Positions 1 through 64,000 of a stretch of 64,000 nucleotides of DNA are shown here, piece after piece. The stretch's first letter is position 1, and every line of letters begins with the position of its first letter. Both the position numbers and the translations under genes were made by a program. The notes beneath the pieces are model-generated. The model searched no databases. It saw only the letters and a list, made by a program, of their open reading frames with translations, and had not been told where the DNA came from. The stretch comes from Malania oleifera. Lineage: Eukaryota > Streptophyta > Magnoliopsida > Santalales > Ximeniaceae. The DNA lies in the NCBI RefSeq assembly GCF_029873635.1, contig NC_080417.1:26298182-26362181 (forward strand). Direction: 5' to 3'.

Positions 1-929
1 GTACATAATTAATTATGAATTATCCCAAAATCGAATTTAATAATCTTTAATGAACTCCTTTTAAAATAAACAAACAAAAAAATGAAGAAATAAATAAACA
101 ACGTTAACAAGAGATTAAAAATCTCAGTGTGATTTAGGAATATCTAATAAGACCTCCAAACTAAGCGATCTTGTTAGATAAACCCCCATCAGAGTTAATA
201 TAGATGAGATCTAAAATACTTTATTGTCCTTTTTTAAATCATAGGAATAAACACAGGCAAAAATTAGGGAAATTTTCAAATCATGAGCAAATGAATCTTT
301 AAAAACATCCTTATATTTTTCAAATTCTTGTAGAACATTTTATGGAAATTTTCAACATTTTTCTAAAAATTTATGGGATTTTTAAAGACTTTTCCTCTTT
401 TGTTTAGCTTAAAACATCCAAAAAAATATTTTGTTTCTATTTTTTTGACCCTCAAAGTATTTTTCCTGATTTTTTTTGAATTTTTTTTCTATTTTTATAA
501 TTTTTATTATTATTTTTCTCAATTAAAAATTAAATTAATAAAATAAATTAAATAGACTAGTTCGGTTGATCTGATGTGTCAACCTCAAGTGGTGACGCAT
601 GACAGGATTTTTTTATTCCTTTTTTTTTTTTTTTTGCCTGAGGGTGACATCATGCTGATGTCACCTTGCCACATGTCACCCTATGGGTGGCCTAAACCAA
701 AAGACATGGATCGCTAACGTGACATGATCTGAATCGTCTAGAGAAAACACAGATAGGATAGTCTAGATTTTGTCATATTACCCCTTTAATTAAACGAACC
801 AAAGTATATTATGTGTCACAATGTGGTAGTGACACATGGTCACTAACCCCCTCATATAAAATTGAATTTTCTCCCCCTTCCATCATTTTTTTTTCGGGAC
901 TTTCTGTCTCCTCTCTATCTCTTCTCTCC

Positions 930-1113
930 CTCTCTCCTCTCTTCTACGAAACTCTCTCACTCTCTCTCTCTCTCTTCTATTACTTTATTTTCTTTCTCTC
1001 TTCTTTCCTTCTCTCTTCTTCTTCTTTATGATCTTCTCTGCATGTTCACTCTCTCTCTCTCTCTCTCTCTCTCCTCTTCCTTCTCTTTTCTCGCTTTCTC
1101 TCCTCTCTCTTGA
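930..1113. repeat. Pyrimidine-rich tract with (CT)n runs
   Basis: Nearly pure C/T on the + strand with a clean (CT)n run at about 1049-1073. Open frames here are rich in Ser/Leu and are by-products of the repeat. Confidence 0.9.
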
Positions 1114-1354
1114 CTTGTGATCTAATTTGTTTTTTTCCCTTTTCTCATTCTTTTCTACTTTCTAATTTTTTGTTTTGTTTTTTGGTTTGCAAGTTAAAAA
1201 TATAGTTGGGAGGAAAGGATCAACTTGATTATGTAGAAAGATAAGTCACCACTCCCTTGTCTTTTTTTTTTTTTTTTTTTTCATTTTTTTTCTTTTCTTG
1301 TTTGAATTAACCAAATCATCTTGGTCTGTATTTGGATTTGGGCTTGATCTATTT

Positions 1355-1995
1355 GGTGAGTCAACTCACTGAACTCAGTGAGTTTGGGGGGGGGGGATAC
1401 CAGTCGACTCGGGTCCACTGAATTGGATATGGGTTTTAAAATTGGCCTTGGGTTGACTCGGGTTTTGCATGAGTCAACCCAGTGATTGTGAATTTGGGTT
1501 AACTTAGTGGTGAGTCAACTCACCAAACTAAGTTAATCCACTGAGTTGGGTTAACTCAGTGTTTGGACATGTGACTTTTAAAAAACAAGCCTTGGGCCTT
1601 TTTTTGTTTTTTTTTTAAAAACATGATTTAAAAAAAAAAATATGAGCTTGGGTAATTTTAAAAAATGGGCCCCGGGCCTTTGAGTTTTAAAAGATTTGGG
1701 TGAGGGCCACTATTTTGGAAAAAAAAAAAAAAATGGGCTAGAGTTTTAAAATTGGGCCTTTGGTTTAAAAGTGGCCAAGGGAGTTTTAAAATTGGGCCCA
1801 TGGCCCAATGTTTCAAAAAATAAATGGCCTGGGGAGTTTTAAAATTTGGGCCCCTATTTTTTTTTTTTTTCTTGAAAATGGACCCAAGCCCCTTTATTAA
1901 ATAGTGGACTAGGTGGATGGACCCAGGTCAACAGGTCTGTCAATGGGTTAGACCAACGGGTCGAGTCAACAGGTCAAGTCAATGGGTCGGATCCA
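1355..1995. repeat. Degenerate repeats of GAGTCAACTCA and GGGTC phrases
   Basis: GAGTCAACTCAC and its complement-like partner ACTCAGTGAGTT recur between 1355 and 1560. From 1900 to 1995 GGGTCAAC-type phrases recur. Between them TTTTAAAATTGGGCC-like units repeat every 40-50 bp. This is probably internal repeat structure of the surrounding LTR-like region. Confidence 0.6.
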
Positions 1996-2694
1996 ACTGA
2001 TTTTAAAGTGCTATTGTTCCTATTCTTTGAATGAATATTGAATAAAATAACAAAGAATAATTAATGATAAGAAAACCTATCTGGGGTCTTGTACTCCTTC
2101 AATTTGTAAATAGAATGTTGGTTCCCCTTTTTGGATTTGAATGATGTTATTGTTGATAAGATACTTTGCTTTGAATTACTATACTCTAGATATTGCTTTG
2201 TACTACTTCTTTCCTATGGAATTCCTCTTACTATTGTTTCCCGATTGCTTTATGATTGCTCTCTGATTTGCTTACTGATTTTCTAGTTGCTATCTGATTT
2301 GCTCACTGATTTTCTGATTATCTTGTTGTTACCCCTCTAATGATATCTTTTCGTGTGTTCTCCATTGCTCTCTCTGAACCTCAATTTATAGGCTCATGGA
2401 GACATTTAATTTTAATTCTCAACCAATTTTATTAACTGCTAACCTCCAACTTGTCAGTTTAATTTCTTTTTGTCATTGTGTAGGCATGCAGGTGTGCCAA
2501 AACCAACAATGTCCCAAGATTTTTGCATTTATTTCAATTTTTATTATATTTTCTTCTAATGTATTCATGTAATTCAAAGTTCTTTGTATTTTTGTACTTC
2601 TTATTGTTCTGCTGCAATTAATGTAATACTAGTATTAGTAATAAAAAATTATCTCTTTGTTAAATTGGCCCCATGCCAAGATGGGGTGTCTACA

Positions 2695-5600
2695 ACTTTT
2701 GATCTCACCAATTCATCAATCTTTTTATATTTTATCAAAATTGGTATGTTATTAAGTATGAGATTCAACTCAACTCGGAAAGCAAGTGGCAATTCAAACA
2801 GTTGGTTGATATGATTTGATTTTCAAATTACAATTTAATTTTAAAGATATTTTTAGTCATTTAAGTTGCATGTAAATGGTATTTAACAAATTTCGGAACA
2901 ACAAAATTATTTAAGTATTTTTTCTGAATTATAAAATTATTTATTTTATATATTTTATATATATTTTTAAAAAAATATAATTTAATTATATTGTCATTCT
3001 AAATTTAAAATTTAGGAAGTTTTTTTTTTTTTTTTTTTTATAGTTTTTAACAGTACAGGGAGTAAAGTATTATTTTCAGAAAATTCAGGTGTATTACCAA
3101 ATTTTACCCTTTGATTAATTTTGAGTCGGTGCTTAATTAATATTATTTAAAGAGTAGCTGTATTCAAGGCCTTTTTTATTAATACATTTTCTCCAGCTAC
3201 GCTGGTTGCACACTGGACATAGCCTGAGCCAAAGGGCAGCCTGCCTACTCACCCTAAACCCCCACAGAACCCTCTTTCTCGTATGACCCCTAAAAAGGAA
3301 AATTCAAATTAATGCTGGCATGGCATGGCATGCATGCATGCTCTGTCTCATTTGCTAGCTTCTTGTTGTAAGATCTAGGGTTTGCCCATAAAGAATTTTA
3401 AATTTTAAAATTTAAATTTAAATAAAAAATATATATATATAATTATACTAATTAATTTTAAAAAAAAATTAAATAAAGGATAAAAAATATTAATTTTTCT
3501 TGAGATTTGATAAAAAGACAATAAATTTCTTTAAAAATTTTAGTAATCTTTATTGAAGTTTTTAAATTTTTTTTTCAAACTTTCTAAAAATATATATATA
3601 AATCTCTTCTTACATTTTGTGAAAAGATAACTTTTTCTAGGGGAGGTAAATATCTTTTTGGCGAAATTCAGGGTAAATTTATAAAATTTTAAAAATCTCA
3701 TCGTTACACTTTTAAAATTACGAAGAAAGTCCCTATCTTTTTATTAAATTTTGAGAGAGGTAAATTAAAATACAAAGTATAGACATTTATTTGACAAACT
3801 GAGTTGTTTCGTGGATGAGAGTGAAATGAATGATTGAGGAAGGAAGTGCCAAGTGGCCAAGTGGGCGCACAACCAAAGCAGTTCACCCAAAAGCACGGGT
3901 ACTCCCACATGAGCTAATGAGAGGCCAGGTGGGCCGGGTCTTTTATTTTTCTGGGGAGTACCATTTTTCATTCATCGTGATGATGCTCTAGTCTAACGTG
4001 CTGCTCCTTCTTTCCCCCCACTTTTTTCTTTGGTCCATTGAAAGCATCATTTGAATTGTATCCCCCTCTATTATTATTGCACCGGCAAGAACCACGTCCC
4101 CCCAACTCCCTTTTAATTATTTAATGGGCTCTGACCAAATGTATTTTTGGGCAAAAATATTTCACACACCTTTATTTGGTAAAAAGAGAAATAAATTTTT
4201 GATTATTATTTTGATAGATGTAAATATGTTAAAAATTACATGTTAAGAAGCTTATTCAGTTTATAAAATTTTAGGAGAGCCTCTCAAAATTTTTAAAATC
4301 TTAAAAACAATGGGTGTGTTTTTTGTTAAAGCTAAAAAAAATTTTAAAAATAAAAATAAAAAAGTTCAGGGCTTTTTGCTTGAAGAGAGAGAGAGAGAGA
4401 GAGAGGGTACCTTTTTCCAAGTCAAAACGAAATTCAAAATTGGTTTGATTAGGAATTTTTGAAAATTTTTCTACTTTAAACTAAGTTTTATCAATTCTTT
4501 ATAGAAGTGAATTTGTGACCGTAGATGGTGATATTTTTTTTAGGGAAGAAAAAAGTGAGGACAACCTTGAAAGGGGCAGAAGTGGAGATTGTGAGATGCT
4601 TGGTCATTAACAATTTAATTATGCATAGAATTGGGCCCATAATTAAACGAGAACACTTGATTGGAACATGTGCTTGAGGAGAGGAAGAGAATCAAATCAT
4701 GGGGGTGTAGGGTACGAGAAAATTTAATTAAGAGATATGTGGACGTTAATGATTTTAATCATCAATTTAATGGATCAACATGTCACGTATGTGGTATAAT
4801 TTGTAAATTATTTATAGGGTTCGATCCGCTACTCTCATTTTTCATTTAAACAAAAAAAGAGAGTGAAGAAAACGACATCCAATTACTGTAAATTACAACT
4901 AAAAAGGAGAGAGTAAAAATATAGATATTTTTTTTCTTTCAATTCATTTCCTTGTAACTTATACCAAGCAAATTGATAAAAGGGAAAAATTTTCTCAACT
5001 CATCCTTATAACTCCTTTTCTTCAATCATTTTTACTAAACAATGTTGCATACTGCATGAATCAAGGGAAGAAAAATGACTGATGGAGAATGTGATGCAAA
5101 AGTACATTTTGTTTTATAAATAAGTAAAATAAATGGGGGTAAAAAAAAAAAAAAGTAAGAGTAACTCATTTTCATTTTTGGATACGTAAAAATAAATTCT
5201 CCCAAATTTGAACAATTCAAACGAGTAAGAAAGAAAGAGATGATAAATATTATAATGTACACGTTAGTTTCACCCCTTTTTTTCCAAGCATATACGCGTG
5301 TTAATCATTTTCATGGTTCTTATTTTTAACTCTATCAAGCAAAGGAAAAAATACATTATGTTTTTCAACAACAATATTATTTTTCTCTGAATTCATTTTT
5401 TCATTCTTTTTAAACCAAATATACTAGTGGAAAAAGTGGTGGCAGAGTGCATTTTGCTTATACTTAGTAAGTGAAATAAGTGGAAGGCCAAAAAAGAAAA
5501 CGAGGACAAATCGACTCCTTTTTGTTTAAACAAATTAAAAGAGTAAAAATAAGGAAGAATTTGGGAGTAAGAATTTTGGGTCTTAAATCTACACAAATCA

Positions 5601-7320
5601 AACTTTAATCTCGAATTCTCCCAAATGTAAGGTAAAAAAAGATGTGACAACTATTATTTAATCAAAGATCAATTAAATATTATACGATTCCTATTTTCTC
5701 TCCTCCGCTTAGTAAGAGAAACAAATATTTTACTTCTTTTTCTCCTCTTCTTTTTTTTTTTTTTTTTTGGTTAAACTATGGTCATCTACATGACCTTTAA
5801 AGGGGCAACAAATTTACTATGGTTATTTACAAGACCTTTAAAAGGGGCAAAAAATTAATTACATTTCTATTCAAATGCCTCATGAAACTAACACTTGAGT
5901 TCTTTTTTATATCTTATAACAATCACACAAATGAAAATGAACTATTTTTTAATTTTTTATTTTTATGAAATATCCAGCTTTCCAATATTTCTTAATGTTA
6001 TTTTTCCTTTAAAACAAAGCTTTTGTAATAATAAAGTAATAAGTTTGTGATATAAAGTGTTAAAGTGGTTAGCTATGCATCATAAGCTAGATTGACTTAG
6101 GATTCGAGAACAACTGTAAATATATTTCATGATTTCTCCTTTTCTTCTCTCACTCCTTAGCACATTTGGTTTTAAGATATAAATGAAAGATACATGGTTG
6201 CATTTGAACAAAATTGCCAATCATAATTAATTAGTTTGATGTGATTGAGGTGTGGGGTAGCCTTAATTAGGTGGGTTAGTCTTTTGAGACTAGCTTGCAA
6301 GTGGTTTTGGCTAGGATAGCAGCTAGCAATGTGATCCCAAAACCTAACTTCTCATAACTTAAATTATTTTTTGGAAGAAATTAAATTTATGCTTTCCAAT
6401 ATAACTATGTTGTTTATTACAAGTATCTCATAAATTTTTAAATTTGAAACTTATACCCTCTAAATTATGTTTCTTATTGTAAAATGTTCTTAAACGTTTA
6501 AATGTGATATTCAAATTAATTGTTGACATCTTTTTTCATTATGAAAAGATAACAATTACGATCGCTTGAAACTGTCTTCTTAGCTATAGAAGATTTTTTC
6601 TTTAGAGGACATAATATGCATAAATTATGAAAGATTCTTACTAAGGAGGGTGTTCCTTTTTAATATGATAGTTTTAAGAAAGACCAAACTAATCTGATTA
6701 AGTCAAGAAATTATACAAAGACTTGTTCCACATATATAAAGATCCACAATTTCTTGAACTGTCAACAAAGGTACTTCCTCTTGTACAATCGATTATCATC
6801 CCCATTTTCTTTGCTTTGTTATTAACATATAAGGACAATTTTGTTTAAAAAAATTCATTTATCAATCATGTATATAGACTTGACAAAAATCCTTCATATT
6901 TAATAATTGTTTGAGCAACTCTTAATTGGGAAGATAATTTCAAGAAGTGTCTGAGGCTGAGTTTTTCTCTACCTTTTTCTTTTAGATGTACATTATTTTA
7001 GTGCAAGACGTGTGGTCAATTGCTTTCAACTTTTGAAAAATGGAGGTTATTTGGTTATATATGTTTTCTATATATATATATATATATATATGAGAATACA
7101 TTTTTTTTTACATTAATAGTTTCCAATTTATATTTTTGGGTTTTAACTATATTAGAAAAAAAATTAAAAATCAAAATATGTTATTCTTAGTTATTTTAGC
7201 AACCTATTGTTAGAATACTTTGGATCATTTAGAACTACTTGTGCATAAATACTAATATAGAAAGTGTTGAATTAAATAAGTATTGATAATAAGTGATGAA
7301 CTGGAAAAGTGTCCATAATT
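2695..7320. other. AT-rich intergenic DNA
   Basis: No gene is recognised. The stretch contains a (GA)n run at 4385-4405, a (TA)n run at 7069-7091, poly-T runs near 3019 and 5750, and a short local duplication at about 5772-5860 in which GACCTTTAAAGGGGC recurs with its flanks. A GGGGAGGTAAAT...TCTTTTTGG phrase near 3640-3660 resembles the foldback element at 42774-43055. Short open frames here have no recognisable domain. Confidence 0.6.
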
Positions 7321-7324
7321 ATAA

Positions 7325-7948
7325 GTGGTGTCTGGTTCCGGAGTGCAGTCGTATGCGCAAGCTGTGAATAAAAAAGTGGAGATACCTACGTTCAAAATTC
7401 ATATGAGACTGCCAGTTAATATCAATGGTGAATTGAAATTTATTTTCTCAAAAGCGGAGATGGTTAAGGTTAAGGAAAAGTTTCGTTTTGCATTAGTGAT
7501 GAAATTTTTGAGGAATCGGTCATCTATTGATAAAATTTGGTTGTTGATTGTGAAAAGGTGGGGCTTGACGGAAATTCCAACGATCAGTGTTATGAATGAT
7601 TACCATGTGCTTATACACATGAAAAATGAACGTAATTTTGTGCATGGGTGGGCAAAGGAATGTAGAACTATGGAAAGCAATTCATTTCGGTTATTTAAGT
7701 GGACGAAGGATTTTGATGTCAAAAAAGAATCTCCATTGGCTCCTCAATATATTTTCTTACTAAGGTTACCAACGTATCTTTATCGAGCGGATTTTCTTAA
7801 AATAATAGCAACTCGTTTTGGTCGTTATCTTGCGACCGATAATGCAACTATTAACCGTATGAGAGCCTCGGAGGCCCGTATTTGTGTGGAAGTCGACTTG
7901 ATGATGGAGCCAATTAATGGATTTCCTCTTGTTTTATCTTCGAAATAA
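7325..7948 (+). pseudogene. LINE ORF1 remnant (DUF4283-type)
   Basis: A frame of about 207 codons with the sequence style of plant LINE ORF1/gag-like proteins: a basic N-terminal half, then a region with KWTKDFDVKKESPLAPQYI (about residues 127-145) and RLPTYLYRADFL, as in the DUF4283 domain. Just after the stop, about 7960-8010, another frame encodes a YEKMGFFYSNC-like segment resembling the CCHC-type knuckle that normally follows, so ORF1 is broken between the two parts. A hydrophilic continuation is open at 8022-8336. The protein would bind LINE RNA for retrotransposition. No ATG starts the frame. It is not a host gene. Confidence 0.8.
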
Positions 7949-8608
7949 TGTATTTAGGAAGAGGTCAAATATGAAAAGATGGGTTTTTTCTACTCTAATT
8001 GTAGGGTAGGAGAGAAGCAAAGTGATGAGGGAAAATATAAAGAAAAAAATATGGAAACCAAAGACGAATAACGGTGTAATGGAAACCAGTACCGATGTGG
8101 ATAAAGGGACAAAGAGGGTGGAGCAGGAAGTAGGACCCAGTAATGTGCCGATGAAGAAGACGACCAAGGATAGGTGCCCTATAATTCCGAAAATTCCTAT
8201 GACTCAAGAAAAAGGGGATTATGCAATTCAAAAATCTGATGTACAACAGAGAGGCTTGGAAAATAATATGAATGAAGGTTCAATAGAAAGTGATGAAGAG
8301 GAGTGTGAGGAAGTTTGGTGTGATAATGATGCTTGAGTTTCATATGGTGAACTTATGTCTCAAGAGAAAGTGGATCATGTGGACAGTAAAAAGACTGAAG
8401 GTAGGAACGATAGTTTGCATCAGGGGGAATTGACTCTGGGTTATTCGTCCGAGAGGGAGGAAGGTGAAATTTCAGTGTTGAAGGGTAAAGAAAAAATGTA
8501 TGAGTCTGATACAAGACAGGGATGAACTTCCGAAAACACCAAAATTGGAAAGGAAAATTTTGTGAGGAAATCTTAGATGGTTTACATCCGACCACATAAA
8601 TTAAATTT

Positions 8609-9330
8609 ATGGCTGATACAATTTTTTTTTTTTGGAATATTAGAGGGTTGGGCAGGTCTAGAGGCAAGTTAAAGAAGCTTATCAATAAGTTTAATGTTGG
8701 TTTGTTTGTTATTTCAGAACCTTTCGCTGTTGAGGAGCGGATGGTAATGTTGGGTAATTTTCTGAATTATCACCATTTTATATCTAATGAAAATCATGGC
8801 GGTAAATTGTGGCTATTTTGGAAGGATATCAATGCCTTTAAGGTGATTTCAATCACGACTCAAATGATCTCCGAGTGGTTCTTCAAGAACGACCAAAGGA
8901 TTTTGGTGAGTCTTATCTATGCCAAATGTTCTTACGTTGAAATAAGGGAATTATGGCGGCAACTAGAGGCATGCCAATTGGATTTTCCTTGGTTGATCCT
9001 GGATAATTTTAATGTTATTCGAACGGATGCGGAAAGAATTGATGGAAATCCAAGACCACTCTTACCTATGATGGAGTTTAATGACTGTTTACATCATTAT
9101 GGTCTCTTTGATTTATCAAACACATGCCCTCGTATGTCATGGTGCAATGGAGGTGCCGCCCTTCTTTTTTTTTTTTTTTTAAATGTCATGGTGCAATGGC
9201 TATGAAGGGGTAGCTTGTAGTTGGGCTAAGTTTGATCGAGTTCTTATTAATAATGCTTGTTCCAACCTATATGGTTTGACTAAATTCAAATATTTGAGTC
9301 GGAAGTCCTAGAATCATAGTCCTATGGTGG
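8609..9330 (+). pseudogene. LINE ORF2 endonuclease domain, interrupted
   Basis: ORF2 starts at ATG 8609 with an F-F-F-W-N-I-R-G-L-G opening that is the standard start of the plant L1 endonuclease (exonuclease-endonuclease-phosphatase fold) nicking the genomic target. Other family landmarks are ISEPF (the catalytic Glu region), WLILDNFNVI (normally GDFN) and a late NHSP motif near 9313-9324 (normally DHSP). The reading frame is cut at 9150 by a 32-bp insertion with a 17-bp duplication of LINE sequence, and a second in-frame stop lies near 9310. The Gly-to-Asn-type change in GDFN and the late-motif change add to the evidence that the domain is dead. Confidence 0.85.
9151..9182 (+). mobile_element. 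Ultra-short LINE tail insertion with 17-bp TSD
   Basis: ATGTCATGGTGCAATGG occurs at 9134-9150 and again, identically, at 9183-9199. Between the copies are AGGTGCCGCCCTTC, a T run and AA. The GC-rich core matches the last bases of this LINE family: GGAGGTGCCGCCC at 13444 and GGAGGTGCGGTCC at 51000. The simplest reading is a target-primed insertion of only the extreme 3' end of a relative. The run after the core is T rather than A, which is odd for a LINE tail in this orientation. Confidence 0.75.
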
Positions 9331-9899
9331 TTCATACGAATACGTCATTCTCTTTATATGACCCTACCCCATTTCGGTTCCTTAATATGTGGAGTTCACA
9401 TGATTTGTTTTTGTCGTGCGTTAGAGATGCCTGGATCAGGAATGACTCAGTCTCGAGTTTTTTGAAACTTGCTATTAGTCTTAAGAGAACTAAAGTTGCT
9501 TTACGGGCAAGGAATAAAAAATATCTTTAGGAGAGTGGGAGAAAACCTACAAGCTCTCAAGGAAAGGATGGAATCTCTAGAAAATCATCTGCAATTAGGT
9601 TTTTTTGAGGAGGTTGAAGTCGATTACTTGATTACTAAGTTGGAGATTTAGGTGTGGGAGAATAGGGAAGCATCTCGTTTAGGACAAATTGTAAAAAAAA
9701 AAAAAAAAAGGTTGATTGAAGGGGATTAAAACTCTAAATTCTTCCATTCAGTTATCAATCAGAGGCGGAATAAGGGTTGTATAGACCGTATGGTTCTGAA
9801 CGACGGGAGGATATTAGATGGTGCGGAAGGAATTCATAATGAAGCCGTTGTTTTCTTTTTCTTTTTCTTTTTTTTCAGAATTTTCTCTCAAAGGCTTCT

Positions 9900-11302
9900 G
9901 TGGTTGAACCTTGTGAACTCTCTGAGTTAATTCAAAGGAAGATTTCAATTGCTGATATTAATTTCTCTATGCCGATCCGGCGGAAGAAGAAGTTAAAAGA
10001 GTGGTGTTCTCTATTCCTAAAGAACGCAGTCCGGGACCAGATGGGTTTGGCTTTGAATTTTATATTTCTTGCTAGGACATTGTTAAAAAAATGTCTTGGA
10101 TGCAGCAAAGAATTTTTTTTCAGGGCACTCCTGTTTCCAGGTTATTTTCCTCTTCGTTTATTGTTTTAATTTTGAAGGTGGAGAATCCTTCTAGTTTTAA
10201 TAAATTTTGGCCTATTAATTTGAGCTCTGTGGCTTACAAAATTATTTCCAAGATTATTGTTTTTAGGCTAACTAAGATTGTTGATAAGTTGGTTTCGCAT
10301 AAGCAAGGTGCTTTTATTCTCGGGCATAGTATTTTTGAGAATATTACGTTTGCTCAGGAAATGGTTCATTCTTTACACAAAAAAATGGTTGGCGGCTATG
10401 TGATGGTAAAACTCAATATGGCTAAGGCTTATGACAGAGTGAATTAGAATTTTATTCTGGAGGTTCTTAAGGCTTTTGGCTTTTTTGAGAGGTTTTGCAA
10501 GCTTATAAGAAATTTTGTGGAGTCCCCGTGGTTTTCCGTTATGATGGACATAACTTTTAAAGGGGTTTTTCAATCGACTAGAGGCTTGAGGCAAGGGGAT
10601 CCACTTTCTCCTCATTTATTCATCATAATGGAGGGGGTTTTGACAATGTTGCTTAGGAAAAACTATGAGACATGTCGTATTAGACAATTTAATCATTCGA
10701 TTGGGGCCCTTTTGGTTTCACATTTGTTTTATGTAGATGATATTCTTATTTTTGCAAATGGTGGGAAAAGGTCTATTAGAAATTTGGTTCACACTCTGAA
10801 GATGTATGAGATGTGGTTGGGTCAAAAAATCAGCAAGACAAAGTTTGCGTTATTCCTTTCAAAATATATTACTCCTGCTCGGAAACGTGGTTTATTGAGA
10901 ATTAGGAGTTTCATGGAAGGTAAATTCCCAGTTATGTATTTGGGTGTGCCTTTGGTTTCTGAAAAATTGTCTTCTAGGAGCTTAGAGCCTTTTGTGGAGA
11001 AGATTAGGAAGAAAATTGTAGGGTGAAAATTTAAATCACTCTCGCAAGGTGGAAGATTGATTTTATTAAGACATGTGTTGTCTAGCATGCCGATACATTT
11101 GATGTCGGTTATTAATGTTTCACAGGTCACATTTTCTCGCATCTACTCTCTTCTTACTAATTTTTTATGGGGAGAGGAGAAAGGTAGAATGAAGATTCAT
11201 TGGCGCTATTGGAAGAAAATTTGCAAACCTACCTCAGAAGGGGGTATGGGTTTAAGAGATCTTAAAGAAGTCCAAAAATCGCTTCTCATGAAATTTGCCT
11301 TT
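9900..11302 (+). pseudogene. LINE ORF2 reverse transcriptase domain
   Basis: The RT region can be followed through several frames. Visible motifs are a MAKAYDRVN block (motif A, usually DMAKAYDRVEW), GLRQGDPLSP (motif B, about 10582-10611), FYVDDILIF (motif C, about 10729-10755) and YLGVPLVSEKL in the thumb region (about 10936-10970). WGGMGL-like sequence follows near 11240. Stops after RVN (10445) and elsewhere plus frame changes near 9690-10090, one of them in a poly-A run, make it inactive. Low-complexity T-rich sequence near 9850-9885 looks like a later expansion or insertion. The domain ends abruptly at 11299 where a solo LTR is inserted; LINE coding resumes at 11886. Confidence 0.85.
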
Positions 11303-11304
11303 AG

Positions 11305-11880
11305 TGTAATAACCTGAATAAAAATGGAATTTAGATAATAAAGAGGAAGGAAAACTGGAACCAGGAACGGAAGGAAAGCTGCTAAGCTTCGTCGACGAAC
11401 ACAGGGTTTTAGTATGATATGATGAACATTTATGAAATATGAAATGTACTGTATACATATAATTGCATTAAATATTCATGTTGTCACACAACTATATTTA
11501 GTTTATTTTCCCTTACTGAGAAGTGTCTCACTCCCAATATTAATTAATTTTTTAGGAAACCCTGAGTGATCAGCGGGTCGTGGCCGCCGTTGAGTAGGGA
11601 TATTACCCTGTTAGGAGGGTAAGATTTTGTACTAGGATCATAATTATTTTGTGTCTGATTCTAGAGTTAATTTGATATTTTGGAAGAATGTAAATGAATA
11701 TAGTGTTTTGGAAATGTAGCTAACTCTGGTATTATCTTGTATGATTGGATGTTTGAGATTTTAGGTTTAGTGCTGCTAGGTTTTCCGCTGTGAATGATAG
11801 GTGTCCCTGCTACCCACGGGTTCGGGTTGATTTTCCATTATTATGTTACATTTCATGTTAAGTTAATTAGGGTCGCTACA
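11305..11880 (+). mobile_element. Solo LTR (Gypsy-like) inside the LINE
   Basis: A 576-bp non-coding block starts TGTAATAACC and ends GGTCGCTACA. It is flanked by an exact 5-bp duplication, TTTAG, at 11300-11304 and 11881-11885, and it interrupts LINE coding sequence. TGTAAYRCCC...GGGTCGYTACA-like ends are typical of Gypsy LTRs such as the Tekay group. Only one LTR is present with no internal region, so this is a solo LTR left by LTR-LTR recombination. It contains CGTCGACGAACACAGGG (about 11390-11407), a phrase also found in the unrelated LTR at 34573-36105. The intact TSD suggests it is younger than the heavily mutated LINE around it. Confidence 0.88.
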
Positions 11881-11885
11881 TTTAG

Positions 11886-13228
11886 ACTGCTCACTTCTAA
11901 CAATCTTTGGTCATGTTTTTTTAGAGTTAAATATTATAGAAATGATCATTTATTAATAAGGAAGGGGATGCCAAATGACTCTTGGTTCTGAAAATCAATG
12001 ATGACCACCATTCTGAAAGTTATGGATAATGTTAAAATTTGAGTGAGAGGTGGGAACTCTTTTTTTTGGTTCGATAGCTGGCTTACATCAGGCCCGTTAG
12101 CTGTGCACACTGAGGATATTTTGAACAAGAAGTTGTGTATTAAGGATTGCTGGTTGAATAACAAATGGAACTCTGATTTATTAATGGAATTGGTTAGGGC
12201 CGATAGAATAATGGAAATCTTGCATAATATGCCAATTGGTAAAAGTGGTCAAGATATATTCATCTTGAAGTCTGCCCCTGACGACAATTTTTCTACAAAA
12301 ATGGCATGGGAGGCAGTGCGGAGCAGAAGTGATAATTTTAAGTGGAATGACTGGTTTTGGCATTCTCTATTGCCTAGAAGAATCTCAATGTGTTTATAGA
12401 AGACCTGGTTTAGATGCTTGGCAGTAGATGATAGAATTCGGGCCAAAGGGATATCGATGGTTTCATCTTGTGATTGTTGCGTGAAGAGAAGTCAGGAAAA
12501 CACTAATCACATTCTTTCTTTAGGCGAGGTGGCTTCAAAGGTTTAGCGTCAAGCTAGTGTGGTGTTGGGGATTCCTTTCCAACGGTTCATTCCCTGGAAA
12601 AATTGAATTGCAAACTGGTTCCACTATGCTCGAAAATCATCTATTAAAGGTATTTTAATCGGTCTGATTCCGTGGTGTCTCTAAAATAGAAGATGCAAAG
12701 CGAGAATGGAAGGAGTTTATCAAAGTGTGGATCAGATGTGGAGAAGTGTTTGATACTAGGTTAGTTTTTTAGCTGAAAGCTCTAATTCTTTTTCAAAAAT
12801 TGAAAATATCGGACATTACGATTTTGAAAAGAGTTTCAAATTCAGCATCAGGGAGTTTGCGCCAAGCTTGGAAAAATTATTTTATGGGTTAAACCCCCAA
12901 CAGGGTGGATAAAACTTAATTGTGATGGGAGCTGTAAGGGCAATTCAGATACTTCAAGAGGTGGAGGAACTATTTGAGATTGCCATGACATAGTGACTCA
13001 CAAATTGTTGTTAATTGGTTTCGGAAAGGTAGATGTACCTTGTGGTATCTTTGGGATTTTTGGGAGGATCTCGTGGATGAATTAGAAGGTGTAAACTTCA
13101 TGGTGATCCATCAATATAAGAAAAACAATAGTGCGGCTGATTTTTTTGTTAGAGAAGGAGAAATGAAAAACATTGTCATCTACGAAGAAAAACATCTTTT
13201 ACCATGTTTTCTAAAAGTTATCCTTTAA
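11886..13228 (+). pseudogene. LINE ORF2 C-terminal region (zf-RVT and RNase H-like)
   Basis: Downstream of the solo LTR the LINE continues with a WFRVKYY-like segment, then a zf-RVT-type region containing FFWFDSWL (about 12061-12084) and WHSLLPRRISMCLW (about 12358-12400). The RNase H-like end begins WIKLNCDGSCKGN at about 12907 and shows an NNSAADFFVREG block at 13123-13158, matching the usual N-x-x-AD-x-LA pattern. Several stops interrupt the frames, so no product is expected. In plant L1 elements the RNase H-like domain is a late addition to ORF2. Confidence 0.8.
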
Positions 13229-13489
13229 ATGGATAGGTTGGTTTGGTTGGTTTAGATTTTTTTATTTTAATTTATTTTATTATTTTTGTTTTTGATAGGT
13301 CTGTTTAGATTTGTTTCTTATTTAGTTTTGTTTGGATGTTGTTTTTGAGAGGCATTTAATTTTTTTATCTGTAATCTTTCAGTACTTGTCTTGTAATCAC
13401 GGTATTCCTCCACCAAAAGTGTAGGTATATTAATAAATAATTAGGAGGTGCCGCCCTCCTTTAGTTGAAAAAATAAAATAAAAATAAAT
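13229..13489 (+). other. LINE 3' UTR and A-rich tail
   Basis: T-rich non-coding sequence containing CTTGTAATCACGGTATTCC (about 13390), GTATATTAATAAATAA and GGAGGTGCCGCCC, ending in an A-rich tail. The same phrases in the same order occur at 50930-51022, showing that both are 3' ends of one LINE family. Confidence 0.85.
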
Positions 13490-14779
13490 ATATGATTATC
13501 TCCTAATATATATTTTTAATTACAAAATAGTTACTAAAATTTCTTATATTTACAAAACTGACCCATCTATGAATAGTATCATTTATATGTGGTCGAAAAT
13601 TCATCTTTCATTACTTTTTTTTTTTAATCAAACACTTGGCAGTAGCTCCTCTTCAATTTTTTTTTTTCTTGAGAAGGATAAACAATTTTTACAAGAAATT
13701 AAATTGATTTCTTTTAATCAATTCTTTTTTAGATGTTTATGTTCTTACCAAACAACTATAGAGTTCAAATTAAATCTAATTAATATTTTATAACTTATTC
13801 CATATTTGAGAGTTTAGAATTGAAACCTTGGATTAGGTTTTCACTCATAAAGTTATTTTATTAGTTTTTAATAATATAATAATTTATTTATTTTACTTAT
13901 TAAAGAATTTAAAAATAAAGTTATTATTTGATATATGAAAAAATAAATATAAAGTGAAATTGATATTTTTTGCACATTTTCCTTTAGAAAATTATTTGTA
14001 ATATAGGTCAAAGTTGAAGAGGTGCCAATGAAAATTCTCATGGTCTTTCACGACTTGGTTGACCAAATACATAATCAGAAACCACTGACCCAGCATGTGA
14101 CGATGGCCTTCAACCTAAACGAGACAAAATAAACCCTACTTTTAACTTGCCAATACAAATTATGGATTACATTCACTGTGGATTACTCATCTTCTTCATA
14201 TAATTTTTAGCCAGCAGCACCTATCATTTTCATTATCTCGGAACTCCTACACAGGAAGCTCATCGTTCATTATTTTTCTAAAAATGCCCCCACTGCAAGC
14301 CCAAAATCTCCACCATTTTAAGCCCAATTTGGGAATCCTAGAAGGGCAATTGTGTCATTCAGACTTGGACTTTGATGCACACAGCGTATGACAGCGATGG
14401 TGTCCTTGACCCCGAGTGAATCGCAGCAACGGCCCGTGCAAGCCACAGACATAAAGCATGAGAGAGAAAGCGAGAGAGAGAGAGAACATGAGTGTCCAAC
14501 GAGACCCACACCCACAATATCAAAAGCAGCCATGGACACGCTGGTAAAGTAGAAAGCGGAAACAGAATCCATCAACGACAATCCTCTCTTTATTTTACTT
14601 TGCTTTTGTTTTTGTTTTCGTTTTTGTTTTCTGGCTTTTGAAATTTATAGGGACACATATTATCATTCCTCTCTGGAAGTCTTTATTTACTGGTTCCCTT
14701 GATGCTTGACATCGGAGCTCCGTTCAATCATTTTCGGCGCTCGTGGACTCTAATTAGTAATAAAGGGGTAAGGGAGATG
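13490..14779. other. Intergenic DNA upstream of the BTB gene
   Basis: AT-rich, without a recognisable gene or repeat family. A (GA)n run lies at about 14462-14485. GC content rises toward 14300-14560, where a minus-strand open frame appears only because of the GA repeat. This stretch should include the promoter of the downstream gene, but I cannot place a TATA box. Confidence 0.5.
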
Positions 14780-15387
14780 GGTTTTCACTGGGCTCGCAGA
14801 CCACTCTGCTGGTGGTGTTGTTGGTGGTAAGTGCTTGTTCTTTTCGTGGGGGAATATATTTGGAGTTCGCTGTTTTTTACAAGCAGTCTTCATGCTTCTT
14901 TGGTATCTGTGTAGCTATAATAAATTCTGCGGGGATTTGTCTGTGACTCGATCTGGAGAGGCCGAGAAATGGATTATTCACGGATTTGAGTGCCCGTTTA
15001 AGATATAGCTTCTCTTCCATGGTAGAATAAGATTTTTAAAGAAGTTATTGTTTTTTTCCCTTTGAAACTGCGTTTTCCCCATCTTTCTGCAAATTTTGAG
15101 TTGCATTTTAGGCAGCTGTTTCTGAAGCAATGACTTCTATTTATATTTCTTATAATACGCAATTCTTGCATTTTAGAAAATAATTTGACTCTAGAGTTTC
15201 CCTGGTTTCAATTTTGTATATACTCACATGTTTAAAGTGTTTTCTGAACAACCGAGAGTTTAACTTGTAATTTGTTGTTTTAATGGGTGTCTGATCGTCT
15301 GAGTACTTATTGTCGCCCTTCGAGTTTGAGAGTTCCCATCGTAAATTCCACATCTTTACCGGAATATGCTATAAAATATTGTTCAAT
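14780..15387 (+). promoter_or_regulatory. Probable 5' leader of the BTB gene, with a possible leader intron
   Basis: The sequence just before the start codon shows features of a spliced leader. A good donor, GTGGTAAGTGC, lies near 14826. A T-rich stretch ending TTGCATTTTAG (acceptor at 15110-15111) could close a leader intron of about 285 bp. The transcript start is not visible. Leader introns are common in plant genes, but this one is inferred only from splice-site shape. Confidence 0.35.
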
Positions 15388-18300
15388 ATGGCTGAAATTA
15401 GACTTACAAGGGTAGAACAGGGTCAAACAAAGATAAAAAACGTCCCAATTGCTGTAACCCCAGAAGGTTTTTGGTGCTGTCCCTCACCTGTTGGGTTCCA
15501 AAAGACCCTTAAAGCACAAAATTCTTTAAACAGATCCAAAACTTCCGACCCACCACCTAAAACCTATGTTCAGAAGAAACAGGCTCTATTGATTGAGAAA
15601 AAGTCACCACCCACCCCATCAAGATCAGGAGCTGCTCCTGATGATCACAGAATTTTATCTTCTGATACACCTGGTCATGCTGCATCTGGGGTTACTGAAA
15701 GAGCACCGAGACCGAAGATTGAAAATTTGCCGAGAAAGGTAGCAATAGAATTCGGTGAGCTTGGGACCAGTGATCTGAAGGTGATTTTACATGGAAGGCA
15801 GGGATTTGTCGTGAAGCTGAGTGTTCACAGGAATGTGCTAGTAGAAAATTGTAGGTTCTTTGCTGATAAATTTTCAGAACAGCAGGCTGGTATGTCCTCT
15901 CTTGAAATTGAAGATTGCGAGGATGTTGAAATCTATGTTGAAACTATGGGACTGATGTATTGCAAAGAAATGAAGCAAAGGTTAATCAAGCAAAGTGTAT
16001 TGCGAGTGCTTCGAATTCTCAAGGTAATTTGGGATCATGTATGGATAGCTTCTTTAAATGTGTGACTCTGGGGTTGCAATTAATATGTTATTTATACTTA
16101 GTTTTTTCTTGTTTAGGTCTACAATTTGTTTCATTGATTTGTAGCCCCCCTTTTTTTCCGGTAATGCCTGATTATCAGAATAGTTTAGATCCTTGGATTT
16201 TATGAATAAACATGTTTAGCCATTTATGACAGTGGATATCTCTCTAATCTTAAACTTATGCTGTACTTAAAGGTGACTTTCCTTCGATCGTGAACTCATG
16301 AAGACATTGTTTTAGAACCTCACATTGGTGATTTCTCCATGCTTTCCTCTTGCCTTTGCACCAATGTATTCTTGTGTTTGCAGGTGACTATTCGAGAACT
16401 ATTTTGAGAAAAGAAGCAATTGAATTTACCAATGTTTTAAAAGGCTCAATCAAGGCTCACTCTTAAGGTTGAGGCATGCCTAAAATGCCTTGAGGCTCAA
16501 AATCTATAATCCCAAATTCTAGAAAAGGCTAACACATTAAATGCTGAGGCTTACGCATTTGTAGAAAAGGCATGCCTTTTGGACATTTTTAGTTGAGGCT
16601 TACGTATTTTGGGTGTGTCATTTCAAGTTAGATTTGGCTTGAAAAGTTTAAGTACATGTTAATATAAAAAGAATTTCGTAATATGAGTAGATTTCTAAAA
16701 CTCTTGAAGCTCAATCTTTCCAAAATAATTGAGAGTTGTGTCTTGGATCATGAGAACAATTTGAATTTTGTAATAGTATAGCTATTTCATGGAAGGATTT
16801 ACATCATGAATTCAAGTTAGCAATTTTTAAATGGTCCAAAAATAGTTTGCAAAGTATATTTAATTTTTATTTACATTATATTTATGAATTTATTAAATTT
16901 TATTTTAAATTTAAAATATATGTAATTTATTTACATGTTTTTATCAAAAATATAGAATTCTCAAAAGGCTTACACCACAATACTTTAAGGCTTACGCGTA
17001 CCTCACCTCTTAAGAGTTAAAATGCTTTGCCTTATGCCTTTGCCTTTTAAAACATTGGAGTTTACTGGTATTAGCAGTAAATATTACCTGATGTCATAGA
17101 GATTTTAGTATTGATGAGTGAAATTACAGCTGTTCCAGCTATTGGTTTCACTTTCACATTTTGGTACGATCAGTTGGCTTAGAACTTGTAGTGGTTTGAA
17201 TAGTGGCCCTAAAATAGTTTTTGTTTGGAGAAGCCTGCAATGCTTGTGGTGCGAGACTAAGCTGCTTCATCTAGTGGAAAATGAAGCCTCACAGTCTCAA
17301 GAAAACTTATTATTCATCAGATATCTATGAGGCATATTGAATTGTGAAATGAAATGTTGAAGTAAAACATTAGGCAGCTGAAGTGTCTTATGAATTATTT
17401 ATGTTACTTTTTAGATTCTTAGTTAAGAAAATGGATGAAGGGGTTGAGAGACATAAAATTAGGCATAATTGACCCAATTTCTTTTTTCTAAAGGGGTAGA
17501 AACAGTAAGGGTGAATAGACTGTTGATGGATGTATGATGCTGCTGATTGTTATAAATCAAATTCAAATAGTCAAATAAAACATTTGAAGTGGTTGAGAGA
17601 CATGGCAGTTTGTAATTTTGTTGATTCATGATTATAGTTTTGAGGCAGCTGAAGTGTCTTATGAATCATTTATGTTACTTTTTAGATTCTTAGTTATGAA
17701 AATGGATAAGGGGCTGAGAGACATAAAATGAGGCATAATTGACCCAGTTTCTTTTTCTGAAGGGGTAGAAACAGTGAGGGTGAATAGACTGTTGATGGAA
17801 GTATGATGTTGCTGATTGTTATAAATCAAATTCAAATAGTCAAGTAAAACATTTGAAGTGGTTGAGAGACATGGCAGTTTGTAATTTTGCTGATTCATGA
17901 TTATAGTTTTGCTCTAGGAAAAGTGCATTTAGTTATTGACTACATTAGAAAAGCATGTGTTCTTAGAATGAAAATTTATTGATCCAAGAACACTAGCATA
18001 GTACTAGTCTTATAGGGAAGGGCCTTGTGCTTTAGGAGAGTTACACATGGGTTTTTCGATCCTTCTTCTAACTTTAAAAAAAATAATAATAATAAAAATA
18101 AAAAAAAGTTATGTTGCTTCATGAAGGCTTGTGAATAACAATCCTAAGTTCATGTATTACTGTTTTCTTGTTGTGATTATGTTAATTTGCCACTATGTAT
18201 ACAAGCATCTGCTCATTAATGCGGAAATCTTCCAGCTGCTTGTCCTTGTTAATTGTTAATTTGTTATGCTAGGAAGTCTCATATTCCAATTTGAGGATAC

Positions 18301-20036
18301 TTCCAAAGTTGAGCTTAGCAGTCTAAAATATCTCTTCTTACCATCGCAACTGTATCCCTTTGGGGCTTTGATTTTTGTTTTTGCAGAACCATAAAGTTGT
18401 CTTTGTTGTCTTGCCACTTATTCCAACATCTTTGTCATATATATGCTCCTTTCTTATGAAGATATTGTTTCTTGATGGTCTAATATCTTGTATCATAGAG
18501 CACAACTGGTATTATTTTCTTATCGATTAAGTCATATAACATACATGAATGTGTGTGTATTATATATATATTTTATATTCTTGATAGAGAAATCAGGACA
18601 AAATATTATGATCATCAGGTGACTGTCTACCAAGTTGTCTTAGTTGTCTTCGCTGTCTTGCTACTTATCCCAACATCTTGCATCATATATGCTCATTTTT
18701 TATGAAGATATGACCATCCGTTCGAACTTTATGGTAATGAAAACAGACCATCTATTACACAGATCGACACAAAAATGGAAACAAGAAAACCAACAGTTCT
18801 CCAATGCACCATTTGGATTCTGAAGTTGTCTTGCCTGTTTAGGTATTAAGAGTGTTGCCGTGGGGTGAGGGAGATCCAGGCTACCAATCTTACCCATCAA
18901 AAAAGAAAAGGATTCCTGATCTATTACTAAAATTGTTTCGGGTTCTCTGCCACACCCAAAGTTTTGTATTGTTCTTGCATTTTCTTGTAGATTCAACTAT
19001 GATGTGTGTGAAAAGATTTATGGATTTTCTCTTCATATGTCACATAATCACTTGAACCAAACTGTTTCTGTAGGTTGCAGAACAGCTTGGGTTCAACTCG
19101 TGCATGCAGTCATGTTTGGAATACCTGGAAGCAGTCCCTTGGGTTGGGGAAGAAGAAGAAAAGGTGGTTTCATCGGTACTGCGTCTCCAGAGTGAGGGTA
19201 TTGGAGTCACCCCTGTATTGAAACGAGTCTCTTCTGATGTCTCCAACCCTCCTAAAGACACACTTGTCCAAATAATTGAACTGGTTCTTAAGAGCAATGA
19301 GGAGAGAGGCCGACGAGAAATGAAATCTGTCGTATTGAAGCTACTTAGGGAGAATAAATGTGTCCCAAACTGTGCTGGCTCAACTGACATCTGCAATGAA
19401 ACTATTTACAATTCGTGCAAAACCTGCTTGCTGTCACTGCTGTCTTTATTCAGGCAAGCTGCAGAACCAGATTTCTCTGGAAAACCCATGGTCAGCAGAG
19501 AACCTGTGGTGAAGCAATTAGCCCTTGAGGCTGATAACCTCTCGTGGTTGCTTGAAATTTTAGCCGACAGACAAGCAGCAGATGAGTTTTCACTAATGTG
19601 GGCTAGCCAGCAAGAGTTGGCATTCCTACACCCAAAGCTGCCTGTTGTGTCACGTCACCATGTTAGTTGCATTACAGCAAGGCTCTTTGTTGGTATTGGA
19701 AGAGGGGAGGTGCTGCCTTCGAAGGACACCCGTCAATTATTGCTGCAGACCTGGTTACAGCCGTTGATCAATGACTACAGCTGGTTGCAGCATGGGTGTA
19801 GGTCATTTGATCGCAAGGTTGTGGAGGAAGGAATAGGTAGGACAATCCTGACACTGCCTCTAGAGGATCAGCAGAGCATTTTACTAGCTTGGTTGGGCAG
19901 TTTTTTGAAGGCCGGTGATAATTGCCCAAATCTTCAGAGAGCCTTTGAGGTCTGGTGGCGGAGGACTTTCATTAGACCTTTTACAGAATCCCAAGGACAT
20001 CTGGTCCAGTCGGATGGCTCAACGACATCAAGGTAG
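15388..20036 (+). CDS. BTB/POZ domain protein, At3g50780-like (2 exons)
   Basis: Two exons join to a 532-residue protein: 15388-16023 (212 codons) and 19074-20036 (320 codons plus stop). The 3050-bp intron has a GTAATT donor and a TTTCTGTAG acceptor and is phase 0. The start is the first in-frame ATG and opens MAEIRLTRVEQGQTKIKNVP, the conserved N-terminus I recall for the At3g50780 subfamily, followed by a GFWCCPSP motif (about residues 31-38). A Ser/Pro/Lys-rich linker (about 45-110) leads to the BTB/POZ fold (about 117-225), with KVAIEFGELG, SVHRNVL and the helical RILKVAEQLGF straddling the splice junction. The rest is helical, BACK-like, ending about 20 residues after a WWRRTF motif. BTB proteins often act as substrate adaptors of CUL3 ubiquitin ligases; the partner of this subfamily is unknown to me. 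The gene looks intact and its length is close to the Arabidopsis relative (about 520 residues). The intron carries repeats annotated separately. Confidence 0.9.
16430..17057. mobile_element. hAT-like MITE in the BTB-gene intron
   Basis: A 628-bp block with inverted ends: CAATGTTTTAAAAGGC at 16430-16445 and GCCTTTTAAAACATTG at 17042-17057, an exact 16-bp terminal inverted repeat. It is flanked by an 8-bp duplication with one transition, GAATTTAC (16422-16429) and GAGTTTAC (17058-17065). An 8-bp TSD and a CA...TG end fit the hAT superfamily. Subterminal regions are enriched in AGGCTTACG and GAGGCATGCC phrases on both sides in opposite orientation. There is no coding sequence, so it is non-autonomous. 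Confidence 0.85.
17372..17911. repeat. Tandem duplication of about 271 bp in the intron
   Basis: Sequence starting AGGCAGCTGAAGTGTCTTAT at 17372 repeats from 17643 to about 17911 with few differences, including the GACTGTTGATGGA and GAGAGACATGGCAG phrases. High similarity suggests a recent event. No coding potential. Confidence 0.9.
18395..18712. repeat. Pair of diverged about 75-bp direct repeats in the intron
   Basis: A phrase group (TTGTCTT...TTGTCTTGC, ACTTATYCCAACATCTT, ATATATGCTC, TTATGAAGATAT) occurs at about 18395-18465 and again at about 18633-18712. Similarity is clearly lower than in the 271-bp duplication. Confidence 0.75.
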
Positions 20037-22105
20037 TAGGCCAACAGAAACACAATGGGTGATGGAAGTAATGACAATATATGCAGTAGAGATTATATTG
20101 CACAGTATAAAGAGTTACATGGAGAGACTTAAAGAATAGGAAGGAAAACATCAAAATAGTTCTTTCCCAGCGAGAACTAAGATGATAAATCTAGTTGAAG
20201 TGTAATAGTAACAGGATTTGGGTTGATTGTTTCACTTGAAATTTCGAGAGAGAAATGTAGTGTGGGGTATTAAAGCTTGCTTTTGCATTGATACATGTTT
20301 GATGATTGCCTGATGTAAAAATTCAAGAGCAGAAGTATCGTGGTATTGTGCTTTGTGTGAACTAAATTAAATGCTTAGAAATGCATTTTTCAATGGAGTT
20401 TGACAATGCATATATGAATTCTTACTGCTTATGCATATGAAGTTTCAGTTATCTTTTTTTCCTTTTATGCTAGCATATTGAAGGCTGTATGAGGTATGTT
20501 TGCGCACTGTGGTTTGTGGTTACCCACAAAACTGGTTTCTCATAGCCGAGCAAAACATTACCCCTGCCTGTCAAGTAGTTTTCTCAGTGTCTTCATTGTG
20601 CATGAACAATTACGCAATTAGTTTTTGTCTAATTTCTGACTAGTATATTCATTTCTCATTCTATCTACTCGATCCTTTAACTTAGATGTGAAAAGTTCAA
20701 ATCATGGAAACAACTTCTTCAAATTCCCCAAAGTAAGGCTGTATACTACCGTATCCTAGCCCTTCATATGGTGTTGGAGTGTTGTGCACTTGGTCTTGTT
20801 TCTTTCATTTTGTGGCTGGAGTCCAGTGGAGGGCAGAAAAACATGAGGCTGAAAGCCCTAGTTTGTGCTGTGTTCCAAGTGGTGTTAGATCTCCTAATTG
20901 GTTTTAGCTGTGACAAATGAATTGGGATTGTGGCCTCTAAGAAAAGTCCTTGATGTTGTTCCTATTCTAGAAACCAGGCAAATCCTGTTGGTTTAACTAC
21001 CGTCGATTAGTTCAACAACAAGATGAATGCGGTAATAACAACAACAAACCAAATTTTAGTCTCACTAGATGGGATTGACTGGATGAATCTTTTCTCGTCA
21101 ATTTATGTCATCATGGACAATTTCCTTGGACAAATTTAGGACAATTGAATCTTTACTGTCTCATTTTAAGTCATTTTTAGATCTATCCCTCCCTTTTCTA
21201 CCCCTCACAATAACTAAGTCACTTTTCATCGGTGACGCATTATGTGGCCTAAAGAACTAGATAAAATTATTCAGAAAGTCTTATAATTAGGGTCTAGAGC
21301 AGCATGCCTAAAAAAGATGGTTAGGCTAGGTCACAAATGGGCAGCTAGTCTTGAAACTTGATATAGTTTTAGCATGTTAAAACCTCCAAAATTTTGAATG
21401 AACATAGGAAATGGTCAAATAGGCCATGCCTTGCAAACCCAAATAGTTGGATAAGGCTCACTGAGTTTAAAGCTAGATTCATTCGTGCAATGCCAAAGTA
21501 GGCACCTAGGACCTTGATTCTTGGTCTCATGGTCCATGTCAGGGTTTTGATTTTGAGCCTAGAGCTGCGGGCGCATGCACGGTGAGTGCCAGCCCTTTTA
21601 TCACAAGAATACAGAGGTTAAAATTGGTTGATGTTGTTGATCTGATGTCATTTTTAAGTCCTCGCTGATGTCCTTTTGGAAAGTTGTTAGCTACTGAAGT
21701 TATACAGATTATTGACCTTATGAAGTCCAATGATGTTGTCCACTGGGTGTTCAGAACCCCCAGAGATGCTTATTTGTTACATGGTGAAAATTTGAAATAA
21801 AAAACCTACAAACTCCTCCTAGGTGAACAAATTAATGGACTTGATCCTCTATGTCGACGACTGTTGCAAAACAAGGTAATTGCGTGGCATGCAAGATCTT
21901 TCTTCTCCAATCTTGTTTTGTTTCTTCCATTTTTTATAGTTACCCAATGTCACAAGGTTGGAGTTTATTTCTAACTTATGATGTATCAGGGCTTCAGATT
22001 GATATTCTTTATTAAATATCACACCAATGTTTTACCTTTTTTTTAAATGGGATATTCATGTTTTATAGCAATCTTTATATTGTGATTCTTTATTATCACA
22101 TTGAT
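20037..22105. other. 3' flank of the BTB gene and intergenic DNA
   Basis: The first few hundred bases after the stop should be 3' UTR, but I see no canonical AATAAA and so cannot place the end. From about 20500 the sequence has mixed composition without a long open frame. A SINE-like fragment lies at 21020-21240. Apart from that I see nothing recognisable. Confidence 0.5.
21020..21240 (+). repeat. Degenerate SINE/LINE-tail-like fragment
   Basis: AACAACAACAAACC followed by TAGTCTCACTAGATGGGATTG and a GGATGAATC phrase resembles a widespread plant interspersed repeat whose core reads like CCACTAGGTGGGGTCGGCTA. The match is weak and the ends are not defined. Confidence 0.35.
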
Positions 22106-23267
22106 TGTTAGCTTTTCTACATTTCATCCCATTTTGATAATAACAAACCAAAGCATCTAATTGTGCTACTAAGTATGTATATAGGTATTAAAGTATCAAG
22201 CACAATAATAGATGCAAATTGGAAAGCCATGAAGCTTACAAGGCGATGTTATTTGGCTATGAACATGGAGCTTATAAAGACCAATCTTTGAAGACTATGA
22301 CTATGATCATGGAGCTCATGAAGTCCAAACTTGAAGAATTAAAAGAATTTATTTCATGTATATTACATATAGGACCTATGTAAGTACACTAACATTGATT
22401 ATGTGAAAAAGCTCATAGGTGACTTTAGTTAGACCCTAGGCATTCTATATTTCATTGAAAATTATTTTATAAATGTGCAAATTTTATTTCAAAGTATTAA
22501 AATCATTTTTGGAATGAAAAACTCCAAAACAAGATTCTCCAAATCTCCTTCTTTTTTCTGCATCCGTCTTGATATGCAATTTCTCTATCTATATCTTCTT
22601 ATCTTCAAAAATTTTCAACACAAAAGTTGTGGGATGTTTTCTTAGCTTTTTGTTGATACCTAGATCGTTCTTTTTGGAATTCTCTAGAAAAAGTTATGTT
22701 CCAAATACTGAAGGGTGTTTTAGGAAAATCTCGGCTAAAATTTTCAAAAAACTCGGGTGACCGAACCAGGCCATTCGGGCGACCAAGTCCCAATTCGGTT
22801 GATTGAATCCTGCGGCTGAAAGCCACAATGGCAAGAAAACGGCTAGTTTTCAAATGATAAATTATTTTTAAAAATGCAACGATCATAAAATGGCTAGTAA
22901 ATCATCTTGCCTGTAAATATAAGGTTTTTAACTTGTCTTGGCCACAAGAGAAAAGAGGAATATACATCTATCATACACATCCAAGTTATTAGTCTTGATT
23001 GAAAATCCTTTTCAAACACTTTGCATTTCTAGTTTATTTTTCAAATGCACACTTACTCTCTTGCTAAAAAATCATTCTTGAAATTCATTGATTGAAGAGA
23101 GACCTTCTAGTTACTCATTGAGCTTCATTTCATAATCATATTGAGAGTGTATTAGTTTGCTATTTCTATTGTACTTATCTTGTGATATCCCGTGAAAGAA
23201 AGATTTAAAAAGAATTTGATGTTACTACCCATATCAATAAGGTGCACCTTTCTTTTTGGGAGCCTTC

Positions 23268-23342
23268 CCATAAGAATTCCATGGTTAAGCATGTTTGGCT
23301 TGAAGTAATCTTGGGATGAGTGACTTTCTAGAAAGTTTTCTC
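23268..23342 (+). promoter_or_regulatory. 5S-rRNA-derived block in Cassandra LTR 1
   Basis: Same block as in the second LTR, aligned at CCATAAGAATTCC, GGTTAAGCATG and TTGGGATGAGTGAC. It is more diverged from 5S than the other copy. Confidence 0.8.
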
Positions 23343-23439
23343 AAGAAGTGTGTGAGTGAGGACAAAACAAACTAAAAAAGACACGTGTTGGTCTGTGGGG
23401 TCAATCATTAGTTCGATAAGGCCCGCCCTTATTGTCTAG

Positions 23440-24788
23440 TGATGTAGGACGGGAATGGTCGACCTATGTCCTACGATTCAAACCTCACACAAGCATATAC
23501 ACTTTAAACACTTTAATTTAAAAATTTAATTATCCAAACATAAACACAATAAATCATGCTTTATTTCACATGTTCAAGGATTTTGAAAAGGTGTATGACT
23601 TGTCCAACAATTAAGTCCCAATTGGTTCTTTCACAAAGGAATCAAGTTATATGTTGAAAAGTTGTTATTTCAAATATTAAAGAAAAAGTTCTATGTTTGC
23701 AAACTAATATTCATACAATTGATTTTAACTAACAAGTACCAATATTGTAATCTATGGATCAAATAGGTTATTCAAAGATGTGATTTTAATCTACTAGCAA
23801 GGGTTCACAAAATATAGCAAAGGATTCAAACACAAGTACAGAAGTTACCAAGGGATTGATTTGGATGACTTGACGTTGTTCCACACGTAGTTAGGTCACA
23901 CTGTAGGTCCTTCGTACAAGCTTTGAATCACAAGATGAACGCAACAATGAAGTGTAGATGATAATCGTCGTGTGGTTGTATGAAGGTGCTAGCTGTGTGG
24001 TGTTAATGGGGGCCGTGAGAGTATTAGATGGAGTCGTTGGATAGTTTAGTGATCTCTCACCACTTGATCTCCGGAGAGAACGCCGTAGCCTCACACTACT
24101 CACTCACAAGGAGAGGGTCAAGCTTTACAAGCTTAAGCGAAGAAATGTTTCTTCTATATTCAACTTCAACTTCATGTCTTATTCTTACAATAAGAAGGCT
24201 ATTTATAGGCATAGTCTGGGAGACAAAGTATTAAACACTCAACAACTCTCAACAACTTTCAATAACAACTCTCAACAACTTTCAATAACTATTAACCTAA
24301 CACAATTAATACTTATTAAAAAACAAGGAACTCTAACTCATAAGCACACAAGTCAAGCTTAGTTGTCTTGCATTATTACAATTCAAATTTGAAATTTAAA
24401 CATATTCCAAAAGGAAGGCCAAAATCGTGTGCGGCCCATTGGAGCCATGTGGGGCTCAAAAGCTATGTGGGGCCCACATGGGTTTTGAGTTGGACTTTGC
24501 TTCAATACTTCACTTGGGTCTTCAAGCACCTAATAATCAAGAGATAACATATCCATGAAAAATATAAATTAACACAATAACAAAGTCTTCACATAAAAAA
24601 ATCTTCCATCAAAGAAGTAGAAGATCTTCAATTGATTCCATGTGTTTCTGCAAAACAGATATAAACAATAGTGGACATCTAGAGGTCATTCACGCGCCAC
24701 CATGTCAGCAAAGGGGTAGACATCGGGAGGTCGTCCATGTGTCATCATATCAGTAAAAGGGATACATAAAGCATGTTGATCCTCATCA
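23440..24788 (-). repeat. 3' LTR of element G
   Basis: The left-hand LTR (1349 bp) matches 27638-28257 plus 37719-38473 throughout, for example at the TGATGTAGGACGGG edge, the CTTGATCTCCGGAGAGAACG block and the CATGTTGATCCTCATCA edge. An ACAACTCTCAACAACTTTCA-rich short tandem region (about 24240-24290) differs in length between the two copies. Confidence 0.9.
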
Positions 24789-24934
24789 TCTCTCCCGGAC
24801 TCAAAAGAATTCTTCTCCTAAGAATTAGAGGTAAAATACTGGGTGTAACATTCCGGGTTAAGATGAAGGAGGACTTCCTTAAGATTCTAGCTCCTTTCGG
24901 GAAGTGGCTTATCTCTCCACTTGACCATGAACTT

Positions 24935-26322
24935 CTAGTATGATCTTGCCTGTGTGAACTTTAGCTTGTCATCCAAGATTACATCAAGATTCTTGGGCAT
25001 GGGTAAGGGTAGAGGCAAAGGCAATTTTGGGTTTTCAGGATCAAGAGGAGTGGGAAATGGAGTGGGGTCACCTGCAGGGGTGGAATTTGAAGGTTCTACA
25101 AAAGAATATGCTACAAGAAATGGGATTAGATTTTCAACATTAAAAACATTGCTTATGCTAGAATCAACAGGAATATTAAGCATGTAAGCATTAGAACCAG
25201 TTTTCTTTAAAATTTTGAAATGATCAATCTTATTAGCATGTAACTTCCGGACCTCTCCTACAGAAATCTGCTCAGGATGAATATGGACTATAACCATATC
25301 ACCCTTTGAAAATTCTTTCAACATGAAATGTATGTTAGCAATAGGTTTATAATGTTCATGATTCAAATTAACCTTCATTCTTATTTCAAAGGGTAGATTG
25401 TGTATATGTTTTGCAAAAGCATCAGTCGGCTCACTCACTCTAGACTTAAGTGGTAGTGGAATAAGAACTACAGGCTTTCTAAGACTTTATCCTATGATAA
25501 CTTGAAATGGTCTGAATATTGTAGTGCTATCCACTGAACTGCTGAATGCAAAATTGGCCACAGGAAGGCATAAATCCCAAGCTATGATGTTTTCAACTAC
25601 CTTACATATCAATAGGTCCCTAAGGCTTCTATTTACTAGTTCAACTTGACAATTAGTTTAGGGGAAGTAAGCACTAGAACATTTAAGTTTGGTGCCTAAC
25701 ATGGTCGCACTAGAACATTTAAGTTTGGTGCCTAACATGGTCCTCAAGGCTTTCAAGAAGTAACCTATGAGTTGTACATCTTTATTTGAAACAATGGTTT
25801 TGAGAAACCTATGCTCGGTGACAATCTTGTTGGTTGCTCTATCATTGATGCATGTGCTCAAAGTATTATTTTCCTTGGGATTAGGGAAAGTAGGGCAGCC
25901 AAGTGAACCTAAAATCTTATAAAACAAAGTCATGTTCCTTCAACTTGTTTCAGCTCCTCGTGTTCTATCAGATTCACTCTATGATGTGATAAATGAGGCA
26001 GAGATGAATAAGGAATAAGATCAATGATATGTTGATTGTCTCTCATGGGAGATGACTCACTAGGCGACTCAAAGATGACATCCTTAAACTTAGAAGGTGG
26101 GGATGATACTTCTACGGGTGTTTCCTGATGAGAAAGGGGTGTTTCAGTTTCCTTAGGAACATCCACCGATACTTCCTGTGCATCTTGACTTTCCTGATCA
26201 CACGACTTTTTACTTATGGGGTGGTTCAAGGATTCACCACTAATTTCTCTCTTTTCCTTCTCATTTTTCTCACCATCTTCCCTTTCAAGCACCAAGTCCA
26301 TAGGTGCTTTTACTTTGTCCAT
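24935..26322 (-). pseudogene. Element G pol remnants (RT start and integrase)
   Basis: On the minus strand, 25930-26322 is hydrophilic and ends with a DLIPYSSLPHLSHHR block that resembles the segment preceding RT in plant Gypsy polyproteins. 25658-25933 and 24935-25438 resemble the integrase core and its C-terminal part: GDMVIVHIHPEQ, VRKLHANKIDHFKILKK and a GSNAYMLNIP phrase typical of Gypsy integrase C-terminal regions. The middle of pol is not recognisable. The remnant is broken several times. Confidence 0.8.
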
Positions 26323-26658
26323 AGGTTGTTGGATTGGGGAATTGCTTTCTCAGGAGGTGACTAGACTTGATTACGCTAGTCAAAACTTTTCATAGCTCTA
26401 AATCTAGTAAGAGTACGACTCATTGGAAGAGGTATCAAACCGTTTTCCCATGGACTCTTTAGTCCTTTGCTTAAAGTTTTAAGCAAAACTATAGGCATGT
26501 TCAAGGGACTTCATGTGATATGGGAATAGTTTTCTCCTCAGTTCAGGCTTTAGTTCTAGACAAAATTGGGAGGTTTGTTGACTATTAGTCTCATAGACAC
26601 CACATCTTACAGTCAGCTTATCGAATTGATTCATATATTCTAGAACAGTCATGCTACC

Positions 26659-27210
26659 TTAACGCAAGTCGTAAAGCTGATCAATAAGGTGCTCTCTATA
26701 TCTAAGGGGTGCATACTTCTCCCTTAATCTATCCTTCATTAGATCCCAATGCTCAATGGTTCTATGGTTCAACCTCGCTTTTTGCCTCTTAACGTTTATC
26801 CAATGGAGTTTGGCTTGCCCGGTTAGTCCCATTTTTGCAAGCCTCACTTGGTGTGAGTCATGCATCCTACACCTCTCAAAATAGGCATCCATTCCAGTCA
26901 ACCAATCTTGGAAGACTTTAGGATCCTTTTTTCCATAAAAGGTGGGGGCTTCTATCCTCATTTCATCATTGTAAGGATCATGACGGTCCCTACGGCAAGG
27001 TCTTCTAATATGAAGGTCATCAACGTCATAGTCCTCATCATCAAAATGTTGGGCATAAGGCTCATGACGTTGGGGTATCCAAGCAATGTCATCTTTGCGA
27101 CTCACTCGCCTTTGTGGAGGGAGGTAAGGTCTTTCTCTAGGAGTCATAAGTGGCTCTCTCTCAATATAAATCCTACAACATCGGTAAGGATTCCCGACTT
27201 GAGTAGACAT
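26659..27210 (-). pseudogene. Element G gag remnant (retrotransposon gag domain)
   Basis: A 183-codon frame shows the Ty3/Gypsy gag signature: APTFYGKKDPKVFQDWL, AYFERCRM, HDSHQVRLAKMGLTGQAKLH and W-x-x-MKDRLREKYAP. An Arg/Asp-rich N-terminal part precedes it. Gag forms the capsid-like particle of such elements. The frame is truncated relative to intact family members. Confidence 0.85.
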
Positions 27211-28257
27211 CCTAGGGGTTGGGAAAGGATTCAGAGAGCACTAGGGCATCCCTTTGGAATGGTGTTTGGTTACACAAGGTAAGGTCAAGTGTAAACCTGA
27301 CATAAATAAGGTCCAAATACCCAAAATTTAGAGTATAGGTGGGTTGTTCTAGGCAAAACTGTCACCCATTTTTCTGGAAACCCGAGAGCTACTAAAGGAT
27401 TTTTCAGTTACGAACACCTTTTGGTATTTGGGGTTTAAATTTTGCTACAAAACTCCAAATAAGGCAATCTTAGTGTCAAAAGAAAGCTAAGAAAATTTTC
27501 CACAACTTTTGTGCTTAACATTTTTGAATATGGGAAGGGTTTGACAGTGAAAATTGCACATCAATTCTGCAGACGGAAAATGAAGATGTTGGGACTTAGA
27601 GGGTTCGCCTAATTCGAACTAGGCACTGATACCAAGATGATGTAGGACGGGGATGGTTGAATTATGTCCTACGATTCAACCCTCACACAAGCATATACAC
27701 TTAAACACTTTAATTTAAAAATTTAATTATCCAAACATAAACACAATAAATCATGCTTTATTTCACATGTTTAAGGATTTTGAAAAAGTGTATGACTTGT
27801 CCAACAATTAAGTCCCAACTGGTTCTTTTACAAAGGAATCAAGTTATATGCTGAAAAGTTGTTATTTCAAAGATTCAAGAAAAAAGCTCTATGTTAGCAA
27901 ACTAATATTCATACAATTGATTTTAATTAGCAAGTACCAATATTGCAATCTATGGATCAAATGGGTTATTCAAAGATGTGACTTTAATCTACTAGCGAGA
28001 GTTCACAAGATATAGCAAAAGATTCAAACACAAGTACTAAAGTTACCAAGGGATTGATTTGGATGACTTGACGTTGTTCCACACGTACTTAGGTCACACC
28101 GTAGGTCCTTCGTACAAGCTTTGAATTACAGGATGAACGCAACAATGAAGTGTAGATGATAATCGTCGTGTGGTTGTATGAAGCTGCTGGCTGTGTGGTG
28201 TTGATGGGGGCCATGAGAGTATTAGATGGAGGAGGGGTTGATAGAGTCGTTGGATAG

Positions 28258-28550
28258 TGTTGACCTTATAGGTCACGCTCGGTTTTGATAATGACAAATA
28301 CCTATTATATTTGATAGGTGTTTGAGGTTATGTGCATGTATACTATTGGCAAGACAAAATGATGGCACGAGGAGTAAAAGTTGAAGGTCTTAAAGACCTT
28401 ATTTATGATTGTATATAATTTCTATATTCATCGTGAGCCTGTAATAATAAATAGGACTTTGATTGTAATAACCATATGCATCATCCTGCTTGGTATGATA
28501 GGTAAGCTCAAAAAAAAATGACCTAGAAACGACCCTAAGACACTCACACA

Positions 28551-28605
<55 letters not shown>

Positions 28606-30214
28606 AATCATTTGAATAGGGTGATTGCATGCCTAAATAGGACCGAAATGCACTAAATATGCACATTCGGTCGATCGTATTCTCTAGTACAATTCCTCCT
28701 TGTCGACCGAACCGGGACCGAGTCAACAGTTTGACCATTGCCCGGTTGACCGAACTCTCCCAGTTCATTTTCACCCGGTCGACCGAACTCCTTAGGAGTC
28801 AACACTTTGACCATCTGGTCAAACGTGCTCAGATTGCATGCCAACGCCCTAGTCAACCGAGTTCCCACGTGTGAGAACTCAACGGTCTGGTCGACCAAAC
28901 TTGCACAGCTCGGTCAACCGAACCTGCCTTTGGTCGATCGGTGCTCTCGGGTTGCCACAATATTTTTACTATGGTTAAAGTTTTTAAATAGGGTTAATTA
29001 TGTTAAAATATTTTAAAACAATAATAATAATACCCTATATGTCCCCAATGACTATAATTCTTCCCACTTCTATATATAGTTCCTCATTTGCTAAGATTAA
29101 GCATGAATTAGGATTTGAGATTAGGAAAAATTCTCTAAAAATATTTTTGTCCAAAATCTCTATATTTTCATATCTCTTCAATCCTATTGCAAAAATCTAC
29201 CTTCTATACTCATCCAAGTTATTTATTTTGAAAGAAGGTAGTATTCTTTATACTTTTTACTTAGGCTAAACTCTCCCTAGTTTTCATTTGATTGTGTATT
29301 GATTTTTGAAGAGTTGCTTAAGGTTTTTCCCATACTATTTCATTCATAAATATTTGATTGGGAAAAACCCTTGTGTTGCTAAGATCTTACATCCTCATTG
29401 CAAGTATCATAAGCTTGATTTATGCTTTGACGATAACATCTTTAGCAAGCTTATAAACCCTATTATCTACTGTACTCAAAATTAAGAAATATTTTTGTGA
29501 TATCTATTTAGGATTGTAGAGACTATTTGATTGTTCCCACAAGAAGCATATTAGCTTGATATCAAAAGTCTCATTCTCACACACATACATTGATATACAT
29601 TTGGTTGAGAGTTAACACTTGAGTTAACAAAACCTCACTTGAGCTTAATATCCTATCATATGTGAGTGCATTATTTGATTGAGCATATCGGTGCAAATTT
29701 GCTTAGTGTAAGAAGCACTTTATTTGTACGAAAGTTTTTATATTCGTTATATTCCAGGAACGAGCCTGAAGAGGGAGACTAGCCCTATTGAATAGTCCCG
29801 GACTAGCTTAGACCTAGTTAGGAAAGTTAGGTGTGCCATTTTAGTAAGGCGTGTTGGTTGAGGTCAACCCCGCTAATTGACCTAATTGTAACCGGTGCCA
29901 CTCCACCCATTAAGCGAGCATTAGTGGAATTTTCGGGCTTGCGAGTCAAAGGCGGGGATGTAGGCATAGTTGGCCGAACCCTGATAACATATTGTGTGTG
30001 AATTTTATTTTTCCGTAATTTATTTATCGCACATGTATGTTATGTTGTGAATGTCGCGCATTACTTAATTTTTGAACGTTATATTTATTTGTGCATTTGG
30101 AACTGTATAGACAGACCCTAGGTTGCGAATATATTGTTGTTAAATTAGCTAAACTTAGGAATAAATTTTAATATTCCAATTCACCCCCCTCTTGGGAATA
30201 CACCAAAGCTAACA
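28258..30214 (+). repeat. 5' LTR of element C
   Basis: A 1957-bp LTR. It contains a long (TA)n run, an array of GGTCGACCGAAC-type palindromes (28665-28945) and an end region with CACCCCCCTCTTGGG (from about 30182). It pairs with 34141-37713 once D is set aside. Confidence 0.9.
28553..28602. repeat. (TA)n microsatellite in the 5' LTR of C
   Basis: About 24 TA units. The same site in the 3' LTR (about 34435-34447) is short and imperfect, so the run expanded after insertion. Confidence 0.95.
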
Positions 30215-30268
30215 ATTGGTATTAGAGTCTCGTGGCATTGACTTAAACGTTTTTGCTAAAAGATCGAG

Positions 30269-31407
30269 ATGACTCTCATTGGTGTATCCCCATTCGGAGA
30301 GGGACAATCACCTACCAGTCCTCTAGTGTTTTGCGGTGTTGATTACACCACCTGGAAAGTTAGAATGAGTGTATTTTTAAAATCTATGAGTTGGAGGGCC
30401 TGTCAGGTGATTGTCAAAAGAATTTGTATGCCAGTAGAAAATGATATAAATTTGATGCATGCAAATTCATATGCCATGGACATGTTATATCTTGTTATTC
30501 TAATATTATCGTTGAGTTTGTGGCATGTCATAGTGCACAGGAAATTTGGGATGGACTCGAAATGAAATATGGAGAATCCCAGGAAAAGGAGACCATCACT
30601 CCAGAGGTGTCATGTTCCAATGATCTGGGAGTGGTAAATGATAGGATAATTGCATTAACAGAAAGTGAAGTATATAATCCTATCTCAGCTTCTGTAGATG
30701 ATTTTGTTGCTGAGTGCTATGTTTTGTCAAATACTGAATCATCTGTTGAATTTCATAATAATTTTGTTAATGATGCATGTGATGATTCTCGTGGAAAACA
30801 TTGCAATATATTGTATGTTAAATCATCTGTCAAACTTTGTGATAACACTGCAAATGATTCATGCGATGTTTATTGTGATATAACTTATGATAAATCATAC
30901 ATTGTTTCTGTTGATGTTGCTATGAATGCATGCAATGATTAATGTGATACTTATGGTGATAAACCTTACAATGTTGAATCATGTGCATCTAGTTTTGGAA
31001 GCATGACATCTTATGAGAAATCGCATAAGGAATTCATTAGTGCTCATAAGTTTATTGTTAGGATACATAAAAAGAAAATATTTTTGAAAAATGAAAATAG
31101 AAGGTTGGCTATACAATTAGAGAAATTAATAGATTATCACGCCACCTTAGAGGAGAAAAAGATGAAGAAAATATTGAAAATAGTATGCCATGAGGGAGAA
31201 ATGGGAGATAATAAACCCTCAGGACTTAAAAAGGAAAATATGTTCAAAAAGGGTTCAAAATCATTTAATAAATCTCATACAAATTTTCATGCCTCATCTT
31301 GCAAACACAAGATTAGTAAGCATGACTCTTCACAAAAATTTAAAACTTGCTTTTGTCATAATATTAAATGGCACACTCTATCCACTTGTCCATCTAGAAG
31401 TGTCTGA
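30269..31407 (+). pseudogene. Element C gag remnant (copia type)
   Basis: Starts shortly after the primer site with a YTTWKVRMSVFLKSM block, which matches the copia gag opening (FDG-x-NY-x-x-W-x-x-RM). An AQEIWDGLEMKYG segment follows near 30525-30560, as in that family. A Cys/Asp-rich part and a Lys-rich part follow, ending with a zinc-knuckle-like C-x-C-H...H-T-L-S-T-C segment (about 31350-31390). The frame is broken. Confidence 0.75.
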
Positions 31408-34140
31408 GGCCTAGACAAAGAAATGATATGGGTGATCATGAAAGCAAACTTCATAGGTCCTAAGGAAAAATTGATTTCAATTAATATTACTTAATTATTT
31501 AATGCTTCCTTAGATCTTAGGGTTAGGTTTAAGGGTTGTGATGACTATAGGATCAGGAAGAGGTACGTGCTTAAAATTCCAAATCTTAGTATATGCATTC
31601 AATATACACTATATCGAATACTAAGAATCTTAAATAATTAAGCCAAAAATATGAAAACGTCGGCTATAGCATACTTGATGAAATCCACTTCCAAATGGAC
31701 ATGACTTTCTTGCTTGGTAAATAATTCTAGATGCTTAACTCATGCTTAAAGATAAAACATTTTAAGTTAAGCAACTGTGTCCATTGCACAGAGATGAACT
31801 TTAGGGGTCCATCATATTCTATATTTCTTTAACCCTAATCTCATTAATCAAAATTGAGTAATCACTCTAGGTATAAGCACCAGTAATCATAAATTCCATA
31901 TCTACTAGTGCTAATTAAAAGTCATTCCTCTCATAACCAAATTAGGGGCATCCACTAAGGGAATCAAGTCTTCATCTAGATATCATAAAATTTTTCCCTT
32001 TGAGTTTAAAATCACAAATCCTCTAATTTTGGCTTATTCCATTCACAAGAAATTCTTATCACTTCATGATCATATCTGGTAAAGTATTATCCATCCATGG
32101 GCTCGTATCCTTAACTTAACTGGTCAATTTTGCTTCAACGGATACCCTCCAGCCATGGTTGATTTGAAATTATCAAAGAGCATCATTCTTTAAATATTCA
32201 TACACTCCATACTGTTTTTTGCCAAACCTAGTTCGGACATATTGTTTGGCGTGTTCATCATGCATATCGTCCTACTTCCTCAAATACTCTCTTGAACATA
32301 ATAGAAATTTAATACTTAAGAGTATTTAATTTATACTAAGTATTTAATTTATACTTCTCACAAAGCTCTCAACTTTTAAATCAAATTCTTTAGAGCGCTA
32401 TATACCTTGAGTGTGTTGAATGGCTAAATTGGTTGCCTAGGTCCTTGTCTCGATAAATGCATATATATCAAAGTGACCTATGCACACGTAATTAATATCG
32501 AAAGTCATTCCAACTCGTCCCTCTCACATATTGAAGATCATAAGAAAAGAGGCAAACATTGGCTTATCACTTTAATAAATATTCATTGTGACTTTTTGGT
32601 CCGATAAGCCTAAAACATACATGCCAAGTCTAAATCCATTGAAAATCTTAGGAACCTTAGCTAAAATATTTGGAGAAGAAGAAGACATAAAATGAATAAG
32701 TGTATAACTCAGGGGGAGCATTTCTTTTCAAAATTTCATGATTCTTTTGAATGCTCTCATTATTATATTTCCATATGCCTTTATGAAAAGCAACACAACA
32801 CCAAACTCATAACTATCCACTGTTGTTCATTGTTCATATTATATCTTGATGGATAGTGATTTGTGATTATCTAGTATTGTGAACTGTTATTGAATATACT
32901 ATTTGATAATACTGGATTGCATGGAACGTCATTTGCAAGGCTGTTGTAGAAAATTATTTACTTGCATGCTTGTATGGAACACCAATTGCATGGCTGATGC
33001 AGTATGTTGTGTATTGCATGCTGGTAGTAAAAATAGATTCTCGCATGCTCAAACTGAATTATTTTGAATTGATTGCTTGAATCTATCAGGTCTTGGTGCA
33101 TAAAATTTGAGAAATGTCCTATTTACAGACGGCATGCTGTCGAAATTTCGGTGGACTTTTCCAACATAAAACCTTGTCTAATGATGATTATAATGAAATT
33201 AAAAGTTAAAATATTTTTGAAAGGATGAGTGAAAACTCAATGAAAATTAAACTTCATCCTCACGCAATCATCATGTATTTAAGTTGCATAGCTCCATCCA
33301 TAGAGAAAGACCATAAAGAACTCATATGCATCACGTTTTGACCTATTAAATATTGAGACTCTTCTAAGAACCCTAATCATTATTATATTTTATGTGTTTT
33401 GATATGGATAGTTCACAGTTATGTGCTTTATTTCATGCTTTAATGTCTATCTTCTGATGCATACGTGATCTATAGGGATGATTATATTGATTGAATGGTA
33501 AAACGAATAAATCTCAAATCCAGTATATTCATTTTAAAAGACTTAAAAGTTGATTGCTTACACTTCTTGGGAATATTTATCCATCTAGTCTAAGCAGTTT
33601 CTTTTATCTAAGCTTGGATTCAATTTGCTAGGGGTAGCTTTCAAATAAATTTTACAAGTCTAACAACTAATATGATTGATTGATATCTTGCATTGACTTA
33701 GACTTCAAAAAAATTTGGTTATTGTTTGTAATGCATATTTCTCATATCTACTGCATGATGATGATTGACTTTATGTTTTATTGCATAGATCATACTGGAA
33801 CCATTTGAGTAGTTGTGGATAAATTGTTAGGTCTTATAAACTCCAAACTGGTCATTTTTATACAGGATTTGTTTTGGAAAGTCCTATTTACAAACGACAC
33901 TCTGTTGAAATTTTTCAAAAGTTTTCCAAAACCTATTGTATATAAAAATATTTTTCATCCATTGCCTAGAATTGTATTTCTTTATGGCCCTTTTTGCTGT
34001 TGCCAAAAGAAGGAGATGAAGAAGGCAAAAAATTGGGTTGAAATTAGGTTGCACTTACTGCATATTGTTAAGGCTAGCCATCTATGGCTATACCCATATT
34101 TTTTGCATGATGTATTTGTCATCATAAAAAAGGGGGAAAA
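31408..34140 (+). other. Non-coding interior of element C
   Basis: AT-rich, without recognisable protease, integrase, RT or RNase H. A phrase block TCCTATTTACARACGRCA...GTYGAAATTT occurs at about 33118-33165 and again at about 33883-33930, so the interior has its own diverged direct repeat. The region ends with a purine tract at the 3' LTR. Confidence 0.7.
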
Positions 34141-34572
34141 TGTTGACCTTATAGGTCACGCCTGGTTTTGATAATGACAAATATCTGTTGTATTTGATGG
34201 GTGTTTGAGGTTATGTGTAGGTATACTATTGGCAGGACAAAATGATGACACAAGGAGTAAAAATTGAAGGCCTTGAAGACCTTATTTATGATTGTATTTA
34301 ATTTCTATATTCATTATGGGTCTGTAATAGTAAATAGGACTTTGATTGTAATAACCATATGCATCATTTTGCTTGGTATGATAGGTAAGCTCAAACAAAA
34401 ATGACCTAGAAACGACCCTAGGACACTCACATATGCATATATATGTATGGTCATTTGAATAGAGTGATTGCATGCTTAAACAGGACCGAAATGCACTAAA
34501 TATGTACATTCGGTCGACCGTACTCTCTAGTGCAATTCTTCCCGGTCGACCAAACCGAGACCGGGTTAACAA

Positions 34573-36105
34573 TGTTAGACCTAGTGGTTAAGGGTTTTTT
34601 GTTCTAGCCTTATTTTGATGACAACAACCCACTAGTAGTTCTTTAAGGTTACTAACAGTTTTTCTCTAGTCCAGCTTAGTTGCATAGAACAGCTCCAAGG
34701 CAAGCATAAAGAGTTAAGCAGTCTTAAACCAGTAAAGAGCAACATATGACATGGCCAGAACTTTGCCGCTCAAGCAAAGCGTTTATGGATCCTGCATAGC
34801 AAACACAAGCTCTGGGTTGTGTGTGTGAGTTAGAGAGAATGATACTGTAAACCTTTGTGTATGGTGCGACTCAGAAGTACAAGCAAGAGATGGGCAAATC
34901 ACATATAGATCACTAGAACACAGGCATAGTCTCACACATACATAACAAGTCAAGTAAAACTGCACAAGATGTCTAAAACCCTCAAACATATTTTATTAAA
35001 CCTAAGACATCTTAAAATAGACCAAAGATTATTTCTAAAATAAAGATAAGGACCTTTTTACTTCGACCCAAACTTGGTTGAAATAATTTTAGAAAAGTAA
35101 AAGGCCTCGTCGAAGAACGTAGGGGTTTTGTCGACGCGAACAACATATCACCTCGTCGACGTACACAGGGCACTCGTCGATGAGAATTTATCGAGAACAC
35201 CTTAAAAGTTCAGAGCACCTTCGTCAACGAATACAAGGGACTCAGCAACAAAGTTTGTTCAAGATTCGTTGACGTACACAGCGTACTGTTGATGAAAAGA
35301 AACCGAGACCTATCTAAATTTAGAACCACTGTCTCGTCGACGAACACAGGGCTTTGTCGACGAAATGACTATGGGGCTTGTCGACGAAGGTGTGACCTCG
35401 TCGACAAAAGTCAGGCTGCAGACGACATTTAATGCGCCAGAATGACTAGTTTTCAACTTGTCTCATATCGATAAATGCCTAACGGCTCTCCAGCGCTCAG
35501 CTCACCCATTTGGTCTTTAAAATAGATCCTATGCATTGATTTCAAGCAGTGAAGCTTATTGGTTGTTGAGAACATTCATTGTGCATTTATTCTAGGGTTT
35601 CATTGTGCATCCTCTTGCCCTCTTGCTCTGCTTTTGTTTACACTCCATTAACAAAGAGGAAATAATGTGAGGTTTTCATTGGGATACTCAGCTCAAGAGG
35701 AGCATCGCTCATTGTATCTACTTCTCTTCAAATTAATTGTATTGTAAGGCTAGTTGTGAGCCATTGTAAGGTGTCTCTAGGTGAGCACCATTGTAAGAGT
35801 TCTTTGTGAGCAGTTGCTTGTATAGGCTTCTCCGCTAGAAGGAGGATCACATAGTGGATTTGGGGAATCCTTGAGTTAGTCTCAAGGTGTGGACGTAGGC
35901 GCGGTGCCGAACCATGTTAACAACGTTGCGTTAAGCGATCTTCTCTTTTCTCTCTTGTGTTGCTCACCCATTGCTATTTTCTTTATTTATATATTGTGAT
36001 ATAATACTCTTGTTCTTGCCAAGAAATTTGTGTGATTGTAGAAAAACTTGCATATCCGCGAAAGACATCTATTCACCCCCCTCTAGATGCATATCCGGGC
36101 CAACA
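34573..36105 (+). mobile_element. Solo LTR D, innermost member of the nest
   Basis: A 1533-bp non-coding block starts TGTTAGACC and ends CACCCCCCTCTAG...GGGCCAACA. The sister LTR of C reads GTCAACAGTTTGACC at the same place, so the target was AACAG; the flanks read AACAA (34568-34572) and AATAG (36106-36110), each one transition away. There is no internal region or second LTR. The end style suggests a copia-type family different from C. Confidence 0.85.
35100..35415. repeat. Array of CGTCGACGAA-type palindromic units in LTR D
   Basis: About ten degenerate units with a TCGTCGACGAACACAGGG consensus occur at irregular spacing of 15-50 bp. GTCGAC is palindromic. The same 17-bp core is present once in the solo LTR at 11305-11880. 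Confidence 0.85.
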
Positions 36106-38734
36106 AATAGTTTGACCACTGCCTAATCGACCGAACATGCCCAGTTCATTTTCACTCGGTTGACTGAACTCCCTAGGAGTCAACACTTTGACCATCTAGT
36201 CGATCGTGCCTAGATTGCATGCCAACGCCCAGGTTAACCGAGTTCCCACGTATAAGAAATCAACGGTCTGGTCGACCGAACTAGTTAGTTCAAAAGGTTC
36301 CCGGTCGACCAAACTGCGGTAAATAGAAAAATCGCCCCAGAACCTCCATGTTCGGTTGACCAAACTTGTAGTTCAAATGATGCCTGGTCGACCAAACTTG
36401 CACAACTTGGTCAACCGAACCTGCCTTCGGTTGACTGGTGCTCTTGGGTTGCCACAATATTTTTGCCGTGGTTAAAGTTTTTAAATAGGGTTTATTGTGT
36501 TAAAATGTTTTAAAACAATAATAATAATACCCTATATGTCCCCAACGACTATAATTCTTCCCACTTCTATATATAGTCCCTCATTTGCTAAGATTAAGCA
36601 TGTATTAGGATTTAAGATTAGGAAAAATTCTCTGAAAATATTTTTATCCAAAATTTCTATATTTTCATATCTCTTCAATCATATAGCAAAAATCTACCAC
36701 CTATACTCATCCAAGTTATTTATTTTGAAAGAAGGTAGTATTCTTTATACTCTTTGGATAGGCTAAACTCTCCTTAGTTTTCGTTTGATTGTGTATTGAT
36801 TTTTGGAGAGTTGCTTAAGGTTTTTCCTATAATATTTCATTCATAAATATTTGATTGGGAAAAATCCTTGTGTGGCTTAAGATCTTGCATCCTCATTGCA
36901 AGTATCATAAGCTTGAATTGTGCTTTGATGATAACATCTCTAGCAAGCTTATAAACCCTGTTATCTACTGTACTCAAAATTTGAGAAATATTTTTATGAT
37001 TTCTATTTAGAGTTGTAGAGACTATTTGATTGTTCCCACAATAAGCATATTAGCTTGATATCAAAAGTCTCACCCTCACACACATACATTGATATACATT
37101 TGATTGAGAGTTAACACTTGAGTTACTAAAACCTCACTTGAGCTTAATATCCTATCATATGTGAGTGCATTATTTGATTGAGTATATCGTTGCAAATCTG
37201 CTTAGTCTAAAAAACACTTTATTTGTACGAAAATTTTTATATTCGCTGTATTCCAGGTACGGGCCTGAAGAGGGAGACTAGCCCTGTTGAATAGTTCCAG
37301 ACTAGCTTAGACCTGGTTAGGAAAGTTAGGTGCGCCATCCTAGTAAGGCGTGTTGGTTGAGGTCAGCCCCGCTAATTGATCTAATTGTAATTGGTGCCGT
37401 TCCACCCGTTAAGTAAGCATTAGTGGAATCCTCAGGCTTGCGAGCTAGAGGCGGGGACGTAGGCACAGTTGGCCGAACCCCAATAACATATCGTGTGTGC
37501 ATTTTATTTTTCCGTAATTCATTTATCGCACATGTATGTTATGTTGTGAATGTTGCGCATTACTTAATTTCTGAACATTATATTTATCTACGTATTTGGA
37601 ACTATATAGACAAACCCTAGGTTGTGAATATACTGCTGTTAAATTAGCTAAACTTAGGAATAAATTTTAATATTCCAATTCATCCCCCTCTTGGGAATAC
37701 ACCAAAGCTAATATATAGTTTAGTGGTCTCTTACTACTTGATCTCCGGAGAGAACGCCATAGCCTCACACTATTCACTCACAAGGAGAGGGACAAGCTTT
37801 ACAAGCTCAAGTAAAGAAATGTTTCTTCTATATTCAACTTCAACTTCATGTCTTGTTCTTACAATAAGAAGGCTATTTATAGGCACAGTCTAGGAGACAA
37901 AGCATTAAACACTCAACAACTCTCAACAACTTTCAACAACTATCAACAACTTTCAATAACTATTAACCTAACACGATTAATAGTTACTAAAAAACAAGGA
38001 ACTCCAACTCATAAGCACACAAGTCAAGCTTAGTTGTCTTGCATTATTACAATTCAAATTTGAAATTTAAACATATTCCAAAAGGAAGGCCAAAACCGTG
38101 TGGGGCCCATTGGAGCCATGTGGGGCTCAAAAGCCGTGTGGGGCCCACATGGGCTTTGAGTTGGACTTTACTTCAATACTTCACTTGGGTCTTCAAGCAT
38201 GGTCTTTAAGCACCTAATAATCAAGAGATAACATATCCACGAAAAATATAAATTAACACAATAACAAAGTCTTCACATAAAAAAAGTCTTCCATCAAAGA
38301 AGTAGAAGATCTTCAATTGATCCAATGTGTTTTTGCAAAATAGATATAAATAATAGTGGGCATCTAGAGGTCGTCCACGTGTCACCATGTCAGCAAAGGA
38401 GTGGACATCAGGAGGTTGTCCATGTGTCATCATATCAGTAAAAGGGATACATAAGGCATGTTGATCCTCATCATCTGCTCCAGGTGGAATAAGAGAGACG
38501 CAGTGCTCCCTAATAGACTCAGGTTGGGGTATTACAAAATGGTATCAAAACAATTACCCAGCCAGAAGTGTGATGAGATTCACATCGCCTAGGTTTGGAA
38601 ATGTGGGTTCACAATGAGGACGTAACGTTTTGTAAATGGGGGAGATTGTGATACCTCGTGGAAGAAAAAAATAAAAAGGATTTGATGTTACTACCCATAT
38701 CAATAGGGTTCACATTTCTTTTCGGGAGCCTTTT

Positions 38735-38806
38735 CATAAGAACTCCACGGTTAAGCGTACTTGGCTTGGAGTAATCTTGGGATGAGTGACCTTCTGGGAA
38801 GTTTTC
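38735..38806 (+). promoter_or_regulatory. 5S-rRNA-derived block (pol III control region) in Cassandra LTR 2
   Basis: CATAAGAACTCC, GGTTAAGCGTACTTGG, TTGGGATGAGTGACC and TTCTGGGAAGTT follow in the order and spacing of plant 5S rRNA (CATCAGAACTCC, AGTTAAGCGTGCTTGG, TAGGATGGGTGACC, TCCTGGGAAGTC). These cover the A-box, intermediate element and C-box of a 5S gene. In Cassandra elements this block is thought to drive RNA polymerase III transcription. It is not a ribosomal gene copy: the 5' part of 5S is absent and the flanks are LTR. Confidence 0.88.
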
Positions 38807-39029
38807 TCAGAAAGTATATGAGTGAGGATAAAACACACTGAAAACGATACGTGTTGGTCTGTGAGGCTAGTCATTAGTCCGATAAGGGCTGCTTCCCTGT
38901 TGTCTGGTCCAGGTGGAGGAGGAGAGACGCAGTGTTTCCTGGCAGACTCAGGTTGGGGCGTTACATATCCGCTTAAGTTTGGAGCATTCATTGTATAACA
39001 ATTTCTATTGATTTCGCTTTGTAAGAGCA

Positions 39030-39345
39030 TCTCCACCTATTAAAGGAGAGAGAAGACTCTGCCTAGTGAAGGAGAGAGGCGACTTCGCCTATTGAAGGAG
39101 AGAGGCAACTCTGCATAAGTAAAGGAGAGAGACATCTCCGCCTAGTGAAGAGAAAGGTAACTCCGCCTATTGAAGGAGAGAGACAACTCTGCCTAAGTAA
39201 AGGAGAGAGACAACTCTTCCTAAGTAAAGAAGAGAGACATCTCTGCCTAGTGAAGGAGAGAGGTAACTTCGCCTATTGAAGGAGAGATTGTAAAGGCTTC
39301 TCCGCCAACTAAAAGAAAGAGGTTTTCTCCACCTATTGAAGGAGT
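39030..39345. repeat. Minisatellite of about 28-bp units in LTR A
   Basis: About ten to eleven degenerate units of the form TCCGCCTAGTGAAGGAGAGA plus GRCAAC follow each other, with TATTGAAGG, TAGTGAAGG and TAAGTAAAGG variants alternating. Spacing is about 27-29 bp. Confidence 0.9.
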
Positions 39346-39615
39346 ACATAGTGGAATTCTCAAGTGGATTGCTTGAGGCAAAGACATAGGCAAGGATTGC
39401 CGAACCTTGTAAAAATACGAGTTTTATTCTCTCTTCCCTAATCTCTTTAAATTAAGCACACTTATATTTGTTTATATATTTGTTGCGATTGTTAATTGTA
39501 TTTGCTCATTTAGATCACGTTCTTAAGCTGTGGTTAAAATTGTTAGCATTAGCTTAAATTTTTAAAATATCCAATTCATCCTCCCTCTTGGGACTACACC
39601 TTTTCTAACATCGAT

Positions 39616-42600
39616 GTCTTACCTTTTTCGTTTTCTTTATAAATTTGAATTAAGGCATTGAGTCATGTAAGAATATGAGAAGTAATGTTAGTCAGATACT
39701 GCAAGTTCTTGGAGGAAATGGGATGTTCATGTTTTTGTAGTACTTCTGTTTCAAGATTAATGTTGCGAACAGTTGAGCTTTGTATCATATATTATTGAGT
39801 CTTCGTGTTCAATCACTCAATTCTTTTAAAGGTGGGCTTGATAAGTTTTGCCAATGATAAACAAACGGAAATCAAGTTTATTAATTGTTGGGTATGCATA
39901 AAAAATATGGCACTGCTACATTAATAATTCTTTAGCTGTTGCACACTGAAATGGGAAAATCCCCTGGTTTGTGACATAATAAATCTAAATCCATGGGCAT
40001 AATTAAGTTAAATCCATGGTAAAATATGGCATTTGTCTTAATACTATAAATCTGCTTATGTAATTCGTATAGGTATTGAGTTTGCTGTGTCATGTTTGTT
40101 CAAAGAGATCTACGGAGTGAATACTATGATCATAATCTTCATTCAGAAGGGATCTTAAAGGATGGAGTTGCATTTTTTTGTGACGTATCATTTTTGGGCC
40201 TTTATCTCTCTACCACAGAGGGAACACCATGATCATAATCTTCATTCAAAAGGGATCTTGAAGGATTGAGCTGCATTTGTTTGTGACATTTCATTTTTGG
40301 GCCTCTAGCGTTCCATGTAAAACCTTTCCATTGCTTACCAAACTCTACATTCATGTTGTAGTACTAAACCTTTATTCTCTTCTTTCACTATTTCTTTTTT
40401 GTTCCTCCCTTGTCTTTGTTTCTATAGTTTGATGTATTCCCTGCAAGTTATAAATATATAGTGCAATCTTTGCAACCCTTCAATAGTCATTATCATAAAA
40501 CTCTTTCTAACTCTTCCATGGGGTGAGTAGGCGTCGAGTATCAACATGTGCTTTGTACTGCTAGACTCAGTTTTGCCTAAATTTCTGCTCTCACTGACCG
40601 AATTTGTAAGTACAGTGTAGAAGTTAGATAAATGTGCTCTTAAAGGGATTCCGACACTTACAAGGTAGCACAAGGATTTTGGGGTGTGGAATCAGCATAA
40701 ATTTATTACTTTTTTTTTTTTTGGCATCTCTAAGGTCAGTTTCAGTGTAACATGCATAGTTTGTTTGGTTCATTCTGAGAAAAAAAGTATGATATAATCT
40801 TGATGACTAGGCAGTCTCATATGTAGGTTATAGAGTTCCCTGGCCATTTCTAGAGCAGGATCATCTGCCCCCCGTCATAATTATAATAATTGCCCGTGTG
40901 GAATTTAGCATGTCTGTCCTACTTGTTTCAGCTATAGTTTTAGTCTTATATGAGCCCCCTCCATAACTATAAAGAATTGCTGCATGACACAGGAACTGCG
41001 TATGTTGGTTACTTGGTTATATGTTTCTATCCTGTCTTGCAGAACAACTCGCCCATTGGCAGCCCTAAAAAATGTCCTTTAATGAGCTCATCCAAATAAA
41101 AAAGCTCTTTATTTTTATTTTTTTAATGTTTTGTTACTCATCTAATTTGTTTGTGCCTATTTTGGGATCTAGGAAATGTACTGATCCAATGCACCAAACA
41201 ATGCTCAGACATGAGATGCTCTCCATTAATGTTAAAAAGAGCTTGTCCAAACTATTTTTATTGGGAATAATGTCCTAGGTGAAACATCGCCAGTTTAATA
41301 TGTGATGCCGATATGAATAATTACTGTGCAATTGCTTTCTGCAGATTTTGTATCCGATGTCAAAGATGGACTCATCAAACTAGTGAGCACAGGCCCCCTC
41401 ATCCATATTTAAGTGTGTCAGCTGGTGATAGGTGATGCAATCAATGTAAATGTAAACAGAATGTCCTGTACACCTGTCCTTCTTTAATGCGTCCTTGTGC
41501 TTCTATAATAGTGGGAACAACAGCCCATTCCCTTTTCACTAAACTTAAAAGAGTGAAGTATGTTGGTGGAGTCATACCATCAAGCTTAAGCAGCATTTAT
41601 GAAATCTTTATATTGATCAACATCAATTTCTTCATAGACTTTGTTACAAAGGTGTGACTTGTATAGGACAGCAGCAAAGGTCATCTGCTTAATTAATGCT
41701 GCCAGTATAGGTGAAAAATCTTTATGAATATGCATGATATTTCATATGCTGCAGCCATGGGCAGGCTTCCTGATGCCAAACATGGACAGGTATCGCACTT
41801 CCTTCTTTTGTTCCTCTTTAGTTGATCAATTAGCCTCTGTAATTTCTTAACTGCTGGGTTTATTCCTAGTCATAGCTTCTAATGTCATTAATACTTACAT
41901 TCTGTGTCAATAGGGACACTGTTTGCTTATTTTGGTAATTACCGTATAATCAGACAAGTAGGTTGGGTTGGGGTTCAAAATATATATAGGCATGTGCTAA
42001 ATGACTAGATAGTCACTGTTGTAACAGTTAAGTAGACGGAAAAGAAAATAAGCAACAGTGAAGTTAGCAATCAAACTAAAAACACATATATAGTATAGAT
42101 AAGAGAACTGTGTTCAATTTATCCATTAACTATAGACGTGTCAATCATCATCATCACCACCACCACCCTCTTCTTCCAATTTTTCCTGTTCAAGCCACAC
42201 TGGCCCCAAAGATGGAACAAGGTCAAAACACTACACTAAATTGTCGCTTGTGTTAGTTGAGAGAAAGCGAACACAAGCTTTGTCTTGTTTGCATTGTATT
42301 GTATATATATATATTTCAACTTCCTAGCCCAAGCAACCTATGGAAATTAGGGCATGTGAAGAGATGAGGCCTGCATGAAAATGCGAATTAATTGGACTGT
42401 GTTGTTTATAACAATTATAAATTACAATCCTTGTTATGTATGTGTTACTTTTTCAGAAATTCTAATTATGAGTTTGTCCCATGTTCATTTTAACATATAG
42501 ATAGATCTTAAATTTTAATATATTAAACTTTTGGAGCAAAGTTGGTACTCATTTATATATATTGGGCCTGTTTGGAAGGACTCTTTTGGTGTTAACATTA

Positions 42601-42773
42601 TTGTCAAGTATATCTGCCTTTTTTTGGGCTCTATTGGATTTAAAATATATAATATGGGTACTCAGCCCCTATCCTATATCACTCCATCCTCCCTAAGATA
42701 TGGAGACTTACTTTACATTTGGAATTACCTAGAAAAGACTCTTACCTCGAAGAGGTCTATTAAAAATTTGAAC
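39616..42773. other. Intergenic DNA right of the nest
   Basis: Mixed-composition sequence without a convincing gene. A diverged direct repeat lies at 40126-40305. A possible short exon-like stretch (GCCATGGGCAGGCTTCCTGA followed by a GGTATCG donor-like site, about 41755-41795) could not be tied to a family. I see nothing else recognisable. Confidence 0.5.
40126..40305. repeat. Diverged direct repeat, 76-bp units 103 bp apart
   Basis: ATGATCATAATCTTCATTCA and the following GGGATCTT, TGCATTT and TTTTTGGGCCT phrases occur at 40126-40201 and again at 40229-40305, with about 10% differences. Confidence 0.85.
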
Positions 42774-43055
42774 AAAAGACATTGAACTCCCTTAAGATTT
42801 GCAAAAAGATATTAACCTCCCTTGAGATTTCAAAAATTTTAAAGACCTTTCCTGAGGTTTGGCAAAAAAACATAAACCTTCTTTCAAAAGATTTGTCTTT
42901 TTATAAAATATAAGAGAATGTTTGTGTCTTTTTGGTAAATCTCAAGAGAGGTCCCTGAAAATTTTAAAATCTTAAAGGAGGTTCATGAAAATTTTTAAAC
43001 ATTTAGGAAGGTCCTTGTCTTTTAGTCAAATCTTAGGGGAGGTGAATGTCTTTTG
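42774..43055. mobile_element. Foldback/MITE-like inverted repeat element
   Basis: The left arm begins AAAAGACATTGAACTCCC and contains a second, similar unit. The right arm ends GGGGAGGTGAATGTCTTTTG, its inverted partner, also preceded by similar units. Inside each arm the unit AAAGAYATTNACCTCCC repeats about every 40 bp. No coding sequence. I could not define a TSD, so the superfamily is open. Confidence 0.55.
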
Positions 43056-43079
43056 CCTTAAAAATTTTAGGCAAACATT

Positions 43080-43672
43080 TGTGGGGAAAAATATTGTATA
43101 TGAACTAATTCTCACGTTAAATTTTGTGTCTCAATTTCATTTATTATTTGCAAGCAAATAATTCGATTCTTTCATGATTGATCATGGTTACTCAAAAACC
43201 TCTTTGGATGATTGTGTGTATGTGAAAAAATTTCTGGATGATACTTATATTATTCTCTTACTCTATGTTGATGATATGCTTGTTGTAGGATAAGACTCCT
43301 CCAAGATTGACAAGTTGAAGTAGGAATTGAGCAAGTCTTTTGCTATGAAAAACTTCGGATACCTTTGTTCACAACATTGGTTGTACTCTGTTGGTTCTTT
43401 TTTGAGAACTTTGTTCACAACATTGGTGAAGTCTTTTCATCTTGCTGCATTTTGTTATATACCTTTGTGCAGTTGTGTAAGGCTTATGCCTTTTATATCC
43501 ACTTTGTACAATATTTTGGTGATAGTGGATTTGGACCGCCGTGTCCCGTGGACGCACCTCAACATTTGAGGGAACTATGTTAAATTTCTTGTGTCTCATT
43601 TTATTTTATTATTTGCATTACGCCATTGATTTACTTGTGGGAATTAGTTCATATATAATATTTTTCCCAACA
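43080..43672 (+). mobile_element. Copia-type remnant with intact ends and TSD
   Basis: A 593-bp block starts TGTGGGGAAAAATATTG and ends AATATTTTTCCCAACA, with an exact TSD, ACATT, at 43075-43079 and 43673-43677. Inside is a copia RT fragment (about 43150-43370) with LLLYVDDMLVVG, AMKNFG and a preceding DDCVYVKK block. Partial LTR sequence is present on both sides; a GTTAAATTT...TGTGTCTCA...TTATTATTTGCA phrase is shared by both. The ends form an unusually long inverted repeat of about 33 bp. The element is broken and most of its interior is gone. Confidence 0.8.
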
Positions 43673-43945
43673 ACATTAAGGTTGATAGCTTATTTTGCAA
43701 TAAATAAATAAAAATAAATAAAAAATAAAAAAATAAAAAAAAAATAAAAATAAAAAACCTTATAAAGAATCAATTGGTCACTTGAATATTCAAGACCTAC
43801 AATCTTGTTAACTTGCAGAATCATTTTGAATTATTTGATTAATTAGATCTTGAATTTTGATGGTTTTTTTGGGGGTCTATTAGTAGTTCATGGAAGAATA
43901 AATTGGAGAAAAGCTATGATTAATCTACCAGCTACAAGAACACTC

Positions 43946-44604
43946 TGTTAGGATTGGAGGAACCTATGGGTGAGTTTGATACACATGGGTGAATACCAAC
44001 TACCTAAAAGCTTAAACCTATTAGGTCTTGGGCCCAACCATGTATATAAGCACCCATATTCAATCAAATTTTCCAATGTGGGACAAATTCACAAGTGTAA
44101 TTCTTAACAATTTTCCCTTCATCTGTGAATTCCAACCGCCCCCCCATGAACGGAAACCATCTCCTTTATGGGAGTAAGCCCTATTCCCCAACAGTTGCTC
44201 AAGTGGGCCTTACCACTGGCGCCTTACATGCATCAAATTGCATTCCACGTGCCTCCGAACCAATCCTATCTCCCACATCTTGATCATATTTAGATCCATA
44301 GCAGGCCTAGATGATCCTTATTGACCTCAGTCACACACTTGGTCGTCCAACTATTAGCACGTCAGGAGAATTTGCTTTACATTCGACTTTTTACGATGTT
44401 GTTGACCCAGAGTTACAAACCGTCGGCTCTGAAACCACTTGTTAGGATCGGAGGAGTCTCTAGTTGGGCTTGATATACATGGGTGAATAACAATTTGACC
44501 CAAAAGCTTAACTCTATTAGGTCTTGGATTCAACCATGTATATAAACACCCATCATTCACTCAAATTTTTCAATTGGACAAACTCACAAGTGGAACTCTC
44601 AATC
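43946..44604 (-). mobile_element. Second TRIM-like element with exact TSD
   Basis: Two 165-bp LTRs (43946-44110 and 44440-44604) start TGTTAGGATYGGAGGA on the + strand. They enclose 329 bp with a primer-site-like TGGTTTCAGAGCC read on the minus strand (44425-44437), which sets the orientation. CACTC flanks both sides exactly (43941-43945 and 44605-44609). There is no coding region. By eye the LTRs differ at about one site in five, so it is old. It is not Cassandra; no 5S-like block is seen. Confidence 0.8.
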
Positions 44605-44677
44605 CACTCTAATACCCCAAAACTACGAGTGGTTACCTCTCAATCCACTCTAATATCCCAAAACTACGAGTGGTTAC
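44596..44677. repeat. 41-bp tandem duplication across the TRIM edge
   Basis: CTCTCAATCCACTCTAATAY plus CCCAAAACTACGAGTGGTTAC occurs at 44596-44636 and 44637-44677 with one difference. The first unit includes the last 9 bp of the TRIM LTR and its TSD, so the duplication followed the insertion. Confidence 0.9.
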
Positions 44678-45435
44678 CTGTGGAAGTCTCATGTTCCAAT
44701 TCTCCTTCCAACTCCAATAACAAAGGGATTAAACTTACAAGATAATGGATCTTTACCGGGAAAAAGGGAAAATAAGATAATGAATCTTTACTCCAATGGT
44801 TTTTACTTTTTAACATTCCATGCTAAATGCCCAAGTTGGACTCTCGAGTCTCCATATATTTCACCACTCCAATATATATATATATTACCTAACAGGGAGA
44901 AAAGGTCTTAGCTCTGTAGACTCCATAATTGTAGCTTAACATAGTTGACTCATTGCTTCTCTCTTCACACCGTTGCAATTTTTGTTCTCATTCTTTGCAG
45001 AAATCAACTTGATGAAATAGTGAATGAGGAAGGGGATGACTAAGACCAAGGAGGATTTTCATGCAAGCCAAAATGGGCCAAAGCCCAACTGGGCATGCAA
45101 AGCCTTTTTCCATCTCTCCAACAAATGGGAGGGGGGGGGGGGCCCATTTACAGATATAAGGCTGGTGGGCACCGGGCAGTACTGCCACCGCTGGCGCTTG
45201 GAGTATATCATATCCACGGCCAAGTAGCTTTCATCAATAAAACAAAAAAATAAAAAAGAAAGGTGGAGGGTCCACTCTGTGGTTGTTGTTACTAACTGCT
45301 CCATTTGCTTAAGAATAAAATAAAATGAATGGATTTGTAGTTTTTGTAAAATATGCCCTAAATTTCCCTGCTTGCTCAAGTAACCTCTATTCAATTTCTA
45401 GTTATGTTAATTTATGATTAAATATGCTTACTTAG

Positions 45436-45473
<38 letters not shown>

Positions 45474-45474
45474 A

Positions 45475-45735
45475 TTACATAGGAACTTCAACCACCAACG
45501 ATCCCTTCGGGCCTCCTGGTGTGGCACCAAACCTACGGATCAATGTCCTTTACCTCTAGGTCTCGTTGATCAGGGTAAAGTCCGGAATGCAGACACTATT
45601 TCTGTGCATCAATTGGACGTTTGGCCAACCCGATTCCCGAGACACATCTCCATTATCATATACGGTTCCCGCTGACTCATAAAACGAACTTTCACCATCC
45701 ACAGTTCTCGCTGACTCACAGAGTAACTTAACTCT
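45475..45735. repeat. Dispersed repeat copy (pair of 54370-54580)
   Basis: CCTCCTGGTGTGGCACCAAA, CCTACGGATCAATG and CCTTTACC follow in the same order as CCCCTGATGTGGCACCAACC, TCACGAGTTGGTG and CCTTCCCC near 54391. Family not identified; possibly a SINE or part of an LTR. Confidence 0.45.
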
Positions 45736-46654
45736 TACCATCACAAAGTAAATTAATTGGTGAGAAATACGCTATGACGTTAGTATATTTTAGAGAAGAT
45801 GTATAAGAGCTTCAAAACCTAAAATAGATTTTCTTTTATTAAATACATTAAAAGGATTGAAAATAGAATTATAATATAGTGGTTTCACACTTTATTTATT
45901 TATTTATTTTAACAAAATCTCAATTTTAAGATAGCTCTCATTTATGAAGGAGGAATACCATGATTACAAGTAGGACACATGTAATTTACAAATAAATTAT
46001 AAAAATTATCCCAGACATCAAAACCAAAAATAAAAAAATTAGTACCATAATCCAACTAAAATAATCTAACACATGCCTATATATAATCAAAATCAAACAA
46101 AAACAAACATAAACAAATTACCAGTAAGATAATGTCAATTACTTGCAAGCATAAACGAGAGGAAAATTAGAGAAAAACCAAATGATATCAATTAAAAAAT
46201 AAAGTTTGAAACACTCATCTTATCCATGCCAAAGAAACCTTTCATTTTACTCGCGGGCGAACGTATAAAAAATATCTAAAATACAAATGAAGTCTATGAA
46301 AAATTTGGAACCCTTAGGGGCGTTGTGCAAGCCTCCAGTTACTTACAGACTTTTTAGGGAATAACTATTAGGAGGCACAACTTATAAAACTTTGAGATAA
46401 TTTAGAGAGGAACCCAACTCAACCCAACCCAACCCAACCCAACTCAACTCAGCGTGCCCAGCAAAAACAAAGAAACTTTTAATTTAATTGGGGTCTCTTT
46501 CTGGGAACTGATTCTGCAATCGAGGTAATGTGTTTTGGAGCAAGACAAAGAAACCATTCTGGAGACGTCAAGAACCTCGAATTTAATTTCGCATTAAATT
46601 GGGTTGCCAACAAACAGTTTCTTAAATAGACCCACTTGTCCTGTCCCATAAGAC

Positions 46655-46655
<1 letters not shown>

Positions 46656-46698
<43 letters not shown>
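46656..46698. repeat. (CT)n microsatellite
   Basis: About 21 uninterrupted CT units. Confidence 0.95.
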
Positions 46699-46700
<2 letters not shown>

Positions 46701-46996
46701 ATATCCATAGCCACAAATTAACATTGGAATCCATCCATCCACATATGATGTATGCTGTAGCGTGAGAATTCTATTACTCCTAGGAATTGGACATGGGCGA
46801 TGGGTCAATGCTACACACAGCGTCTGTAGTTTTCAACACTCTCAATAAGAGTCTATTACAGGGTTAAAAATAAAATGGTGATGGATGTTCCTATTTGCCC
46901 CTGCACTACAGACACAGCTGAAGAATTTAAGAACCTAACCCGTAAGACCCAAAAAAGGACGTCCACCCAATATATTAAATATTTATATATTATATG

Positions 46997-47044
<48 letters not shown>

Positions 47045-47620
47045 ATTATTTATTTATTTACCTAGCTGGTGGATTCAGCTCCTGACTAACGGAAAATTTA
47101 TTATACTTTAATCACGATCATATATATATGCAGTAGAATGTGACATTTCCAGCAGTAACCTACACGTGGAAAGTGAACTAAGAGGAAGAGGAATTGAAAG
47201 ATAAATGCAGCAGCTACGCATGTGTGTTATGAAGTGGATGGGTGGGAGTGTGTTTTTATGGAGTTTCTGAGAGAAGAAGCAATAGATTAGGTCATGGGTA
47301 ATTGTTGCTTCGCATGCATATTTTTATATTTACATGTTTATCGATTAGATTTTTTGGGTTCTAAGAAACAAACAGCTTGACATGCGATATATCCATCAGT
47401 AAAAGTGTAAAACTAAACCTACCAGCTGTGCCATCATAAGCACCCACACCCAAAAAAGAAAAAAAAAAAAAGAAAGAAAAGAAAAAAAGAAGAGAGAGAG
47501 AGAGAGAGAGAGGCTACCGACAAGCAAGAGCAACCAACCAAGCTGCAAGTAGCCGTTCTTTTCTTCTTCAGCTTTTTAGCCAATCCACGAATTATCATTC
47601 TTATGTAGATTTGCATACTA

Positions 47621-47654
<34 letters not shown>

Positions 47655-48120
47655 GAATAATACTTAGTTTAAAGAATTCATTAATTACTTTTAAAAAAAA
47701 TTGTACCAAGATATTTGTCATTTTTTAAAAGGAATAGGACACTCCGAAATGAATTTCTTCTATACATTATATTTAATTCCTTATTTGATGACAAGGAGAG
47801 ACATGAAAATTTTCTCTCTCTCTCTCCACAGACAAACACATTGAAATCAATGCCGTGTTCAAATATTGAGAATGCAAATCATCAAGTTTAAATATTATTT
47901 TAGACTTTGTCCTTATGCTTGCCTACGTGAAGGGTGTTCACATGTGCTAGCTAGCCGCCCTCCCCAATATGTGAAGTGTGACTAATGAAGATACCTTGAT
48001 AGTGCAGGTCAATCAAAATTAATAAATATTTACATCAATATGAAGATGAAGGTGTTAATGATGACAATGATGATGACGTTAATAAGACAAATTAGAGAAA
48101 ATGTACTCGAACCAATTAAT

Positions 48121-48123
<3 letters not shown>

Positions 48124-48180
<57 letters not shown>
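48124..48180. repeat. (TA)n microsatellite
   Basis: About 28 uninterrupted TA units, the longest simple repeat of the window. Confidence 0.95.
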
Positions 48181-48183
<3 letters not shown>

Positions 48184-48949
48184 TATCTTGGATGATAGCT
48201 TATGATTTAATATAACATATAATCCTTGTATATGGCAATGAGGGTGTTGATCATTTGTCATGCTTGTGTTTTGGTCTAGTAGGTATATGTTTTGTGAATA
48301 ATTCGATATATTTATTTATGCCTATATATACAATGCTAGCGTGCCTAGAGTTTTAAAGTTGTTTAGCACATTTTCATTTGTGTCTATATATGCCAAATTA
48401 TTAGTTGAGTCAAGATCTACTCTATATTTTGTTCACACTTTTGTGCTTCTTAGAATAAATCAAGTCAACTAGTTTGATCAAAATGCTTAACCAAGTTTCA
48501 TGATTGTAAACTCTTTTAAGTTTGTAAATTGTACAACTATTTCCTTCAAATCGTATATTAATCTGAGATTGAGACTAAGATGTTCATCACTATCGATATC
48601 TTCTTCGTTCAAGCACATGATGTCTGTGTTGTGTGTAACACCATAAGTGTGTCACAAGTTTAACCTTACCCAAGTGGGAGATGAATTTGCTCTACGATCA
48701 ACACTGTGCAACTCTCCATGGGGTAACACATCTCTGTGCTAGGAGTCCAACGTGATTCCCGTGCTTATAACCATTAGGAAATATAGTAATATTTGTTAGT
48801 TTGATATCATTTGAAATGTCCTAGTCCATAGCCTAAGAGCTTTTGGGATGACTAACTAGACCAAAATGCTTAATCAAATTATTTTCTCATCCCCTTTACA
48901 ATCAATGTGATATTAAAATGGGGTATTAAAACATCCTATATGTAGTCCG

Positions 48950-49256
48950 CTAATATCACAACCATCACTAATAGTCCACTATTAGTGACGAAAATTTTCG
49001 TCATTAATACCAAAAAATCTTTGCTAATATTTTCCCATAATAGTTTAAGTGGAAAATCTACTTCTAGTGACGAAAGTATTAATGACGATTTCATTTTTGT
49101 TACTAAAATTGCATTATTAGTGACGATTAATATTTTCGTCACCAACATGTCGACTATTAGTGATGAATTTTATTTTTCGTCATTAATGACTCAGTATTAG
49201 TAACTATTTTAGCTTCATCACTAATAATTTCGTTACTAAAAAGCTCTTTTTTTTGT
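48950..49256. mobile_element. CACTA (En/Spm)-type subterminal repeat fragment
   Basis: TTAGTGACGAAAATTTTCGT, ATTAGTGACGATTAAT, TTTTCGTCACCAAC and TTAGTGATGAATTT recur in both orientations. The block ends CTTTTTTTTTTGTAGTAAC-like at about 49250, close to the CACTA end TTTTTTGTAGTG. Arrays of TTAGTGACGAAA are typical of CACTA subterminal regions in plants. The opposite terminus is not clear and there is no transposase, so this is a fragment or a small non-autonomous copy. Confidence 0.6.
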
Positions 49257-50532
49257 AGTAACAATTAAATAAACAACATTCTCATAATGGCATATCATGA
49301 AACTACATTACAAATCCTATCACACTAGAGTTGGACTAAGTTCTGCTCTGCTCCATTTTGCAGTTCCCTAACAGGGACATCTGCCACATATCTAACTCCC
49401 TTGCGGCTAACAACCAGAAAAATACCACTTAACTAGTTGCTCTAATACCATGTGGAGCTTTGAGCCAAGCTACAAATCCTAGAACCTTTGTGCCAGTTAT
49501 GTAACAAAAAAATGCTTTAATTAAACTGTTACAAAAACTCATAAGTCACATTCCCTTCAAAATCAATATGAAACTTGGGACTAGATATCACAATATACCC
49601 TCTACAATCATTGTGGGTTGGGAACTGGGGATTGATGGATCACAAATTTATAATTACATTAGTGAGAGTATGTATATCATGCATTTAATTATTCATTAGC
49701 CAACTTATATATATATTTTGATGAATGCCAAAATCTTGGTAGATATATAAGCATTTTCTATGTGTTTGCTCACCCTTCCCTTTAGTCTCTTGCAATATCC
49801 TCCATCATATTAAGGACAAATGTCTACGCAAGAATTAATGTTTGAAGCCCAATTTGAAATTAACAATCACAAATTTGATATGGAAATAATTTTGATTCCT
49901 ACAGGCTACAACATATGCAACAAAAGTCTTAGTTTTGACTTTTGTTTTATAACTTGTTGATGGTATGATTGTTTTCTATTTTTTGAGTGATTTATTTTTT
50001 TCCTATTGAGAAGTGAAACGAATCATTGATATTTAATGAGATGTTATATTGCCACTTAGGGCTTCACTTTATTTTATTTTTTCTAAAGAATTTTGAGTTA
50101 TATATGTAGAAGGGTTTGGGGATTTTAGGCTATTTTTGGAGTATTAATAGCCTTATAAGGCTATTGGCCATATGCAATTTATTCTTTTGTAATATACTTC
50201 AAATTTTCTTTTATCTATCTTCTTATCCAACATCGTGAGAGACAAACACAACCAATAGATTAATAATGATTAATAATTAAGATTGATGAGATAGCAATTA
50301 ATGCAAAAGTAGCTATTTGAAAAGTAATAATTATGCTTCTAATCTTATAAACTACCAACAAATGAACTATACAATTTGATCCCTCTATCAAAAAATTGTA
50401 ACGAAATGCATCATAAGTTTTGAGGAAACTCTAAAATTGATTTAGAAATACAATTAGTAAACTCAAAATTAATACCTAACTTTTACTTTCCATTCCTATC
50501 TAGCGTGTGTGTGTGTGTATGTGTATATATAT
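49257..50532. other. Intergenic DNA with an isolated primer-site-like motif
   Basis: AT-rich. At 49439-49450 GCTCTAATACCA, read on the minus strand as TGGTATTAGAGC, matches a tRNA-Met primer site and is followed at 49451 by TGTGGAGC, which could be a minus-strand LTR edge. No second LTR or internal region is evident. Otherwise nothing recognisable. Confidence 0.35.
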
Positions 50533-51022
50533 AACTTATTGGTTTATTGGAGGGAATAGACTTTTCGATAAATCATTGGTATAGAGAAGGGAACAAAATG
50601 GTAGATGTTTCGACTCGACAAAGTGTTATGGGGAGAAATAGTTTGTTTACAAATAGTAGTCAACTTCTTAGAATTATCAATGGTTTGTATAAACTGGAAA
50701 AGATGTGTACGACTTATATGATGTATGTTTAATTGATTTCCTATTGGTATTGGTTTATACTTATATGAGGTTTTTTTTTTTTTTCTTTTATTTGTTTTGT
50801 TGCGTGGGGTGTTTTATTGGTTTGTAGGTCCTTGTTTTGTTTTGTTTGGTCTTGTAGCCCTATTTTCGTTGGATGTTGGTGTTGTTTTTGGGAGGACTTT
50901 AAAGTTTTTTTTTTTTTTTTTTCTATTGTAATCTCCCATTGCATGTCTTGTAATCACGGTATTTTTTCGCCAAAAGTGAGGGTATATTAATAAATAAATG
51001 GAGGTGCGGTCCTTCTTAAAAA
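50533..51022 (+). mobile_element. 5'-truncated LINE tail, same family as the 7.3-13.5 kb LINE
   Basis: The 5' part encodes an RNase H-like end with INHWYREGNKMVD (about 50565-50605). The 3' UTR shares CTTGTAATCACGGTATT, GTATATTAATAAATAA and GGAGGTGCGGTCC with the larger LINE (13390-13456) and ends in a poly-A tail (about 51019-51030). The element is about 490 bp long, the rest having been lost at insertion, as is common for LINEs. It sits between TA-rich stretches, so a TSD cannot be judged. Confidence 0.85.
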
Positions 51023-52627
51023 AAAAAAAGAATATATATATATATATATATATATAAAAGTATTATATTTGGTTCATAAAATGGAATACGATATGATAAG
51101 AATAAAATTTGCATATAAATGTATTAGTTTAGAAAAATGAATGTGATGCCATTCTAAGGTAATCACGACAAAGAAGTTTGTTTTTTTTATTTTTTATTTT
51201 TTCAATGATGCTGAAATATAGTATAAGGATAAATATTTTTCATAGAAAAATTTGGTAGTGCATATTTATAGTATATTCAATATCAGTTGGAAAAGACTTT
51301 TTTGTGGTCATTACTATAGAATAATACCTTTTTTTTTTGGTTGTAGGAATAGAATAAGAATATAATAAAATTGTATATGAACATAATAATTTAGAAAATG
51401 ACAATTTTAGAGGGATATAAAAGTAAGATAATCTAATATTAAAAATTATATTATTCCATTTAATATGAAGTAAGATAAATTTAACAACAATAGCACCAAA
51501 CCAAACCTTAAGTCTTACTACGCGTGGTTTGTTAAATGAATATTTTTTTTTTGTTTTTTACTTATTTAGATGATCACGGACAATCCTCTAATAGTTATTA
51601 TATTTAGGTACATTTTTTATTATATTCTTATTCTATTAGGGGAATAGAGATTTCATGTACTAGACGGTGCCGAAGTTCAATGAAAATTTCTCAGTTGACT
51701 AAAAAAAGGATCAACATGATGTAATTTGTTCATAAAATCACTAATGGTAAAAATGTAATTGGTATTATACACATTTGAGTCTATAGTTTAAAAAAATTGA
51801 TAAGGAATAAGAAAAAATTAGTACGTAGTTACATGATAAAATTATAGACAGTCATTCTTTGTATATTTCATATTTGTCATTTATTTTTTTAATAATAACA
51901 ATTTTTTGATAATTTATCATATCTTACTTAATGTACTTTAATCTTAAATTGCACACTAAAGATGATATCTTTAATTTCAACAATGCACTTTAAGCATTTT
52001 TTTTTTTTTCTAAATAAGAGTAATCCTTTCTTGCCTCCAGCTAACTAGTTGATATTTAAAATAATAATTTGTCAAAAGTGAACAATGAAGATGAATGACT
52101 AATTAGACACCATCAAAATTAACTTATGTTATGTAATCGTATATCGCTCAACAATTATCATGTTCTATTTACTAAAATATTCAATCATAATAACAAGCAA
52201 GCTAACTAGCCAGCTAAGATCAAGAGGGGAAAAAAAAAAGTCATTCTAAACTTTTTATTATAGAACAATATAAATAAAAAAGAAATTATATATCATGCTT
52301 TAATCACCCACTAATATTAATTTCATATAACTCTCTCCGTCTCCCCCATTCTCTCAATAAGTTATCCATATGTTATTTTAAATTAAAAAAAGTACAAAAC
52401 CTTAAATACATACATATAAATAAAAGCTAGCTAGCTGTTGGTGCAAAACAACCTACTATACAATTACAATAAACCTCAAACTTCTTCTAGCTAACGTACG
52501 TAATGCTACGTTTCTAGGGTTTGTATTTCCTTAATAGAATGGAATCAAAAAGGGTCACGGAATTTTTTAAAGATTTTTTTAAATAATCTTTTTCGGACGT
52601 CTATGGGCAGGTACTCACTTAAATTAA
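51023..52627. other. AT-rich intergenic DNA and 3' flank of the BELL gene
   Basis: Starts with a (TA)n run (about 51034-51055). No gene is recognised. The last few hundred bases are the 3' flank of the minus-strand BELL gene; a canonical AATAAA on the minus strand lies at 52254-52259, about 370 bp past the stop, and could mark polyadenylation. Confidence 0.5.
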
Positions 52628-54590
52628 TTAACAGCCTCCAAAGTCCCTGACCGAGAAAGGACTGTTCTCCGGGATGTTTCCGGCATGACGTAGCCCTAGG
52701 GTGAGCGACACGTCACCTGCAGTGGTCCCAAACCTGATGAGCGTTGGCCCCACGTCAGCACCGCCAGAGACAGCAGCAGTGGTCCCGTAGTTAGCAGCGG
52801 GAGCAAGCATGCTGCCACGTCGACACGTGTCGTCCACGCCCATTCTGTGGTGCTGGTTGTGCAGGTCTGAGTCGTGAGTGATGCCCGGAAAGCATTGGGA
52901 TCCGGGAGGCGATGCCTCGTGGAGCGCGGCGGCGGCGGAGGCGGAGTTGGCGGCTGCCGCCGAGAGGGGGAGTGGAGGGGCGGTGGGCAGAATGGGGCTG
53001 GCCATAGCGATATTGGCAGCGGCTTGGTGCCTGGCTTGGTTTTCCGAGAAGCACTGTACATGTCTATTGATTGCGATGAGCGTTGGGTCGCTTTCGGGCG
53101 CATTGATTTCGGATCTTTTGCCTGTGGTTGTCGCGGTGGTGGTGGTGGTCGGGGTTGACGCTGGTGCGTTTCGCGTTGGAGTTTGTGCGTTTTGGGTCCC
53201 CTCCCTCTCCTCCGTTACCTCTTCTTCTTTGGCCTCTTGCTGGTACATTTCTTCCACCATGGGTTTCCACAGCCGGACCCTGGCATTAATGAACCAGTTT
53301 GAAACCTGAAAAATTATCCCCAGCACCCCCAGAAAAATAAATAAATAAATAAATAAAACCGCAGAATTGAAACAACGTTAGATTTGGTATTTAATAATTA
53401 ACATTAAAAGAAATGCGACAACGACGGACTGGTGAAATTATTTTACTGGGTTGCAACAACGGGTATGCATGTTTTTTGGTTTGGATATGCACACACACTG
53501 GGGGGGTTGCCAATTAACTAGTGCGGGCAGGGGCAGGGGCAGGGATCCAATATACTGACCCATTAATTTAAGGAGGTAGACCCATTTAGGGATGAACAGA
53601 CGATCCTGCCCTCGGTAAACATTCAAATTATAACGTCAGAGGAGGATAGCCAGTGGGGCTGTGATAATTTAATGGGGTGGTGCTGGAGCTCCATTTATGA
53701 GGCCATGCATGCAGATTGGTCTCTCAACCCATTTTTGTTTTCGTCTTAATACTCATTAATCATAATCATTATATATGTATATATGTATGCATGTATGTTT
53801 GTATGTATATATATATATATATATATATGCAGAGGGATATATTCTTGTTTCTCTTTGCCCCAATTAGGTAGCAGCAGAGATGAGTTTTGAGGCTGGGGCC
53901 TTGGCCGCCTAGGCTGTGAAAGGAAAATATATAATACAGAAGTCAAACTAATAATAACAATTGTAATAATAATACAAATAAAATAGTATTAGTTTCAATC
54001 TAATAATTAAATTATAAAAATAATTCTTTTATTATTTTTTTTATCTTGGAAAAAAGAAAATAAGATGGTTTTCTAATTATTATCGTTTTCATCCAGAAAA
54101 CAAGAGATACTGCTACGTGCTTGCTAACCATACCGAAGTAGGTACCTAGTCAATAGATTGATGAAGCTGGAAGCATGAATGCGTAATGACATTGCTCGCA
54201 CAGTGAAAAACAGATGAGGAGAAGAAAAAAAATCGAAGATTAAAAGGCGGAGAAAAGCAAAAGTATGAATTAAGTATAGACAGCAGTTCCTAGCCATATA
54301 GCACCGAAATTCTACATTCACTGTTCTTTTTTTTTATTTTTTATTTTAATTATCGTGAAAACTCTAGCCATCGACCAGCCACTCTTTGGACCCCTGATGT
54401 GGCACCAACCTCACGAGTTGGTGGCCTTCCCCCTGATTTGCCGGCCAGGTTAATCAGATGCGATCATGGGTTCAAATCAATCGGTCGGACATTTTGATCA
54501 ATCCAGCCATTGGACACATGCGGTGGATACACCGTGAATAATCACGCTTTCATGCCACCAATGTATCAACCGCTCGAACCTCTTCTTCTT

Positions 54591-54664
<74 letters not shown>

Positions 54665-55350
54665 CTATCTGATCTGTAAATTATATATTCAGTGTATATT
54701 TCATAATCCATATGCCGATAGAGAACTATTAACATGTACACCATTAAAAAAACAAAGAGAATAAAAATAAATAAAAATGAAAATGGGAGGAAAACATATG
54801 CTCACTAACAGAAGAACTAAAATGATAAAAACAAGCCGGAAAAAAAAAAGAAACATGCAAGTTCAGCTACAGCTACTGAAGGCCACTTCAGAGGGTTCCT
54901 TTTTATGTTCTTCAGAGTTTTTTTTTTTTTTTTTGAAGAAAATGAAAGCAGCTAGCTCAGCACCAGAAATTTAAAAAGATGAATGTACGGCAACTTTTTT
55001 ATATACAACATTTTTTTACATGCCGTGTTTTTACTGTAATTAATATGTGCAGAGAGAGGGACGGAGAGAGGGACAGAGGAGTAACCTGATTTCTTGATAA
55101 ACCAGTCTGTCGAGCCAACAGATGCTTATCTGCATCGCTTGGGTACCTGAGAAAGAGACCAGAAAATGACATCAGAGTCCTTCCCCCCTACACCCTCAGA
55201 AAACAGACTCCCTCCACTTTATGTACCCCTTAGCTACTCCTCTTCTTCGATCTACGCACCAAATAAAACCTAGCTAGCTAGCTTTTTTCTTTTTCAATTC
55301 CCCTGCAGGCCTGTCTCTGCCTGCATGGGCGTGAGAATCTGTGTGTGTAT

Positions 55351-55381
<31 letters not shown>

Positions 55382-56069
55382 GTGCCAGCGGCAGCTGCTG
55401 CAAAAGTGAACAGATCGCTATCGCTCACTGATCTCTCTCTCTCTCATATTGTAAAATTCATTGTCTATGACATATAGTAAAATTATTATGTTAAGTAGAA
55501 TAATGATGTTTTTGAAATCCCATAACTAAATTCAGGGTTACGTCAGGGAGTAACTAATAATCTAAGGGCATAGAAAAGGCAGCTAAATTATATATAGCCA
55601 GCAGTAAAGAGCAATTGAAGAAGCTTTTCTCAGCTTTTAGCTGACAAGACAACATCCGAGGACGACACTGCCAATTACACTGTATTCCTTTCAACTCTCT
55701 CTTTCACTTACTCTCTTTTTAGCTATTATATTAATCACAAAGGTATACCATAATTAGAAGAATAATTGACCCATTATTAATTTCTTAAAATAAACAGTGT
55801 TTCTCAAGAAAATATTCAGTATAGAGTGTGTCAATTAGCATGCATATTCATGGTATGCAAGAATAGTGCAGTGTTCTCATATGTTTAGTGCGTTAGACCA
55901 TAGATAACTTTAATGCCCAGTCTTAACACATAATGGCACCGCATGAATAACAGTTCATTAATCAGCAAGTTAACAGGTACATAAGCGTGTACTTAATATT
56001 TTTTTTTGAGTATCCTCAGCTGGTCAACTATAATCAAAATTTAAAAAGCACAATCATATCCATAATTTC

Positions 56070-56116
<47 letters not shown>

Positions 56117-56839
56117 CTTAATCTTAATCTTATTATTGTTTCTGTTTGAAGAATTCTTAACTAGCTAGCTAGGGAATGAATGAATTGAAAAGGGTAAGTA
56201 ATTAATTAAACGAATACTAACTATGAATGAAAAATGAAGATGAGCATTACTGATAAAAAAAAAAAAATGAAGATGAGCATGACGATGATTACGTACGGAT
56301 GAAGGAAATGTTCAAAAAGCCAGGCTCTCAAAATGTTGACAGAGCGTTCAGGCAAGCCCCGTTGGGGTCTCCAGGCTTCTTGTTCCATCATGCCCATCTG
56401 GTGGAATGCTCGTTGCTGCCTGAGGCTTTGCTCCAGCATCCTCAGCCTCGGCGTTTCCCCTTTGGTGAGCCCTCCGCCGCTGCCCCCACCCTCCTTGTCC
56501 CCCAGCATCTCGCAGCTGTGCTTCAGTTGCGCTCCTATCGCGTCCTTAAGACACCGGAAGTGCCTTGACATCGCCTTCTGCGCCAGCGCCGTGTAAGGCA
56601 CCGCCGCCCCATACCCCATCACCACATCAAATGAGTTCACCACCATCTGCATTTGCTCACAGTAGTGGTTGTATCTTCTATCCACCTGCGCCCAATTCAT
56701 TCATTCATATCATATCCCACGCCACGCTACCCATTAATTACTATATCAGTTAATTAATCAACTGGATAAATAATAATTGGAAAAATTAAGCAATTAAAAT
56801 CTTAATTTTCAAGCGCGCGCGCGCACACACACATGTATG

Positions 56840-56874
<35 letters not shown>

Positions 56875-59386
56875 AAATTGAATGTATATATCAGATGACA
56901 AACACACAGAGACACATAAATACGATGATGAGTGTAGATATTTATATATATTGTATGATCACCATCAGAAAGTGAAGCTGATTCCTCTTTTGGAGTTACA
57001 AGACTCAAACTAGAGGGATAGATTGTGTTGCCCAGAAGGGAAACCTGAGCGGTTAAATTAATTAATGTATAGATCATGGCTGCTGCTGCTGTTGCTCGTA
57101 CAGTGAAATGATTTTGAATGGTGGGAACAAAGAATATCCTTAGTGTGTTCTTTCTTTCTCTCCTTTCCCAATAAAGCCAATGGAACATTAGGACGTATAG
57201 TGTTTTTTGGTAATATATAGATTAACATATATATATTACACCAATATGGTAAAAAAAAGAGAGAGAGAGAGAGAGAAAGGGAATTGAAGGCGATATATAA
57301 AATATATAAACATCTCGATCTCCCCAAGTCAACTAAGTTATATAATTGAGGCCTAGCTTTCTTTGTCTGCAAAATTACCATGATGGGCAACGGATCTCTG
57401 GAATCAGCGGAAGCAGCATTCCCAGCAAACTACCCAGCTGCCTACATACAAAATTACAAATATATATATATATATATATATACATATGTTTGTATATATA
57501 TAATGGATGGTGGCTTAGTGCCGAATGCCTTCCCAATCAGAAGGAAACGTCGTTTCTTGGTGGGCAATGGACACATACCCCAGCCCCTATAATAGTACTA
57601 GACTACTAGTCCCTCGTGTGTTTTCTCACCAAACGAAAAATCCCAATTTAAGTACACCAACACCAGCTCCCCCACCAATCGAATATCGCTACCTAGCTTC
57701 AATTTTACATTTATATAATATGGGAATGGCTTAAAAAAAATTATACCTCCACAAGTATTTGAAGTACCTGATCCTATGAATTATTACTGTTTCACCTGCT
57801 GCCGGCTTTTCTTTATTGAGGGGTCGCCATAAAATATTAATTCCTCTCTAATTGATCAAGCTAGCTGGCTAGCTCGCCGGAATTTTCTGTTTGTCCCGGC
57901 GATATTAACAAATGGAAATGATATTTAAAATGATTGAGTCTCCATCAATTTTATATAAGAGAGAGAGAGAGATTAATTAAGAGAGATTGATAATACATGC
58001 CTCATCAAGCATGGATAACAGTTTGACCTTCCTTCGCTGATGTTCAATCCTATCAGTGGCAGACAAAGGAGGAGGATCCTTGGAGGAAGCGGAAGAAGAC
58101 GAATTACCAACACCATGACCTCCTGCGGGATTGGGAGTAGTAAGGCTTGGATTGTTAACGCTGTGCGATCTCCCAAAATACTTGTTCTTCTTGAACTGAC
58201 CCCTCCCAACACTGCAAAACTCTTCCAGCAATTCCTGCGCCGGCTTCACATACTTGGAATTCCTCAAAACATTCACCACCCCAATCGACGAGGATGACCC
58301 AAACGAATTATTCAGATGATGAACCCCTTGGTGATGCAATGACTGCGGTTGATGAATACCATGGCTACTATCCAAACTCTTATTATAATTAGAAGCTCCT
58401 CCTTGATTATTACTATTAGTAGTAGTACTACTATGATTGTAGAACAACAACCCACTGTGATCGCCTATTGTTCTCAATTCCTCGTGAGCTTTGGCGGCTT
58501 CCAGGTGCTGCAACGAAGAAGATAGAGACAAGGAGAGACCTTGCCCTTCCACAACCCCTCCAATTTCACCTGCCGTATTACCTCCTTCGTGGCCACTGCT
58601 GTGATCAGGAACCCATGTGAATTGGCCACTCCCAAATGCCCCTACTTGGTTCGGAAGCAGCATGTGAAGCGTCGATGAAGTGGCCGCCGCCGCCGCCGGC
58701 GGAGGAGGTTGCGGTGGAGGAGGAGAGGGTGATCTCGGTTGCGGGTTCATGAGAAAAAGCTGCATGGCAGCAGCCGAGTCCGCAGCATTAATGCTTGAAA
58801 TCTGGCTGTGATGATGATGATGATGATGATGGGCGGCGGCGGCGGCGGCGGCAATATTACTGTTGTCACGGCTACTGACGACGTCGTTCTGGGTCTTTGG
58901 CTCTCCGAACCCACCCACCATCCCTTGCCGGTTTCCGTACCAGTCGTTGGCCGCCGGTGGCAGTACCGGGGATGCACCAGGAGGAAAATTGAACATCTCG
59001 GAAAGCATTCCGCCGGTCTCGTACACAGCGGGAAGCCCCCCAGTCTCCTCTTCTTCCAAAGCCACAAGCGGCGGCGGCGGTTCGAAGCCACTTGCTTGCA
59101 CTCTTAGTTTATCCCGCCGGATCTGCTGGGCAACGTGGTGTTGCTGCTGCTGCTGCTGTTCTTGATGTGCGGCCATGGCAGATCTGTCGAACCCATTTGA
59201 GAAAGTAGTGAAGATGCCTTGATGGTGGTAGTCTTGGGACGTCGACATAGATGAATAAATTGTAGCAGAATCAATTGCAATACAGTCGGGCTTTTTCGAG
59301 ATTTGATGGTGAACTGGGCGGTTTTGAATAATCTTTGAGTGGGAGAAGATGGGTTTAGGATGAAGTTGCGGTGCTGCTAATCCCAT
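52628..59386 (-). CDS. BLH2/BLH4: BEL1-like homeodomain (TALE) protein, SAWTOOTH type (4 exons)
   Basis: Four minus-strand exons: 59386-58001, 56685-56297, 55146-55086 (61 bp) and 53305-52628, giving 837 residues. The first in-frame ATG gives MGLAAPQ, like Arabidopsis BLH4 (MGLA...). [10 protein letters not shown] (about 50-59), [13 protein letters not shown], a [15 protein letters not shown] block and GLSLSLSSS (ZIBEL) follow. The SKY box is at 377-396 ([18 protein letters not shown]) and the BELL domain at about 445-525 ([20 protein letters not shown]). The TALE homeodomain lies at about 567-632, with PYPSDADKH and recognition helix [11 protein letters not shown]; a second [14 protein letters not shown], is near the C-terminus. 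Order and wording match BLH2/SAW1 and BLH4/SAW2 of Arabidopsis, nuclear factors that heterodimerise with KNOX proteins and repress KNOX genes at leaf margins. The protein is longer than the relatives because of poly-His, poly-Ala and Pro runs. Intron 1 has a GC donor. I cannot choose between BLH2 and BLH4. Confidence 0.93.
54370..54580. repeat. SINE-like dispersed repeat in intron 3
   Basis: Homologous to the copy at 45475-45735. On the + strand a GGGTTCAAATC (about 54469) resembles a pol III B-box, and the block is followed by a simple (TTC)n tail. No clear A-box or TSD was found, so the SINE assignment is tentative. Confidence 0.4.
54582..54663. repeat. Compound (TTC)n(ATT)n microsatellite
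   Basis: About 13 TTC units run directly into about 14 ATT units. Confidence 0.95.
55147..56296 (-). other. BELL-gene intron 2 (1150 bp)
   Basis: GTACGTAA donor and TTTCTCAG acceptor on the minus strand. Contains (GA)n near 55352-55381 and (AAT)n at 56071-56117. No coding content. Confidence 0.85.
56071..56117. repeat. (AAT)n microsatellite in intron 2
   Basis: About 15 AAT units on the + strand. Confidence 0.95.
56686..58000 (-). other. BELL-gene intron 1 (1315 bp, GC-AG)
   Basis: Contains (CG)n/(CA)n near 56812-56833, (TA)n near 56843-56872 and 57461-57482, (GA)n near 57256-57276 and 57959-57972. No coding content; open frames here follow the repeats. Confidence 0.85.
57995..58003 (-). 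promoter_or_regulatory. Non-canonical GC splice donor of BELL-gene intron 1
   Basis: On the minus strand exon 1 ends ...CTTGATGAG and the intron begins GCATGTATT. Joining to GTGGATAGAAGA after the CGCAG acceptor (56686-56690) keeps phase 0 and yields the conserved [11 protein letters not shown] junction. No GT at this position allows that join. GC-AG introns usually have a strong upstream AG, as here. Confidence 0.85.
58680..58860 (-). repeat. Trinucleotide runs coding poly-Ala, poly-His and Pro-rich stretches
   Basis: Within BELL exon 1, GCC/GCG runs (about 58683-58697 and 58832-58853) encode Ala stretches, ATG-type runs on the + strand (about 58807-58831) encode eight consecutive His, and a Pro-rich run lies between. 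A further CAG-type run near 59141-59160 encodes poly-Gln. Such runs vary in length between relatives. Confidence 0.9.
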
Positions 59387-60165
59387 ATCAGTATGTTCTT
59401 CTTCGTCATGATCATCATCGCCTTCGCCGTCGTCATCAACGCCTTCCGTTTCTTCTTCTGGCCTTAAGGTGCCAGCAGTACTGCTTCCTTCTCTGATAGC
59501 TGCCCAATTTAGCCATGGATCCGTCAGATGGTAGGAAAAGGAAGAAAGCCCATGATGGAATTCGACGAAATTAATAAATAGAGACAAGGGAGAAAGAATT
59601 AACTAAAAAAGAAAAGCAAGGAATTGAAAGATGAAAAGAGAAAGGAAGAGGGAATTGAACCAAATTAACGGGTGTTTTGTGTTGTGTGGGCTGCTTTTGC
59701 ATTTTTTTATTAGAAAAGAAAACCAATTTCGATCCGCTTTGTTCATGCGTGCATATGTATATTGTAAACTACTGTATATACCTCTCTCTCACTGTCTCAG
59801 CGTTGCAGCGTGTGAGAGGTTGTAAAGCTCTCAGACATCGTTTTCTTCTTCTGCCGGATTGAAAGCTTCTCCAATTCTTCTCTCTCTCTCTCTCTCTCTG
59901 GTACCTCTGTCTGTGTCGCCTCTCTCTGTCTGTCCTTCTCTTTCTCTCCTTTTCTGCTCTCCCCTTGTTGCTCTTTGCGGTACTGAGTGTTGTTTTGCAA
60001 TCGCCTTCTGGAAAAGAGAGTTGGGAGAAGCAACAAATAAAATAATCAGAGAGGATAGATATGCAGGCTTGCTTCGCCTCACCTCTCTCTCTCTCTCTCT
60101 CTCTGAAGAAAACACCCACACGCCCCAAAGAGAAAGAGAAAGAGAAGATGTCGCTGTTCCTCCTC
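59387..60165 (-). promoter_or_regulatory. Long GA/CT-rich 5' leader of the BELL gene
   Basis: Between the candidate TATA box and the start codon lie several GA-rich runs on the minus strand (59878-59899, 60083-60105). The frame of the start codon is open for a further 67 codons upstream with an Asp/Glu-rich segment, but it has no ATG. Plant BELL genes often have long leaders. Transcript ends are not visible directly. Confidence 0.5.
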
Positions 60166-60188
60166 CTCTTCACCTTCTCTACTTTGTA

Positions 60189-60195
60189 TTATATA
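60189..60195 (-). promoter_or_regulatory. Candidate TATA box of the BELL gene
   Basis: TATATAA on the minus strand in an otherwise GA-rich promoter-like setting. A start about 30 bp downstream would lie near 60160. Confidence 0.4.
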
Positions 60196-60199
60196 TATT

Positions 60200-60831
60200 T
60201 CTTATGTTTATTTATTTATTATCTTTCAAATTGACAAGGAAATTGACGAGAAATTATTACCCCTACAAGAAAAAATAGTTATTTTATAGGTTGCACTAAA
60301 TGACCGCAATGACTTTACCTAAACACACCCCCAAAAAAATTTTAATTAATTAGGCCGTGTAATCTATATCGCTTTCTATTTAATAATTAAAATCTGAAAT
60401 TAACAGTAATTATATTATTAATTTATCAATTAATAATTAATAGTAATAATAGACGTCAAGCTATCCAAAGTGGCATTTTCAACACAATTTTTCCGAACCT
60501 TCCGCTGAGGAAAAAATTATTAAAATTTCAAATTTATAAAGAAAAAATGTAAACAGAGTAATTAAGATTTTTATTAAATGTTGGGTATTGTTGTCATTTC
60601 GCATATTTACTCTTTGGAAACCAGCGCGAACAACGGAGAATACATAAAAGACAGGGTTAGTACGAAGTCATGTCAATGTGGGTCGAACGAAATGGCCACT
60701 CTGCCCCTACAAAAATCTTGCTGTATAGCCCGCTGCTCCGGGAGATGATAAGGACATTATGGTCACTTGAAGATGCCTTTATGTTATTTTTATTTACCAA
60801 AGGAAGATTGGCAAGGGCATGGATAAAGTAT

Positions 60832-60862
<31 letters not shown>

Positions 60863-61335
60863 GAAAGGAGGCAGAAGAAGTTGGGGTGGGCTTGTAGTAT
60901 AGAGTAGTGAAGAGAAGTTAGGATGAGATGGAGAGGGAAGGTGTGAGGTCTGAAAGGCACCTAAAACCGCTTTATGGTTTGGCGCTTTCAGTATAGGTGC
61001 ATCCCTAATACCTCTTTCCCTTCTAGCATGCCCTTCATTTTTTTTCATGTCTCCATCATACTCCTCTTTTTTTCTTTTCTTTTCTTTTCTTTTTCTTTTT
61101 TCTTTTTTTAAAAAAATTATTATATTATTAGAGACTTATTAAACAACAAAAAGTATTAATTACATCTCTCATTTTGTATATTTTATATATACTCAAAGTT
61201 CGAAATCAATGTTGTTATATTGAAGTTAATAATCAGACCATTCCTGTTGGTAACTTTGCTTAATAAGAAATTATTTAACTCATTTATTTGTATAATGAGT
61301 GATTTTTGGTAGAGTTGGGACTTGGCTCGGGTTGA
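60200..61335. other. Upstream region of the BELL gene
   Basis: AT-rich, with (AAT)n at about 60832-60861 and a pyrimidine-rich TTTTCTTTTC run at about 61066-61106. It presumably holds promoter elements, but none can be named from sequence alone. Confidence 0.5.
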
Positions 61336-61487
61336 GGCGTGGCTCGATTCAAGCTTTGAAAGTTGGGTTTGAGCTTGACTCGAGATTAAAAATATTGGCT
61401 CGGGCTCGGGCTCGGGCTCAAGCTTGGGTTTAGTTCATTTGGAGGGTAGGTTCAGGCTCGAGCTCGTGCTAAAATTTTATTAATGAC

Positions 61488-61535
<48 letters not shown>

Positions 61536-61835
61536 GCTTTATCCACCTATTTTGTTTGGACCAAAATTTGTGTCTTTATCCTTAGGCGATTGGTCTAGTA
61601 TTGAACTCTTGGGATTAGACCAACTTAATGAGCCTATTAACGAGTTCATTATCGAGCTCTTTAACAAGTATAATAAACGAGCCCATTTAAGCTAGTTATC
61701 AAGCTGCTCATGAGCCGAAACGAGCTGAACCCGGTTGTGCTCACACTCAATTATTATTATTATTATTATTATTTTTACAAATCAAGCCTAAAAGACTCGC
61801 TCAGTTAGATAATAAACGAGCCTGAGCAAATCCTC
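61336..61835. repeat. GGCTCG-rich repeat region with AAT microsatellites
   Basis: GGCTCGGGCTCGGGCTCGGG (from about 61399) plus scattered GAGCTCG, CTCGAGC and GGCTCG phrases occur at 61330-61475. The opposite orientation, GAGCC/ACGAGC, dominates at 61620-61800, so the flanks are loosely inverted around (AAT)n at 61488-61534. (TTA)n lies near 61751-61772. This may be a non-autonomous element, but no ends or TSD were found. Confidence 0.5.
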
Positions 61836-63071
61836 TGTAGTAGAGTACTGAGGGAGCAATCAAGAAAGAGGAGAAGAATGAAGACAATGCTAATCAAATC
61901 TTCTCATTAATCTATCTTTTATAATCTAAGATTCTTTGTATATATAACTAGAGAATGGAATAAAGAAAGAACCAGAAAACCAACTGAACTGCAAAAAAAA
62001 AAAAAAAAAAAAAAAAGCGGACTTAACTAAATAATGAAAAACTAACTAAACTAATTATTAGCTGTAATAGTCACCCATAAGATGATGTGTAAATGTTATG
62101 CACATTCATCTTGGACAAAAGATCGTTGAATGGCTTAGTACCCAAGGGTTTAGTCATTAAATTTGCAACCTTATGAACATAAGATACATGCAAAGTAGTG
62201 AGCAAACCCTCTTGCAACTTTTCATGCACAAAATGGCAATCTATTTCAATGTGTTTAGTGTGTTCATGGTATACTGGATTGGCTACAATGTGAAAAGCAG
62301 CTTGGTTATCACAGAATAAGAGAGCTGGTTGGGGGTGATGTTGATGTAAATCAGTAAGGAGAGCTTTAAGCCAAATAATTTCACAAACTGAGAAGGCCAT
62401 TGATCTATACTCAGCCTCAACTGATGATCTTGATAAGTTGTGTTGCTTCTTGGATTTCCATGAAACAAGGGAATCTCCAATAAAAATACAATAACCACTG
62501 ATTGATCTGCGAGTATCCATATAGCTAGCCTAATTTGAATCAGAGAAGGTTTTGATATGAACCTTTGATGAGGATGGGAAAAATAAGCCTTGGCTAGGAG
62601 CATATTTGAGATATTGCAAAATTCTCATAGCAGCTTGTAAATGAGGCATTTGAGGACTGTCTAAAAATTGACTAAGGTGATGGACAACAAATGTAATGTC
62701 AGGCTGGTGCGAGTCAAGTATAATAACCTGCCAATTAGCCTTCTATAAGCTGAAACATCATCCACTAATGCACCATCATCATTATATAACTTCGTATGAG
62801 TATCCATAGGAAAAAAAACTGGTTTAGCAGTAAGTAAACAAGAATCTGAAATAAGTTTTAAGCAATATTTTCGTTGAGACAAAGAGATGCCCTTTTTTGA
62901 TCGGGCTATTTCCATACCAAGAAAAAACTTTGCTGGTCCCAAATCTTTCAACTGAAATTCAGTACTCAGAGAACTTTTAATATTTTCAATGACAGTTATA
63001 TCACTACTGGCTAGTAGGATGTCATCAACATATAACAACAAGGCAATAAAATAGCTACCTTCTTTCTTAGT
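61836..63071 (-). mobile_element. Element H: Ty1/copia fragment, broken, cut by F
   Basis: RT and RNase H sequence on the minus strand, followed at its 3' side by a possible LTR of about 240 bp (61836-62073, TG...CA on both strands, containing a 24-bp poly-A run). The upstream part is cut off at 63071 by another LTR-like sequence. Sequence style suggests the Ale/Retrofit side of copia, but this is uncertain. The coding part is broken. Confidence 0.75.
62071..63041 (-). pseudogene. Element H RT-RNase H remnant
   Basis: LLLYVDDILLASSD (RT catalytic block), KDLGPAKFFLGMEIARS, then [34 protein letters not shown] and a [20 protein letters not shown] block typical of copia RNase H, ending near the HVNLMTKPL-type motif. 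These enzymes copy and process the element's RNA. The remnant is broken a few times. Confidence 0.88.
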
Positions 63072-63418
63072 TGTAACGACCTGCTAAATTTTACCATAAA
63101 TATATTTTTTATTTTTTTCCATAATAATATCCAATATAATAATCTTGGCAACTCATAATCCACTTGGTAAATCATAATCCACCTAGTAAAACATAATCCA
63201 CCTGGACCCAAGGATACCGGGGGTATACCTGAAATATAATACTAATACCTAAGCAGCAGGAAATGTAATAACATATACATATCAAATTACCATTTAACAC
63301 AATACTAGAGTTTACTACATCTCTTATATGACAACCCAAAATATCCAAAACAAGTCTTAGGGTCGTTACCCAAAAATCCGTTTGACCCTTGCAAAAGACT
63401 TACCTTTCAAATAGGGTT
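63072..63418 (+). mobile_element. Element F: LTR fragment (Gypsy-like start) inside H
   Basis: Starts TGTAACGACCTGC within the copia RT region and contains AATCCACCTGG, ACCGGGGGTATACC and GGGTCGTTACCC phrases. TGTAACGACC starts are common in Gypsy LTRs. It continues to 63418 where E begins; its other end is probably beyond the window. Confidence 0.5.
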
Positions 63419-64000
63419 TGTTGATCTTTTGGTCATCCCGTTTTGATTATGACAAACACTCTGATATTTAATGGTTGATGAGTTTGTTTGCAGGATCAAT
63501 CAGAAGTATCATATGGTGCAAGCACATGAGCTTAAAGAAGACGAAAACTCAAAATGTTTATTCATCGTTTATATTTATCATTTTGGGTCTATAATAGTAA
63601 GATAGGAAAATGGTCTGTAATAATTAATGCATTACAAGCATGATAGGGTTGATAAGCTCAAATGACCATAGTTGGACCTTAGGGAACACTTCGGTCGACC
63701 GACGCCAAATTTTTGGGGTTAGTTCTCAAATACCTTAGACTGACCTTAGGACCCACAAATCTACATGAAAAAGTTCCCTGTTGCATTAATAACAAACATC
63801 ATATGAATATGGTGAATGTATAAAGGAGTTGAAACTGAAATGCATTAAAAATGCATGTTCGGTTGACCAAACTTTCATAGTGCAGATTTGTCGGTCAACC
63901 GAACTAGTCAAGCGATTAACATTTTGACCATAGCTTGGTCTACCGTACTGTACCAAGTTCATATGACTTGGTCGACCGAGCTCCCACTGAGTCAACGTTT
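63419..64000 (+). mobile_element. Element E: partial copia-type LTR related to A and C
   Basis: Starts TGTTGATCTTTTGGTCAT, followed by GTTTTGATTATGACAAACAC, the same layout as the LTR of C. It carries GGTCGACCGA-type units (about 63692, 63855, 63888, 63969). It runs off the window edge, so it is not known whether it is a solo LTR or a full element. Confidence 0.75.

Follow-up and report, generated by a model that had tools for sequence, protein, structure and literature searches.

A legible five-level nest of LTR retrotransposons, and an LTR clock that contradicts the insertion order of one adjacent pair

Nested LTR retrotransposons are an ordinary feature of plant genomes. An excerpt of PMC2773423 calls nesting usual in maize, and tools for unpicking deep nests exist, according to an excerpt of PMC11020628. 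In the stacks described in PMC2773423 and PMC6911290, elements lie within elements with the oldest at the base, Ty3/gypsy and Ty1/copia types are mixed, and target duplications (TSDs) are mostly of 5 bp (87.2% in the excerpt of PMC6911290). The locus analyzed here resembles these stacks in each respect. Nothing in kind sets it apart; the difference is that its levels, and three empty sites, are easily read within 17.5 kb. The nest is a common plant-genome pattern in a very legible form and provides a tidy worked example. As the topology of a nest fixes the order of insertion, it also allows a check on the LTR clock, which proves wrong for one adjacent pair of this nest. Such conflicts have been reported before: 1042 of 4126 plant nested pairs (25%) are clock-inverted in the excerpt of PMC7251063, while a passage of PMC6911290 cautions that LTR ages are probably underestimated owing to gene conversion.

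Within the 64-kb window, by which we mean the whole stretch of DNA analyzed, five LTR elements occupy positions 22106-39610. From outside to inside their order is A > B > G > C > D, and their parts are as follows.

22106..23180, + strand: A, left part of a solo LTR; TG start; TSD TTGAT at 22101-22105 (4/5)
23181..23439, + strand: B 5′ LTR, first part; TSD TATCT at 23176-23180; 5S-like stretch
23440..24788, - strand: G LTR of 1349 bp, downstream in G's sense; TSD TCTAG at 23435-23439; holds the empty site for C
24789..27637, - strand: G internal region, 2849 bp; purine tract at 24789-24796
24938-25486, - strand: C-terminal SH3 of the G integrase (Pfam SH3_Tf2-1)
26662-27240, - strand: G gag (Pfam Retrotrans_gag)
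27622-27634, - strand: Met-type PBS of G; complement GGCACTGATACCA
27638..28257, - strand: upstream G LTR (in G's sense), left of C; 94.1% to 23440 ff.
28258..30214, + strand: C 5′ LTR, 1957 bp; TSD GATAG at 28253-28257; holds the empty site for D
30215..34140, + strand: C internal region, 3926 bp; PBS at 30217-30227; purine tract at 34126-34140
30260-31404, + strand: putative gag-like frames of C; weak DUF4219 match (E 0.021, below cut-off)
34141..34572, + strand: C 3′ LTR, first part; repeat pair with the C 5′ LTR
34573..36105, + strand: D, solo LTR of 1533 bp; TG..CA; TSD AACAA at 34568-34572 and AATAG at 36106-36110
36106..37713, + strand: C 3′ LTR, second part; ends TA; TSD TATAG at 37714-37718
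37714..38473, - strand: upstream G LTR (in G's sense), right of C; 92.5% to 24041 ff.; begins with TATAG, the right TSD of C
38474..38536, + strand: B 5′ LTR, last part; 83% to 38903-38965; begins with TCTGC, the right TSD of G
38537..38646, + strand: B internal region, 110 bp; PBS TGGTATCAAA at 38540-38549; purine-rich tract at 38634-38646 (by eye)
38647..38965, + strand: B 3′ LTR; TSD TATCC at 38966-38970; holds the empty site for G (TCTGG); 5S-like stretch
38966..39610, + strand: A, right part of the solo LTR; CA end; tandem repeats; TSD TCGAT at 39611-39615; begins with the 5-base right TSD of B

A preliminary description had proposed a nest of five elements with these coordinates, and our analysis confirms it. 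All five left ends read TG and four of the five right ends read CA, the exception being C, whose 3′ LTR ends in TA and whose 5′ LTR ends in CA. The ten outer boundaries proposed earlier coincide with expected element ends, and a repeat finder recovered B/B′, G/G′ and C/C′ as in-register pairs, broken at the places previously assigned. The two pieces that the description had named as a possible point of failure, 23181-23439 and 38474-38536, are both colinear with 38647-38965 (82.45% over 319 sites, with one gap when the halves are aligned in order). The TSD pairs are also as it gave them at every level: TTGAT/TCGAT for A, TATCT/TATCC for B, TCTAG/TCTGC for G, GATAG/TATAG for C and AACAA/AATAG for D, agreeing at 4, 4, 3, 4 and 3 of 5 bases, respectively. 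Among 200,000 random pairs of the window's own 5-mers, agreement of at least 4/5 has P = 0.023 and of at least 3/5 has P = 0.13. Taken singly, the TSDs are imperfect, and each is only modest evidence.

The main evidence for the junctions is strong and comes from the empty sites in sister LTRs, which exist for G, C and D and for neither A nor B. The flanks of each insertion were joined minus k bases and aligned, with gaps allowed, to the sister LTR for k = 0 to 10. In all three cases k = 5 was best, with scores of 147, 164 and 152 for G, C and D and runners-up at 143, 160 and 150, as expected if the unoccupied target survives in the sister LTR of these three levels, which had been claimed. An ungapped scan (k = 0 to 12) also gave k = 5 for C (49/60) and D (45/60); for G it was best at k = 3 (42/60, versus 38/60 at k = 5). 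In the alignment, the sister B LTR has a 3-base gap just left of the G junction.

It is very probable that this locus is a plain plant LTR-retrotransposon nest, built by five successive integrase-mediated insertions with 5-bp staggered cuts. In this model A entered host DNA; the Cassandra element B then landed in the LTR of A, and the gypsy element G, on the minus strand, in the B 5′ LTR. One LTR of G in turn received the copia-like C, whose 3′ LTR was the target of D. The order, the junctions, the sister empty sites for G, C and D and the orientation of G are shown by the sequence itself, whereas the reduction of A and D to solo LTRs, presumably by LTR-LTR recombination, is inferred. This history is drawn from the ends and TSDs, the split LTRs colinear with their sisters and the k = 5 empty sites; from primer sites and purine tracts, located by eye, at the expected places and on the expected strands in B, G and C; and from the gag and SH3_Tf2-1 domains on the minus strand of G and the 5S-like stretch in both B LTRs. 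Against it stand the TSD agreement of 3-4/5, the preference of the ungapped G scan for k = 3 and the weak matches of the left half of A.

B is a Cassandra-type TRIM, with a 5S-like region, a Met-type PBS, a purine tract, no coding region and a small size. Its site TGGTATCAAA is one that we take to pair with tRNA-Met. The 5′ LTR measures 322 bp when both copies of the G TSD are counted, and the 3′ LTR 319 bp. With a plant 5S sequence as query, the local score was 66 in the 3′ LTR and 41 in the first part of the 5′ LTR, whereas none of 1000 shuffles of each exceeded 28. Cassandra elements range from 563 to 968 bp, with a minimum LTR/LTR identity of 74%, in the excerpt of PMC10853983. B, non-coding and about 750 bp long (LTRs of about 320 bp, internal region of 110 bp), with its Met-type PBS, 5S-like LTR and LTR/LTR identity of 82%, falls within these published figures. 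It differs from them in that its 5S part is decayed: the Rfam 5S model gives 12.6 bits in the 5′ LTR only (cut-off 38; E 6.1 over all 4227 families), the 3′ LTR is not listed at E ≤ 10, and neither B LTR appears as 5S in the wider scans (21 kb at E ≤ 1, and at gathering score).

G carries gag and a gypsy-type integrase domain, and is a Ty3/gypsy element. Its SH3_Tf2-1 match exceeds the cut-off of 30 (50.3 bits, E 2.6e-13), and its Retrotrans_gag match lies just under the curated cut-off of 24.1 (22.5 bits, E 1.4e-4). The PBS complement, gag and SH3_Tf2-1 all lie on the minus strand, which places G in the opposite orientation to the other elements. Five minus-strand frames of at least 40 aa lie between gag and the SH3 domain; no reverse transcriptase (RT) was found in the four scanned, all but the one of 44 aa, where Pfam at E ≤ 10 was blank, and a complete protease-RT-RNase H-integrase order was not found in G. 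From its sequence, G appears to be a deleted copy that has lost the RT region. The frame at 25490-25657, which may resemble integrase, had no match in Pfam (E ≤ 10) or among solved structures (E ≤ 1). With NCBIfam, the SH3 frame of G gave only unrelated matches, far under cut-off.

C is probably copia-like, with a gag reading that is weak and comes from the DUF4219 match listed above. No pol was found when all five frames of at least 75 aa touching its internal region were scanned with Pfam; three further matches, to unrelated families, had E values of 0.012-0.096, all below cut-off. G, apparently without its RT region, and C, in which no pol was detected, would therefore be dead or non-autonomous copies. 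D is a solo LTR, as judged by its TG..CA ends and TSD and strengthened by the sister empty site, and neither a primer site nor a purine tract was seen by eye in the 25-40 bases at its edges. A, C and D have in common a U5-like motif, TAGGC...GCCGAACC, near the 3′ end, and A and C also share their last bases. The motif is like that of SIRE/Maximus-type copia LTRs, a name that we assign presumptively from LTR motifs, as no pol was found. Taken together, the element labels of the preliminary description mostly hold, with Cassandra-type features in B and gag and SH3 in G; they omitted the minus strand of G, the lack of a detected RT in G and of a detectable pol in C. Elsewhere in the window, the stretch 63419-63996 is colinear with the start of the C LTR (70-75% in pieces), almost reaching the window end, and a copia RVT_2 frame lies at 62664-63083 (-), some 340 bp from it.

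A light inverted-repeat search for a sixth level gave four short pairs in the G internal region, 14 pairs in the C internal region, and none within the two parts of A or in D. Inspection by eye of the four G pairs and the longest five of the 14 C pairs revealed no transposon-like ends. Rfam had no match at gathering score in the whole window; at E ≤ 1 in 20001-41000, its sole matches were of microRNA models to an AT run and did not reach cut-off.

Since C sits inside one G LTR, C must be younger than G. The LTR divergence orders them the other way. LTR identity is 82.45% for B, 94.50% for G and 91.13% for C, and the corresponding K2P distances (bootstrap ranges) are 0.208 (0.152-0.273), 0.058 (0.045-0.071) and 0.096 (0.081-0.113). 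The LTRs of C differ at 170/1917 sites versus 74/1345 for G (Fisher p = 0.0003), and the excess persists when sites are stratified by cytosine context (p = 0.011, odds ratio 1.49). Absolute ages, calculated under two assumed rates, vary entirely with the rate chosen, and we make no claim from them. The "clean relative history" proposed earlier is therefore true of the nest topology and not of LTR divergence, by which C looks older than G. In this respect the pair is like the clock-inverted nested pairs in the excerpt of PMC7251063, the inner C being more diverged than the outer G by about 3.4 identity points (-3.4). It is unlike them in that no conversion tract was found in G. The inversion backs the published cautions on LTR dating; the principle is not new.

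What could have caused the inversion? At the context rates of G, 128 differences would be expected in C, where 170 were observed, and context composition thus accounts for part of the effect. We rejected a purely compositional cause, which covers only that part (stratified p = 0.011). G and C showed no difference in transition rate at CG (p = 1.0) or CHG sites (p = 0.68), and no significant one in transversions (12/1345 in G versus 26/1917 in C, p = 0.25), whereas the CHH transition rate was 0.136 in C versus 0.086 in G (p = 0.015). We think that a faster cytosine (CHH) transition rate in the LTRs of C would be responsible for most of the inversion, and favor this over conversion of G.

The other account keeps the nest order and supposes that the G LTRs were homogenized by gene conversion after C arrived, making G look too young. 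The higher identity of the G LTRs (94.5% versus 91.1% for C) fits it, and the excerpt of PMC7251063, where such inversions are seen in 1042/4126 nested pairs, proposes conversion to explain them. A conversion tract was nevertheless not found in the G LTR pair, where the longest identical run, of 91 bases, is not over-long (P = 0.31), and divergence is alike to the left and right of the 9.5-kb C insert (34/600 and 40/745). A whole-LTR event would need to bridge that insert, and an event preceding the arrival of C would leave the inversion unexplained. We consider conversion of G possible, though rather unlikely, and retain the faster CHH rate in C as our preferred cause.

A separate feature links the outermost element to G. 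About 150 bp are common, in the same sense, to the A LTR (22569-22719, +) and the G leader (27413-27564, -), at 74% over 152 bp (E 1.6e-21; score 110, against a maximum of 31 in 500 shuffles). A profile of both copies found no third copy above noise in the window, the next match having E 0.072, and a text search of the literature with a motif resembling the stretch returned no paper. It is conceivable, but we regard it as doubtful, that this piece passed from one retrotransposon superfamily to another and was retained, perhaps for a regulatory or packaging role, and is not a chance one-off capture.

A itself is one LTR with TG..CA ends and a TSD, and no primer site or purine tract was seen by eye in the 25-40 bases at its edges; it is a solo LTR, apparently of copia (SIRE-like) type. 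The right half aligns with the 3′ end of the C 5′ LTR up to and including the final base (score 71; highest of 200 shuffles, 27) and also with D (41; shuffle maximum, 24). The left half is less clear: its first 100 bases align with C and D no better than shuffles do, its last 231 bases are marginal against C (33, shuffle maximum 30) and not above shuffles against D (17 versus 23), and a short BLAST match to C covers A 868-921 (E 0.001). Because these matches are weak, the assignment of the left half comes mainly from its TG end and two TSDs. One could suppose that 22106-23180 and 38966-39610 derive from different elements, given the poor alignment of the left half and the absence of a second A copy from the window. 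We consider this very unlikely, as the outer ends are TG..CA with a 4/5 TSD, the 4/5 TSD of B lies at the inner ends of A, and the order of matches to the C LTR is preserved, at 1311-1420 for the end of the left half, albeit marginally, and at 1555-1957 for the right half. Flanking A, at approximately 22045-22064 and 39715-39735, is a common 20-base match with one mismatch (score 35, reached by 1 of 500 shuffles).

Finally, repeats are where assemblies generally fail, but a chimera of unrelated repeat pieces is highly improbable here, as TSDs on five levels and three empty sites at a 5-bp step are not expected from random joins. From the empty-site scans, chance or misassembly was judged an unlikely origin of the nest.

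The surroundings contain parts of two genes, from which the window appears to be plant DNA. Parts of a BTB/POZ gene lie at 15295-20033, some 2 kb upstream of A, with a BTB-POZ_ANK-like match (E 8.7e-62) and a BTB match that falls below cut-off. On the minus strand, 52631-59602 contains parts of a BEL1-type homeobox gene, with matches to POX (E 3.6e-14) and, under its cut-off, to Homeobox_KN (E 0.0022). A LINE-like remnant spans about 7325-13225, an extent guessed from its frames, with DUF4283 at 7325-7945 (E 1.1e-15) and a weak reverse-transcriptase match in the frame 10448-11023 (E 0.0015, far under the model cut-off). Two short repeats were also seen: 169-base copies at 17474-17911, present twice, 94% alike and with starts 269 apart, and a 93-base unit at 40112-40307, present twice at 103-base spacing and 87% alike.
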